Of a DNA stretch of 48,586 nucleotides, positions 1-48,586 are shown one piece after another. The stretch covers positions 1-48,586 of the forward strand of contig JAFXVY010000085.1 of assembly GCA_017534595.1 (NCBI GenBank), in the 5' to 3' direction. Position 1 is the first letter of the stretch, and each line of letters begins with the position of its first letter. Position numbers and translations under genes: made by a program. Below the pieces are notes generated by a model. The model had not been told where the DNA came from, did no database searches, and saw nothing but the letters and a program-made list of their open reading frames with translations. The DNA is from Ruminococcus sp. (GTDB lineage Bacteria; Bacillota; Clostridia; Oscillospirales; Ruminococcaceae).

Positions 1-74
1 CCCTCACAGTGCGGAGCTTTCTGTACCGCTAACTCTCAGCGGAGCCTTCTGTACCGCTGACTTTCAGCGGAGCC
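1..74. repeat. 28-bp tandem direct repeat, about 2.3 copies, at window edge
   Basis: Two 28-base units at 11-38 and 39-66 differ at only three positions. Each starts GCGGAGC and contains CTGTACCGCT. A partial third unit occupies 67-74, and the first ten bases look like the tail of a preceding unit, so the array may extend left of the window. There are no spacers, so this is not CRISPR. It abuts the longer intergenic repeat that follows. Confidence 0.75.
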
Positions 75-440
75 GGACGGAATTCGCTCGGGTGCTTTGC
101 ACCCTGCTATTCCTGTGCCTGCGGGCACCGAACTGCCTTGACGGCGCTGCGAATAATAGTCCCTATAACTGCATACAGATACAAAAAGCGCTGTGCCCTT
201 TGTGATATGGGCGCAGCGCCTTGTTTTGTATTGAGTTTTTAGTGCCTGCGGAGCCGTCGGGGCTTTGCCCCGTACCCCACAAGAGGCTCTGCCTCTTGAC
301 TCCGCAAGGGGGAAGCGTCCCCCTTGACCCCAAGTCGCTTTGCGTTTGGGTCTTGCACTTTGTTCAGCCCGCCGTCAAATCACAGTGCGGTTCTGCACTC
401 CGTTTTCAAAAGGCGGAAATACGCCGTCCGCGTTAGGACC
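74..440. repeat. Dispersed intergenic repeat, copy A (about 370 bp)
   Basis: This stretch is largely collinear with 40176-40549. Shared blocks include CTATTCCTGTGCCTGCGGGC, a block around GACGGCGCTGCGAATAAT, the GCGC hairpin, TGTATTGAGTT, CCAAGTCGCTT and GGCGGAAATACGCCGTCCGC. Between them are GC-rich snap-back segments that differ in sequence but keep pairing, such as GGGGCTTTGCCCC here against GAGGGCTCTGCCCTC in the other copy. No credible protein is encoded. It lies downstream of the solute-binding protein gene at 472-1311. Confidence 0.8.
188..219. terminator. GC-rich hairpin inside repeat copy A, likely bidirectional terminator
   Basis: An 11-base left arm (188-198, GCGCTGTGCCC) pairs with 209-219 (GGGCGCAGCGC) with one G-U pair. 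The flanks are A-rich on the left and TTGTTTT on the right, so both transcripts would end in U-rich tails. It probably terminates the minus-strand gene ending at 472. The same hairpin occurs near 5986 and 40285. Confidence 0.6.
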
Positions 441-471
441 GCTTTGCGTTTGGATCTTAGCTTTTCTGCGG

Positions 472-1311
472 TTACTTGACCGTCGTGATGTCCTTGCCGA
501 ACCACTTGGTCGAGATCTCGCCAAGCTTGCCGTCAGACTTCATTTCCTTTAAGGTCTCATAGATCTTGTCGCACAGTGCCTTGTCCTCAAGCCTGAATCC
601 GATCGCGTACTGCTCCGGCTCAAGTCCTTCCTCAAGTACCCTGAATGCCTTGCCCGAGGTGGTGATCTCGTATTCCGCTACTACCGAATCAAGGAATACT
701 GCATCGCACATTCCAAGCTCAAGCTGATTGAGCGCCTCAACATTCGTCTGGAGCTCGCTCGTCGTTACCTTTCCGCCGACCTCGGAACCCTTAAGGATCT
801 CCTGCGCGGTGGAACCGTTCTGTACCGCTACCTTCTTGCCGTCAAGATCTGCAAGTGTGTTGACGGCGCTGTCCTTGTTGACTACGAATACCATCTTGTT
901 CTCCATGTAAGGCTCGCTCATGAGCATTACCTTCTTGCGCTCCTCGCTTACCGAAAGACCGTTCCAGATGCAGTCGATGGTGCCTGCGTTGAGATCGATC
1001 TCCTTGGTCTCCCAGTTTACGCCGTAGGGCTCAAGAGTGATGCCGAGACGTGTGCAGACTTCCTTTGCACAGTCGATGTCGAAGCCGACGATCTGATCGT
1101 TCTCATCGGTGTAGCCCATGGGCTTGAAGGTGGCGTCGAGGCCGAGGATAAGCTTGCCGTTGTCGAGTACCTTCTGCAGCGACTTGTCCTCTCCCGCATC
1201 TGCACTGCCGCCGGACGAGCTGCTGTCAGAGGATCCGCAGCTTGTGAGTGCGAGCATTGCTGCCATTGATACAGCTCCGAGAGCTGCAAAAAATCTGGTC
1301 TTGAGACTCAT
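472..1311 (-). CDS. Amino-acid-type ABC transporter substrate-binding lipoprotein
   Basis: This looks like a family 3 extracellular solute-binding protein that captures an amino acid or other small polar solute for an ABC importer. The start at 1311 (MSLKTRFFAAL) has an AAAGGAAG ribosome site; an upstream in-frame ATG at 1428 would bury the signal peptide. A lipobox (LTSCG) follows a hydrophobic segment, then a Ser/Gly linker typical of surface lipoproteins. The mature part has the family pattern: LILGLDATFKPMGY near the start, VGFDIDCAKEVC, and GTIDCIWNGLSV. Length of about 279 residues is normal. No permease or ATPase follows; the downstream side is repeat DNA. Substrate cannot be read from sequence. 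Confidence 0.9.
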   Translation of the reverse strand: MSLKTRFFAALGAVSMAAMLALTSCGSSDSSSSGGSADAGEDKSLQKVLDNGKLILGLDATFKPMGYTDENDQIVGFDIDCAKEVCTRLGITLEPYGVNWETKEIDLNAGTIDCIWNGLSVSEERKKVMLMSEPYMENKMVFVVNKDSAVNTLADLDGKKVAVQNGSTAQEILKGSEVGGKVTTSELQTNVEALNQLELGMCDAVFLDSVVAEYEITTSGKAFRVLEEGLEPEQYAIGFRLEDKALCDKIYETLKEMKSDGKLGEISTKWFGKDITTVK

Positions 1312-1361
1312 TTTACATACTTCCTTTCTTGTTTCGCTGTACCCCTCCGGGCACACTTGAT

Positions 1362-1390
1362 ATGATAGCACATCCTTGTAATATAGTAAA
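1362..1390 (-). promoter_or_regulatory. Predicted sigma-A promoter for the solute-binding protein gene
   Basis: On the minus strand TTTACT (1385-1390) and TATCAT (1362-1367) are separated by 17 bases, about 50 bases upstream of the start at 1311. Confidence 0.5.
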
Positions 1391-1451
1391 GCATTTTCCG
1401 GAAACTTCGTGGAAATGACCGAAAACACTGCTTCCCTGCCCTGATTTATGG

Positions 1452-1919
1452 TCAGGTATCATCACTCTTTGTGCGCTTCTTGATCTCGCTGTTGATGTGG
1501 GCATAGATCTTGAGGCTGTCGGTCTTGGTCAAAAACGGCAGCACCATTTTGGCTCCCATGGCGTTGAGGATCACCAGGTTGAGCCCGGTGACCTCTCCGA
1601 ACGGCGTGACGATGAGCGTCACCGAGCGCACGGCGTCAACGGGCATAAAGAAAGTCCTTTCGGTGAATATGCCGCGGATGCTGATAATATCCTTCTCGCC
1701 GACGGTGACCTTTGCATATCTGAACACCCTCGGCAGCACTATCCCCGCCAGCACCGCGAATACCGCGACTGCTATGGCTATTGCGATATACGGCAGCCTG
1801 CGGTTTATTATCGCCGCCGATGTTATGACGATCAGCACTGTCGCAAAGATCACGGCGAGCAGCATATAGCAGACCGAGCGCGCATTTTTAGAGGGTCTGA
1901 ACTCTCCTATCTCGAACAC
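1452..1919 (-). CDS. Membrane protein with bacterial PH-like domain
   Basis: A 155-residue protein with two hydrophobic segments near residues 15-38 and 43-65, followed by a basic and beta-rich cytoplasmic region. That region (about residues 66-145) resembles the bacterial PH (bPH2/YdbS-like) fold: a short loop with VTVGEKDIISIRGIF, a strand with FFMPVDAVRSVTLI, and a C-terminal helix. The GTG start lies one base after the parB stop, so translation is probably coupled to parB. No function is known for such proteins. Its place next to parB is suggestive of co-expression only. Confidence 0.6.
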   Translation of the reverse strand: MFEIGEFRPSKNARSVCYMLLAVIFATVLIVITSAAIINRRLPYIAIAIAVAVFAVLAGIVLPRVFRYAKVTVGEKDIISIRGIFTERTFFMPVDAVRSVTLIVTPFGEVTGLNLVILNAMGAKMVLPFLTKTDSLKIYAHINSEIKKRTKSDDT

Positions 1920-1920
1920 C

Positions 1921-2823
1921 TCATTTCAGGGTGAGTCTGCGGAAGAACTCCTTGAGCTCGTCATCGTTCCTGAAGCTGATGTTCATGACGGTGGAGCCGT
2001 CGGACTTTTTCTTGAAGCCGGCATCGACGCCGTACTCGTTCTTGAGCGACAGGCTGTACTCGCTGAGCAGCTTATCCTCGGTGCCGAAGGCAGTCTTTTT
2101 CCTGCCGCGCCTGGGTGAGGGTTCGGCGGCTCTGAACGAAGCGAGCTTTTCGAGCTCCCTGACCGAGAGGCCGTTCTGTGTTACCGCATCGAGCAGCGAG
2201 AGCTGTCTTTCCTCGCTCTCGACTCCGCAGAGCACTTTGGCATGGCCTGCGGTTATGCTCTTGTCCACTATTGCGCGGCGAACCTTTTCGGGGAGGTCGA
2301 GGAGCCTCAGCGAATTGGCTATGGCTGCCCTGCTGCGTCCCGCGACGGCTGCAATCTGCTCCTGCTTCATACCGAACTCGTCCCGCAGACGGCTGAAAGC
2401 CTGGGCTTCTTCAATGGGGTTGAGGTCTTCTCTCTGGATGTTCTCGATCAGCGCGATCTGCGCGGCCTGCTCATCGGAAAGCTCGCGGACGATCACCGGT
2501 ATCTCGGTGAGCCCCGCGATACGCGCCGCCCGCCAGCGTCTTTCTCCGGCGACTATCGTGAAGCGTCCCGACTCCGCCCGCCTAACGAGTATGGGCTGGA
2601 TCATCCCCATCTCAGAGATGCTCTGCGCGAGCTCGGAGAGCTTTTCCTCATCGAACTCGGTACGGGGCTGCTTTCTGTCTGGCTCCACAAGCGAGAGCCT
2701 TACGGTCATGAGCCCCTCGTCGGGGGAGGTCTCCTTCTGCGGCGCACTGTCATCCTCCTGCATGAAGAAGTTATCGTCAAACAGCGAATCGAGGCCGTTT
2801 TTCATTCTTTTATCCTTTGCCAT
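1921..2823 (-). CDS. parB: Chromosome partitioning protein ParB (Spo0J)
   Basis: A 300-residue ParB, the CTP-dependent DNA clamp that loads at parS and spreads to organise origins with ParA and SMC. Visible signatures are the N-terminal ParB/Srx domain with GERRWRAARIAGL (the CTP-binding box), the ENIQREDLNPIEEA segment, and a helix-turn-helix (MKQEQIAAVAGRSRAAIANSL) that reads parS. A short C-terminal dimerisation domain follows a basic linker with PRRGRKK. The start at 2823 has AAGGAGC upstream. Unusually parA is not adjacent but lies about 2.1 kb upstream on the same strand behind three other genes. Confidence 0.96.
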   Translation of the reverse strand: MAKDKRMKNGLDSLFDDNFFMQEDDSAPQKETSPDEGLMTVRLSLVEPDRKQPRTEFDEEKLSELAQSISEMGMIQPILVRRAESGRFTIVAGERRWRAARIAGLTEIPVIVRELSDEQAAQIALIENIQREDLNPIEEAQAFSRLRDEFGMKQEQIAAVAGRSRAAIANSLRLLDLPEKVRRAIVDKSITAGHAKVLCGVESEERQLSLLDAVTQNGLSVRELEKLASFRAAEPSPRRGRKKTAFGTEDKLLSEYSLSLKNEYGVDAGFKKKSDGSTVMNISFRNDDELKEFFRRLTLK

Positions 2824-2918
2824 TTCTTTTGCTCCTTTTCATTGGTACGTTTATATTCTCACCGCCTACGGCGGCTCTGACGGGTGCGGTACACTCCCCT
2901 GCCCGTAATTTACAGTTT

Positions 2919-3923
2919 TTACCAGCCCTTTCTGTGGACCAGCTCGCAGACCATTATATATTCGCTGCCCTTGTCCGCCACCGGGATAAAGCCTGTCTTG
3001 CGGTATAGGCCGACGGCGCGGTTCTGCTTCTGGACAGCCAGCGAGGCTTGCTTGTAGCCCTTTCTGCGCAGCGCCGAGAGCATCTCGTTCATCAGCGCGG
3101 TACCTATGCCGCGGCTGCGGTAATCCTTGTATATCGCTATCGCAAAGGAGGGCGTGCTGTCGTCGATATGGCCGTAGTCGTTCATTATCCTCGTCCATAC
3201 CGCTCCGACTATCCTGCCGTCCAGCTCGGCGCCGAGGCAGCAGTCATGCTTGCTGGTACCGAAGCCCTCGGTGTAGACGCTGAGCTCCGGCTGCTTTATG
3301 ATATCCCTCGGCGGAGGCTCGACCCCTGCCGGGACGAATATCGCTTCATAGAGAAAATCGTCGAGCAGACCGAACTCGTCGGGTCTCAGCGGACGGACGG
3401 TGAAAACCTCGCCGGAGGTCTCCGGCTTGCCGATGCGGAAGAAGATATCATTCCCCTTCTCGCCGACCTTCACGCCGCCGTTCTTCTCGATTATGCGCTG
3501 CGAGGCGGTGTTGTCGCTGCCGGTGGTCAGGCAGAACTCCTCCTCGCTGATGAGCTTCGAGCCATACTGGAGAATGAGCCTCAGAGCCTCGGTGCCGTAG
3601 CCCTTGCCGCGGTACTGCGGCAGTATCCAGTAGGAGATATGCCCCGAGCCATTTCTGAGCGCCTCGTTCAGATAATGGCGTACCCTCGCCTGACCTATAA
3701 GGCTGCCGTTGAGGGCTATGAAAAAGGTGGTCTCGGGCACCTGCCCCGCCGGCACGTCGATGCCGAGGTCGTGCTCCATCATTTCATAGACCGCCTTGGA
3801 GAATTCCTCCTTGTTCATCCGGAGATACGGGTTCACGAAACCGTTTTCGTGCTCCGGCATACTCTTTATGAGCTTCCACTCCGCCTCGATGCTGTCGAGG
3901 TCTGCTTTTCTGATGTAGATCAT
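2919..3923 (-). CDS. Double-domain GNAT acetyltransferase
   Basis: A 334-residue protein made of two GNAT folds. The first (about 1-165) carries the acetyl-CoA loop as PQYRGKGYGTEAL. The second (about 170-334) carries a second loop as KDYRSRGIGTALM and ends with the NRAVGLYRKTGF motif common in N-acetyltransferases. Both loops keep the R/Q-x-x-G-x-G/A pattern, so both domains may bind acetyl-CoA. The ribosome site is AAAGGGGGAAAT before the start at 3923. Substrate is unknown; candidates are an aminoglycoside-like small molecule, a protein N-terminus or a polyamine. It sits between parB and a tRNA methyltransferase gene. Confidence 0.85.
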   Translation of the reverse strand: MIYIRKADLDSIEAEWKLIKSMPEHENGFVNPYLRMNKEEFSKAVYEMMEHDLGIDVPAGQVPETTFFIALNGSLIGQARVRHYLNEALRNGSGHISYWILPQYRGKGYGTEALRLILQYGSKLISEEEFCLTTGSDNTASQRIIEKNGGVKVGEKGNDIFFRIGKPETSGEVFTVRPLRPDEFGLLDDFLYEAIFVPAGVEPPPRDIIKQPELSVYTEGFGTSKHDCCLGAELDGRIVGAVWTRIMNDYGHIDDSTPSFAIAIYKDYRSRGIGTALMNEMLSALRRKGYKQASLAVQKQNRAVGLYRKTGFIPVADKGSEYIMVCELVHRKGW

Positions 3924-3973
3924 TTTATTTCCCCCTTTGATTTTTTGTTTTCTCTGCTGTTTGATTTCACGGT

Positions 3974-4546
3974 TTAAAGCGACGTTCTGTATATCCTCAC
4001 GCTTATCGGCGGACAGTTGGGTCGGTTGACGAACTCGCTGACCACCACCGCGTACTCCCCTACCGGCAGCGAGGCGATGTATTCAAGGATCGCGTCCTTT
4101 TCCTCGAAGCCGGTGTCGCGGCCGTAGTAGATCGACAGGCTCATTATCCCGCCGTCGCGCAGCAGCGGCAGACATTTTTTCAGCGCCGTGATGCTCGACT
4201 CGGTCTGTGTGTGCTTGGTGTGATCGCCGCCCGGCAGCCACCCAAAATTGAAAACTATCGCCGAGACCGTCCCCGGCTGAGCGTAGCGGTCAACGTTCTC
4301 GTGAGAGTCAAGGTGTACCTCGCAGATGTCGGTATACCCCTGCTCCGAGATCAGAGCCTCGGTGCTCTCCACCGCCTCCGGCTGGATGTCGAGGGCTATG
4401 ACCTTTCCGCTCCGACCGACAAGTCCGCAGAGAAATGCGGCATCCTTGCCGCGTCCTGCCGTGCAGTCGATGCAGAGGTCGCCCTCCTTAACGTGCAGGC
4501 GCAGAAACTCATGGGCGAGATGCACCGCCCCGAATGTGCTTGGCAT
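3974..4546 (-). CDS. mnmM: MnmM-like (YtqB) class I SAM methyltransferase
   Basis: A 190-residue methyltransferase of the YtqB/MnmM family, which in Bacillus methylates the aminomethyl group of 5-aminomethyl-2-thiouridine at tRNA wobble position 34. The SAM-binding motif reads DCTAGRGKDAAFLC, with the acidic motif II in VIALDIQ. Family hallmarks are FNFGWLPGGDH, the SIYYGRDTGFEEKDA segment and the C-terminal FVNRPNCPP. A GGAGG ribosome site precedes the start at 4546. Assignment is by motif pattern, not by search, so another small RNA-methylase of this superfamily remains possible. Confidence 0.82.
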   Translation of the reverse strand: MPSTFGAVHLAHEFLRLHVKEGDLCIDCTAGRGKDAAFLCGLVGRSGKVIALDIQPEAVESTEALISEQGYTDICEVHLDSHENVDRYAQPGTVSAIVFNFGWLPGGDHTKHTQTESSITALKKCLPLLRDGGIMSLSIYYGRDTGFEEKDAILEYIASLPVGEYAVVVSEFVNRPNCPPISVRIYRTSL

Positions 4547-4563
4547 TTTTCACACCTCCGTTA

Positions 4564-4905
4564 TCAGTCAAGAAAAAGCATCGGCAGCCCGGCAATCGTT
4601 ACCGCCAGCGAGACCGGTGCGCCGGCCATATCGGCGTGCCAGACGTTGAGCCGGTCGATTATCGCGTCTGACGGGCGCTCGGTGAAGGACACCGTGATGC
4701 AGGTCTCGACCCGCCCGTAGACGGCGAAGAATTCCTCGCTGCCGGCATAGTCGATGTAATACATCAGCTTGCGGTCAAGCGCCGCCTGCTCGTCGAAGGA
4801 GTCGCCGACGTAGCCGTTCACTATCATTACAAGGTCTGCGTGCCCGTCCCTGCGGGATATGTAATCGACAGCTTCAAGGCTGCCGAAGATCTCCTCAAGC
4901 TTCAT
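4564..4905 (-). CDS. Small protein of unknown function (possibly DUF6572-like)
   Basis: A 113-residue soluble protein starting at 4905 (MKLEEIFGSLEAV) after an AAAGGAAAG ribosome site. It is acidic, has no signal or membrane segment, and looks alpha/beta: a beta hairpin around DLVMIVNGYVGD, a helix around AALDRKLMYYIDYAG and a terminal strand pair. The layout is reminiscent of DUF6572 proteins, but I cannot confirm that. A parS-like palindrome lies at 4935-4950 just before it, directly behind parA. Confidence 0.65.
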   Translation of the reverse strand: MKLEEIFGSLEAVDYISRRDGHADLVMIVNGYVGDSFDEQAALDRKLMYYIDYAGSEEFFAVYGRVETCITVSFTERPSDAIIDRLNVWHADMAGAPVSLAVTIAGLPMLFLD

Positions 4906-4934
4906 AACGGACTTTCCTTTCTTGCTTTGCAGAT

Positions 4935-4950
4935 TGTTCCACATGGAACA
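4935..4950. promoter_or_regulatory. parS-like site 1 (TGTTCCACATGGAACA)
   Basis: A 16-base near-palindrome matching the parS pattern TGTTNCACGTGNAACA, with an A in place of G at the centre. The symmetry extends outward to GATT/AATC, giving 22 bases (4932-4953). It lies in the 48-base gap between parA and the next gene. Confidence 0.75.
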
Positions 4951-4953
4951 ATC

Positions 4954-5715
4954 TTATTTTTTCTTCATTATTTCCTTGGCGAGATCCTCGTACGCCTTCG
5001 AGCCCTTGGACTTCGGGTCGTAGTACAGCACCGGCTGTCCGAAGCTGGGCGCCTCCGAGAGTGCAACGTTTCTCGGGATGACCGTCTTGAACAGATGCTT
5101 GCCGAAGTATTTTTTCACTTCCTCGACTATCTGTCCCGTGACCTTATACCGCTCAACGTACATCGTGAACAGTATGCCCTCAATGTTGAGGTCGTGGTTG
5201 AGATCCTTTTTGACGCGCTCGATGGTATTGTTTAGCTCCACGAGACCCTCAAGTGAAAGAAACTCGCACTGTATCGGTATGATTACCGAGTCGGCGGAAA
5301 CGAGGGCGTTGAGGGTGAGCATATCGAGGGTAGGCGGGCAGTCCACGAGGATGTAATCGTAGAACTCCGCGGCGGGCTTGAGCTGCTCTCTGAGCTTGGA
5401 GAGACGGTTCTTCATGCTGATGAGCTTGACCGCCGCGCCGGAGAGCTCCTGCGTGGTGGGTATGACCGACACCCCTCGGAACTCGGTAGCGATGACCGCC
5501 TCGAACACCGAGCACTCGCCCATGAGCACATCGTAGACGGTATTGCGTATGCTTTTCTTGCGGATGCCGTAGCTTGTGGTGGTATTGCCCTGGGGGTCGA
5601 AATCGACGATCAGCACCTTCTTGCCTTTATGTCCGAACACTGCGGCGAGGTTGACGACAGTAGTCGATTTGCCGACGCCGCCTTTCTGATTGGAAACAGC
5701 GATTATTTTTCCCAT
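4954..5715 (-). CDS. parA: Chromosome partitioning ATPase ParA (Soj)
   Basis: A 253-residue ParA/MinD-type ATPase that works with ParB in origin segregation and, in Bacillus, regulates DnaA. The deviant Walker A box is KGGVGKST with the signature lysine (NQKGGVGKST) near residue 10. The A' motif is VLIVDFDPQGN and Walker B is DYILVDCPPTL. The start at 5715 (MGKIIAVSN) follows GGGAG; starting upstream at 5760 would add 15 unconserved residues. Length equals that of Soj. It is transcribed toward parB but separated from it by three genes. Confidence 0.95.
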   Translation of the reverse strand: MGKIIAVSNQKGGVGKSTTVVNLAAVFGHKGKKVLIVDFDPQGNTTTSYGIRKKSIRNTVYDVLMGECSVFEAVIATEFRGVSVIPTTQELSGAAVKLISMKNRLSKLREQLKPAAEFYDYILVDCPPTLDMLTLNALVSADSVIIPIQCEFLSLEGLVELNNTIERVKKDLNHDLNIEGILFTMYVERYKVTGQIVEEVKKYFGKHLFKTVIPRNVALSEAPSFGQPVLYYDPKSKGSKAYEDLAKEIMKKK

Positions 5716-5751
5716 AATACATCTCCCGGTTTTATTTTTGACATCTATACT

Positions 5752-5780
5752 ATTATACACTATTTTTCCCGGTTTGAAAA
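5752..5780 (-). promoter_or_regulatory. Predicted promoter for parA
   Basis: On the minus strand TTTTCA (5775-5780) and TATAAT (5752-5757) have 17-base spacing. The start codon is about 37 bases downstream of the -10. A parS palindrome lies 38 bases farther upstream. Confidence 0.55.
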
Positions 5781-5817
5781 GGGGTGCGGGAAAAATATTT
5801 TTTCAGAGAAAGAAAAT

Positions 5818-5833
5818 TGTTTCACGTGGAACA
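5818..5833. promoter_or_regulatory. parS site 2 (TGTTTCACGTGGAACA)
   Basis: The core CACGTG and both arms match the bacterial parS consensus with a single T/G asymmetry between arms. It is the better of the two parS-like sites in the window. It lies upstream of parA, about 4 kb from the origin. Confidence 0.9.
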
Positions 5834-5979
5834 ATTTTTGCAGGAAAGGAGAGTGGGGTACAAGATGTTGTGTTGAGGTACGGGGTTTGAGTCAATTTGT
5901 CGCAGGGGAGGGCAGTGTGCGGGCGGCGAACGGAGTTGACGGTGCTGTGATCCTTTGTCCATGCGGCTTTGCGGAGACA

Positions 5980-6090
5980 GAGAAAGCGCTGTGCCCATCG
6001 TGATATGGGCACAGCGCCTTATTTGTATTGTGTTATTGCTTTGTGCGGGACCATGCGGGGATTTTCCCCCACAAGAGGCTGCCGCGTTTT
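5980..6090. repeat. Partial copy C of the dispersed intergenic repeat
   Basis: The hairpin-containing part of copies A and B is found again here: AAAGCGCTGTGCCC, GATATGGGC, ACAGCGCCTT, TTGTATTG and CACAAGAGGCTG. It lacks the long left and right portions. The 5834-5979 stretch before it holds nothing I recognise. Confidence 0.65.
5986..6017. terminator. Perfect 13-bp hairpin downstream of jag
   Basis: GCGCTGTGCCCAT (5986-5998) pairs perfectly with 6005-6017 around a six-base loop. The minus-strand tail is TTTCTCT. It is the obvious end point for the rpmH-to-jag operon, lying about 100 bases after the jag stop. Confidence 0.65.
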
Positions 6091-6113
6091 TGGTCTTCTC
6101 TTTTCTGCGGGTC

Positions 6114-6971
6114 TCAGAACTCTATCTTTCCGTAAAGTCCCGCATTCAAGTCATCCTCGGGCTTAGGTCTCTTGTAATCCTTCTCAAAGGAGGTCGTGAT
6201 GTCGTAATGTGCGCGGGGCTTTCTGTCACGGCGTCCCTTGCCGCCTTTACCGCCCTTGCCGCGGAAATCGTCTCTCCTCGGCTTTCTCTCAGTCGAGCTG
6301 ATAAGAACTTTTCTGAAAGGCTCCTCACCCGTCGAACGGGAAGTCACACCCTCGATCTCCGATACCGCAGCGTGGATGATGCGTCTCTCGTAAGGATTCA
6401 TCGGCTCAAGTGCGGAAGTTCTGCCGGTCTTCTTTACAGTCGCGGAGATTTTCTTTGCAAGCTCCTCAAGCTGCACCTTTCTGCGGGCTCTGAATCCTGC
6501 GCAGTCGGTGGAGATGCGGAAATAATCCCTGTCTACCTTGTTGCATACCAGCGAGGAAAGGTACTGCAGCGAATCGAGCAGTTCGCCCTTCTTGCCGATA
6601 AGCTCCTCGAGACCTGTACCGCTGAGCTCGAAAAGAGCTCCGTTCTCGGTGTCGCTCACGGTGATCTCTGCGTCCTCGATACCCATAGCATTGAGCACGC
6701 TCAGCATATAATTCTTTGCGATCTCAGCCTTTGCACCCGTATCTTTTGTTTCCTTTTCTGCGGGCTTTTCTTCAGCGACCGCGGGAGCCTCATACTCCGC
6801 CTCGACCTTAGCCTCACCCTTTAATTTCCCGAAAAGACTCTTCTTGGGCTCTTCAAGGACGGTGAACGTGATCTGATCCTCGGAAACACCGAAGTCGGCT
6901 GCTGCTGCCTGTCTGGCTTCTTCGACAGATGCAGCGGTAAAAATTTTCTTCAACCTAACCATTCCTTTCAT
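6114..6971 (-). CDS. jag: RNA-binding protein Jag/KhpB (SpoIIIJ-associated)
   Basis: KhpB/Jag is a KH-R3H RNA-binding protein that pairs with KhpA and is linked to cell division control. The N-terminal Jag domain (about 1-55) has VEEARQAAAADFGVSEDQI. A KH region follows near 140-200, with GKKGELLDSLQYL as the loop. The R3H domain (about 205-255) shows PMNPYERRIIHAAV and later GEEPFRKV. An acidic, Pro/Glu-rich linker separates Jag_N from KH, and a basic Gly/Lys/Arg tail follows R3H. The TTG at 6953 may be the true start: AAAGGA lies nine bases before it, while the ATG at 6971 has no clear ribosome site. It follows yidC as in most Firmicutes. Confidence 0.92.
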   Translation of the reverse strand: MKGMVRLKKIFTAASVEEARQAAAADFGVSEDQITFTVLEEPKKSLFGKLKGEAKVEAEYEAPAVAEEKPAEKETKDTGAKAEIAKNYMLSVLNAMGIEDAEITVSDTENGALFELSGTGLEELIGKKGELLDSLQYLSSLVCNKVDRDYFRISTDCAGFRARRKVQLEELAKKISATVKKTGRTSALEPMNPYERRIIHAAVSEIEGVTSRSTGEEPFRKVLISSTERKPRRDDFRGKGGKGGKGRRDRKPRAHYDITTSFEKDYKRPKPEDDLNAGLYGKIEF

Positions 6972-7013
6972 ATTTTAAGCGGAAATCTCACATTGCAGAA
7001 ATTCAAAAGAAGC

Positions 7014-8378
7014 CTATTCCTCTTTATATTCGTCGCCGTATTTTTCCGCCATTCTTTTTCTTGCTTCGTTGAGCTTTTTGCGCTGCAGCTCCTTGAGCTC
7101 GGCCTTTGAGAGGCTGCTCTCATCGACCTCGTCCTCTTTATCCTCATCGTCGTCGGAGGGCTTTACGCCGCGCTGCTCCTGCTGGTACTCGAGGGCTTTT
7201 TCCATAAAGGACTTCTTGCCGTTCTTTCTCTGCTCCTTCTTCTTCTCCATCTCGATCTCTACCATCTCTCTGATATGAGCGGGGTTATAGATCTTATTGA
7301 GGAAGATAGTCTGTATCATTGCGAAGAAGGACGAATAGATCCAGTAAAGACCGAGACCTGCGGGGTAGGAGAACGCGATCCACAGTGAGAACAGGGGCAG
7401 CAGGAAGAGCATTATCTTCATACCCTTGCCCATATTTGCAGCGGGATTGTTCTTCTTGTTGAAGTAGTTGGAGAGTATCGTAGTTGCGAGCTGGAGCACG
7501 AAGGAGAGTATCGGGATGAGCACCAGCGCACTGCTGAAGCTCGGGATCTCTCCGAGAGAAATGCCGAAGATCTCATAAGAGAAGTTTCTCGCATAGTCCT
7601 TGACGTCATCGGGGAGAATATCCGAATAGTCCTTGCCGCTCTTCTCGATCTTCTGCTTGTCCACGAAGTCGAAGGTAGTCAGCTCGGGACGCGAAACAAC
7701 GAGAGACTGGGAGACATACTCGCTGTTGGTGATATAGGTGTCGATATCGGGATGCTTCTTGAAGATCTCGACGACCTCGTTCCACATCTTGTTCTTCTCG
7801 TCCTTTTCGGACTGATCGTCGTCATCCTCGTAGCCGAAGAGTTTATAGGTATTCTTATAGTTCTTATCGTCTCCGTTTACAACGACAGCCTTTACCTTAT
7901 TGAAATCGTTGCCGTTCTCTTCAAGGAGCTTGGCCATGGTAGTCTCGGCGCCTGCGATATCCTTGCTGACGGTAGCGATCTCTGTGATGGTATTGTTGGA
8001 CTTCTGGATATGATCCTCATTGAGGTCGGACACATATGTCAGCGGCCCGTAGATAACGGGGATCATCGAGAAGAGTATGAGCATGGTTATCAGCATCGGC
8101 AGGCAGCTTGCCATGGGGTTTACGCCCGACTTCTGATAAAGAGCCATTGTTTCTTCGTTGAGCTTTTCCTGATTCTTGCCGTATTTCTTCTTGAGCTTTT
8201 CGAGCTCCGGCTGGATAAGAGCCATCCTTGCGGTGCTCTTCTGCTGCTTGATGCTCAGAGGCAGCATAAGTATCCTTGTTATGAGTGTAAACAAGAGCAG
8301 GGCAACGGCATAATTTCCGACTACTTTATAGCAGATTTTCATCAGCCAGCCCAGGGGGGTTGCAAACAGACTAAACAT
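7014..8378 (-). CDS. yidC: Membrane protein insertase YidC/OxaA
   Basis: A 454-residue YidC-family insertase that inserts and folds membrane proteins alone or with SecYEG. TM1 (about 22-41) ends in the groove arginine motif TRILMLPLSIKQQKS. A cytoplasmic helical hairpin (45-85) and TM2 (90-115) follow, then TM3 (about 281-305) and a terminal hydrophobic block (about 325-370). Two things are odd. There is no lipoprotein signal peptide, and an extracytoplasmic insertion of about 160 residues, mostly charged, lies between TM2 and TM3 (117-278). The C-tail is long and highly charged. GAGGAAA precedes the start. Confidence 0.94.
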   Translation of the reverse strand: MFSLFATPLGWLMKICYKVVGNYAVALLLFTLITRILMLPLSIKQQKSTARMALIQPELEKLKKKYGKNQEKLNEETMALYQKSGVNPMASCLPMLITMLILFSMIPVIYGPLTYVSDLNEDHIQKSNNTITEIATVSKDIAGAETTMAKLLEENGNDFNKVKAVVVNGDDKNYKNTYKLFGYEDDDDQSEKDEKNKMWNEVVEIFKKHPDIDTYITNSEYVSQSLVVSRPELTTFDFVDKQKIEKSGKDYSDILPDDVKDYARNFSYEIFGISLGEIPSFSSALVLIPILSFVLQLATTILSNYFNKKNNPAANMGKGMKIMLFLLPLFSLWIAFSYPAGLGLYWIYSSFFAMIQTIFLNKIYNPAHIREMVEIEMEKKKEQRKNGKKSFMEKALEYQQEQRGVKPSDDDEDKEDEVDESSLSKAELKELQRKKLNEARKRMAEKYGDEYKEE

Positions 8379-8425
8379 ATTTTTTCCTCTTCAATCCTGT
8401 AATTCGATAAAATGCGGTACTTTCC

Positions 8426-8707
8426 TCAGTTTTCCTCATTTTCTTCTTCATTTCTTTCCCTGATCCTGCCGAACAGATGATATTCCTCCGGCACACGGTC
8501 AACTCCGCCGAGGCTCCAGGGATTGCAGCGCAGCAGCCTCCATGTGGAAAGTACCGTTCCCTTGACCGCTCCGTGCCTTTTATACGCCTCGAGGCAATAG
8601 GCCGAGCAGGTGGGATAATACTTGCATCTTGCGGGAAACAGCGGGCTGATGAACCTCTGATAGAACCTTATCGGCAGCATAAAGATATATCTGACAAAAC
8701 GAAGCAT
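8426..8707 (-). CDS. yidD: Membrane protein insertion efficiency factor YidD
   Basis: A 93-residue YidD with the family core: [30 protein letters not shown], and [15 protein letters not shown]. Three conserved cysteines are present. It assists YidC-dependent insertion at the cytoplasmic membrane face. Its ATG overlaps the rnpA stop (TAATG), so the two are translationally coupled. The acidic tail (about 15 residues rich in Glu and Asn) is a lineage extension. Confidence 0.95.
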
Positions 8708-9084
8708 TATTTTTTACCCTTGTTCTTGTCTTTATCCTTCTTCTTATCCTCGAGACTGACCGAAGCGGGTATCGCTCTCTTTCTCAGAAAGCTCAGCACC
8801 TCGCCGGAGGTCCTCTCGCAGGCGTCGTTCCTTGCGGCGAGGACTATATCCACGCCTATCGGGAACTCGGTCTCGCAGAGCCTGTAAGCGGCTCTGAAAA
8901 TACGCTTTATGCGGTTTCTCTGCACTGCACCGCCGTTTTTCTTGCTCACGGATATCCCCAGCCGGTTATAGGGCAGCCGATTAGGCAGCATATACACCGT
9001 CAGAAATCCGCAGCTGACATACTTACCGCGGCGAAAGCAATTCTGGAACGATCTGTTATCCTTGATGATCTCGGTATAAAGCAT
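8707..9084 (-). CDS. rnpA: Ribonuclease P protein component
   Basis: A 125-residue RnpA, the protein subunit that helps RNase P RNA process tRNA 5' ends. Conserved elements are the N-terminal [12 protein letters not shown], the [17 protein letters not shown] segment and the RNR-type helix [12 protein letters not shown] that contacts RNA. A lysine-rich tail follows residue 113. AAGGTG lies eight bases before the start. It is second in the rpmH operon, as usual; 160 bases separate it from rpmH. Confidence 0.95.
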
Positions 9085-9244
9085 CTCAAAGCACCTTCAC
9101 CGTCAGTTTTCCTGCATTTTTTCCCTAAAAAAAGAATAAGACCAGATACCTTTTCGGTCGAGCCGAAAGGTAAATGGTCATAAAGGCAGCACCTCTCCAA
9201 GGCATCAGCTGCACATCAAGCACCGCTGCCTTCGTCACGAGATA

Positions 9245-9379
9245 TCAATAGCTGAGTCTTGCTCTGCCCTTAGCACGTCTGCGAGCCAAAACCTTTCTGC
9301 CGTTTCTTGTGGACATTCTCTTCATAAACCCGTGAACCTTTTTTCTCTGGAGCTTCTTAGGCTGATATGTTCTTTTCAT
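9245..9379 (-). CDS. rpmH: 50S ribosomal protein L34
   Basis: A 44-residue L34. It begins [18 protein letters not shown] and ends GRARLSY with a TGA stop. The internal [17 protein letters not shown] segment is invariant in the family. A strong AAGGAGGG ribosome site lies nine bases upstream. L34 is a late-assembling protein of the large subunit, and rpmH divergent from dnaA is a standard marker of bacterial oriC. Confidence 0.98.
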
Positions 9380-9494
9380 TTCACTTTTCCCTCCTTCGAT
9401 TTTACCTGCCGCCATGATCTCCCGCGGCAGTCAGATGGGGCATATTTCAGTCAAACAGAGACAATTCTCCCTTGCTTTGCCCTTGCATTAAATT

Positions 9495-9524
9495 ATTATA
9501 ACTCAAACCTGCCTCTCTTGTCAA
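9495..9524 (-). promoter_or_regulatory. Predicted sigma-A promoter for the rpmH-rnpA-yidD-yidC-jag operon
   Basis: On the minus strand TTGACA (9519-9524) and TATAAT (9495-9500), both perfect, are separated by 18 bases. The start codon of rpmH is about 115 bases downstream. Confidence 0.85.
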
Positions 9525-9729
9525 GACTGTTCACAATTTTTTTATTTTTATATCTGCGCAGAATAGGGCATCCGCAGCCCGCTTTTTTAAATTTTTGTTA
9601 CCCTGTCCTGCAATTATTTCAATATATAGTCATACTGCCGTTTTTTGATTCAATATGATGTGTTCAAATGAAACGTCCGGCCGTAGAAAATACACTATTA
9701 TAATTATATAAGATTTGGCGAATTTTTAC
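9525..9729. other. AT-rich spacer between rpmH and dnaA promoters; possible DNA unwinding region
   Basis: The stretch contains long A/T runs such as the T-rich block at 9533-9552 and the run around 9700-9715. I find no consensus DnaA box (TTATCCACA) on either strand. Position between divergent rpmH and dnaA is where part of a bipartite origin would be expected. No gene is seen. Confidence 0.4.
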
Positions 9730-9758
9730 TTGAATTTTCAACTCAAATATGTTATAAT
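9730..9758 (+). promoter_or_regulatory. dnaA: Predicted sigma-A promoter for dnaA
   Basis: TTGAAT (9730-9735) and TATAAT (9753-9758) are 17 bases apart. The spacer holds TTTTCAACT (9735-9743), matching the motif repeated downstream of dnaA, so DnaA may regulate its own promoter. The leader to the start codon is about 115 bases. Confidence 0.75.
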
Positions 9759-9878
9759 GTAATAGAATTGGTCTTTATGCCCTATTTTTCGGAACACCGT
9801 AAAAAATTGTGCAGCCGTCAGGCCGATATACATTATAAATAAACTGCTTTTTCTGAGTGGGAGGAGGAAAAAAATCTT

Positions 9879-11225
9879 ATGGATTCACTCAACGAGGTTT
9901 TCGAGCTGGCGATAAAATATATCGAAGCCAACAATGAAAATATCAGCTCGATCGCCCTGAATAAATGGATCAGGAATCTGGAGCCCTACAAGCTCGAGGG
10001 CTCGACAATCATGCTGCTGACCAACAGCGATTTCGACAGGAACATCATCACCGCGCACTATTCCGACGTGCTGGCCGAGGCTTTTGAGAACGTGCTCGGC
10101 TTCCCGGTAAAGACAGAGCTGCTGATAAGATCCAAGGACACGGCAGGGGAGGCTGCAGCCGATAAGTCCGAGGCTCCCGCTCCGGCACATTTTGAGATGC
10201 TCACCTTCGAGACCTTTGTCAAGGGCAAGTCAAACGAGCTCGCTTATGCCTTTTCCATGGCGGTGGCCGGCAACAATGAGATGAGCAGCTCGATAAACAC
10301 CAATCAGACCTTCAACCCGCTGTTCATATACGGCGACTCGGGTCTCGGAAAGACACATCTGCTCAAGGCTATCGAAAATGAAGTCAAGCGCAAGAATCCC
10401 GGCATCACGATCATATATACCACCGGCGAGAATTTTCTCAACGAGTTCATAGCCGCTCTTACAAACAAAACGACCACAGAGTTCCACAACAAATACAGGG
10501 GCGCTGATTTCCTGCTGGTGGACGATATCCAGTTCATCGCCGGCAAGGAGACCGCTCAGGAGGAGTTCTTCCACACCTTCAACGATCTCTACAATGCGAG
10601 AAAGCAGATCGTGCTGACTGCGGATATCGCGCCGTCAAAGATCAATCTGCTCGAGGGAAGGATCAGATCGAGATTTGCCCTCGGCGTTCAGGTGGATATC
10701 CAGCCGCCCGATTTTGAGACCCGTATGGCGATCGTAAAGCGCAAGGCGGAGCTTGTGGGTCTGCAGCTCGGCGACAATATCGCAAGGCTCATAGCCGAGA
10801 AGATAAAGACCAACATCAGGCAGCTCGAGGGCACCGTCAACAAGATGAAGGGCCTCACCGAGTTCACCAAGGAGGCTCCCTCCATGGCGATGGCTCAGAA
10901 GGTCATCAAGGAGATCATGATAGAGAACCATCCGCAGGAGATCACCGTTGACAGGATCATCACCGAGACCGCCAATATGTTCGGCATCACGGCGGACGAT
11001 ATCAGATCCACCAACCGCAGCAAGAATATCTCCCTTGCAAGAAAGGTGACTATCTATCTGCTCAAGGAGATAAAGGGTCTTACATATCTTGAGATCGGAA
11101 ATGTGCTCGGAAAGAACCATTCCACAATGACCATACACTACCAGAACATCTCCGAGAAGATGGCGGCCAATGCCGATTTGAGGCAGGTAGTCGAGGATCT
11201 GACAAAAAATCTCAAAAACAACTGA
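9879..11225 (+). CDS. dnaA: Chromosomal replication initiator DnaA
   Basis: A 448-residue DnaA, the AAA+ initiator that opens oriC. Domain I occupies about 1-75 and a short variable domain II about 76-105. Walker A is GDSGLGKTHL and Walker B is FLLVDDIQF; sensor regions follow, with the GRIRSRFALG arginine segment. Domain IV (about 350-448) should read DnaA boxes. Its signature is diverged: where most DnaA have G-G/S-R-D-H-T/S-T, this one has GKNHSTMTIH. A good GGGAGGAGG ribosome site precedes the ATG. A promoter lies at 9730-9758. Confidence 0.97.
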   Translation: MDSLNEVFELAIKYIEANNENISSIALNKWIRNLEPYKLEGSTIMLLTNSDFDRNIITAHYSDVLAEAFENVLGFPVKTELLIRSKDTAGEAAADKSEAPAPAHFEMLTFETFVKGKSNELAYAFSMAVAGNNEMSSSINTNQTFNPLFIYGDSGLGKTHLLKAIENEVKRKNPGITIIYTTGENFLNEFIAALTNKTTTEFHNKYRGADFLLVDDIQFIAGKETAQEEFFHTFNDLYNARKQIVLTADIAPSKINLLEGRIRSRFALGVQVDIQPPDFETRMAIVKRKAELVGLQLGDNIARLIAEKIKTNIRQLEGTVNKMKGLTEFTKEAPSMAMAQKVIKEIMIENHPQEITVDRIITETANMFGITADDIRSTNRSKNISLARKVTIYLLKEIKGLTYLEIGNVLGKNHSTMTIHYQNISEKMAANADLRQVVEDLTKNLKNN

Positions 11226-11228
11226 CAA

Positions 11229-11578
11229 CAGGGTATCAACAATCTTTTAAGCGTCCCCGGGCGCGTCAGTTCGGGATATATGATAAAAAGCGGCGTTTTT
11301 TCAACGCTCCGGCATTCAACTGCCCGGACAAAGCCAACATTTATCTCAACATTTTGTTTGAAGGTTTATAAAATCTTTCAAAGCTTTAAACCGTCAATTT
11401 CCGTCAACTTTTCTAAAGATTTTCTAAACACCGGATGTTGATGCAGAGCGCTCCAAAAACCGCATATTTCTGTGGCTTTGCGGAGTTTATGGTGTTTTCA
11501 ACAGCACTACTAATAAAACTAAAATAATCAATATATTATTTCATTGACAGTGTCCGGGACCTCTTTGGGGCGAGTTGA
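11229..11578. other. Candidate oriC: dnaA-dnaN intergenic region with TCAAC motif cluster
   Basis: No TTATCCACA is present. Instead TCAAC occurs at 11236, 11301, 11316, 11346, 11404 and 11498 on the plus strand and as GTTGA at 11437 and 11574. The fullest version is TTTTCAACA (11495-11503); GTATCAACA (11233-11241) and reverse-strand GCATCAACA (11436-11444) are related. Eight copies in roughly 350 bases is far above the one or fewer expected. An AT-rich stretch (11511-11545) adjoins the last sites. Location between dnaA and dnaN is a standard origin position. Confidence 0.6.
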
Positions 11579-11643
11579 AAAACAGCGGGGCGCTGCCGGT
11601 GGGATATGCGCGGTATCTCAAATCAAAGGGAGGATATATTGTT

Positions 11644-12753
11644 ATGAAGCTGACCTGCAGCAAGCTCAAGCTTTACGAAGCAGTCATCAATGTTTCAAAG
11701 GCCATTTCCGAAAGAAGCTCTCTGCCTTCTCTCGAGGGTATGAAATTCAAGCTCGAGGATTCAACTCTTGAGCTCACCGGCTACGATCTCGAGATAGGAA
11801 TCAGGACGACTATCGCGGTAAGGAGCAGCGACAGCGGCGAGTTCATTCTCAATGCGAGACTGTTCAGCGAGATGATCAAGAAAATGCCCGCCGACGATAT
11901 CTATATGGAGGTCAACGACAACTTTCAGGTTACGCTTTCGAGCGGAGCAGTAGTATTCAATCTTTCGGCTCAGGCAGCGGACGAGTATCCCGAGCTTCCC
12001 GATAAGAAGAACTGCGATAAGCTCAGCATATCCCAGCCGATGATGAAGAGCATGATAAAGCAGACCAACTTCGCCGTTGCGATAGTTGATATAAACCCGG
12101 TGCTCAAGGGCGAGCTGTTCGAGATTGAGAATAACGTGTTCAATCTCGTTGCCATCGACGGCTACCGCCTTGCGGTGAGGACCGAGAGCATCAAGTCGGA
12201 CGAGAACAGGAGCTTCATAGTTCCGTCCAAGACACTCAACGAGACCGCGAGCCTGCTCAGCGACAACGATGAGGACAGCTGCGATATCTTCATTTCCAAC
12301 AAGCATATCATTTTCGAGATAAACGGCTATCTCGTTTACTCGAGACTTATAGAGGGCGAGTTCCACCCCTACAAGAGCGCTATACCCAAGACCAGCACCA
12401 CAGAGGTCATCGTTGACCGCAGAGAGCTGATCTCGACACTCGAGAGAGTTATGCTGCTCATAAGTGAGAGGACTCCCAGCCCGGTGAGATGCTATTTTGA
12501 GAACGGGCATATCAAGATCAAGTGCTCGACTTCGATAGGAAAGATCCAGGACGAGATCACAGCCGATATGGCAGGTCCCGTTATCGAGATAGGCTTCAAG
12601 TGCAAGTACCTGCTCGACCCGCTCACAAAGATCGAGGACGAAAAGGTAAAGCTTATGATGGGCGGCAGCCTGCTGCCGATGAAGATAGTTCCGCTTGATG
12701 GCAGCAGATATACCTATCTTGTGCTGCCGGTAAGACTGAGCAAGGAAGCATGA
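11644..12753 (+). CDS. dnaN: DNA polymerase III beta sliding clamp
   Basis: A 369-residue beta clamp, the ring that tethers polymerase III to DNA. The start at 11644 (MKLTCSKLKLYEAV) has GGGAGG upstream; an earlier in-frame start at 11575 would add 23 non-family residues. Three clamp domains are recognisable by repeated beta/alpha topology. Features include LPSLEGMKFKLED, the FNLVAIDGYRLAVR segment of domain II and the terminal MKIVPLDGSRYTYLVLPVRL, typical of the clamp C-terminus. It begins the dnaN-S4-recF group. Confidence 0.97.
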   Translation: MKLTCSKLKLYEAVINVSKAISERSSLPSLEGMKFKLEDSTLELTGYDLEIGIRTTIAVRSSDSGEFILNARLFSEMIKKMPADDIYMEVNDNFQVTLSSGAVVFNLSAQAADEYPELPDKKNCDKLSISQPMMKSMIKQTNFAVAIVDINPVLKGELFEIENNVFNLVAIDGYRLAVRTESIKSDENRSFIVPSKTLNETASLLSDNDEDSCDIFISNKHIIFEINGYLVYSRLIEGEFHPYKSAIPKTSTTEVIVDRRELISTLERVMLLISERTPSPVRCYFENGHIKIKCSTSIGKIQDEITADMAGPVIEIGFKCKYLLDPLTKIEDEKVKLMMGGSLLPMKIVPLDGSRYTYLVLPVRLSKEA

Positions 12754-12768
12754 ACAGAGGTCTGAAAA

Positions 12769-13026
12769 ATGGAAGAGCTTGAATACAGATACGATACACA
12801 GCTGCTCATCGACGGTGAGGAGCTGGATGAAGACGAGATAAACGACTACATTACCGAGCACTTCAAGGGCGACTGCCTGCTTGTGGTCGGGGATGAGGAC
12901 ACCGTGAAGCTGCATTTCCATACCAACGAGCCGTGGCTCATACTTGAATACTGCCGCAGCCTCGGAGAGATATACGATATCGTGGTAGAGGATATGGACA
13001 GGCAGCAGAGAGGCCTGAAGGGCTGA
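12769..13026 (+). CDS. Stand-alone FakA C-terminal-like small protein
   Basis: An 85-residue acidic protein between dnaN and the S4 gene. Its sequence resembles part of the C-terminal region of FakA/YloV (fatty-acid kinase, DAK2 family): YDTQLLIDG, then [20 protein letters not shown] and [17 protein letters not shown] with a terminal DRQQRG. In FakA these lie after the kinase and DAK2 domains. Here no kinase domain is present, so it cannot phosphorylate alone. It may bind a FakB-like partner or be a co-opted domain. It begins 16 bases after the dnaN stop, suggesting co-translation. Assignment is by pattern only. Confidence 0.7.
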
Positions 13027-13036
13027 GGTTCGGAAT

Positions 13037-13261
13037 ATGAATTATAAGCAGGAGAATATCAGGATATCCACCGAGTTCATAAAGCTCGATCAGCTGCTGA
13101 AATTTGCGGGCGTCGCCGAGACGGGCGGCATCGGCAAGGAGCTCATAGCCGAGGGCAGGATCAAGGTCAACGGCGAGACCTGCCTTATGAGAGGCAAGAA
13201 GATCAGGAGCGGCGACAGGGTGCAGATAGACGATATCAAAACAGAGCTTGTTATTGAATAA
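13037..13261 (+). CDS. yaaA: S4-domain RNA-binding protein (YaaA family)
   Basis: A 74-residue protein that is essentially one S4 domain: [21 protein letters not shown], then [17 protein letters not shown] and GDRVQID. In Bacillus the same family (YaaA) sits between dnaN and recF. S4 domains bind structured RNA, usually rRNA. Its stop overlaps the recF start (TAATG), so the two are coupled. The precise role in this operon is unknown. Confidence 0.9.
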
Positions 13262-14376
13262 TGCTGATAACATCCATAAAGATAAACGGGTTTAAAAATC
13301 TTAAAGAGATAAATGTCTCGCCGCACCCGAAGCTCAATATATTCTGCGGCAACAACGCCCAGGGAAAAACAAATCTCATCGAGGCGATCTGGCTGTGCAG
13401 CGGAGTGAGGAGCTTCCGGGGCACCAAGGACAAGGATATGATCGACATTTCCGGCGAAGAGATGGAGATAGATGTCGGCTTCCGGGACAAAAGGCGCAGG
13501 CAGGATATCTGCTACCGAATGGCGCGGCCTTACGTCAAGGAAAAGAACTGCTCTTTAAACGGTGTGAGGGTCAAGGCTCCCTCAAAGCTGTTCGGCAGCC
13601 TCGACTGCGTTATATTCACGCCCGAGGATCTCGAGCTCTCAAAGGGCTCGCCGGACAGAAGGCGGCAGTTCATAGACCTTGCCGCGGCGCAGATCAAGAA
13701 TTCCTATAAAAGCGTTTCGGACAAATACGAGCAGGTGCTGGAGCAGAGAAACAATCTGCTCAAAAGCATAGCCTTCGGGCGTTCCGAAAAGGACGAGCTC
13801 GATGTCTGGGATATACAGCTCGCGCAGATGGGCTCCTATATCACGCTTATGAGAAACAGCTACTCGAAGAAGCTGGCGGAGTATGCCATGCGGCTCTATG
13901 CCGATATTTCCGGCGGCAGGGAGGAGCTGAGCCTGAGATATGTCTCCACTGTCTTTGAGACGGTGGATGACCGAAGTGATTACAAAAACGATCTTGCAAA
14001 CGAGTATCTTGCCTGCCTCAGAGCAGGCAGGGATGAGGATATAAGGCTCGGGTACACCGCCAAGGGCGTTCACAGGGACGACCTGTGCGCTTATATAAAC
14101 GGGCTTCCCGCAAGGGACTATGCCTCGCAGGGTCAGCACCGCTCGATTGCACTGGTGCTCAAGCTGGCGCAGGCAAACATCCTGACTGAGGAGACCGACG
14201 ATGCGCCGGTGTTCCTGCTCGACGATGTTTTAAGCGAGCTCGACCCCTCGCGGCAGAGCTTCGTTATCTCGCGCATAGACAATATGCAGGTGTTTATAAC
14301 CTGCTGCGACGAGAACATCCCCGAGAACAAGACCGGTAAGCTGTATCACATCGAAAACGGAAGGATAGTCAAATGA
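13261..14376 (+). CDS. recF: DNA replication and repair protein RecF
   Basis: A 371-residue RecF, an SMC-like ATPase that with RecO and RecR loads RecA on gapped DNA. Walker A is GNNAQGKTNLIEAI. The ABC-type signature is seen near DYASQGQHRSIALVLKLAQ, followed by the Walker B and D-loop segment PVFLLDDVLSELDPSRQ. Length is normal. It overlaps the previous stop by one base and is followed by a 129-base gap in which only a 15-codon ATG frame is visible. Confidence 0.96.
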   Translation: MLITSIKINGFKNLKEINVSPHPKLNIFCGNNAQGKTNLIEAIWLCSGVRSFRGTKDKDMIDISGEEMEIDVGFRDKRRRQDICYRMARPYVKEKNCSLNGVRVKAPSKLFGSLDCVIFTPEDLELSKGSPDRRRQFIDLAAAQIKNSYKSVSDKYEQVLEQRNNLLKSIAFGRSEKDELDVWDIQLAQMGSYITLMRNSYSKKLAEYAMRLYADISGGREELSLRYVSTVFETVDDRSDYKNDLANEYLACLRAGRDEDIRLGYTAKGVHRDDLCAYINGLPARDYASQGQHRSIALVLKLAQANILTEETDDAPVFLLDDVLSELDPSRQSFVISRIDNMQVFITCCDENIPENKTGKLYHIENGRIVK

Positions 14377-14505
14377 GAGAGCTGTTCGGCCTTGTTTACG
14401 AGCGACAGAGGCAAATATGATAAACGTCAAAAACGGGGGCGCGGGGAGTATCATGATTCAGAGAGACCCGTGTGCCCGGGATAATAAAAAGTGAGCTGAT
14501 GTGAT

Positions 14506-14766
14506 ATGTTTTTGCATCTCGGAAACGATCATATAGTGAATGTCAGAGAGGTAGTCGGGATATTCGATCTTGAAAAAAGCTCGGTGTCGAAATACACCAA
14601 GGACTATCTTTCAAATGCCACAAAGCAGGGCAGAGTGGTCAACTGCACCTATGAGCTGCCGAAAAGCTTTGTAGTGACCCTCGACGACGAGCTGACGGAG
14701 AGAGTATATATAAGTCAGCTTGCCTGCTCGACGCTGGCAAAGAGACTTGCAAACAACAGGCTGTAA
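14506..14766 (+). CDS. remB: DUF370 family regulator, RemB-like (YaaB)
   Basis: An 86-residue DUF370 protein. The family pattern is visible in FLHLGNDHIVNVREVVGIFD and in PKSFVVTLDDELTERVYISQL followed by STLAKR. In Bacillus RemB occupies the same slot between recF and gyrB. RemA is a DNA-binding biofilm regulator; RemB is related but less studied. An extra run around residues 24-45 (about KYTKDYLSNATKQGR) is longer than I expect. The ribosome site is weak. Confidence 0.88.
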   Translation: MFLHLGNDHIVNVREVVGIFDLEKSSVSKYTKDYLSNATKQGRVVNCTYELPKSFVVTLDDELTERVYISQLACSTLAKRLANNRL

Positions 14767-14800
14767 TTTATGATCGCAGATTTCTGCGAACGGAGGATAA

Positions 14801-16786
<1,986 letters not shown>

Positions 16787-16809
16787 GCTGAGAGCAGGGA
16801 GTGTGAGTC

Positions 16810-17460
16810 TTGGAAGAAACAGCAATACAGTCTGCGGAGCCCGTTAAGGATGCACCGGAAGAAAATGGTGCGCTTGAAGAGAAAGCTGCGCCGGATGAAA
16901 AGAATATGCTTGAGGATAAAGAGAGCCTCTGCTCGTTTGAATTCAACGTGACTATCCCCGAGGAGGACGATGCGTTCAGGCTTTTCCAGAAGAAATACGT
17001 CTTCAAGCGCAACGTCATCAAAAGCATAGGCTTCGGGCTGCTGGGGATAGGCTTCCTCGTGTCGGCGATAATCTATCCCGACAAGATAATGAACTATGTG
17101 CTGCTGGCGATATGCTTTGCGGCGGTGGTGCTTATCTGGTACAACAACAGGCATATAAGAAAGTCGCTGATGGAAGCCCTCAAAATGCTCGAGGACGACA
17201 GGTACATTTTCACTCTGTTCGATAAGAAATTCAGGATAGAGACCATTATCCCCGAGGAGGAAAAGGCGCAGGGGGAGACGGAGGAGATACCTCCGCAGGA
17301 GTTTACCCTCTCCGACCCGCTGCTCGACTGCACCGAGACGGACGATAAGTTCGTGGTCATAGTGCAGAGGCAGACGATATATGTCCTGCCGAAAAGATGT
17401 ATGAGCAGCAGCGATATCGAGACAGTAAGAACAAAATTCAAGACCGGTGCCGGCGAATAA
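16810..17460 (+). CDS. YcxB-like membrane protein between gyrB and gyrA
   Basis: A 216-residue protein starting with TTG at 16810 after GGGAG. An acidic low-complexity N-terminus (about 1-35, Glu/Ala-rich) precedes a strand FEFNVTIPEED, then two membrane segments (about 75-95 and 97-115). The C-terminal half is beta-rich with a final stretch FVVIVQRQTIYVLPKRCM and a short helix. This layout matches YcxB-like proteins, which are small PH-like membrane proteins of unknown role. Its 25-base spacing from gyrA implies one transcript with both gyrase genes. Confidence 0.7.
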   Translation: MEETAIQSAEPVKDAPEENGALEEKAAPDEKNMLEDKESLCSFEFNVTIPEEDDAFRLFQKKYVFKRNVIKSIGFGLLGIGFLVSAIIYPDKIMNYVLLAICFAAVVLIWYNNRHIRKSLMEALKMLEDDRYIFTLFDKKFRIETIIPEEEKAQGETEEIPPQEFTLSDPLLDCTETDDKFVVIVQRQTIYVLPKRCMSSSDIETVRTKFKTGAGE

Positions 17461-17484
17461 TGCCGGCCGAAAGAGGATGATAAA

Positions 17485-20031
17485 TTGTTTGCGGAAAATT
17501 CAACGGTTATAAGAACTGATGTCAACAACATAATGCAGGAGAGCTTTTTGCAGTATTCGATGGCTGTAATAGTTTCCCGTGCGCTGCCGGATGTAAGGGA
17601 CGGCCTCAAACCCGTTCACAGGCGTATTCTCTATACCATGTTTGAGAACGGCCTTGCTCCCGACAAGCCTTACAGAAAGTGCGCCGATACCGTCGGAAAC
17701 GTGCTCGGTAAGTATCACCCCCACGGTGACGCTTCCGTTTACGATGCAATGGTAAGACTTGCCCAGAGCTTCTCGCTGCGCTATCCGATGGTTGACGGTC
17801 ACGGAAACTTCGGCTCCATCGACGGTGACCCTCCGGCCGCCTACCGTTATACCGAGTCGAGGATGTCGAAGATGTCCCTCTATATGCTCTCGGATATAGG
17901 CAAGGAGACTGTTGACTTCCAGCCCAACTACGACGACCGTCTCAAGGAGCCGGCAGTGCTGCCTTCAAGGTTCCCGAACCTGCTCTGCAACGGTTCGGTG
18001 GGCATCGCCGTCGGCATGGCGACGAATATCCCGCCCCATAACCTCAACGAAGTGATCGAGGGCATGAAGCTCATCGTCAAGAACCCCGACTGCACCCTCG
18101 ACGAGCTCATGGAATGCATCAAAGGACCCGATTTTCCCACCGGAGGCATCATTATGGGCAGGTCGGGCATCCGCGCCGCCTACGGCACCGGCAGAGGCAA
18201 GATCACCCTGCGCTCCAAGACCTCTATCGAGGAGATCAACGGGCGCAACTGCATAATCGTTCACGAGATACCCTATATGGTGATCAAGGCAAGGCTGCTC
18301 GAGGCTATCGCTAATCTTGTCAAGGACAAGAGAGTCGAGGGCATCCATGACCTCAGAGACGAGTCGGACAGAGACGGTATGCGTATCGTTATCGAGCTCA
18401 AGAAGGACGCTATACCCGACGTCGTGCTCAACAAGCTGTTCTCATATACTCAGCTTCAGGATACCGTCGGCGTCATCATGCTGGCGCTTGTAAACGGCGT
18501 GCCGAAGATACTCACCCTCAAGGAGTGTCTCGAACAGTATATCGACTTCCAGGTAGAGGTCATCGAGAGAAGAACGAGATTCGATCTCCGCAAGGCCAGG
18601 GAGAGAGACCATATTCTCAGAGGTCTGAAAATAGCTCTTGACAATATCGACGAGGTCATCTCGATCATGAAGACTTCGAAGAACATCCCCGAGGGCAAGG
18701 AAAGACTTATGGCCCGCTTCGGCCTCTCGGAGATCCAGGCAGACCATATCGCAAATATGATCCTCGGCCGTCTGACCGGTCTCGAGACCCAGAAGATACT
18801 CGACGAGCTGGCTGAGATCGAGGCCAAGATCGCCGACTACGAGGATATCCTCGCAAATCATCAGAGAGTGCTCGACATCATCATCAGCGAGGTCGAGGAG
18901 ATACAGAAGAAGTTCGGCGACGAGCGCCGCACCATGATCGAGAATGTCAGCGGCGAGGTCGATATTGAAGACCTCATCCCCGTTGAGGAGAGCGTCGTAA
19001 CCTACACCAACGCGGGTTATATCAAGAGGACCCCCGTGGCGGCCTATAAGGCTCAGAACCGCGGCGGACGCGGAGTTTCCGGCGTTAAGCAGCGTGAGGA
19101 CGATTTCGTCGAGGAAATGAATATCTGCTCGACCCACGACCATATACTGTTCATCTCCAATCTCGGAATTATGTACAGGCTCAAATGCTACGAGCTGCCC
19201 GAGGGCGCAAAGACCGCCCGCGGAAGCAATATCATCAATCTGCTGCCTCTCAAGGAAAACGAGAAGATAGCCCAGATGATAAAGACCGAGGATTTCAGCG
19301 GCGAGAAGTTCATCATAATGGTAACGAAGAACGGCAAGATCAAGCGTACTCCGCTCTCGGCATACAGGAACGTCAGAAAGAACGGCCTTATCGCCATCGG
19401 CCTTGACGAGGGCGACGAGATCGCGGGCGTAAGGATGACCGGCGGCGACGATCAGCTGATAATCGCTACCCATAAGGGTATGGCTATCCGCGTCGAGGAG
19501 CAGGATATCAGAGCTATGTCCCGTTCGGCTCACGGCGTAAAGGCTATCAGGCTCCGTGAGGGAGACTATGTCGTTTCAATGGCAAGAGTAAGAGAGGGCG
19601 CAGCCGTGCTGACCGTTTCCGAGAAGGGTCTCGGCAGAAGAGTTTCCCTCGATGACTACGCAGTTCAGAGGCGCGGAGGCATCGGAAGGGTCAACTATAA
19701 GGTCAGCGAGGAAAAGGGCTATGTCTGCGGCATAAAGGTAGTTGACGAGGAGAACGATATCATCATGATATCCTCCGACGGAATAATCATCAGGCTCAGG
19801 GCGGCGGATGTCCGCATAATGAGCAGATATGCCACCGGCGTAAGGCTCATGAAGCTGACCGGCGACAGCAGAGTGGTCGCGTTCACCAGAGCCGAGCATG
19901 AGGAGGATGCTGAGATCACCGAGATCGAGCAGCCCTCCGAAGAGGAGCTCGCTGCGGAGGAAGCAGCCGCCAAGGCCGAGGAGGCAGGCGAGGTCATCGA
20001 GCCCGATGAGGAGCCCGACGACGATCAGTAA
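17485..20031 (+). CDS. gyrA: DNA gyrase subunit A
   Basis: An 848-residue GyrA with TTG start after AGAGGATG. The catalytic tyrosine is Tyr122 in [12 protein letters not shown]. The quinolone pocket reads GDASVYD: position 83 is Ala rather than the Ser or Thr of many species, 84 is Ser and Asp87 is kept. The C-terminal beta-pinwheel (about 500-815) has blades of the ILIxTxxG type (for example [15 protein letters not shown]) and the GyrA-box-like QRRGGIG. A long acidic tail (about 820-848, rich in Glu, Ala and Asp) ends the protein. Confidence 0.97.
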
Positions 20032-20047
20032 ACAAAGACAGAGGTTT

Positions 20048-20071
20048 CGGCAGGAAGCTGTTTTCCTGCCG
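20048..20071 (+). terminator. Terminator hairpin after gyrA
   Basis: CGGCAGGAA (20048-20056) pairs perfectly with 20063-20071 around a six-base loop. A short T-rich stretch follows (ACTCTTTTGTG). Confidence 0.75.
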
Positions 20072-20118
20072 ACTCTTTTGTGTTTATTGCTCAGCAATAA
20101 GCGAAAGGACGATCATCA

Positions 20119-21093
20119 ATGCTGATGAATACATTTGCTGCACTCTGTGCAGGATTTGCTCTGAATATCATAATCGGCTCGCCGCCGGGGATACTCAACC
20201 CCGAGAACTCGGTGCCGAGCTTTCTGATGAAGATAGAACGCAGGCTCAAGGATCAGTATCAGGAGTCCTCCGAGGCTCACAGGATGGCGGGCGTGGTCAT
20301 ACTCATAGTCGCGATACTGCTTTTCGCCGGGATACCCACGGCGCTGATGCTGCTTATCTATCAAGCCTCGCCGGTGCTCGCGCTGGCGATAGACTGCTAT
20401 CTGAGCTGGGCGTCCTTCTCGATGATGAGAACGAAAAACGAGCTCTCGGCGCTTTCGCGCTGCCTCGCCGACGGCAAGACAGATAAGGCAAGAGTGCATC
20501 TTTCAAAGCTCACCGGTCTGCGGTGCGAGGATATGAACGAGGACGAGCTCATCAAAAGAGGAGTAGAGTGCGCGGCAGACTGCTGCGCCGACAATGTGGG
20601 CGGAGTGCTGTTCTATACCGCGCTGTTCGGCGGAGCGGGAGGCATATTCTACCGCACAGTCTCGCTGCTGAGAAGATCCTATTCCACCCGCAGCAGCGCC
20701 TCCGACGATTTCGGTACCGCCGCCCATAAGCTCTGGACGGTGCTGGATTTCGTGCCGGCGCATATCGCTTCGGTCATGGCTGTGCTCGCATCGAGCATCT
20801 ACGGCCTTGAGACCGAGGACTGCTTTGACGTCTACAAGCGGGACAGGAAAAATCTTCAGGCCGCAGTTTTAGCACCCTGCCGCTGCGTCATCGCGTCGGC
20901 GCTGGGTATCACTCTCACCCGCAAGACCGTCTTCAAGGACGGCAACATACAGTTTCTCACGATCGGAGACGATATAGAGATCTCCACCCCCGAGGACGTC
21001 AGGTATGCGGCGGAGATAATGTTCGCGGCGGGATTCTTTATGCTGCTGCTCTTCGGAGCGCTCAAGCTTACATTCGTGCTGTTGATGATATAG
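20119..21093 (+). CDS. Divergent CobD/CbiB-like membrane protein
   Basis: A 324-residue polytopic protein resembling adenosylcobinamide-phosphate synthase (CbiB/CobD). The family plan is visible: an N-terminal GSPPGILNPEN in place of GDPxxxxHP, membrane helices, then ECAADCCADNVGGVLFYTALFGGAGGIFY where canonical CbiB has the ESVAEN-DG-aPLFY block. Next is DDFGTAAHKLWTVLDFVPAHIASV, matching FG-aaA-LDDv-N-iPaRlt. The VGRDT box reads LTGLRCEDM and the two polar blocks have lost residues, so activity is doubtful. No other cobalamin gene is near. AAAGGA lies upstream. Confidence 0.7.
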   Translation: MLMNTFAALCAGFALNIIIGSPPGILNPENSVPSFLMKIERRLKDQYQESSEAHRMAGVVILIVAILLFAGIPTALMLLIYQASPVLALAIDCYLSWASFSMMRTKNELSALSRCLADGKTDKARVHLSKLTGLRCEDMNEDELIKRGVECAADCCADNVGGVLFYTALFGGAGGIFYRTVSLLRRSYSTRSSASDDFGTAAHKLWTVLDFVPAHIASVMAVLASSIYGLETEDCFDVYKRDRKNLQAAVLAPCRCVIASALGITLTRKTVFKDGNIQFLTIGDDIEISTPEDVRYAAEIMFAAGFFMLLLFGALKLTFVLLMI

Positions 21094-21102
21094 GAGGCAG
21101 CT

Positions 21103-21606
21103 ATGGAGACCAGACATATCACGATCACCGCCGATGATATCCGCAGCGGTAAAACAGACGCCGCCGGCGCCGTTGAACCGCTGACCCTCGGAGTCAGCCT
21201 CGGCAGCTTGGAAGGCTTCATCTCGGATATAGCCGTGTTCACCGCCGAGCAGACGAACGTTTTCGCGCTGCTTGCCTATCTGCGGCTCACCGCTGAGGGC
21301 GGGCACGAAAAATTCTTCTTCGAGCCGGAGGGCATGGTTTGGCTCAGCGCCGTAATGGGTCTGCGGGATATGGGCGAGGATGAGCTCGCCGACAGCCTTC
21401 TCGATATAAGAGACAAGTTCCCCGCGTGTACCGTACCCTACGACCTCGGCAGCCGGATAAATGCCGTCTGCGAGAACGGCATAGAGTTTTCAAAGGAGGA
21501 CGCTCTGCTCGAAAGCTGCCGCGATGAGCTTTCAAAGCACATTGAGGACTATGTCCGCGAGTATGCGGAGCAGTTCGGGTTCGACGGCGATATCGACATA
21601 TTCTGA
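21103..21606 (+). CDS. Hypothetical protein, possibly DUF4375 (DMP19)-like
   Basis: A 167-residue soluble acidic protein starting nine bases after the previous stop with GGAGGC as ribosome site, so it is co-expressed with the CobD-like gene. Residues about 50-110 (NVFALLAYLRLTAEGGHEKFFFE, then LRDMGEDELADSLLDIRDKFP) recall the GGFxqFFxN and repeated-helix pattern of DUF4375/DMP19 proteins. The fit is partial and I would not call a function. A terminator follows immediately. Confidence 0.65.
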   Translation: METRHITITADDIRSGKTDAAGAVEPLTLGVSLGSLEGFISDIAVFTAEQTNVFALLAYLRLTAEGGHEKFFFEPEGMVWLSAVMGLRDMGEDELADSLLDIRDKFPACTVPYDLGSRINAVCENGIEFSKEDALLESCRDELSKHIEDYVREYAEQFGFDGDIDIF

Positions 21607-21617
21607 GATTTGTTTTT

Positions 21618-21655
21618 CTGCACAGCAGGCCGGGATACGGCGCTGTGCAGTTTTT
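21618..21655 (+). terminator. Rho-independent terminator
   Basis: CTGCACAGC (21618-21626) pairs perfectly with GCTGTGCAG (21642-21650) and is followed by TTTTT. It separates the CobD-like operon from the YfhO gene, whose ribosome site begins right after it, so some readthrough is likely. Confidence 0.8.
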
Positions 21656-21674
21656 GAAAGGACAGGTGAGAGGC

Positions 21675-24020
21675 ATGAGGAGCAGGGATAAGAACTATTA
21701 TCTGCGGGCTTTCCTTATCGTCTTCGGAGCCTGTCTTTTGTGCCTTGTGCCGATAATGATAATAAACGGCGGGAGGTTCTTCTATTACGGGGATTTCAAC
21801 AAGCAGCAGATAACCTTCTATACCCGCCTGCACGATATGGTGAGAAACGGCGGGCTCACCGCCTGGGATCCGCTTGCCGACCTCGGCTCGGATACCGTGG
21901 CGGCCTATTCGTTTTATCTGCTCGGCAGCCCCTTTTTCTGGCTGACGATACCGCTGCCTTCGTCGTGGGTCGTTTCGGCGATACCTGTGCTCATAGCTCT
22001 GAAATCCGGGCTTGCCGCCCTCGGCGCCTACGGCTTTGTGAACCGCCTCTGCCGCTCAAAGGACGCATCTCTTATCGCAGCCGTCCTCTACGGGCTCTCG
22101 GCCTATAATTCCGCAAACCTGATATTCAACCATTTCCATGACGCCGTTCTGATGCTGCCATTTATGCTCTGGGCGCTCGAAGCGCTTATAAACGACGGCA
22201 GATACGGCCTCTTCGCGCTGACCGTCGGGCTCGGCGCCGTCATAAGCTATTACTTTTTCTTCGGGCAGGCGATATTCCTGATCCTGTACTTCGTCTGCGC
22301 GCTCATCACCGGGCATTTCAGGCTCACCCCCCGTCGCTTCGCACAGCTTGCCTTCGAGGCGGTCGTCGGAGTGATGCTGGCGGCGGTGATACTGCTGCCC
22401 TCGGCGATGTCGGTGATAAACAATCCGAGAGTCTCCGAGCACCTCAGCGGCAGCGGGCTGTTCCTCTACGAAAGCGGCTCGATCTATCTGTTTATACTGA
22501 AAAATCTGCTGCTGCTGCCGGATATTACCCTTATCAACAACTTCGGCATGACCACAGGCCAGGCCTCCGGCTCCTTTGCTTCGTTCATACCCTTTTTCTC
22601 GCTCTGCGGAGTTATCGCCTATTTCAGATGCCGCAAGGGGAAGGACCATATCAAGCTTTTGCTGGCAGTCAGCGGAGTTATGATGCTCGTTCCCGTGCTC
22701 AATCAGAGCTTTTCCTTCTGGACGCCCATGTTCTACGGGCGGTGGTTCTATATGCCGGTGCTCATAGCCTGCGCCGCCACCGCCGGAGCTGTCGAGGACG
22801 GGGAGCTCAAAAAGGGCTTCGTCCCGACAGCCGTTATCACCGGTCTCGCAGCCGCTGCCTCGCTCACCGTGACGCTGCTCGCAAAAAACGGCGTGCTGTC
22901 GCTCGGGTTCGATAACTATTCCTTCGCCTACGTACAGGCGGTGTTCACCGTTGCCTCGGTCGCAGCGTTCGGTATGCTGCTCTGCCGCCCGCAGACAGAA
23001 AGCGGCAGCCTCGGAAAGCCTCTGCTCACCCGGACAGCCGTCTTCGCCGCCGCAGGCATGATGCTGACGGTGGGCTGCTCCTATGTGTTCCGGGGGACCT
23101 CCGAGAGCGACAGGATGAACAACGTCTTCGACTACAAGGAAAGCGGCGATACCCTCGGCTCGGAGCAGGACGGTTTCTTCCGGGTCTCCACGGAGGGGAA
23201 CCTGAGAAATATGCCGGTGCTGTGGGGGTACCCGACGGTAAGGTACTTCAACTCCACCGTCGAGCCGACGATTATAGAATTCTATAACGCCCTCGGCCTC
23301 GAGCGGACGGTCAGATCCGACTTTGAGCCCACCGAGTACCCGCTTATGGCGCTGCTCTCGGTGAAGTATTACATCGACGAGGCCTATTACGACGATAACG
23401 GCGACCCTCTGCCCGCAGCCGAAAAGATAGCGGGTACGGCGGACAGCTACAAGCTGATGTATCAGAAAAACGAGCTGAACTTCTACGAGAACGAAGAATA
23501 TATCCCCATGGGCATGGCCTTTGACAGGTACACCGACAACAGAGCGCTTGAAGGTCAGCCGACGCTGATGAAAGGCTTTGCGTACCTTGAGGCGCTCGTC
23601 CTCGATGATGAGCAGAAGGCGAGGTACGGGGATATCCTGACCGGGTACGACACCGAGGATATTGCGACGGCAGGGGAGAGGTACAGAGAGATCTGTGCAG
23701 AGCGCAGGGAAAAGGCGTGCTCGGAGTTTGAGATGCAGGGGAGCGAGTTTACGGCGAAGATATCCCTTGACAAGCCGATGCTGGTGTTCTTCTCGGTCCC
23801 TTACTCCGAGGGTTGGAGCGCGGAGGTAAACGGCGAAGAGGCAAGGATAGAGAAAGTTGACAACGGAATGATGGCGGTGCTGTGCGGAGCGGGGGAGAGT
23901 GAGATCCTGTTCAAGTACAGCAACGGGAGCATAACGGTTGGAGCGATCGTTTCGGCGGCGGCGGGATTGCTGCTGGCGGGAGGAATGGCGGCAAGGAGAA
24001 AGCTCCGCAGGAAAGAGTAG
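21675..24020 (+). CDS. YfhO family polytopic membrane protein
   Basis: A 781-residue membrane protein with about 12-13 predicted helices and a large C-terminal extracytoplasmic region (about 490-745), ending in a final helix. The N-terminus has the family pattern GGRFFYYGDFNKQQITFY with the acidic GDF motif typical of GT-C-like YfhO, and the C-terminus has LVFFSVPYSEGWSAEVNGEEA. Bacillus YfhO and relatives are implicated in glycosylation of lipoteichoic acid. The ATG at 21675 follows AAAGGACAGG and GGTGAGAGG; a GTG 30 bases earlier lacks a ribosome site. The lipid or sugar substrate here is unknown. Confidence 0.88.
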   Translation: MRSRDKNYYLRAFLIVFGACLLCLVPIMIINGGRFFYYGDFNKQQITFYTRLHDMVRNGGLTAWDPLADLGSDTVAAYSFYLLGSPFFWLTIPLPSSWVVSAIPVLIALKSGLAALGAYGFVNRLCRSKDASLIAAVLYGLSAYNSANLIFNHFHDAVLMLPFMLWALEALINDGRYGLFALTVGLGAVISYYFFFGQAIFLILYFVCALITGHFRLTPRRFAQLAFEAVVGVMLAAVILLPSAMSVINNPRVSEHLSGSGLFLYESGSIYLFILKNLLLLPDITLINNFGMTTGQASGSFASFIPFFSLCGVIAYFRCRKGKDHIKLLLAVSGVMMLVPVLNQSFSFWTPMFYGRWFYMPVLIACAATAGAVEDGELKKGFVPTAVITGLAAAASLTVTLLAKNGVLSLGFDNYSFAYVQAVFTVASVAAFGMLLCRPQTESGSLGKPLLTRTAVFAAAGMMLTVGCSYVFRGTSESDRMNNVFDYKESGDTLGSEQDGFFRVSTEGNLRNMPVLWGYPTVRYFNSTVEPTIIEFYNALGLERTVRSDFEPTEYPLMALLSVKYYIDEAYYDDNGDPLPAAEKIAGTADSYKLMYQKNELNFYENEEYIPMGMAFDRYTDNRALEGQPTLMKGFAYLEALVLDDEQKARYGDILTGYDTEDIATAGERYREICAERREKACSEFEMQGSEFTAKISLDKPMLVFFSVPYSEGWSAEVNGEEARIEKVDNGMMAVLCGAGESEILFKYSNGSITVGAIVSAAAGLLLAGGMAARRKLRRKE

Positions 24021-24042
24021 ACCAAAACGTGAAGAAAAAGAG

Positions 24043-24074
24043 GGGTCAAGGGGGAAGCTTCCCCCCTGACCCCA
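24043..24074. terminator. Bidirectional terminator between convergent genes
   Basis: GGGGTCA-A-GGGGG (24043-24055) pairs with CCCCC-C-TGACCCC (24062-24074) around AAGCTT, with flanking A-run on the left and TTTTA on the right. It sits between the yfhO-type gene (plus) and the anti-sigma-type gene (minus). The core GGGTCAAGGGGG also occurs in the intergenic repeats as its reverse (CCCCCTTGACCC). Confidence 0.8.
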
Positions 24075-24095
24075 TTTTACTGTTGCGTTCTGGTC

Positions 24096-25133
24096 TTATA
24101 TTTTGTTCAGTTTCTCCCTGTACTTCGCAAACATCTCCGCTGTCTCCGGCGACTTTACCTCCTGCCCGTTCACAGTAAAGGTGTCCGAGCCGTTCGATAC
24201 CTCGCAGACCGTCACAAGCGTCCCGAACCGGACAAAGGATACACCCAGCGTACCTGTCGGGTAGGCGATCTTTTCCGTCCCAACGCCACCCAGCGAAAGA
24301 TACATCTCCGTGCAGATGTCGATAAGGTCGTCACATTCCTGCCTCGGCAGCTCTTTTCTGTCGTCAGCCTCGAACTTGTGCTGCGTGAAGCGCACCGTCC
24401 CGAAGGACTGCCCCGCTCCGCCTATCTCGCACCTCGATCCGCAGATGTCAAGGTACTGCTCCGGGTATCTCCCGAGCTCGCTGACCTCTTCAAAGGAGTA
24501 CTCACTTTTGTCGGAAGAATTGATACAGCAGTATACCTTCGTCCCCGGTTCCGCCGTCCACTCCGCAAAGTCAACACGCAGATCGTCAAAGCAGAAGCAC
24601 GCGCACCCGGTCAGATCGTAGCCGGTGATGAGCTTGAACTCGTTTACCGTCGATTGCTTTTCCGCAGTTCCGGGAGAGCTGAAATTGAGGTACATCTCAC
24701 CCCCGAGGTACTCCCGGTTTTCGTCAGCGGCGTGGTTTTTGAGATAGGTCTCCATGGCATTACAGAGCAGCCCGGCCTTATCATTGCCGTCGAGCTCCGT
24801 AAAATTTTTCAGCACTGTCCCTTTCGGGATGACAACGATCGCGCTGTCGTTCGGATCCGGCTTGATATAGATCGGCTCGGCCTCGAGGCTCTCGGTGCCG
24901 GACTTCGGCTCGACCCTTGCGGTGCGCGAGGCGAGGAAAAGTATCCCCGCGCCGAGTATAAGTGCGGCACAGGCCGCGGCTATGAACACAGGCATCCTGC
25001 TTTTGAGCTGTACCGGCTCGGGGACGCTTTTTCTTTGCGTGATCTCCCCGGAGATGGTCTCCGAGTTCTCCGGCAGACCGTTGAGCAGCTCGTCGAGCGG
25101 TATATCCTGTATGATCTCATCTATATTTCTCAT
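24096..25133 (-). CDS. Putative transmembrane anti-sigma factor
   Basis: A 345-residue single-pass protein. The first 46 residues are cytoplasmic and acidic, a membrane segment lies about 48-68 (IAAACAALILGAGILFLAS), and about 275 residues are outside. The ectodomain is rich in Asp, Glu and Cys (a GCACFCF cluster near 176-182) and matches no family I recognise. Its ATG overlaps the stop of the sigma factor gene (ATGA), the classic sigma/anti-sigma arrangement. There is no visible zinc-finger anti-sigma motif (HxxxCxxC), so the function is inferred from position and topology. Confidence 0.65.
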   Translation of the reverse strand: MRNIDEIIQDIPLDELLNGLPENSETISGEITQRKSVPEPVQLKSRMPVFIAAACAALILGAGILFLASRTARVEPKSGTESLEAEPIYIKPDPNDSAIVVIPKGTVLKNFTELDGNDKAGLLCNAMETYLKNHAADENREYLGGEMYLNFSSPGTAEKQSTVNEFKLITGYDLTGCACFCFDDLRVDFAEWTAEPGTKVYCCINSSDKSEYSFEEVSELGRYPEQYLDICGSRCEIGGAGQSFGTVRFTQHKFEADDRKELPRQECDDLIDICTEMYLSLGGVGTEKIAYPTGTLGVSFVRFGTLVTVCEVSNGSDTFTVNGQEVKSPETAEMFAKYREKLNKI

Positions 25134-25681
25134 AAGAGTATTCCTCCTTTCAGGAGAGCTTCCTTCAGCCTTTTTCTGCCCCGGTAGAGGATGTTCTCGA
25201 CTTTCTTTTCGCTGAGGTGCTCACGTTTTGCTATGTCCTTCACCGGCATATTGAAGTAGTATCTGTCGATGAATACCTGCTTGTCGGGGGAGGGCATCGT
25301 GCTTATGCAGGCGATGACAGTATTTCGGTTGAGCTCCCGGGCTTCCTTGTCCTCATAATTGAGCTCGATGCCGAGGTCGTTCTCGGCCTTGGGGATGACC
25401 TCCTGCCGCTTGATGCGGTTCATGTAGCGGAGCTTGTCGGATATGCAGCTGCGGGCGATCATGCAGATGTAGTTTTTGAGGCTCTTGCGGTCGGTGTCGA
25501 TATCGTGCCTTGCACGCCAGAGCTTGAAGAAGGTGTCGGATCTGATCTCCTCTATGTCGGTATCAGACTCGAAGATGCCGGAGGCGATCCCGGTCACGAG
25601 CCTGCCGTACTTTTTGATTATCTCCTGCAAAGCGGCTTCGTCGCCGGATCTCATTCTTTCTGTCAGCTGGAGGTCTGTCAT
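25130..25681 (-). CDS. ECF-type RNA polymerase sigma factor
   Basis: A 183-residue ECF sigma factor. Region 2 shows SDTFFKLWRARHDIDTD with LKNYICMIARSCISDKLR, and region 4 shows PSPDKQVFIDRYYFNMPVKD followed by a helix-turn-helix EHLSEKKVENILYRGRKRLKE. No region 3 or region 1.1 is present. I prefer the ATG at 25681 (MTDLQLTERMRSGDEAAL), the usual ECF start; an earlier ATG at 25705 adds eight residues. It overlaps the anti-sigma-type gene and reads against the replication fork. Confidence 0.93.
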   Translation of the reverse strand: MTDLQLTERMRSGDEAALQEIIKKYGRLVTGIASGIFESDTDIEEIRSDTFFKLWRARHDIDTDRKSLKNYICMIARSCISDKLRYMNRIKRQEVIPKAENDLGIELNYEDKEARELNRNTVIACISTMPSPDKQVFIDRYYFNMPVKDIAKREHLSEKKVENILYRGRKRLKEALLKGGILL

Positions 25682-25792
25682 CTGCTTCACCGCCCTTTCA
25701 TCCACTTATACGACAAGTATGGATGAAGCACTCACTTTAACTGATAACATTCTGTAAACATTTCGTGAACTTTTGCCGCAAAAGTGAGTGAT

Positions 25793-25868
25793 GCCCCCGA
25801 AACCCCCGATTTTACGGTTCCCGGACAGGATCAGACAGCGCCGTAATTACGCAAACGTTTTCGGGGGC
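25793..25868. other. Long-spaced inverted repeat upstream of the sigma factor operon
   Basis: GCCCCCGAAA (25793-25802) and TTTCGGGGGC (25859-25868) are perfect 10-base arms 56 bases apart. No T-run follows. It could be an operator, or a remnant terminator for incoming transcripts. Confidence 0.45.
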
Positions 25869-25984
25869 GTTCTGACACCTTGTTTTTATATGATATGCAA
25901 AAAAATTAAAGCGGTTATTTGTGAAAAAAGCAACAAATGATGATTAAGATAAAATAATACGCCATAATCGCAATTCTTGGTTAT

Positions 25985-25999
25985 TCGTCATTTTGACGA
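25985..25999. promoter_or_regulatory. Candidate operator TCGTCA-TTT-TGACGA
   Basis: A perfect six-base inverted repeat with a three-base centre. Related motifs recur downstream around the next promoter (TCAAAATGACG at 26208-26218, AAAATGACG at 26304-26312). The rest of 25706-26129 is AT-rich and holds no gene I can identify. Confidence 0.35.
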
Positions 26000-26129
26000 T
26001 TGCTAAGGCTGTAAAGACAAAATTACGAACAGCAAGGCATAGTGCACAAAAGAACGGCAACTGCTTTGCGCAAGGTGCACAAACAACTTGGAACCGCGAA
26101 AAACCTTTTCCTTAAACGATTAACCTGCC

Positions 26130-26158
26130 TTGACAAAATGTTGTTGTATTGGTATAAT
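26130..26158 (+). promoter_or_regulatory. Perfect sigma-A promoter for the 26.4-39.9 kb transport locus
   Basis: TTGACA (26130-26135) and TATAAT (26153-26158) have 17-base spacing, both hexamers perfect. The leader to the first start codon (26397) is about 230 bases. In it lie an ATCAAAA/TTTTGAT inverted pair around 26206-26226 and three ATGACG repeats, two of them followed by an A-run (ATGACGGAAAAAC, ATGACGAAAAACC). These may be regulator sites. Confidence 0.88.
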
Positions 26159-26396
26159 TAAGATTAGACTAATAAGCCCTGATGACGGAAAAACGTGTTA
26201 TTTATCATCAAAATGACGGATTTTTGATATAGCTTTTGGTGATTATATCTACATATTGTTGCTGCCTGAAAAGCGGCCACAATATATTTGGTTTTTCTAT
26301 GTTAAAATGACGAAAAACCCGGCCGGGGGCTTCCGGTGCCGGGAAAATTATGTGTATTTGTGCATTTTTATCAATGCTGAAAGGCCGAATCATTCT

Positions 26397-27074
26397 ATGG
26401 GTGCGATAATTACGACAAGCGGTCTCTGCCGCGATTTTAAGATAGGCGACGGCAGCACCGTCTCCGCTCTGAAGAACGTGAATATTGAGATCGAATCGGG
26501 CAAGCTCACGGTGCTACGCGGGCGCTCGGGAAGCGGAAAGACTACTCTTATAAATATACTCGGTGCTCTCGATAAGCCGACCAAGGGCTCCGTCCTGTTC
26601 GACGGAAGGGATATCACCAAGCTCTCCGAAAGAAAGCGCGACGAGCTCAGGCGGTATGAGATGAGCTTCGTATTCCAGTCGGTCGCGCTGATGAGCAGCA
26701 TGAACGCCTTTGAAAATGTGGAGTTCGGGCTGCGGCTGTCCAAGTTTCCCTACGGTGAGCGGGACAAGAAGGTGCGCGAGGTGATGAGAAGGGTCGGGCT
26801 CGAGAAGAGAATGTTCCACAGGCCCAGCGAGATGTCCGGCGGCGAGCAGCAGAGAGTTGCGATCGCAAGGGCTATCGCCCACGACCCCAAGGTCGTCTTT
26901 GCCGACGAGCCTACCGCCGAGCTGGATACCGCCACGGCGCTGCACGTCGTTAAGCTCTTCAAGGAGCTTGTGGCCACACAGGGCATGACGATCATTATGA
27001 CCACGCACGACCCCTCGATGATGGATGTTGCCGACAGGGTCTATACGCTTGAGGACGGTGAGATCATTGAGTGA
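26397..27074 (+). CDS. ABC transporter ATP-binding protein, LolD/MacB type (first of pair)
   Basis: A 225-residue ATPase of the MacB/LolD/FtsE group. Walker A is GRSGSGKTTL, the Q-loop is FVFQSVALMSSMNAFENV, the ABC signature is MSGGEQQRVAIARAI, Walker B is VVFADEPTAELDT and the H-loop is MTTHDPSM. All catalytic residues are intact. The start at 26397 has GAAAGG about 12 bases upstream; the open frame extends 5' to 26256 but that part is not family-like. No FtsX/MacB permease accompanies it. It overlaps the next ATPase gene by eight bases. Confidence 0.88.
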   Translation: MGAIITTSGLCRDFKIGDGSTVSALKNVNIEIESGKLTVLRGRSGSGKTTLINILGALDKPTKGSVLFDGRDITKLSERKRDELRRYEMSFVFQSVALMSSMNAFENVEFGLRLSKFPYGERDKKVREVMRRVGLEKRMFHRPSEMSGGEQQRVAIARAIAHDPKVVFADEPTAELDTATALHVVKLFKELVATQGMTIIMTTHDPSMMDVADRVYTLEDGEIIE

Positions 27075-28062
27075 ATCGGCTGACGATAAGATCATAAAGG
27101 GCATCTATGACGAGATAGATGACAGACCCTCCGATGATAACAGTTTAGCACCCGTTAATGATGAATACATGATACGGTGTGAAAACCTGGTGAAGATTTA
27201 CAAGACCGATGAGATCGAGGTCGTGGCTCTGCAAGGTCTGGATCTCGACGTCAAGCGCGGCGAGCTGATGGCGATAGTCGGCAATTCGGGAAGCGGAAAA
27301 TCAACGCTGCTGAATATGCTCGGCGGCCTCGACAAGCCCTCCGCCGGAAGCCTTACCGTTGACGGCAAGAACCTGCTGAAATTCAACGATAAGGATTATA
27401 TGCAGTATAAACGCGATACGGTCGGGTTCGTGTGGCAGAACAACGCAAGAAACCTCGTCCCGTATCTGACAGCCGTGCAGAACGTTGAGCTGCCGATGCT
27501 GCTCAAGGGCTCCAAAAGAAGGCGCGACAGAGCGCTGGAGCTGCTCGAGAAGGTCGGGCTGTCACACAGGAAGAATTCGAGGCTCGATCAGATGTCGGGC
27601 GGCGAGCAGCAGAGAGTCGCCATAGCGATAGCGCTGGCAAACGACCCCAAGCTCCTCCTCGCAGACGAGCCCACCGGCTCGGTCGATACCAAGACCTCGA
27701 ATATGATCCTCGATATATTCAAGAACCTAAACGAGAGCGAAAGACTTACGATAGTTATAGTAACGCACGACGTCAAGCTCTCGAAAAGGATAGACAGAGT
27801 CGTGGCGATCAGGGACGGGCGGACGAGCTCGGAGATCGTCAGGAAGAAATCCTACGCCCAGGAGCTCGATGAGCTTTCCGCTCTCGGAGAGGGCGAGCTC
27901 GAGGATACCCACGAGGAGCTCGTGGTGCTCGACCGCTCGGGAAGGCTCCAGCTGCCCAAGGAGTATATGGAGCAGCTCGGCATCAGGGGCGGCGACAAAG
28001 TCAAGGTCGAGCTCGACGAGGCCACGGGAAAAATGTTCCTGTTCCCCTCGGGCAGACAGTAA
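27067..28062 (+). CDS. ABC ATPase fused to an AbrB/SpoVT-like C-terminal domain
   Basis: A 331-residue second ATPase with TTG start (27067) overlapping the first gene and GGTGAG upstream. An acidic N-terminal 34 residues precede the ATPase core: Walker A GNSGSGKSTLL, signature MSGGEQQRVAIAIAL, Walker B LLLADEPTGSVDT and H-loop VIVTHDVK. After a linker rich in Glu and Leu, residues 285-331 read VVLDRSGRLQLPKEYMEQLG then GGDKVKVELDEATGKMFLF, the swapped-hairpin AbrB pattern. The role of the extra domain is unknown: oligomerisation, or DNA or effector binding. The two ATPases likely heterodimerise. Confidence 0.88.
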   Translation: MSESADDKIIKGIYDEIDDRPSDDNSLAPVNDEYMIRCENLVKIYKTDEIEVVALQGLDLDVKRGELMAIVGNSGSGKSTLLNMLGGLDKPSAGSLTVDGKNLLKFNDKDYMQYKRDTVGFVWQNNARNLVPYLTAVQNVELPMLLKGSKRRRDRALELLEKVGLSHRKNSRLDQMSGGEQQRVAIAIALANDPKLLLADEPTGSVDTKTSNMILDIFKNLNESERLTIVIVTHDVKLSKRIDRVVAIRDGRTSSEIVRKKSYAQELDELSALGEGELEDTHEELVVLDRSGRLQLPKEYMEQLGIRGGDKVKVELDEATGKMFLFPSGRQ

Positions 28063-28212
28063 AGGATCTTTTGCCCGCAAGGGTAAGATATACGCCGTAA
28101 GATCAGATCGGACGATCAGTCCCGTTATACTATATATAATAATGTATAGGTGAGCGGACGGCATGGAGTTTCAGGTTTTCAACGGCAATTTTTTACGAAA
28201 GGTGGAAAGAAC

Positions 28213-31110
28213 GTGAAAAACACATTTAAAAAACGTGTTATTTCATCCGCTCTTGCATTGATGCTGGCAGCTACCTGCGGCCTGACAGCCTTTGCAGAGG
28301 AAAGCGGCGGCCAGAAGCTCGATCTCTCAGCTGAAGTCATCGATGCGAGCAACCGCGAAAACGCATACTCGAATTATGTCAAGAAGTATGCGAACGAACC
28401 GAGACCCAATAAGGAAGTCGTTATCAACGGCGCCGACTTCGTCAGCTACGGCGACGGAGCGCAGGTCTCCATTGAAACGGTAGACGGCGAATCGAATGTC
28501 GCCAAGTGGGCAAATCAGGAGGGTACGCTTACCTATGAGGTGAACGTTCCCGAGACGGGCGTGTATAATATCGAAGCTATGTACGAGGCTCTTGAGGGCG
28601 GTACCACTTCGATCGAATTCGCACTGCTCATCGACGGAGTATGCCCCTTTACTACCGCTTCGAGAATAACCCTCTCCAAGAGATGGGTCAACAAGACCGA
28701 GATACTCCAGGACGTAAGAGGAAACGATATCCGTCCCGGACAGGTCGAAGAGGTCTGCTGGCAGGTAAGCCCCTTTAAGGATACCGACGGTCTCTATAAC
28801 GACCCCCTCGGCTTCTATATGACTTCCGGCAAGCATCAGCTCACGCTTCAGTCCACCAAGGCTCAGTTTGCACTGAAATACCTCAAGCTCTATCAGCAGG
28901 AAAAACCCGAACCCTATACCATGCCCGATGCATCGGCGGTTGCAGGAACGCACGCGGAGAGGATACTCCTCGAGGGCGAGACCGCAGATTATAAGTCGGA
29001 CAGAACGCTGTTCCCGACAGCAAACAGAAACTCCTACCTGACTTCTTCCGTAAACGGACAGAGCCCTACCAAGACCAGATACAATACCATCGGCAAGGAT
29101 AACTGGAACAAGGCTACACAGTCCGCGACCTGGAAATTCACCGCTCCCGTTACCGGCTATTATAAAATAGGTATCCGCGCCAAGCAGGACACTATGAGAG
29201 GTATGTACTCCAACAGAAGACTGCTTATCGACGGCAAGGTACCCTACGCCGAGTGCGATCAGATCAAGTTCTACTATGACAGCGACTGGGTGCTGACCGT
29301 TCCCTCCAAGGGCGAGGAGCCTATGTACTTCTACCTCGAGCAGGGCGGGCATGAGCTCACTCTCGAGGCCGTTCCCGGCGAGATCGGCGCTATCATGGGC
29401 GATATCGACGAGATTGTTTATCAGGTAAACAGCTACTACCGTCAGATCCGTGCGATCACCGGACCTACCCCCGATGAGTATAACAACTACGACATCAAGG
29501 GAAGTATCCCCGGCATCATCGACAAGTTCAAGGAATTCTCCGCAAGCCTCAGAGAGCAGATGAAGAAGATCGAGCAGCTTTCCGGTACCGGCGGTACCGA
29601 GGCAGTTACCCTCGATAAGCTCGCCATCGTGCTCGACAAGTGCGTTTCCAAGGCGGACAGGATCCCCTCTATGATGAGTCAGATCAAGGATAACGTTACC
29701 TCCGTTTCTTCGTGGGTAAACCAGTACCGTGAGCAGCCCCTCGAGATAGATATGATCGAGGTGCTCGCTGATGAGGAGGAGTTCACCTCCGCCGACGAGA
29801 GCTTCTTCAAGTCCCTCGGCTTCGGATTCAGATCCTTCATCGGCTCCTTCTTTGAGGACTATAACTCCCTCGCAGAGGATGATACAGAGGCTATGGTCTG
29901 CTGGACTCCTCTCGGCCGTGATAACGCTACCGTTATCCAGACCCTTATCAGCAACGAATATAACCCGACAGCTAATGTCAAGGTAAATATGAAGCTCGTT
30001 CAGACCGGCTACATCGAGGCGACCTTCGCAGGAAAGGGCCCGGATATGGCGCTCTTCCTCGGCGGCGACTTCCCGATACAGCTTGCCGCCCGAGACGTTC
30101 TTGTGGATATGTCGAAGTTCGATGACTTCGATGAGATCATGAAGCGGTTCTCACCGCAGGCCGGCGTGCTCTATGAGTATAACGGCGGCACCTACGGTCT
30201 GCCCGTGGCTCAGAACTTCCCGATGCTCTTCTACCGCTCGGATGTTCTCTCCAACTACGGCATCAATCCCAAGACCGACCTTACTACCTGGGACGGTCTG
30301 CTCAACGTGCTTCCCACCCTCCAGAGGAACTATATGGAGGTCGGGCTCATCCTTCCCGCAGGCAGCGTTATCTCGCCTGTGACCGAGGCAGGAAACACCT
30401 TCGCTACTCTGCTGCTGCAGAAGGGCGTAAACTACTACAACGAGGAACAGACCAAGACCAACTTCGATTCGCAGGAGGCTATCGACGCCTTCGATATGTG
30501 GACAAAGTTCTATACCACATACAGCTTCCAGCAGGCTTATGACGCATTCACCAGATTCAGACAGGGCGATATGCCCGTTCTGATCCAGAACTATACCTTC
30601 TTCAATCAGCTGACAGTTGCAGCTCCCGAGATCAAGGGCTGCTGGAGCTTCCAGCCGATACCCGGCACAGTTCAGGCCGACGGTTCGATCAACCATTCGT
30701 CCTGCTCCGCAGGCTCCGCAGCAGTTATCTTCTCGAGCCTCGACGAGAGCAAGCGGCAGGAAGCCTGGAACTTCGTCAAGTGGTTCACCTCTGACGAGAC
30801 CCAGACCAGCTACGGCAACGACATCGAGGCTATCGTAGGTACTCTCGGACGTTTCGAGACAGCTAACCTCAATGCTCTCGAGCAGCTCAGCTGGACCACC
30901 ACAGAGGTAGCGCTCCTCAAGGAGCAGCTGCTCACTCAGGTGGAGATCCCCGTACTGCCCGCTTCCTACGGTGTAACGAGAGGTATCATGAACGCATTCA
31001 GAGAGACCGTCAACAACGCCGAGAATGCAAGAGATACTCTGTTCTGGTACAACAAGGATATCAACGACGAGATCACACGTAAGCGTGATGACCTCGGTCT
31101 GAACAATTAA
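28213..31110 (+). CDS. Very large extracellular solute-binding protein with two beta-sandwich-like N-terminal domains
   Basis: A 965-residue protein with GTG start after AAAGGTGG. The signal peptide (VISSALALMLAATCGLTAFA) is cleaved by signal peptidase I; there is no lipobox. Residues about 74-226 and 248-400 look like related beta-sandwiches of the carbohydrate-binding type (each has a YNIEAMYEA/YYKIGIRAKQ strand and ends in GxHxLTL). A helical linker follows (400-550), then a MalE-type solute-binding core (558-965) with DMALFLGGDFPIQLAARDVL and YEYNGGTYGLPVAQNFPMLF. Standard cores are about 400 residues alone. Ligand is probably a carbohydrate, by family only. Confidence 0.88.
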   Translation: MKNTFKKRVISSALALMLAATCGLTAFAEESGGQKLDLSAEVIDASNRENAYSNYVKKYANEPRPNKEVVINGADFVSYGDGAQVSIETVDGESNVAKWANQEGTLTYEVNVPETGVYNIEAMYEALEGGTTSIEFALLIDGVCPFTTASRITLSKRWVNKTEILQDVRGNDIRPGQVEEVCWQVSPFKDTDGLYNDPLGFYMTSGKHQLTLQSTKAQFALKYLKLYQQEKPEPYTMPDASAVAGTHAERILLEGETADYKSDRTLFPTANRNSYLTSSVNGQSPTKTRYNTIGKDNWNKATQSATWKFTAPVTGYYKIGIRAKQDTMRGMYSNRRLLIDGKVPYAECDQIKFYYDSDWVLTVPSKGEEPMYFYLEQGGHELTLEAVPGEIGAIMGDIDEIVYQVNSYYRQIRAITGPTPDEYNNYDIKGSIPGIIDKFKEFSASLREQMKKIEQLSGTGGTEAVTLDKLAIVLDKCVSKADRIPSMMSQIKDNVTSVSSWVNQYREQPLEIDMIEVLADEEEFTSADESFFKSLGFGFRSFIGSFFEDYNSLAEDDTEAMVCWTPLGRDNATVIQTLISNEYNPTANVKVNMKLVQTGYIEATFAGKGPDMALFLGGDFPIQLAARDVLVDMSKFDDFDEIMKRFSPQAGVLYEYNGGTYGLPVAQNFPMLFYRSDVLSNYGINPKTDLTTWDGLLNVLPTLQRNYMEVGLILPAGSVISPVTEAGNTFATLLLQKGVNYYNEEQTKTNFDSQEAIDAFDMWTKFYTTYSFQQAYDAFTRFRQGDMPVLIQNYTFFNQLTVAAPEIKGCWSFQPIPGTVQADGSINHSSCSAGSAAVIFSSLDESKRQEAWNFVKWFTSDETQTSYGNDIEAIVGTLGRFETANLNALEQLSWTTTEVALLKEQLLTQVEIPVLPASYGVTRGIMNAFRETVNNAENARDTLFWYNKDINDEITRKRDDLGLNN

Positions 31111-31126
31111 GAGAGGAGGAGATTCG

Positions 31127-32059
31127 ATGGCAAACTACGATGCGCCGGTCAATAAGCAGAGCAAATGGCGCTATACCTGGCACATGATGAAGGTAAACAA
31201 GGGCTGCTACGGACTTCTCGCTCCGTTCATGATCCTGTTCTTCATCTTCACCGTTATCCCCGTCGTGATGTCTCTTCCTATAGGCTTCACGAACTTCAAC
31301 CTGATCCAGACCCCCAAGTGGGTAGGCTTCTCGAACTTCTATACGCTGTTCCTTAACGACGACGTATTCCTTATCGCAGTCAGGAACACCCTGATCTTCG
31401 CGATCTTCACGGGTCCCTTCTCCTATGTGCTCAGCTTCTTTATCGCGTGGCTGATCAATGAGATGCACCCTTTCCTCAAGACATTCTTCACCTTCGTGTT
31501 CTATGCGCCTTCCATGACGACCTCCGTTTATGTTACCTGGCAGCTGATCCTCTCGGGTGACTCCTACGGATACCTGAACGCGATCATGATGGATATCGGA
31601 CTCTTCAATTCGCCCGTCCAGTTCCTGACCGATACCAACTACATCTTACCCGTAGTTATCATCGTTCAGCTGTGGATCTCCATGGGCGCCGGCTTCCTTG
31701 CGATACGCGCAGGCTTCCAGAACATCGATAAGTCGATGTACGAGGCGGGCGCGATCGAGGGCATCAAGAACCGCTGGCAGGAGCTCTTCACCATTACGAT
31801 CCCTTCGATGGGACCCCAGCTGCTGTTCGCAGCCGTAATGCAGATCTCCGCTTCGTTCACCGTAGGTCAGGTAGGCCAGATGCTCGTAGGTCTCCCTTCG
31901 ACAGACTATGCAGCCCACACGATCATGAACCATGCGACAGACTACGGCTCCATACGATACGAGATGGGCTACGCCTCGGCGATATGCTTCGTGCTGTTCA
32001 TGGCGATGCTCCTGGCCAATAAGGGCGTCAACTGGCTGCTCGGAAAATATCTTGATTAA
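31127..32059 (+). CDS. Carbohydrate-type ABC transporter permease, MalF-like (first pair)
   Basis: A 310-residue binding-protein-dependent permease with six predicted membrane helices. The EAA loop that docks the ATPase reads YEAGAIEGIKNRWQELFTIT with the conserved glycine. The N-terminal helix carries LLAPFMILFFIFTVIPVVMS, typical of MalF-like subunits (CUT1). GGAGGAG lies before the ATG, 16 bases after the solute-binding gene. It must pair with the next gene. Confidence 0.93.
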   Translation: MANYDAPVNKQSKWRYTWHMMKVNKGCYGLLAPFMILFFIFTVIPVVMSLPIGFTNFNLIQTPKWVGFSNFYTLFLNDDVFLIAVRNTLIFAIFTGPFSYVLSFFIAWLINEMHPFLKTFFTFVFYAPSMTTSVYVTWQLILSGDSYGYLNAIMMDIGLFNSPVQFLTDTNYILPVVIIVQLWISMGAGFLAIRAGFQNIDKSMYEAGAIEGIKNRWQELFTITIPSMGPQLLFAAVMQISASFTVGQVGQMLVGLPSTDYAAHTIMNHATDYGSIRYEMGYASAICFVLFMAMLLANKGVNWLLGKYLD

Positions 32060-32076
32060 AGGGGGGAGAACTGAAG

Positions 32077-32976
32077 ATGGCAAGAAGGAAGAAAAAGCAG
32101 GTCTCTATCGACAAGCTCAAGGTCAAGGATAAAAAGAAGCGGATCAACGGTTCTCTCGGCGGCGACATAGCGATATTCATATTCCTGGCGCTGCTCGGAC
32201 TCTTTATGATCTTCCCTATCTATTATTCGTTCATCCAGTCGATAAAGCCTATCGAGGAGCTGTTCGTGTTCCCTCCGAAGCTCTACGTCCTTAACCCGAC
32301 GACCAAGAGCTTCTCGGATATGTTCACCGTAGCGGCAAGCCTCTGGGTACCTCTTTCAAGATACATATTCAACAGCGTGTTCATCACAGTAGTAATTTGT
32401 ATCTGCAACCTGTTCGTATGCTGCTGCGCAGGCTTCGTGCTTGCAAAGTGCAGGTTCCCCGGCGACAGATTCTTAAACAAGCTGATCGTTACCGCCCTGC
32501 TTTTCGCATCGAACGCGACCTGGATCATGCAGTTCATGGTTTATTCCAAGCTCCACATGATCGATACCTACTGGGTACTGATACTGCCCAGCATCGCAAC
32601 TCCTCTCGGACTGTTCCTTATGAGACAGTCGATGTCCACTATCCACGACTCGATGATCGAGGCCGCGAAGGTGGACGGCGCAGGTCTGTTCAGGATCTGC
32701 TGGCAGATAGTCGTTCCCAACTCCAAGCCCGCTATCATGACGCTGATAATCTTCGCGTTCCAGGGCGCTTGGAACCTCCAGGGCGGCTCTCTGATCTACT
32801 CCGAGGAGCTCAAGACCCTGCCGACCATCGTTCAGCAGATCGCTGCCGTCGGTCTGGCAAGACAGGGCGTAACATTCGCCTCCGCTGTACTGCTTCTTAT
32901 TCCGCCGCTTGTTGTATTCCTTATCGCGCAGAGCAACGTCATGGAGACCATGGCGAACTCCGGTATCAAGGATTGA
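32077..32976 (+). CDS. Carbohydrate-type ABC transporter permease, MalG-like (first pair)
   Basis: A 299-residue six-helix permease. The EAA loop is IEAAKVDGAGLFRICWQIVV, followed by PNSKPA, and the first helix IFIFLALLGLFMIFPIYYSF is MalG-like. The N-terminus (25 residues) is strongly basic. A GGGGGGAG ribosome site precedes it. Together with the MalF-like gene just upstream it would form one translocation pore. Confidence 0.92.
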   Translation: MARRKKKQVSIDKLKVKDKKKRINGSLGGDIAIFIFLALLGLFMIFPIYYSFIQSIKPIEELFVFPPKLYVLNPTTKSFSDMFTVAASLWVPLSRYIFNSVFITVVICICNLFVCCCAGFVLAKCRFPGDRFLNKLIVTALLFASNATWIMQFMVYSKLHMIDTYWVLILPSIATPLGLFLMRQSMSTIHDSMIEAAKVDGAGLFRICWQIVVPNSKPAIMTLIIFAFQGAWNLQGGSLIYSEELKTLPTIVQQIAAVGLARQGVTFASAVLLLIPPLVVFLIAQSNVMETMANSGIKD

Positions 32977-33024
32977 TAACAGGCTGACAACCAAAATAAT
33001 CGGAAAGGAAACAGGTGATTAGCA

Positions 33025-34653
33025 GTGAAACACGCATTAAGAAAAATACTCAGCCTGTCAATGGCAGCTGTCACCGCGTTGTCAATGTCGGTTACTGCCT
33101 TTGCAGATGAGCCATACAATTCCTATAACTACGACAGCTGGGAGGATGCGGTCCCCTCGCAGAGCGCCTATATGGTAGAGACTACCATCACCGGCGCCGA
33201 GATGGGTCTCTCGAGACTCAGGGATCCCTCGGATCCGCTCTATGTCAGCGATACCGCTCCGCTGTCGCTCAACGGCGCAAGAGATATCTTTATCTATGAG
33301 GAGGATAAGGAGCTGTGGGTAGCGGATGCGAATAACAACCGTATCCTCGTGCTCGGCCTCGACGACTATCAGCTCAAGGCTTGCTATACGGGCGTCAAGG
33401 GCTCCTCGGTGGATAACTTCCTCAACCCCTTCGGCATTTTCGTAAATGTCAGCGAGTCGCTCGGTCAGAAGGTCGTTTATATAGCCGATACCGATAACTC
33501 GAGAATAGTAAAGGCTACCATAAAGGACGAGAAGACCCTCGAGTGCGTAAGAGAGTATACAAAGCCGACGGATTCGATCTATACCGTTCAGAGCTTCAAC
33601 CCCAAGAAGCTCGTAGTCGATAAGAGCGAAACGGTCTATACCGTCGTTAACTCCGTTAATACCGGTTCGGCTATGTTCTCGAGAGAGGGCAAGTTCCTCG
33701 GCTTCTTCGGTGCGAACCGAGTTGAGGTGACCGCTGCCGTTATCGCTCAGAGGATCTGGAGAATGATCGCCTCCGAAGAGCAGCTCGCCGGTATGAAGAG
33801 AAACGTTCCTATCGAGTACGCCAACTTCGATATCGACCTCGACGGCTTCATCTATACCGTTACCGAGCAGAAGACCTCTACCGACGCGGTAAAGAAGCTC
33901 AACCCCGCAGGCTATAACATCTGGAACAACGCCAGAGGCAACGAGTATAAGTTCGGCGACCTCCAGGGCCAGCTGTGGGACCCCGTTACCAACAAGAACT
34001 TCCAGACCAGACTTACCGATATAGATATCAGCAAGGAAGGTCTCATAAACGTTCTCGACTTCGAGACAGGCCGTGTGTTCCAGTACGATAAGGAGTGCAA
34101 CCTTATCTGTATCTTCGGAAGCAAGACCTCGACCTCCGATCAGAGAGGTTCGATGCTCAACCCCAACGCCGTAGAGAGCTGCGGGAAGAGAGTCTTCGTT
34201 GTGGACGGCTCCAAGAACGATATCACAGTGTTCATCGAAACACAGTTCGGCAAGTACGTTCACGCAGCCTTCGCCCTTTATGACGAGGGAAGATACGTCG
34301 AGGCCAAGAGCGAGTGGGAAGAAGTCATCAAGAGAGACGGCGGCTATACCTACGCCTATATCGGTCTCGGCAAGGCCGCTCTGAATGAAGAGCATTTCAG
34401 CAAGGCGCTCAAGTACTTCAAGACCGCTTACGATCAGGATGACTACGATAAGGCGTTCAAGTACGCCAGAGAGGACTTCCTCAGAGAGCACTTCACTCTT
34501 ATCATTATCATCATTGCGGTGCTGATAGTGCTGCTCATCGTGAAGAGCATCCTCAAGAAGAAGGGCATCAAGCTCATAAAGCGGCGCAAGAAACCGCTGG
34601 CAGAAGCGATACCCGCACTGTTCAAGAAGAAGAAAGAAAAGGAGGGAGAATAA
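33025..34653 (+). CDS. Secreted NHL-propeller protein with TPR and C-terminal membrane anchor
   Basis: A 542-residue protein. A signal peptide (ends TAFA before DEPYNS) is followed by NHL-type beta-propeller repeats (about 80-400): ELWVADANNNRILVLG, VVYIADTDNSRIVKAT and further weaker ones. Residues about 415-480 form TPR-like helices (YDEGRYVEAKSEWEEV, AYIGLGKAALNEEHFSKALK). A single membrane helix (about 491-510) and a basic cytoplasmic tail end it. This topology exposes the propeller and TPR outside. GTG start, with AAAGGAAACAGGTG upstream. A scaffold or sensor for the transport machinery is an inference. Confidence 0.85.
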   Translation: MKHALRKILSLSMAAVTALSMSVTAFADEPYNSYNYDSWEDAVPSQSAYMVETTITGAEMGLSRLRDPSDPLYVSDTAPLSLNGARDIFIYEEDKELWVADANNNRILVLGLDDYQLKACYTGVKGSSVDNFLNPFGIFVNVSESLGQKVVYIADTDNSRIVKATIKDEKTLECVREYTKPTDSIYTVQSFNPKKLVVDKSETVYTVVNSVNTGSAMFSREGKFLGFFGANRVEVTAAVIAQRIWRMIASEEQLAGMKRNVPIEYANFDIDLDGFIYTVTEQKTSTDAVKKLNPAGYNIWNNARGNEYKFGDLQGQLWDPVTNKNFQTRLTDIDISKEGLINVLDFETGRVFQYDKECNLICIFGSKTSTSDQRGSMLNPNAVESCGKRVFVVDGSKNDITVFIETQFGKYVHAAFALYDEGRYVEAKSEWEEVIKRDGGYTYAYIGLGKAALNEEHFSKALKYFKTAYDQDDYDKAFKYAREDFLREHFTLIIIIIAVLIVLLIVKSILKKKGIKLIKRRKKPLAEAIPALFKKKKEKEGE

Positions 34654-34654
34654 T

Positions 34655-35284
34655 ATGTATGAATTCACGCAAATGGGATGGCTCAAGCATGTTATTTTCC
34701 ATCCTGTTGAAGGATTTGAAGACCTGAGATGGAAAAAGCAGGGCTCCCTCAAGATAGCGTTCGTTATCGTGTTCCTGCTGTTCGTCGTAATGGTGGCTGA
34801 CAGACAGCTCACCGGCTTCCAGTTCAACCACGCCTATGTAAAGGTGTTCAACGTAGTTCCGCTGCTCGTTCAGTCGGTAGTCTACTTCTTTACCTGGGTA
34901 ATAGGCAACTGGGCACTCTGTACACTGTTCGACGGCGAAGGTACCCTCAAGAAGATCTGCGTTTATTCCGCTTACGCTCTCGTACCGTATATCGTGTGCA
35001 GCGCGATCTCGATCTTCATCTCCAACTTTATCGTATCCGAAGAAGTGATCTGGATGTCTGCGATCTACTACCTCGGCCTCGGCTGGTCGGTAGTGCTGAT
35101 GATCCAGGCCATGAAAGCCGCACATCAGTACAGCTTCGGCAAAACGCTCGTTTCGATGTTCTTTACCCTCGTTGCGATGCTGCTGATCCTGTTCCTGGCT
35201 ATCCTGCTGCTTTCGCTTTTCCAGCAGGTATACGCATTCGGCTATTCGGTATATACCGAGATAGCATATCGAATCAGAGGCTAA
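34655..35284 (+). CDS. YIP1 family membrane protein
   Basis: A 209-residue protein with five hydrophobic segments (about 35-50, 67-85, 102-125, 130-155, 165-190). It has the Yip1/DUF1282-like layout, with a short N-terminus (VIFHPVEGFEDLRWKKQGS) that recurs in bacterial YIP1 proteins. Its start lies one base after the NHL gene's stop, so the two are probably made together. Role unknown; in this locus a membrane partner of the NHL protein is plausible. Confidence 0.75.
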   Translation: MYEFTQMGWLKHVIFHPVEGFEDLRWKKQGSLKIAFVIVFLLFVVMVADRQLTGFQFNHAYVKVFNVVPLLVQSVVYFFTWVIGNWALCTLFDGEGTLKKICVYSAYALVPYIVCSAISIFISNFIVSEEVIWMSAIYYLGLGWSVVLMIQAMKAAHQYSFGKTLVSMFFTLVAMLLILFLAILLLSLFQQVYAFGYSVYTEIAYRIRG

Positions 35285-35302
35285 ATAAGAAACGGTGGTG
35301 TA

Positions 35303-37702
35303 ATGAAAATGGCTGACAGAAAAATCAAAAAAGCAATAACGTTTGCCCTCGTCCTTAGTATGATGATGCCTCTCGGTTCGATGGCCGCCTCTTCAACAGA
35401 GGATGCGGCAGAGCAGGCCACCGCGGATTCCGCAGCGGAGACCGCGGATACCGCTGACAGCGGTGAAGCAGAGGAACCCGAGACCGGCAAGAAGAACAAG
35501 CTTGCCGAAAGGATCACCGACGAAGAAGCGGTAGCCCTCTGCGAGGAGGTCGCTTCCAATGAGTATATGAAGCTCTATATGGACTCCAAGAACGACAGAT
35601 GGGGCGTCTATGTGATCAAGTCGGGTACCTACCTCTGGAGCTCGCCTATTAACGTCAAGGCAGAGGACGGTATCGTGGATACCGCCAAGAACGCCATGAT
35701 GAAGGATGCCAAGCGTAAGCAGATCGGCTCGAGCGCAGCTATCAAGGTGGCCGACCTCAGACAGGAGAAGAGGTCAGAGTCCCCCGCTCCCGATTATTCG
35801 ACCAAGGCAGCAGTCAAGTACTCCAAGGAAAACGGCGGCTTCGCTATCAGATACAACTATAAGGGTCAGGGCGTAGAATTCACTATGCACGTAACTCTTG
35901 AGGACGATCATGTGTATGCCTATGTGGATACTGTCGAGATCCAGGAGGCAAATACAAGTACGACCGACGGTAAGATCCTTACCAAGCTCCAGATCGCTCC
36001 CGCCTTCGGCGCCGTGGCAGGCACCGACAACAACGGCGATCCCGTTGACGGCTATATGATAGTTCCCGACGGAAGCGGTGCCGTTATCAACTATAACAAC
36101 GGCAAGACAAATTACTCCGAGTATTCTCAGCTGATCTACGGCAGAGACTATACTCCCGTACCGCTCAACGCTCCCCGTGTTACCGAGCAGGCTTATATGC
36201 CCGTTATGGCATCGGTATCCGGAAACAACGGATTCGTGGCGGTCGTGTCCGACGGCGATGCCTTCTGCTATGCAAAGGCTAAGGTCAGCGGGCAGGACAG
36301 CCAGGTGTATAACAACTGCTACTTCGAGTTTGAAGTACGAAGCTCCGACTCCTTCTTTATGAGCGGCGATAACTCCAATAAGATCAACGTCTTTGAGAAG
36401 GGCGATATCAAGACCGACCGCTTCGGCATCAAGTATTACCCCATAAGCAACAGCGAGGGCATCAACTACGCCGACTGCGCTGCGGTCTACAGAAATTACC
36501 TCATCAAGGAAAAGGGTCTTACCTCCAAGGTAACAAGCGACTATAACAAGCTCTATCTCGACCTCTACGGCGGCGTGCTCAAGAGAACTTCGATCCTCGG
36601 ACTTCCGTTCAACCTCAAGACCGAGATCACAGGCTTCGATCAGGCCGGCGAGATACTCCAGAAGCTCAAGGACCTCGGCGTTGACGAAACTATCGTCGAT
36701 TACAATGACTGGACCAATAAGTCCATCAAGCAGACGATCTCCACCAGCGCATCCGCTTCGGGTACTCTGGGCGGCAACGGAGATTTCGAGGACCTCAGAA
36801 AGACTGCAGGCACCGAGATCTTCGGTACCATGGATAACTTCATGATGAAGTCCGGTACCTGGGGCTACCTCACCTTCTCCAATACCGCAACGAGGATCTC
36901 CAACGAGTATTCCAGACAGGTAGAGTACAGCCCCGCATTCGGCGTGGCACTCAAGGGCGTGGCTCCCGCACTCGTGGCTCCGAGGACCTACGAAAAGATC
37001 TTCGATGAGATGATCGAGAGCTATAAGGACGAGGGTATCAATGCCATAGGCTTCGGAAGACTCTCCTCCAAGCTCGTGAGCGACTTCTCCACCAAGAGCG
37101 GCGCTTCAAGAAACGACGCCATGAATATCCTCATAAACGGCTACTCCAAGGCCGCAAGCGAGGTCGGCTCGGTAATTTGCGACGGCGCCAATGCGTTCCT
37201 GCTCCCCTATGCTTCCCAGGTAACTGATGTTCCGGTATACTCCAGCGGCTTCAATATCACCGACTACGATATACCGTTCTATCAGATGGTTGTTCACGGC
37301 TATGTGCCTTATTCCACAAAGCCTATCAACGCAAGCTCCAATACCGGCGAGACCTTTATGCTCGGACTTGCGGCAGGCTCGGCTATCCACTACGATATGA
37401 CATACGAAGAAGCGGCAACGCTCCAGGATACCGATTACGACGTGCTCTATTACTCCAACTACGAGGGCTGGATCGAAATGGCAGCAGATCAGTATAAGAT
37501 CGCCGACGAGCTGCTCTCGCCCGTCTCGGATATGATCATCTCCAAGTATGAGATCTCCGAGGACGGAAACGTGCTTACCACCACCTATTCCAAGGACGGT
37601 AAGAACGTAGTGGTAGAGATAGATAAGGCAAATGCAGTTGCAAAGATCGACGGCAAGACCATTGATATGGCTCATGCCATTGAAGGAGGTGTGGAAGGCT
37701 GA
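35303..37702 (+). CDS. DUF5696-like exoprotein
   Basis: A 799-residue secreted protein. A signal peptide (about 1-28, ALVLSMMMPLGSMA) is followed by an acidic Ala/Glu/Asp linker (29-65) and no lipobox. The large part has a beta-sandwich-like front (about 70-310) with the hallmark YMIVPDGSGAVINYNNGK, and an alpha/beta back (about 380-760) with features of a TIM-barrel glycoside-hydrolase-like fold (VDYNDWTNKS, DGANAFLLPYAS). I recognise it as DUF5696-like, but no catalytic pair can be assigned. Its stop overlaps the next start (TGATG). Confidence 0.75.
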   Translation: MKMADRKIKKAITFALVLSMMMPLGSMAASSTEDAAEQATADSAAETADTADSGEAEEPETGKKNKLAERITDEEAVALCEEVASNEYMKLYMDSKNDRWGVYVIKSGTYLWSSPINVKAEDGIVDTAKNAMMKDAKRKQIGSSAAIKVADLRQEKRSESPAPDYSTKAAVKYSKENGGFAIRYNYKGQGVEFTMHVTLEDDHVYAYVDTVEIQEANTSTTDGKILTKLQIAPAFGAVAGTDNNGDPVDGYMIVPDGSGAVINYNNGKTNYSEYSQLIYGRDYTPVPLNAPRVTEQAYMPVMASVSGNNGFVAVVSDGDAFCYAKAKVSGQDSQVYNNCYFEFEVRSSDSFFMSGDNSNKINVFEKGDIKTDRFGIKYYPISNSEGINYADCAAVYRNYLIKEKGLTSKVTSDYNKLYLDLYGGVLKRTSILGLPFNLKTEITGFDQAGEILQKLKDLGVDETIVDYNDWTNKSIKQTISTSASASGTLGGNGDFEDLRKTAGTEIFGTMDNFMMKSGTWGYLTFSNTATRISNEYSRQVEYSPAFGVALKGVAPALVAPRTYEKIFDEMIESYKDEGINAIGFGRLSSKLVSDFSTKSGASRNDAMNILINGYSKAASEVGSVICDGANAFLLPYASQVTDVPVYSSGFNITDYDIPFYQMVVHGYVPYSTKPINASSNTGETFMLGLAAGSAIHYDMTYEEAATLQDTDYDVLYYSNYEGWIEMAADQYKIADELLSPVSDMIISKYEISEDGNVLTTTYSKDGKNVVVEIDKANAVAKIDGKTIDMAHAIEGGVEG

Positions 37703-38841
37703 TGAGTGAGTATGAAAAGGACCTGCTCGAACAGGCGGAGGATGCTGCCGAAGAGGCAGAGGAGACCGTCGGGGAAGTGACCGAGGAAGCGCAGGAGGCA
37801 GAAGAGGCTGTTGAAGCAGTCATCGCCGAAGACGCCGAAGACGCCGAGGACGCTTATGAGTATGCCGGGTCTTCCGCAGCTGAGGCAGCTGCCGAGGTAA
37901 GCTATGAGGAGCCTCCCGCAAGAAACTCCAAGAAGCAGAAGGGCGCAAGGATCTCCTACGAGAGAAAGAAGCGCCTCTACGGCTACGGCTTTATCGCCCT
38001 CTGGATAATCGGTACGCTCTATTTCTTCATCTACCCGCTGATCGTTTCGATAGTTTATTCCTTCAACAAGACAACTGTCGGCGAGGGCGGAATGGAGCTC
38101 AAGAACATAGGCTTCGACAACTACGTCAATGCTTTCAGGCACGACACCAACTACACCAAGGCGCTCGTTGACACCCTCTCGAGCACCGCACTCAAAACAC
38201 CTCTGATCCTCGTATTCTCGATATTCATCGCTGTAATACTCAATCAGAAGTTCAGAGGAAGAACCTTCGCAAGAGCCGTATTCTTCCTCCCCGTTATCAT
38301 CGCCACCGGTCCTGTTATCGATATCATCAACGGCAACATGAGCACCACCGGTACCTCCGGCAACGCTGAGCAGTTCTCTACACTCTTCGAGGCCAACCTC
38401 GTTGACGAGCTGCTGGAATTCCTCGGTATCTATAACATAAGCGACAGGCTGACGGAGATAATAAATACTCTGACGTCGGAGATCTTCAACCTCGTGTGGA
38501 ACTCGGGTATCCAGATACTCCTGTTCCTCTCGGCACTGCAGGGAATACCGTTCTCTGCAAAGGAAGCCGCTCAGATGGAGGGTGCAACTTCGTGGGAGTA
38601 TTTCTGGAAGATCACGATCCCCTATATCAGCCCTCAGATACTGACCTGCCTTGTCTATACGGTTGTCGATTCGTTCGTTGACCCCGGCAACCAGGTAATG
38701 GAAATCGTAATCGGCAAGGCTAATCAGTGGGAGCACGGATACATGGCCGCAATGGCATGGGCTTACTTCCTGATCATCGGTATCGCTCTGGCGATCATCG
38801 TAGCGATCGTTAATAAGTTCATTTACTATGAAGTAGAGTAA
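37702..38841 (+). CDS. MalF-like permease with long acidic N-terminal extension (second pair)
   Basis: A 379-residue permease. Residues 1-75 are extremely acidic (Glu/Ala/Asp repeats such as EAEEAVEAVIAEDAEDAEDA) and precede a basic stretch KKQKGAR; no standard MalF has this. The membrane part starts near residue 94 (IALWIIGTLYFFIYPLIVSI). The EAA loop is KEAAQMEGATSWEYFWKIT with PYISPQ after it. Start overlaps the DUF5696 stop. The acidic part faces the cytoplasm, so it could contact ATPases or ribosomes. Confidence 0.9.
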   Translation: MSEYEKDLLEQAEDAAEEAEETVGEVTEEAQEAEEAVEAVIAEDAEDAEDAYEYAGSSAAEAAAEVSYEEPPARNSKKQKGARISYERKKRLYGYGFIALWIIGTLYFFIYPLIVSIVYSFNKTTVGEGGMELKNIGFDNYVNAFRHDTNYTKALVDTLSSTALKTPLILVFSIFIAVILNQKFRGRTFARAVFFLPVIIATGPVIDIINGNMSTTGTSGNAEQFSTLFEANLVDELLEFLGIYNISDRLTEIINTLTSEIFNLVWNSGIQILLFLSALQGIPFSAKEAAQMEGATSWEYFWKITIPYISPQILTCLVYTVVDSFVDPGNQVMEIVIGKANQWEHGYMAAMAWAYFLIIGIALAIIVAIVNKFIYYEVE

Positions 38842-38853
38842 GGGGGGATAACA

Positions 38854-39879
38854 GTGGCAACCAAAAAGGAAGAAAAACAGTTTGAAAAAGAACGCAAGGC
38901 TGCTAACAAAGCCCGCCTGAAAAGGATGAAGGAGGAGGGCATTGAAAAGTACCTTACCCCCGAACAGATCCGATACAACAGGAACAAGAGGATCATCGGC
39001 GCGATCTGGCCGATATTCAGATTTCTGATCCTGTTCGGACTTTGCTTCGTTATCCTCTATCCCCTGATCTATATGCTTTCAACAGCATTCAGACCCAGTG
39101 AGCAGATGAACGACCCGTCGGTAGTATGGCTGCCCAAGAGCCTGACGCTCCAGAACATCAAAGAGACCTGGGATGTTATGGACTTCGGCGCAACGGTAGG
39201 CACTACCTTAAGAATGAACGTTATATCGTCCATTCTCCAGGTTATCACCTGCGCGATCACCGGCTACGGCTTCGCAAGATTCCAGTTCAAGTTCAAGAAG
39301 CTGCTCTTTGCGATAGTAGTTATGATGATCATAGTTCCCCCTCAGATCATCACCATCCCGCTGTTCATGCAGTTCAGATTCTTCTTCGGAAGCACGAGCA
39401 TCTCGCTGATCGACACCGGTTGGGCGATGTATCTGCCGGCGATGTTTGCAAACGGAATCAGAGCCGGTCTGTTCATCTTCATATTCAGGCAGTTCTTCAG
39501 AGGTCTGCCGAAGGAGCTTGAAGATGCTGCATATCTTGACGGCTGCGGGCCGTTCAAGACATTCCTTGTCATCATGGTACCTAACGCGAAGACATCTTTC
39601 CTGACGGTATTCCTGTTCTCGATCGTATGGTACTGGAACGACTTCTATGTATCGAGCTCATTCTTCAACAACACGAAGACGGTAGCGCTGATGTTAAAGA
39701 ACCTTGACGCGCAGCTGCGAGTTAAGCTGTTCAACAACCAGGCGGTATCGACGAGACAGATAATCGTATGGCTTGAAGCCGGATGTGTACTTTCGATAAC
39801 GCCGCTGCTTGTAATGTATGTATTCCTGCAACGGTACTTCATTGAAGGTATTGAACGTTCGGGTATTACGGGTATGTAA
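38854..39879 (+). CDS. MalG-like permease (second pair)
   Basis: A 341-residue permease with GTG start after AGGGGGG. The N-terminus is long and basic (about 50 residues), then helix 1 is FLILFGLCFVILYPLIYMLS. The EAA loop reads EDAAYLDGCGPFKTFLVIM then VPNAKTS, so one alanine-to-aspartate style change is seen. It closes the locus. A terminator begins 12 bases after the stop. Confidence 0.91.
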   Translation: MATKKEEKQFEKERKAANKARLKRMKEEGIEKYLTPEQIRYNRNKRIIGAIWPIFRFLILFGLCFVILYPLIYMLSTAFRPSEQMNDPSVVWLPKSLTLQNIKETWDVMDFGATVGTTLRMNVISSILQVITCAITGYGFARFQFKFKKLLFAIVVMMIIVPPQIITIPLFMQFRFFFGSTSISLIDTGWAMYLPAMFANGIRAGLFIFIFRQFFRGLPKELEDAAYLDGCGPFKTFLVIMVPNAKTSFLTVFLFSIVWYWNDFYVSSSFFNNTKTVALMLKNLDAQLRVKLFNNQAVSTRQIIVWLEAGCVLSITPLLVMYVFLQRYFIEGIERSGITGM

Positions 39880-39890
39880 AAAACAACATA

Positions 39891-39920
39891 AAGGAGCTGC
39901 ATTATGCGGCTCCTTTTTTT
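39891..39920 (+). terminator. Strong rho-independent terminator after the transport locus
   Basis: AAGGAGCTGC (39891-39900) pairs with GCGGCTCCTT (39906-39915), one wobble pair, loop ATTAT, then a T-run to 39920. Confidence 0.92.
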
Positions 39921-40175
39921 GTCCCGCAGGATGTGTGAAAGTGCCCCTCCGAATGGGTTGGGAAGCGGATCACCCGAAGGGGTTCGGGGGCGACCGGAAA
40001 GCCCCCGAGACAGGGCGGGCGCAGAACTTTCGGCCTATACGAAGTTAAGAGCGTGAATTGCAGAACAGCTTACGGTCTTATTTAACGCCGCGGCGCGCCC
40101 ACACAGCACGTCGCCCGCAGACAGTTAAGCGACCAGAGGGAGCGTGACGCGAATTGCGCCGTCCGCGCCGAGGAC
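39921..40175. other. Intergenic DNA leading into repeat copy B
   Basis: No gene is visible. The stretch contains GC-rich snap-back pieces, for example GAAGGGGTTCGGGGGCGACC and GCCCCCGAGAC near 39974-40013, in the style of the dispersed repeat but not alignable to copy A. Confidence 0.4.
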
Positions 40176-40549
40176 CCGGACGGAATTACCTCGGATGCGT
40201 TCGCATCCTCACTATTCCTGTGCCTGCGGGCGACGAACTGCCTTGACGGCGCTGCGAATAATTGTCCCCGAAGCATAGCAAAATAACAAGGCGCTTGTGC
40301 CCTTTGGATTTTGGGCGCAGCGCCTTGTTTGTATTGAGTTATTTGTGCCTGCGGAGCCGTGCGAGGGCTCTGCCCTCGACCCGCGAGGAGGGCTCTGCCC
40401 CCTCGACCCCCGCAAGGGGACCGAGTCCCCTTGACCCCAAGTCGCTTCGCGTTTGGGTCTTGCACTTTGTTCAGCCCGCCGTCAAACCGAAGTGCTTTTC
40501 CTGCACTCCATAAACCAAAGGCGGAAATACGCCGTCCGCGTTAGGACCC
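40176..40549. repeat. Dispersed intergenic repeat, copy B
   Basis: Collinear with 74-440. Shared landmarks are listed under copy A. It ends with a duplicated CGTCCGCGTTAGGAC (40533-40547 and 40549-40563). Short open frames here have low-complexity, shifting compositions and are not credible genes. Confidence 0.85.
40285..40329. terminator. Long hairpin inside repeat copy B
   Basis: AACAAGGCGCTTGTGCCC (40285-40302) pairs with GGGCGCAGCGCCTTGTT (40313-40329) with one bulged base. It is the third copy of the GCGC hairpin in the window. Confidence 0.6.
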
Positions 40550-40612
40550 GTCCGCGTTAGGACTCTGTGCGTTTCTTCTGTTTCAGAACGTGCATTTTCT
40601 CTTGTTTCCCCC

Positions 40613-40641
40613 TTGATTTGCCCGAATAATTGTGGTATAAT
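40613..40641 (+). promoter_or_regulatory. Predicted sigma-A promoter for the DHHW gene
   Basis: TTGATT (40613-40618) and TATAAT (40636-40641), 17-base spacing, 42 bases upstream of the start codon. Confidence 0.8.
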
Positions 40642-40682
40642 ATAGAACGATAGCATTTTTTCTGCCCGAAAGGAGTATAATA

Positions 40683-41846
40683 ATGAAAAAGTATCTGGCC
40701 TCCCTCGCCGCCGCAGCCCTCACCCTCTCCCTCGTGAGCTGCGGTAACAGTATCGGCGAGAACAGTGAGCTTACTACTAAACATACCGTCACCTCTGTCC
40801 CCCTCGAAACAGAAGTACCCCCCGCCGAAACCTCTGTCCCAACTACCGAAACTATCACGGAGACTACTACCGAGATCACCGAGCCGGTACCCGAAACAAC
40901 TGTCTCTACCGTCCTCCCCCTCGAGGAAATGATGCCCTCCTACGGCGAGTGGGCTAAGAATAATATCATCATCGCCGACAGATATGAGGGCGATAAGGTA
41001 AGAGCCCTGCTCTCGTTCTATTCTACCGAAAGCATCGGCCAGACCTATGCCGAAATGATAAACCGCTATAAGGAAATGGTCGGCAGCAGCGTCAATGTCT
41101 ATAATATGAGCGTGCCCCTCGCCTCGGCTTTCTATATGCCGCCCGATATGGCCGACGCCTACGACGACCAGAGCCAGGCTATCAAGGATCTCGGCAAGTA
41201 CCTCAGCTCGGATGTTACCAACGTGGATCTCATCGACGTGCTGAACAAGCACCTCGCCGAATATATCTATTCCCGTACCGACCACCATTGGCAGCCCCTC
41301 GGCGCATATTATGCAGCCCAGTATTTCTGCCAGCTCGCCGGCGTTCCCTCGGCTCCCCTCGACAGCTACGAGCAGTGTAAGATAGAGGGCTTCGGCGGCA
41401 CGATGAACTATTTCAGCGGCTATGTCAAGGAGCTCGGAGACCACCCCGATACCTTCTATTATTATAAGCCCGCCAATGACTATACCGTTACCTATTACGA
41501 CAGCTGGTTCTCAAACGGCGTAGTGGACGACCTGTTCTATGACTGGGTCTCCGGCGACGGCTGCTATTCCGCTATCATGGGCGGCGACCGCAATATCACC
41601 GAGATCAAGACCGATGTCGGCAACGGCAGATGCCTCGTGCTCATCAAGGACAGCTACGGAAACGCCCTCGTGCCTTTCTTTGTGGGCAGCTTCGAGAAGA
41701 TCTATGTCGTTGATTTCAGATATGTCGATATCTCCATGAAGGAGCTGTTCGAGAGGATCGGCGTCACCGACGTGCTGTTCGGAATGTCGGTGTCCAGCGG
41801 CTATACCCCCGGCCAGATCCAGCTCATGAGCGATATGATGGAGTAA
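40683..41846 (+). CDS. DHHW-family lipoprotein (SGNH-like)
   Basis: A 387-residue lipoprotein: signal peptide with lipobox LVSCG, then a Thr/Pro/Glu-rich linker (about 25-75). The domain carries the namesake TDHHWQPLGAYYAAQYF near 200 and IKDSYGNALVPFF near 323, as in AlgX/DltD-related SGNH proteins that act on surface polysaccharide acylation. The DHHW aspartate and histidine and the serine in KDSYGN are candidate catalytic residues. AAAGGAG precedes the ATG. Confidence 0.87.
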   Translation: MKKYLASLAAAALTLSLVSCGNSIGENSELTTKHTVTSVPLETEVPPAETSVPTTETITETTTEITEPVPETTVSTVLPLEEMMPSYGEWAKNNIIIADRYEGDKVRALLSFYSTESIGQTYAEMINRYKEMVGSSVNVYNMSVPLASAFYMPPDMADAYDDQSQAIKDLGKYLSSDVTNVDLIDVLNKHLAEYIYSRTDHHWQPLGAYYAAQYFCQLAGVPSAPLDSYEQCKIEGFGGTMNYFSGYVKELGDHPDTFYYYKPANDYTVTYYDSWFSNGVVDDLFYDWVSGDGCYSAIMGGDRNITEIKTDVGNGRCLVLIKDSYGNALVPFFVGSFEKIYVVDFRYVDISMKELFERIGVTDVLFGMSVSSGYTPGQIQLMSDMME

Positions 41847-41859
41847 AGAGCATTGTCTC

Positions 41860-41888
41860 TTTACAAATGTGAAGCTTTGTGTTATAAT
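41860..41888 (+). promoter_or_regulatory. Predicted sigma-A promoter for the SLOG-LCP-PII group
   Basis: TTTACA (41860-41865) and TATAAT (41883-41888), 17-base spacing, 63 bases before the next start. Confidence 0.75.
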
Positions 41889-41951
41889 AATATAGATGAC
41901 CGTTTTCTGACTTATCCCGCGTGATGCGGCAGGCGAAAGGAGCTTTCGGGG

Positions 41952-42503
41952 ATGTCTGTGCCGAATGACATTGTAAAAGCAAAGACCTGCTGCTTTACGG
42001 GTCACCGGGGCAGAGACCTGCCCTTCGGCGGCGACCGTAACAGCGTCGGGATGAAAAATCTGATAAGCGTGCTCTACCTCAAGATCGAGGAGGCGGAGAA
42101 GGACGGCTTCGATACCTTCATCTCCGGCATGGCCGACGGCGTCGATATGATCTGCGCCGAGATAGTCTACGATCTTATGCAGCAGGGTCACGGTATCAGG
42201 CTGATATGCGCCGTGCCCTACCCGGGGCAGAGCAGAGAGATCAAAAATCTCCGGGACAGATATCTCTACGGCCTGCTGACCGGGAGCTGCCCCACGCTGT
42301 TTGTCTCCGGGTCATACAGCAAGGATTGCTATAAGGAAAGAAATCAGTTCATGGTGGACAGCTCTTCGCGGATAATAGCCGTGCTGAAGAATAAGGAGAA
42401 GGGCTCGGGCACGATACAGACGATCAATATGGCCAAGCGCGCCGGGATCGACTGCCGCATCGTCCGGCTCGACGATAACCCGCTGTTCTATATCGGAAGC
42501 TGA
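41952..42503 (+). CDS. SLOG family protein (DUF1273/YpsA-like)
   Basis: A 183-residue Rossmann-like protein with the SLOG pattern CCFTGHRGRDLP at the N-terminus, GFDTFISGMADGVDMICAEI and ICAVPYPGQ, then a later NMAKRAGI segment. SLOG domains bind nucleotides or related ligands. Bacillus YpsA is implicated in cell division. GAAAGGAG lies upstream. It heads a three-gene group with an LCP-like and a PII-like protein. Confidence 0.85.
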   Translation: MSVPNDIVKAKTCCFTGHRGRDLPFGGDRNSVGMKNLISVLYLKIEEAEKDGFDTFISGMADGVDMICAEIVYDLMQQGHGIRLICAVPYPGQSREIKNLRDRYLYGLLTGSCPTLFVSGSYSKDCYKERNQFMVDSSSRIIAVLKNKEKGSGTIQTINMAKRAGIDCRIVRLDDNPLFYIGS

Positions 42504-42546
42504 CAGATATGCCGCCGCCCGGCATCAGAAGGAGTTTGTATAAAAG

Positions 42547-43485
42547 ATGGCTAAGACAAAAAAGAAAAAGTCCCAGGCGCCTGTGGCACTGGTCTATTTT
42601 CTGACACTGCTGCTGTTTATGGCGATCTTCGCCTTTATTGCGACAAAGCTGCTCAAAAAGGTCACCTTTGATAAGACCTCGAGCACGACCGATACCGTGC
42701 GCACCGATCACAGCTTCAGCCTTATGTTCGCAAGAACAAACCAGATGGGCTCGCTGTGCGACGTCGCAGTGTATAAGGTCATCCCCGAGGAGAACCATGT
42801 TATAATCGTTCCGCTGCCTGCGGAGACAGTTGACAGCAGCACCGGAAAGCTCTTCAAGGAGACCTATATCTCCGGCGGCATCACGAACCTCAAGCAGTCG
42901 GTGGAGCAGACGCTCAATATAAGCATAGACCATTACGTTACCGTGAGCGAAGGTGCATTTGAAAGCATCTTCGATATCATCGGCGGAGTCATCTTCACCC
43001 CGTCCGAGGAGCTTTACCGTATCTCCGAAAATGACGACGAGGCGGATATCTCCTACCGCGCCGGCATACCCGTGGAGCTGACCGCAAGGCAGGCAAGGAT
43101 ACTGCTCGCTTCGGGTCTGCTGCCCGAGGGCAAGAAATCCGAGCAGGATCTCTTCGCCTCGATACTTAACCAGCTTACGGTCAATGCCTTCCAGCAGGCG
43201 ACACTTACCAAGAATTCTCTCGACAATATTTTCAATAAGCTCGTCAACGGCGGCCAGACCGACTATACCAATGCCGACTACCGCGAGAACAAACCCTATC
43301 TGACAGAGCTGCTCGATAAGAATATCAAGCCGGTGCTTCTCAAGAAGCCCGACGGCGAGTGGAAAGAGGATGACCGCTTCGTCATCGCTCAGACCTTTAT
43401 GAACGAGCTCGCCGAGGTCTACGGTATCAAAGCCGTCAACGGCGGCGCCGCACTTACCGCAGACGATGCCTCGCAAACAGATTGA
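42547..43485 (+). CDS. LCP-like (LytR-CpsA-Psr) membrane protein, probably non-catalytic
   Basis: A 312-residue protein with a basic N-terminus, one membrane helix (about 14-35) and an extracellular domain with LCP topology: FKETYISGGITNLKQSVEQT and a downstream FESIFDIIGGV (classic GGV turn). LCP enzymes attach wall polymers, using Arg and Asp residues in RTD and PRD motifs. Here those read RTNQM and PLPAET, so key Asp and Arg residues are gone. A regulatory or binding role is more likely than ligase activity. Confidence 0.7.
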   Translation: MAKTKKKKSQAPVALVYFLTLLLFMAIFAFIATKLLKKVTFDKTSSTTDTVRTDHSFSLMFARTNQMGSLCDVAVYKVIPEENHVIIVPLPAETVDSSTGKLFKETYISGGITNLKQSVEQTLNISIDHYVTVSEGAFESIFDIIGGVIFTPSEELYRISENDDEADISYRAGIPVELTARQARILLASGLLPEGKKSEQDLFASILNQLTVNAFQQATLTKNSLDNIFNKLVNGGQTDYTNADYRENKPYLTELLDKNIKPVLLKKPDGEWKEDDRFVIAQTFMNELAEVYGIKAVNGGAALTADDASQTD

Positions 43486-43500
43486 CAGGAGGTCTTTTAT

Positions 43501-43881
43501 TTGAAGCTGATGGTCCTGATACTCAATAAGCTCGATGCGCTCGAGTATTTGCTCGAGGGGCTCTCCGCAGCCGGCATCGGCGGCGCTACCATAATCGAAT
43601 CCTCCGGTATGGCGATGACGCTGTCCAGGTTCGACAGCTCCTTCGTCAGCGCTTCGATCAGAGCACTGTTCAGCTCCGCCGACGACGAGGATAACCGCAC
43701 GATCCTCTCGGTCATCAGGGACGATCAGCTCGAGATCGCAAGAAAGGTCATCTATTCCACGGTCGGGGATCTGTCAATGCCGAATACAGGCGTGCTCTTC
43801 ACGATGCCCATCGACTTCGCCGAGGGCATACGCAAGAACCGGAACACCATAAGAAGCACCGAGGAGGCCAATGAAGGCTGA
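43501..43881 (+). CDS. PII-like (GlnB/CutA-fold) protein
   Basis: A 126-residue protein starting with TTG after AGGAGG. The N-terminus (KLMVLILNKLDALEYLLEGL, then GIGGATIIESSGMA) follows the PII pattern of strand, helix and strand, but the Gly-Arg-Gly loop and T-loop tyrosine are missing. Next is a helix/strand pair around RTILSVIRDDQLEIARKVI. It ends the SLOG-LCP group with a 15-base gap. A nucleotide-sensing role is inferred from fold only. Confidence 0.65.
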   Translation: MKLMVLILNKLDALEYLLEGLSAAGIGGATIIESSGMAMTLSRFDSSFVSASIRALFSSADDEDNRTILSVIRDDQLEIARKVIYSTVGDLSMPNTGVLFTMPIDFAEGIRKNRNTIRSTEEANEG

Positions 43882-43940
43882 AATACGGGATAAGTTCACA
43901 AAAAATTAACCAAAATGTCCCAAAAAACAGCCTCACCCCC

Positions 43941-43969
43941 TTGAAAAGTGCGAAAGAACGTGGTATAAT
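43941..43969 (+). promoter_or_regulatory. nusA: Predicted sigma-A promoter for nusA
   Basis: TTGAAA (43941-43946) and TATAAT (43964-43969), 17-base spacing. Confidence 0.8.
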
Positions 43970-43979
43970 ATATCATGAT

Positions 43980-44060
43980 ATTGGAGAAAGGCTGGAAGAC
44001 AAAAGTTCCGGTCTTTTTTATTGCTCCGGTTTACGGAGCGCATCAATAGGTATGAATATG
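43980..44060 (+). promoter_or_regulatory. Structured 5' leader of nusA
   Basis: AAGAC (43996-44000) can pair with GTCTT (44011-44015), which runs into T's, a weak attenuator shape. A second hairpin GCTCCG-GTTTA-CGGAGC occupies 44023-44039. Transcription-factor operons often have attenuating leaders; whether this is related to the known rimP leader RNA cannot be judged here. Confidence 0.4.
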
Positions 44061-44100
44061 AGCAGGGCGAGCCTTGCAGTGAAAGGAATGGTTGAGAAAA

Positions 44101-45174
44101 ATGAACAAGGAATTTTTTGACGCGCTGGCGCTTCTCGCCAAGGAGAACAACGTAGACGTCGAAACACTGATCGAAACGGTAAGAGCCGGCATCATCAAGG
44201 CGATCAAAAAGGATTACCCCGAGTGCGAGAATATCTCCGTCGAGATAGACCGCGAGACCGGGAAGTTTGAAATGAAGATCCTCAAGGAGATCGTCGAGGG
44301 CGAGCCGGAGGATCCCGGCAACCAGATCAGCCTCGACGAGGCAAGAACACTCTCCAAAAGAGCAAGAGTCGGCGGAACAGCCGAGATCAAGCTCAACCCC
44401 GCAAAGTTCGGCCGTGTGGCCGCAATGCTCGCCAAGCAGTCCATAAAGCACGAGATCAAGGGCTTTGAAAGAGAAAAGCTCATCGAGCAGTATAAGGATA
44501 AGGTGTTCGAGTGCGTGCCCGCGACTGTGCAGAAGGTCGAGCCCGCTACCCTCAATGCAGTGGTAACGATCGACAAGAACGAGATCTACTTCATCAGAAA
44601 GGAACAGATCCCCGGCGAGGTGCTCAAGCCCGGCGACGTTATACAGGTCTATGTCGTGGGCGTGTCGCAGCCCGATAAGAAGCCCTCGATCAGGATCTCG
44701 AGAACTCACCGCGAGCTGGTCAAGAGACTGTTCGAGCGCGAGATACCCGAGATAGCCGACGGCATCGTAGAGGTCAAGGCGATCTCGAGAGTCGCTGGCT
44801 CGAGGAGCAAGATCGCTGTTGTCAGCAACGACCCCAACGTTGACGCCATCGGCGCCTGCATAGGCCCCGGCAAGTCGAGGATCTCCGCGATAGTAAGCGA
44901 GCTCAAGGGCGAGAAGATCGACATCATCCTCTGGAGCGACGATCCCGCCGAGTTCATCGCCAAGGCTCTCGCCCCCGCTGAGGTCAAGAGCGTCGAGGTC
45001 TACGAGGACGAGGAGGTAAGGGAGTGCAAGGTCATCGTGCCTAACAACCAGCTCTCGCTCGCCATCGGCAACAAGGGTCAGAACGCCAAGCTCGCCGCCG
45101 GACTTACGGGCTACAGGATAGATATCCTTCCCGAGGATCCCGTGCCGGAGGCAGAAGAGGACGATGAGGAGTAA
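44101..45174 (+). CDS. nusA: Transcription elongation factor NusA
   Basis: A 357-residue NusA: N-terminal RNAP-binding domain (MNKEFFDALALLAKENN), S1 domain, and two KH domains with VGSRSKIAVVSNDPNVDAIG-like text (RVAGSRSKIAVVSNDPNVDA, then GPGKSRISAIVSELKG) and AIGNKGQNAKLAAGLTGYRI. It lacks the acidic C-terminal repeats of enterobacterial NusA, as in other Firmicutes. An upstream in-frame TTG (44092) is possible. AAAGGA lies upstream. rimP, normally directly upstream, is missing. Confidence 0.96.
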   Translation: MNKEFFDALALLAKENNVDVETLIETVRAGIIKAIKKDYPECENISVEIDRETGKFEMKILKEIVEGEPEDPGNQISLDEARTLSKRARVGGTAEIKLNPAKFGRVAAMLAKQSIKHEIKGFEREKLIEQYKDKVFECVPATVQKVEPATLNAVVTIDKNEIYFIRKEQIPGEVLKPGDVIQVYVVGVSQPDKKPSIRISRTHRELVKRLFEREIPEIADGIVEVKAISRVAGSRSKIAVVSNDPNVDAIGACIGPGKSRISAIVSELKGEKIDIILWSDDPAEFIAKALAPAEVKSVEVYEDEEVRECKVIVPNNQLSLAIGNKGQNAKLAAGLTGYRIDILPEDPVPEAEEDDEE

Positions 45175-45177
45175 GCC

Positions 45178-45450
45178 ATGAAGCCTAAGAAGATCCCGAT
45201 GAGGATGTGCCTCGGCTGCGGCGAGATGAAGCCCAAGAAGGAGCTCATCCGCGCCGTCAGAAGCAAGGAGGGGGAGATATCCCTCGACCTGACGGGAAGA
45301 AAGGCCGGCAGAGGCGCATATATATGTAAGGATTTGGAATGCTTCCGTAAGGCGCGCAAGGCAAGGAAATTCGAGAAAAGCTTTGAGTGCCGGATAGACG
45401 AAGCAGTGTATGACAGTATGGAGGCGGAGCTCAGTGGTGAAGAAGAATAA
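45178..45450 (+). CDS. rnpM: RnpM/YlxR family RNA-binding protein
   Basis: A 90-residue YlxR (DUF448) protein: MRMCLGCGEMKPKKELIRAVR and GRGAYICKDLECFRKARK are the family core, including the two CxxC-like positions and the R-G-A-Y loop. The family member RnpM was found to bind RNase P RNA. It starts three bases after the nusA stop and overlaps the next gene. Confidence 0.93.
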   Translation: MKPKKIPMRMCLGCGEMKPKKELIRAVRSKEGEISLDLTGRKAGRGAYICKDLECFRKARKARKFEKSFECRIDEAVYDSMEAELSGEEE

Positions 45451-45778
45451 GACCGGCCTGCTGACGATATGCCTGAAAGCAGGAAAGCTGACCCTCGGTA
45501 TGGATCAGGCCAAGGACGGCTGCCGCGGCGGAAGCGCCTGCGCAGTCTTCACGGGCACCGACCTTTCCGAGAAGAGTCTCAAGGAGATCAGATATTACTG
45601 CGGAAGATACAATGTCCCGCTCTACGCCATAGGGATGACCATGGATGAGATCGGAACGGCGCTCGGTAAGCGCAGCGGGATAATAACGGTGACAGACAGG
45701 GGCTTTGCCCGGAGCTGTGCCGAGGGTCTTGAGAGTATCGAGACTATCAAAACCGACCGAATGGAGGAACTTGATTGA
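45437..45778 (+). CDS. ylxQ: L7Ae-family protein YlxQ
   Basis: A 113-residue ribosomal L7Ae/L30e-like protein. Conserved pieces are [35 protein letters not shown] and [20 protein letters not shown] choose GTG at 45437, seven bases after the GGAG in GGAGGCGGAG; the adjacent GTG at 45434 is nearly as good. It overlaps the rnpM end and its stop overlaps infB. It is expected to bind kink-turn RNA. Confidence 0.9.
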
Positions 45779-48288
45779 TGGCAGCAACTAAGAAATATAA
45801 ACTGAATGAGCTGGCTAAGGATCTGAAGCTGCAGAGCAGTCAGCTGGTGGAGTGCCTTGCAGCGCTCGGAGGGGAGCCCAAAAAGACGGTATCGTCGCTC
45901 ACTCCCGAGGAGGTCAGCTTCGTATTCGATTATTTTACGCTCAATAATCAGGCGGAGAACTTCGACGCCTTCTTTGCCAACAACGTAAGGCCGGAGGGCG
46001 TTCCCGAGAGAAAGCCCAAGACCGTCAAGAAGGCAGAGGAGAAAAAGCCGGAGGAAAAGAAGGAGGAGGCTCCCAAGCCCGCCGAAGAAGTCAAGCCCAA
46101 GGACGAAAAGCCCGAGGCTCCGGCGAAGCCTGCCGCAGAGAAGAAGCCCGCAGCGCCCGAGGAGAAGAAGCCCGAGAAGCGCAAGGAGCCCAAGAAGCAG
46201 GCCAAGAAGCAGGAGCACGGCGTCAAGACCGTTATCGGCGGCTCGCGCTCCGGCAGCACCGACGAGGGCTATACCGTCTCCGAGTCGAGCGAGGGCAGCG
46301 GCAGAAGAAATGTCGATACCCGCGGCAGCTATGTCGAGCTCGACAAGTACAACGAGAAATACGATAACCTTGCCAACACCAAGCAGAACCGCAGCAAGGA
46401 TAACTTCCAGAAGAAGCAGAAGCTCACCCAGAAGTCTCAGCAGTACAAGAAGCAGCAGAACCAGGGTGCGAGAAAGCGCGAGGCCGAGACCGAGAAGGAG
46501 AGGCTGCGCCGTCTCGAGCTGGAGAAGGCCAGAAAGCAGCAGCTCAAGGTGCTCATCCCCGACGAGATCACCGTCGGCGAGCTGGCTTCGAGACTGAAAG
46601 TCACCGCTACCGAGGTCATCAAGAAGCTTATGGGTCTCGGCGTTATGGCTTCGATCAATGAGGTCATCGACTTCGATACCGCAGCACTCGTTTCCGAGGA
46701 GCTGGGCGCAAAGGTCGAGAAGGAAGTCATCGTTACTATCGAGGAGAGGCTCATCACCGATGAGGCCGACAGCGAGGAGGATCTCGAGGAGAGATGCCCC
46801 GTCGTAGTAGTAATGGGTCACGTCGATCACGGCAAGACCTCTATCCTTGACCGCATCAGACACGCAAACGTTGCCGAGGGCGAGGCCGGCGGCATCACCC
46901 AGCACATCGGCGCTTATCAGGTATACTACAAGAACAAGAAGATCACCTTCCTCGATACCCCGGGTCACGAGGCCTTCACCGCCATGAGAGCGAGAGGTGC
47001 CAACGTCACCGATATCGCGATCCTCGTTGTTGCCGCAGATGACGGTATCATGCCCCAGACAGTTGAGTCGATCAACCATGCAAAGGCCGCGGGCGTATCC
47101 ATAATCGTTGCGATCAACAAGATGGATAAGGAGGGCGCAGACCCCGAGAGAGTAAAGCAGGAGCTCACCGAGCACAGCCTCGTTGTCGAGGAGTGGGGCG
47201 GTGACGTTATCGCTGTACCCGTATCCGCAAAGACGGGCATGGGCATCGACGATCTGCTTGAGAACATACTGCTCGTTGCCGAGGTCAAGGAGCTCAAGGC
47301 CAATCCTCACAAGGCCGCAAAGGGTACCGTTATCGAGGCCAAGCTCGACAAGGGCAAGGGTCCGACCGCTACCGTTCTGGTCGAGGCGGGCACGCTGCAC
47401 GCAGGCGATGTCATCATCGCGGGTACGGCTGTCGGCAGAGTAAGAACGATGACCAACGACAAGGGTCACAAGATAGACAAGGCAGGCCCCTCGACTCCCG
47501 TCGAGATCACGGGCCTTGCAGAGGTGCCGATGAGCGGCGATACCTTCAACGCCGTTGCCGACGAGAAGCTTGCAAGAGAGCTTGTTGAGCAGAGACGTCA
47601 TCAGGCCAAGGAAGAGGAGTTCAAGAAGATCAGCAAGGTAACTCTCGACAATCTGTTCAGCCAGATCAGCGAGGGCGAGATGAAGGAGCTGCCGATAATC
47701 GTCAAGGCGGACGTTCAGGGCTCGGTCGAGGCTGTAAAGCAAAGCCTCGAGAAGATCTCCAACGACGAGGTAAGAGTAAGAGTCATCCACGGTGCGGTAG
47801 GTGCCGTGAGCGAGTCGGATGTTATGCTCGCAAACGCTTCCAATGCGATAATCGTAGGCTTCAACGTGCGTCCCGACCCCGTTGCCAAGGAGCAGGCCGA
47901 GAGAGACGGCGTGGATATCCGCCTCTACAGGATCATCTACGATGCGATCGAGGAGATCACTACCGCCATGAAGGGTATGCTGGCTCCCAAGTACCGCGAG
48001 ACCGACACCGCAAGAGTAGAGGTAAGGCAGGTCTACAAGATCTCCAACGTCGGAAATGTTGCGGGCTGCTATGTGCTCAGCGGAAAGATCGGCCGAAACG
48101 ATCTTATCAGAGTTGTGCGTGACGGCATTATCATCGCGGACGACAAGATGTCCTCGCTCAAGCGCTTCAAGGACGACGTCAAGGAAGTCGCCGAGGGCTA
48201 CGAGTGCGGTATCACTCTCGAGAAGTTCACCGACATCAAGGAGGGCGACATCTTCGAGGGATACCTCATGGAAGAGTACCGGGAATAA
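45778..48288 (+). CDS. infB: Translation initiation factor IF-2
   Basis: An 836-residue IF-2. An N-terminal IF2_N-type domain (about 1-60) is followed by a Lys/Pro/Glu/Ala-rich linker (about 85-250). A second IF2_N motif ([20 protein letters not shown]) precedes the G domain: [27 protein letters not shown] and NKMD. Domains II to IV follow, ending in fMet-tRNA-binding C2. The ATG at 45778 overlaps the ylxQ stop, with GGAGG upstream. A heptad tandem repeat begins within the stop codon. Confidence 0.97.
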
Positions 48289-48325
48289 TGAATAGTGAAT
48301 AATGAATAATGAAAAATGAATAATT
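48284..48325. repeat. Heptad tandem repeat, six AATAATG-type units
   Basis: AATAATG, AATAGTG, AATAATG, AATAATG, AAAAATG and AATAATT follow in exact 7-base register. The first unit includes the infB stop codon, so the array sits in the 3' untranslated region. Both slippage and a landing site for an element could explain it. Confidence 0.85.
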
Positions 48326-48586
48326 AAGGTGTTCGCTTCGCTCACGGATTTTTTGGGGTAGGAGCTTGCACTTTGTGAGAAATCCCTGTATGGAGATTGT
48401 TTTAAGGCAATACCGCACGACCCCTGTGCGTCAGATGCGAAGTCCAGGTTTTCGTCAGATTGCCTAAATTCGACGCAGGCGGGCTGGCGCCCGGCAAGGA
48501 GAATAGTGTCAACAAGTTGACACGGTAATAATGACGGAAAGCTGGCAAGCAGATGGCGTGCAGAGGCGTCAGCCGCGGGTTGTGCG
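48326..48586. other. Non-coding structured stretch after infB, reaching the window end
   Basis: No gene is visible. AGGCAAT (48405-48411) and ATTGCCT (48459-48465) are inverted, and CGTCAGAT is directly repeated (48429-48436, 48453-48460). A GTGTCAAC-AA-GTTGACAC palindrome lies at 48506-48523. The GGGCTGGCGCCCGGC block also folds. The GAGCTTGCACTTTGT piece (48362-48376) echoes TCTTGCACTTTGT in the two long repeats. It may be a small non-autonomous mobile element or repeat, but this is inference. Confidence 0.4.
48506..48523. repeat. Perfect inverted repeat GTGTCAAC-AA-GTTGACAC
   Basis: Eight-base arms with a two-base centre; an operator-like symmetry with no gene close by in the window. Confidence 0.6.

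Follow-up and report, generated by a model that had tools for sequence, protein, structure and literature searches.

A ten-gene Ruminococcus locus probably combining a carbohydrate importer core with the ATPases of a separate ABC machine

Gene content and transcription signals

Layout of the locus: The window (the whole stretch of DNA analysed, 48,586 nucleotides) carries ten open reading frames at 26397–39879, all on the + strand; the intergenic gaps from ATP1 to G2 are, in order, −8, 150, 16, 17, 48, 1, 18, −1 and 12 nt. The preliminary description, ten one-strand genes between a perfect promoter and a strong terminator, was confirmed (12/12 promoter, 12-bp terminator); it was also correct that neither MalK nor FtsX is encoded within 26397–39879, and the same genome encodes both on other contigs. 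The features are as follows.

26130..26158, + strand: perfect sigma-A-type promoter, TTGACA-17-TATAAT, extended −10
26397..27074, + strand: ATP1, LolD/FtsE/MacB-class ABC ATPase, 225 aa; paired with ATP2 and an FtsX permease in relatives
27067..28062, + strand: ATP2, LolD/MacB-class ABC ATPase with AbrB/MazE-like C-terminal tail, 331 aa; TTG start, 8-nt overlap with ATP1
28213..31110, + strand: SBP, giant solute-binding protein, 965 aa; signal peptide, C-terminal SBP_bac_8/SBP_bac_1
31127..32059, + strand: F1, MalF/UgpA-type permease; EAA loop
32077..32976, + strand: G1, MalG/UgpE-type permease; EAA loop
33025..34653, + strand: NHL-TPR-TM protein, NHL propeller with TPR-like part (TPR matches sub-cut-off in Pfam) and single C-terminal TM segment
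34655..35284, + strand: YIP1-family membrane protein
35303..37702, + strand: DUF5696 secreted protein, distantly glycosidase-like; Pfam 2.3e-155
37702..38841, + strand: F2, second MalF-type permease; acidic N-terminal extension, EAA loop
38854..39879, + strand: G2, second MalG-type permease; EAA loop
39890..39916, + strand: intrinsic terminator, 12-pair stem, T-run

Promoter and terminator: The promoter matches the consensus at 12/12 positions, and TG precedes the −10 element. A 12/12 promoter was likewise found 5' of ATP1 in 13/13 relatives examined and 5' of the SBP gene in 9/10 core-only loci of the window's family (core: the eight genes from SBP to G2); in this family ATP1-ATP2 are placed between the strong promoter of the core and its first gene, and both machines discussed below would therefore probably be produced together. 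Generic scans of the window gave no enrichment of promoters (10 found; 12.2 in shuffles) or terminators (12 found; 13.0 in shuffles), and an Rfam scan of the window and of region L106 of the same genome gave 0 matches at gathering scores.

Proteins of the eight-gene core

SBP, permeases and membrane proteins: SBP matched SBP_bac_8 at 1.9e-22; a CBM35-like stretch in it reached 23.2 bits, below the Pfam cut-off. The EAA loops of F1, G1, F2 and G2 are all ordinary. The TM segment of the NHL-TPR-TM protein was read by eye; in L053, L054 and Paenibacillus it forms a single fusion protein with YIP1.

Anchoring of the exoproteins: A crude lipobox pattern was not found in 11/12 SBPs and 11/12 DUF5696 proteins of the family, and the two matches are weak-looking ('AATC' in the SBP of the window, 'LLSC' in the DUF5696 protein of G258). 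To this extent the earlier term 'unanchored' holds for the family, but not for the DUF5696 relatives of L053, L054 and Paenibacillus, in which an N-terminal membrane anchor is seemingly present (by eye).

DUF5696: Weak profile similarity to PDB 5opq (3,6-anhydro-D-galactosidase) and 5wzn (alpha-N-acetylgalactosaminidase), both of which we take to belong to family GH129, took in the N-terminal part together with a portion of the barrel; glycosidase matches had whole-sequence E-values of 2.9e-6 to 4.8e-3, single domains giving 0.27–0.36 at best. Unlike these enzymes, DUF5696 has no conserved barrel acid among 23 sequences (no alignment column ≥80% acidic). Hydrolysis by DUF5696 is, in view of these single-domain values and the barrel columns, not assured. 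PDB matches to designed pentatricopeptide proteins were rejected (every repeat <4 bits); no DUF5696 relative was confirmed in viral contigs.

ATP1, ATP2 and the FtsX permease

Class of the ATPases: The best NCBIfam match of ATP1 and ATP2 is TIGR02211 LolD (212.2 and 231.8 bits); assignment of ATP2 to LolD proper (lipoprotein release) was rejected, both scores lying below the equivalog cut-off of 307.75 bits. The better PDB sequence matches include LolD, YtrE and MacB chains, that at the top for ATP2 being Rv1281c; domain searches found no C-terminal OB domain in either protein. At least 80 loci were matched, and the 12 of the 80 listed that reach the ATP2 tail (L128–L138, L166) were analysed; loci not reaching the tail resemble general LolD-class ATPases. 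Searching titles and abstract starts, we found no relevant literature on AbrB-tailed ABC ATPases.

Probable partner permease: Elsewhere ATP1-ATP2 adjoin a permease of ~930 residues with two FtsX stretches; PF02687 was found twice in each of five permeases tested, including one from contig C87 of the window's genome. On C87 the matching permease (L106:8903-11851, 982 aa) is accompanied by an HlyD-like protein (L106:7771-8880) with HlyD_3/biotin-lipoyl matches, which were seen in relatives as well. Outside the family (20/26 genomes with ATP2 fetched; 11 of the fetched permeases built the profile) the permease lies directly 5' of ATP1-ATP2 in 19/20 loci, one of the 19 being partial at a contig end; at the 20th locus the sequence breaks off right after ATP2. 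Among named Bacillota loci it is in the cluster in 6/7, the seventh sequence being cut. Five actinobacterial loci (L134, L135, L136, L138, L166), with weak (62–135 bits in three) or no permease-profile match, were left out of the support for the pairing.

Co-occurrence in the family: The permease was found in 14/14 family genomes with ATP2 and in 0/7 genomes without it, three more matching genomes having supplied profile rows. Among 148 family genomes it is present in 25; ATP2 at 1e-100 was scored in 23, all within those 25 (Fisher 5.7e-25 on 23/2/0/123, shared ancestry uncorrected), and in the remaining two ATP2 was present on inspection. The two trees each grouped the 12 family sequences as a single clade (100/98 and 100/100). 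Some ATP2 absences in this count may be false, since scoring covered no more than 14 ATPase candidates in a genome and G379 went undetected at the 1e-100 threshold. From these sequence patterns we infer that ATP1 and ATP2 serve as the ATPase pair of a transporter of the MacB/LolCDE-like (type VII) kind and would physically pair with the permease.

Probable ATPase of the MalF/MalG pores

MsmX/MalK-type ATPases: OB_MalK ATPases of the window's genome lie on contigs C57 and C37, that on C57 being a stand-alone MsmX (L208:6211-7353) in which D77, R104 and E110 are kept but Q stands at K154; K154 is among the four residues that PMC7658222 tested, and the change counts against the MsmX reading. Only in Paenibacillus and f14 was MsmX seen linked to the core: ugpC (UgpC/MsmX-type ATPase) lies directly 5' of SBP in one Paenibacillus, and G151 (f14) carries on one strand the core, GH43, arabinofuranosidase, GH127, an MsmX-type ATPase, araA and a kinase. 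MsmX is ~10 kb from the core, among other genes, in f19, and was not found within ten fetched core-only family regions. In the order sample OB_MalK was matched in 146/161 DUF5696-positive vs 97/134 DUF5696-negative genomes (OR 3.7, ancestry uncorrected) and in 14/14 ATP2-positive genomes of the family. Some cores may use another motor, as OB_MalK was not matched in 15/161 DUF5696-positive genomes, of which seven are ≥93% complete (G034, G158, G207, G209, G237, G245, G265). Because of the linkage in other lineages, we infer that the pores of the core draw on a shared ATPase of the MsmX/UgpC type whose gene lies outside the locus.

Distribution across genomes

Core with and without the ATPase pair: DUF5696, which serves as marker of the core, was found in 161/295 genomes of the order sample (153 above the Pfam cut-off), 139 of which are without ATP2 at 1e-75; across the order ATP2 and DUF5696 are not associated (OR 1.02). 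Within the window's family DUF5696 is present in 14/23 ATP2-positive vs 31/125 ATP2-negative genomes (OR 4.7, p 0.001, ancestry uncorrected); the nine ATP2-positive genomes without a DUF5696 match at 1e-60 include four that are <85% complete. All eight core genes were in order in 10/10 family loci with DUF5696 and without ATP2; these ten were fetched out of 30 family genomes that have DUF5696 and lack both ATP2 and the permease, and a high DUF5696 score, rather than random choice, decided which core loci were taken. G201 has the core without ATP2 and without the FtsX permease. The core gene order was also found in Butyrivibrio and Paenibacillus.

Position of the FtsX module: In at least ten genera the core is headed by ATP1-ATP2. 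In G352, G258 and G273 the permease and the HlyD-like gene form the end of the cluster that contains the ATPase pair and the core, a GH26 gene intervening in the complete clusters of the last two; in 12 of the 14 family genomes inspected, the pair is separated from the core and has other genes as neighbours. All 20 fetched loci from outside the family have the FtsX module without an adjoining core. Comparison of distance matrices (nine family genomes) was discarded as a partner test: all gene pairs correlate at 0.79–0.99, so the matrices do not discriminate partners.

Interpretation

Proposed reading: The locus probably brings together components of two distinct ABC machines, most likely transcribed as one unit. 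SBP-F1-G1-NHL-YIP1-DUF5696-F2-G2 would form the conserved core, eight genes long, of a type I carbohydrate importer that is widespread, little described and probably directed to plant-fibre sugars. The giant secreted SBP and the glycosidase-like DUF5696 protein may catch hemicellulose-derived oligosaccharides, a substrate suggested by the GH26, GH43, arabinofuranosidase, GH127 and araA genes linked in relatives; the oligosaccharides would enter through two MalF/MalG pores powered by the MsmX/UgpC-type ATPase on C57, and the exoproteins, themselves unanchored, may be tethered by the membrane unit of NHL-TPR-TM and YIP1. ATP1-ATP2 would drive the separate FtsX-permease/HlyD-like transporter encoded on C87, and their place behind the core promoter would make joint production of both machines probable.

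Alternatives: The preliminary description had offered the two ATPases as drivers of the MalFG pores or, alternatively, a combined surface assembly with part of its machine encoded elsewhere. That ATP1 and ATP2 energise both pores, in place of MalK/MsmX in the window's family, would agree with the conserved adjacency, the common promoter, the ordinary EAA loops and the match of two ATPases to two permease pairs; against it, the ATPases are accompanied by the FtsX permease (in Bacillota wherever the sequence is uncut) and are not co-conserved with the core, which is complete without them in the ten fetched family loci and G201, while 9/23 ATP2-positive family genomes (four <85% complete) are without a DUF5696 match, an OB_MalK ATPase accompanies all 14 ATP2-positive family genomes of the order sample, and UgpC occupies the slot in Paenibacillus. 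Of the refuting outcomes named in the preliminary description, two have occurred or nearly so: lack of co-conservation with the permeases, and an FtsX-type permease going with these ATPases. As motors of the MalFG pores ATP1 and ATP2 are thus not supported; presence and absence across genomes removed them as candidates, and we consider this reading highly improbable. The proposal that part of the machine is encoded elsewhere is supported, the permease and HlyD-like genes being found on C87 and, in G352, G258 and G273, at the end of the cluster itself.

The relation of the two machines can be read in two ways. The ATPase pair may merely use the promoter of the core, the FtsX transporter being unrelated to the importer; we regard this as plausible, though somewhat short of an even chance. 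The lack of association across the order, the non-family modules without an adjoining core and the permease pair lying apart in 12/14 family genomes speak for it, whereas the positive association within the family, the gene order kept in at least ten genera and the three genomes in which the HlyD-like gene and permease end the cluster speak against it. Strict separation of the machines leaves the position of ATP1-ATP2 at the head of the core unexplained. Conversely, the FtsX machine may serve the importer by mechanically handling, releasing or exporting the giant exoproteins or by clearing bound polysaccharide, in a 12- to 13-gene envelope system. The complete clusters of G352, G258 and G273, with GH26 between in the last two, the common promoter and the use of ATP to induce mechanical force, described for a type VII system in PMC11491553, are consistent with this; it is nevertheless unlikely in our estimate, as most core carriers are without the FtsX machine and the FtsX module exists without the core. 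Rather doubtful, too, is its fuller form, a hemicellulose-capture envelope machine of 12 to 13 genes in one family, in which a MacB-like complex would act mechanically on SBP and DUF5696 feeding a dual-MalFG, MsmX-driven importer, and the AbrB-tailed ATPase could report to DNA or couple the complexes.

Comparison with known systems

Literature: A search limited to open-licence PMC found 'DUF5696' in no paper, no paper with both 'YIP1 family protein' and 'sugar ABC transporter permease', and none in which three of the terms YIP1, NHL repeat, solute-binding protein and polysaccharide utilization occur together. Should the reading be confirmed, the routes by which Bacillota are known to feed on plant fibre would gain an importer with two pores and a fixed NHL/YIP1 membrane unit. 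The case also advises caution: conserved operon adjacency pointed to the wrong pore motor, and presence/absence across genomes indicated another partner.

MsmX-dependent importers: The core resembles these (for example B. subtilis AraNPQ with MsmX, PMC7658222) in its EAA-loop MalF/MalG permeases, its SBP, the stand-alone MsmX-type ATPase and the arabinan-type genes linked to it in one f14 genome; it differs in having two MalFG pairs, an unanchored SBP of 965 aa, and NHL-TPR-TM, YIP1 and DUF5696 as fixed parts.

MacAB/LolCDE/YbbAP (type VII): Common to these and the FtsX module are LolD/MacB-class NBDs, an FtsX-domain permease and an HlyD-like partner; different here are the single long permease, which has two FtsX stretches and goes with two unlike ATPases, the AbrB-like tail of ATP2 and, in the window's family, the splitting of the ATPases from the permease into a sugar-import operon.

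Locus and flanking genes

Ten open reading frames were found at the positions assigned to them in the preliminary description, all on the + strand and separated by −8 to 150 nt; the promoter (12/12 match, TG preceding the −10) and the terminator (12-pair stem) claimed there were confirmed. The window is contig C132 of its genome (G000; assembly 2.88 Mb, 144 contigs, 93% complete), and its GTDB family is labelled f1.

21645–24020, YfhO membrane protein, apparently unrelated
24096–25133 (−), membrane-type protein, divergent from the operon; Pfam gave no match
25130–25705 (−), ECF-type sigma factor gene, divergent from the operon
26130–26158, promoter
26397–39879 (+), ATP1, ATP2 and the eight-gene core SBP-F1-G1-NHL-YIP1-DUF5696-F2-G2
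27067–28062 (+), ATP2; start codon TTG at 27067, 8-nt overlap with ATP1
39890–39916, terminator
40683–41846, DHHW protein, apparently unrelated

ATP1–ATP2 and the FtsX permease

LolD was the top class for both ATPases, yet the scores lay under the LolD equivalog cut-off. The ATP2 C-terminus (about residues 283–331) is MazE/AbrB-like (1.2e-5 in the window); the tail aligned in 12/12 orthologues and matched MazE/AbrB at 0.1 or better in eight. Among 295 genomes sampled from the order, a profile of f1 ATP2 (threshold 1e-75) matched orthologues in 40, 14 in f1 and 26 in families f7, f14, f16, f23 and f24; loci were fetched from 20 of these 26. A permease lay directly 5' of ATP1–ATP2 on the same strand in 19/20 (18 of them about 920–990 residues long, the one in L071 truncated by the contig end); in the remaining locus, L072, the contig is cut immediately past ATP2. 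Pfam gave two FtsX stretches in each of four permeases tested and HlyD-like domains in four of four genes tested 5' of the permease. In named Bacillota loci (Clostridiaceae, Lachnospiraceae, Paenibacillus, others) the permease was within the cluster in 6/7, the seventh being cut; the order in Paenibacillus turpanensis is ATP1, permease, ATP2. Actinobacterial loci gave tailed ATP2 proteins and a weak or absent match to A2, a permease profile built from eleven non-f1 permeases; the AbrB/MazE-like tail thus occurs on actinobacterial ATP2 relatives also.

A2 matched one permease in each of the 14 f1 genomes with ATP1–ATP2 and in 0/7 genomes without ATP2; three more matching genomes are sources of A2 rows. 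The suggestion that part of the machine is encoded elsewhere was supported: the permease of the window's genome (982 aa) lies at 8903–11851 of contig C87, and the gene before it encodes an HlyD-like protein of 369 aa whose start looks lipobox-like by eye. Across 148 sampled f1 genomes from 123 genera (thresholds: permease 1e-60, ATP2 1e-100) the permease was found in 25 and ATP2 in 23, all among those 25; the other two (G358, G379) also carry ATP2, one contig-end-cut and one lower-scoring. Twelve f1 sequences formed a single clade in both trees (ATP2 100/98, permease 100/100). The ATP1–ATP2 pair would thus physically belong with the FtsX permease.

The HlyD–permease pair stands away from the core in 12/14 f1 genomes examined; in G258 and G273, and also in G352, the HlyD-like gene and permease lie 3' of G2 on the same strand, with a GH26 gene intervening in G258 and G273. 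ATPases and core were adjacent in the ten-gene f1 loci; the ATPases co-occur with the FtsX permease, and the core also stands without ATP2.

Eight-gene core

The core was present as eight ORFs in the order given above in 34/37 loci examined (SBP edge-cut in L040 and L227, both within the 34); NHL-YIP1 is fused in L054, fused and cut in L053, and L215 is cut. Among 72,556 plasmid records, just two gave a DUF5696 match, both with core order kept: Butyrivibrio fibrisolvens, where a GH43 gene adjoins, and Paenibacillus cellulosilyticus, where a ugpC ATPase is immediately 5' of SBP and NHL-YIP1 is a single 719-aa protein. Since they are fused in some loci, the sequences argue that NHL-TPR-TM and YIP1 work as one unit, which may act as a tether. 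Genome G067 (L052, L053) has a second, diverged core with NHL-YIP1 fused.

The f1 genome G201 has the core and lacks ATP2 and the permease. Ten further core-only f1 loci (L221–L230), drawn from 30 DUF5696-positive f1 genomes without ATP2, have the core, ATP1/ATP2 being absent from the fetched region. The G201 core (L120), without ATPases, is near a CTP-synthase gene (Pfam-tested), and the HlyD–FtsX pair adjoins a CTP-synthase-type gene in four genomes of genus g4 (L110, L111, L114, L115; Pfam-tested in L110); this neighbourhood is possibly an old site common to both.

The DUF5696 profile (23 sequences) weakly matched glycosidase structures 5opq, 5wzn and the related 8rzg (whole-sequence E-values 2.9e-6 to 4.8e-3; single domains of shown matches 0.27 or worse). 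Because no barrel column is at least 80% acidic (23 sequences; barrel limits estimated by us), binding appears at least as likely a role as hydrolysis.

Promoter placement

A 12/12 promoter lies 5' of ATP1 in the window and 13/13 f1 relatives examined, and 5' of SBP in nine of ten core-only f1 loci, G201 included (tenth, 11/12). No promoter-like site scoring at least 9/12 was found between ATP2 and SBP on the window's + strand; the best site in this interval scored 8–10/12 in ten ten-gene loci. Scores were 9–11 in f19 loci and L054, and 9–11 in adaptor–permease loci (n = 6). Chance expectation of a 12/12 site per 420-nt stretch is about 0.005 (rate from all study loci) or 0.016 (rate from the 221 perfect TTGACA-N16-18-TATAAT sites in the 2.88 Mb of G000, where the backwards-read pattern gave 0). 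On the simplest reading the ATPase pair is interposed between promoter and first gene of the core; importer core and type VII ATPases would be co-expressed.

Candidate pore motor

Gene content, ATPase–FtsX permease co-occurrence, promoter placement and MsmX/UgpC linkage elsewhere can be read from sequence. The favoured proposal that ATP1/ATP2 drive the MalFG pores was not upheld: the ATPases co-occur with the FtsX permease, and MsmX/UgpC is linked to the core in other lineages. The locus is real and interesting, but not a new ATPase–pore pairing. The core appears to form an importer variant so far undescribed within the literature searched; its substrate would be a sugar.

An OB_MalK ATPase was matched in 146/161 DUF5696-positive vs 97/134 DUF5696-negative genomes (OR 3.7, p 5e-5); ATP2 showed no DUF5696 association (22/161 vs 18/134, OR 1.02), both over 295 genomes with shared ancestry ignored. 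The match was missing in 15 DUF5696 genomes, seven of them at least 93% complete. In G151 (f14) the core shares its strand with genes encoding a lectin-like protein, GH43, arabinofuranosidase (presumably GH51) and GH127, as well as an MsmX-type ATPase gene, araA and a kinase gene of the FGGY type; GH127 and an MsmX-type ATPase are close to the core in G036 also.

In the window's genome, contig C44 (12.6 kb) carries another permease pair and no ATPase, C37 a second MsmX-type ATPase adjoining its own permease pair, and C57 a stand-alone MsmX (scores of 436 bits against 6yir, the B. subtilis MsmX, and 578 against 7x0q). PMC7658222 probed four MsmX residues by mutation (D77, R104, E110, K154); the C57 protein retains D77, R104 and E110 and has Q for K154.
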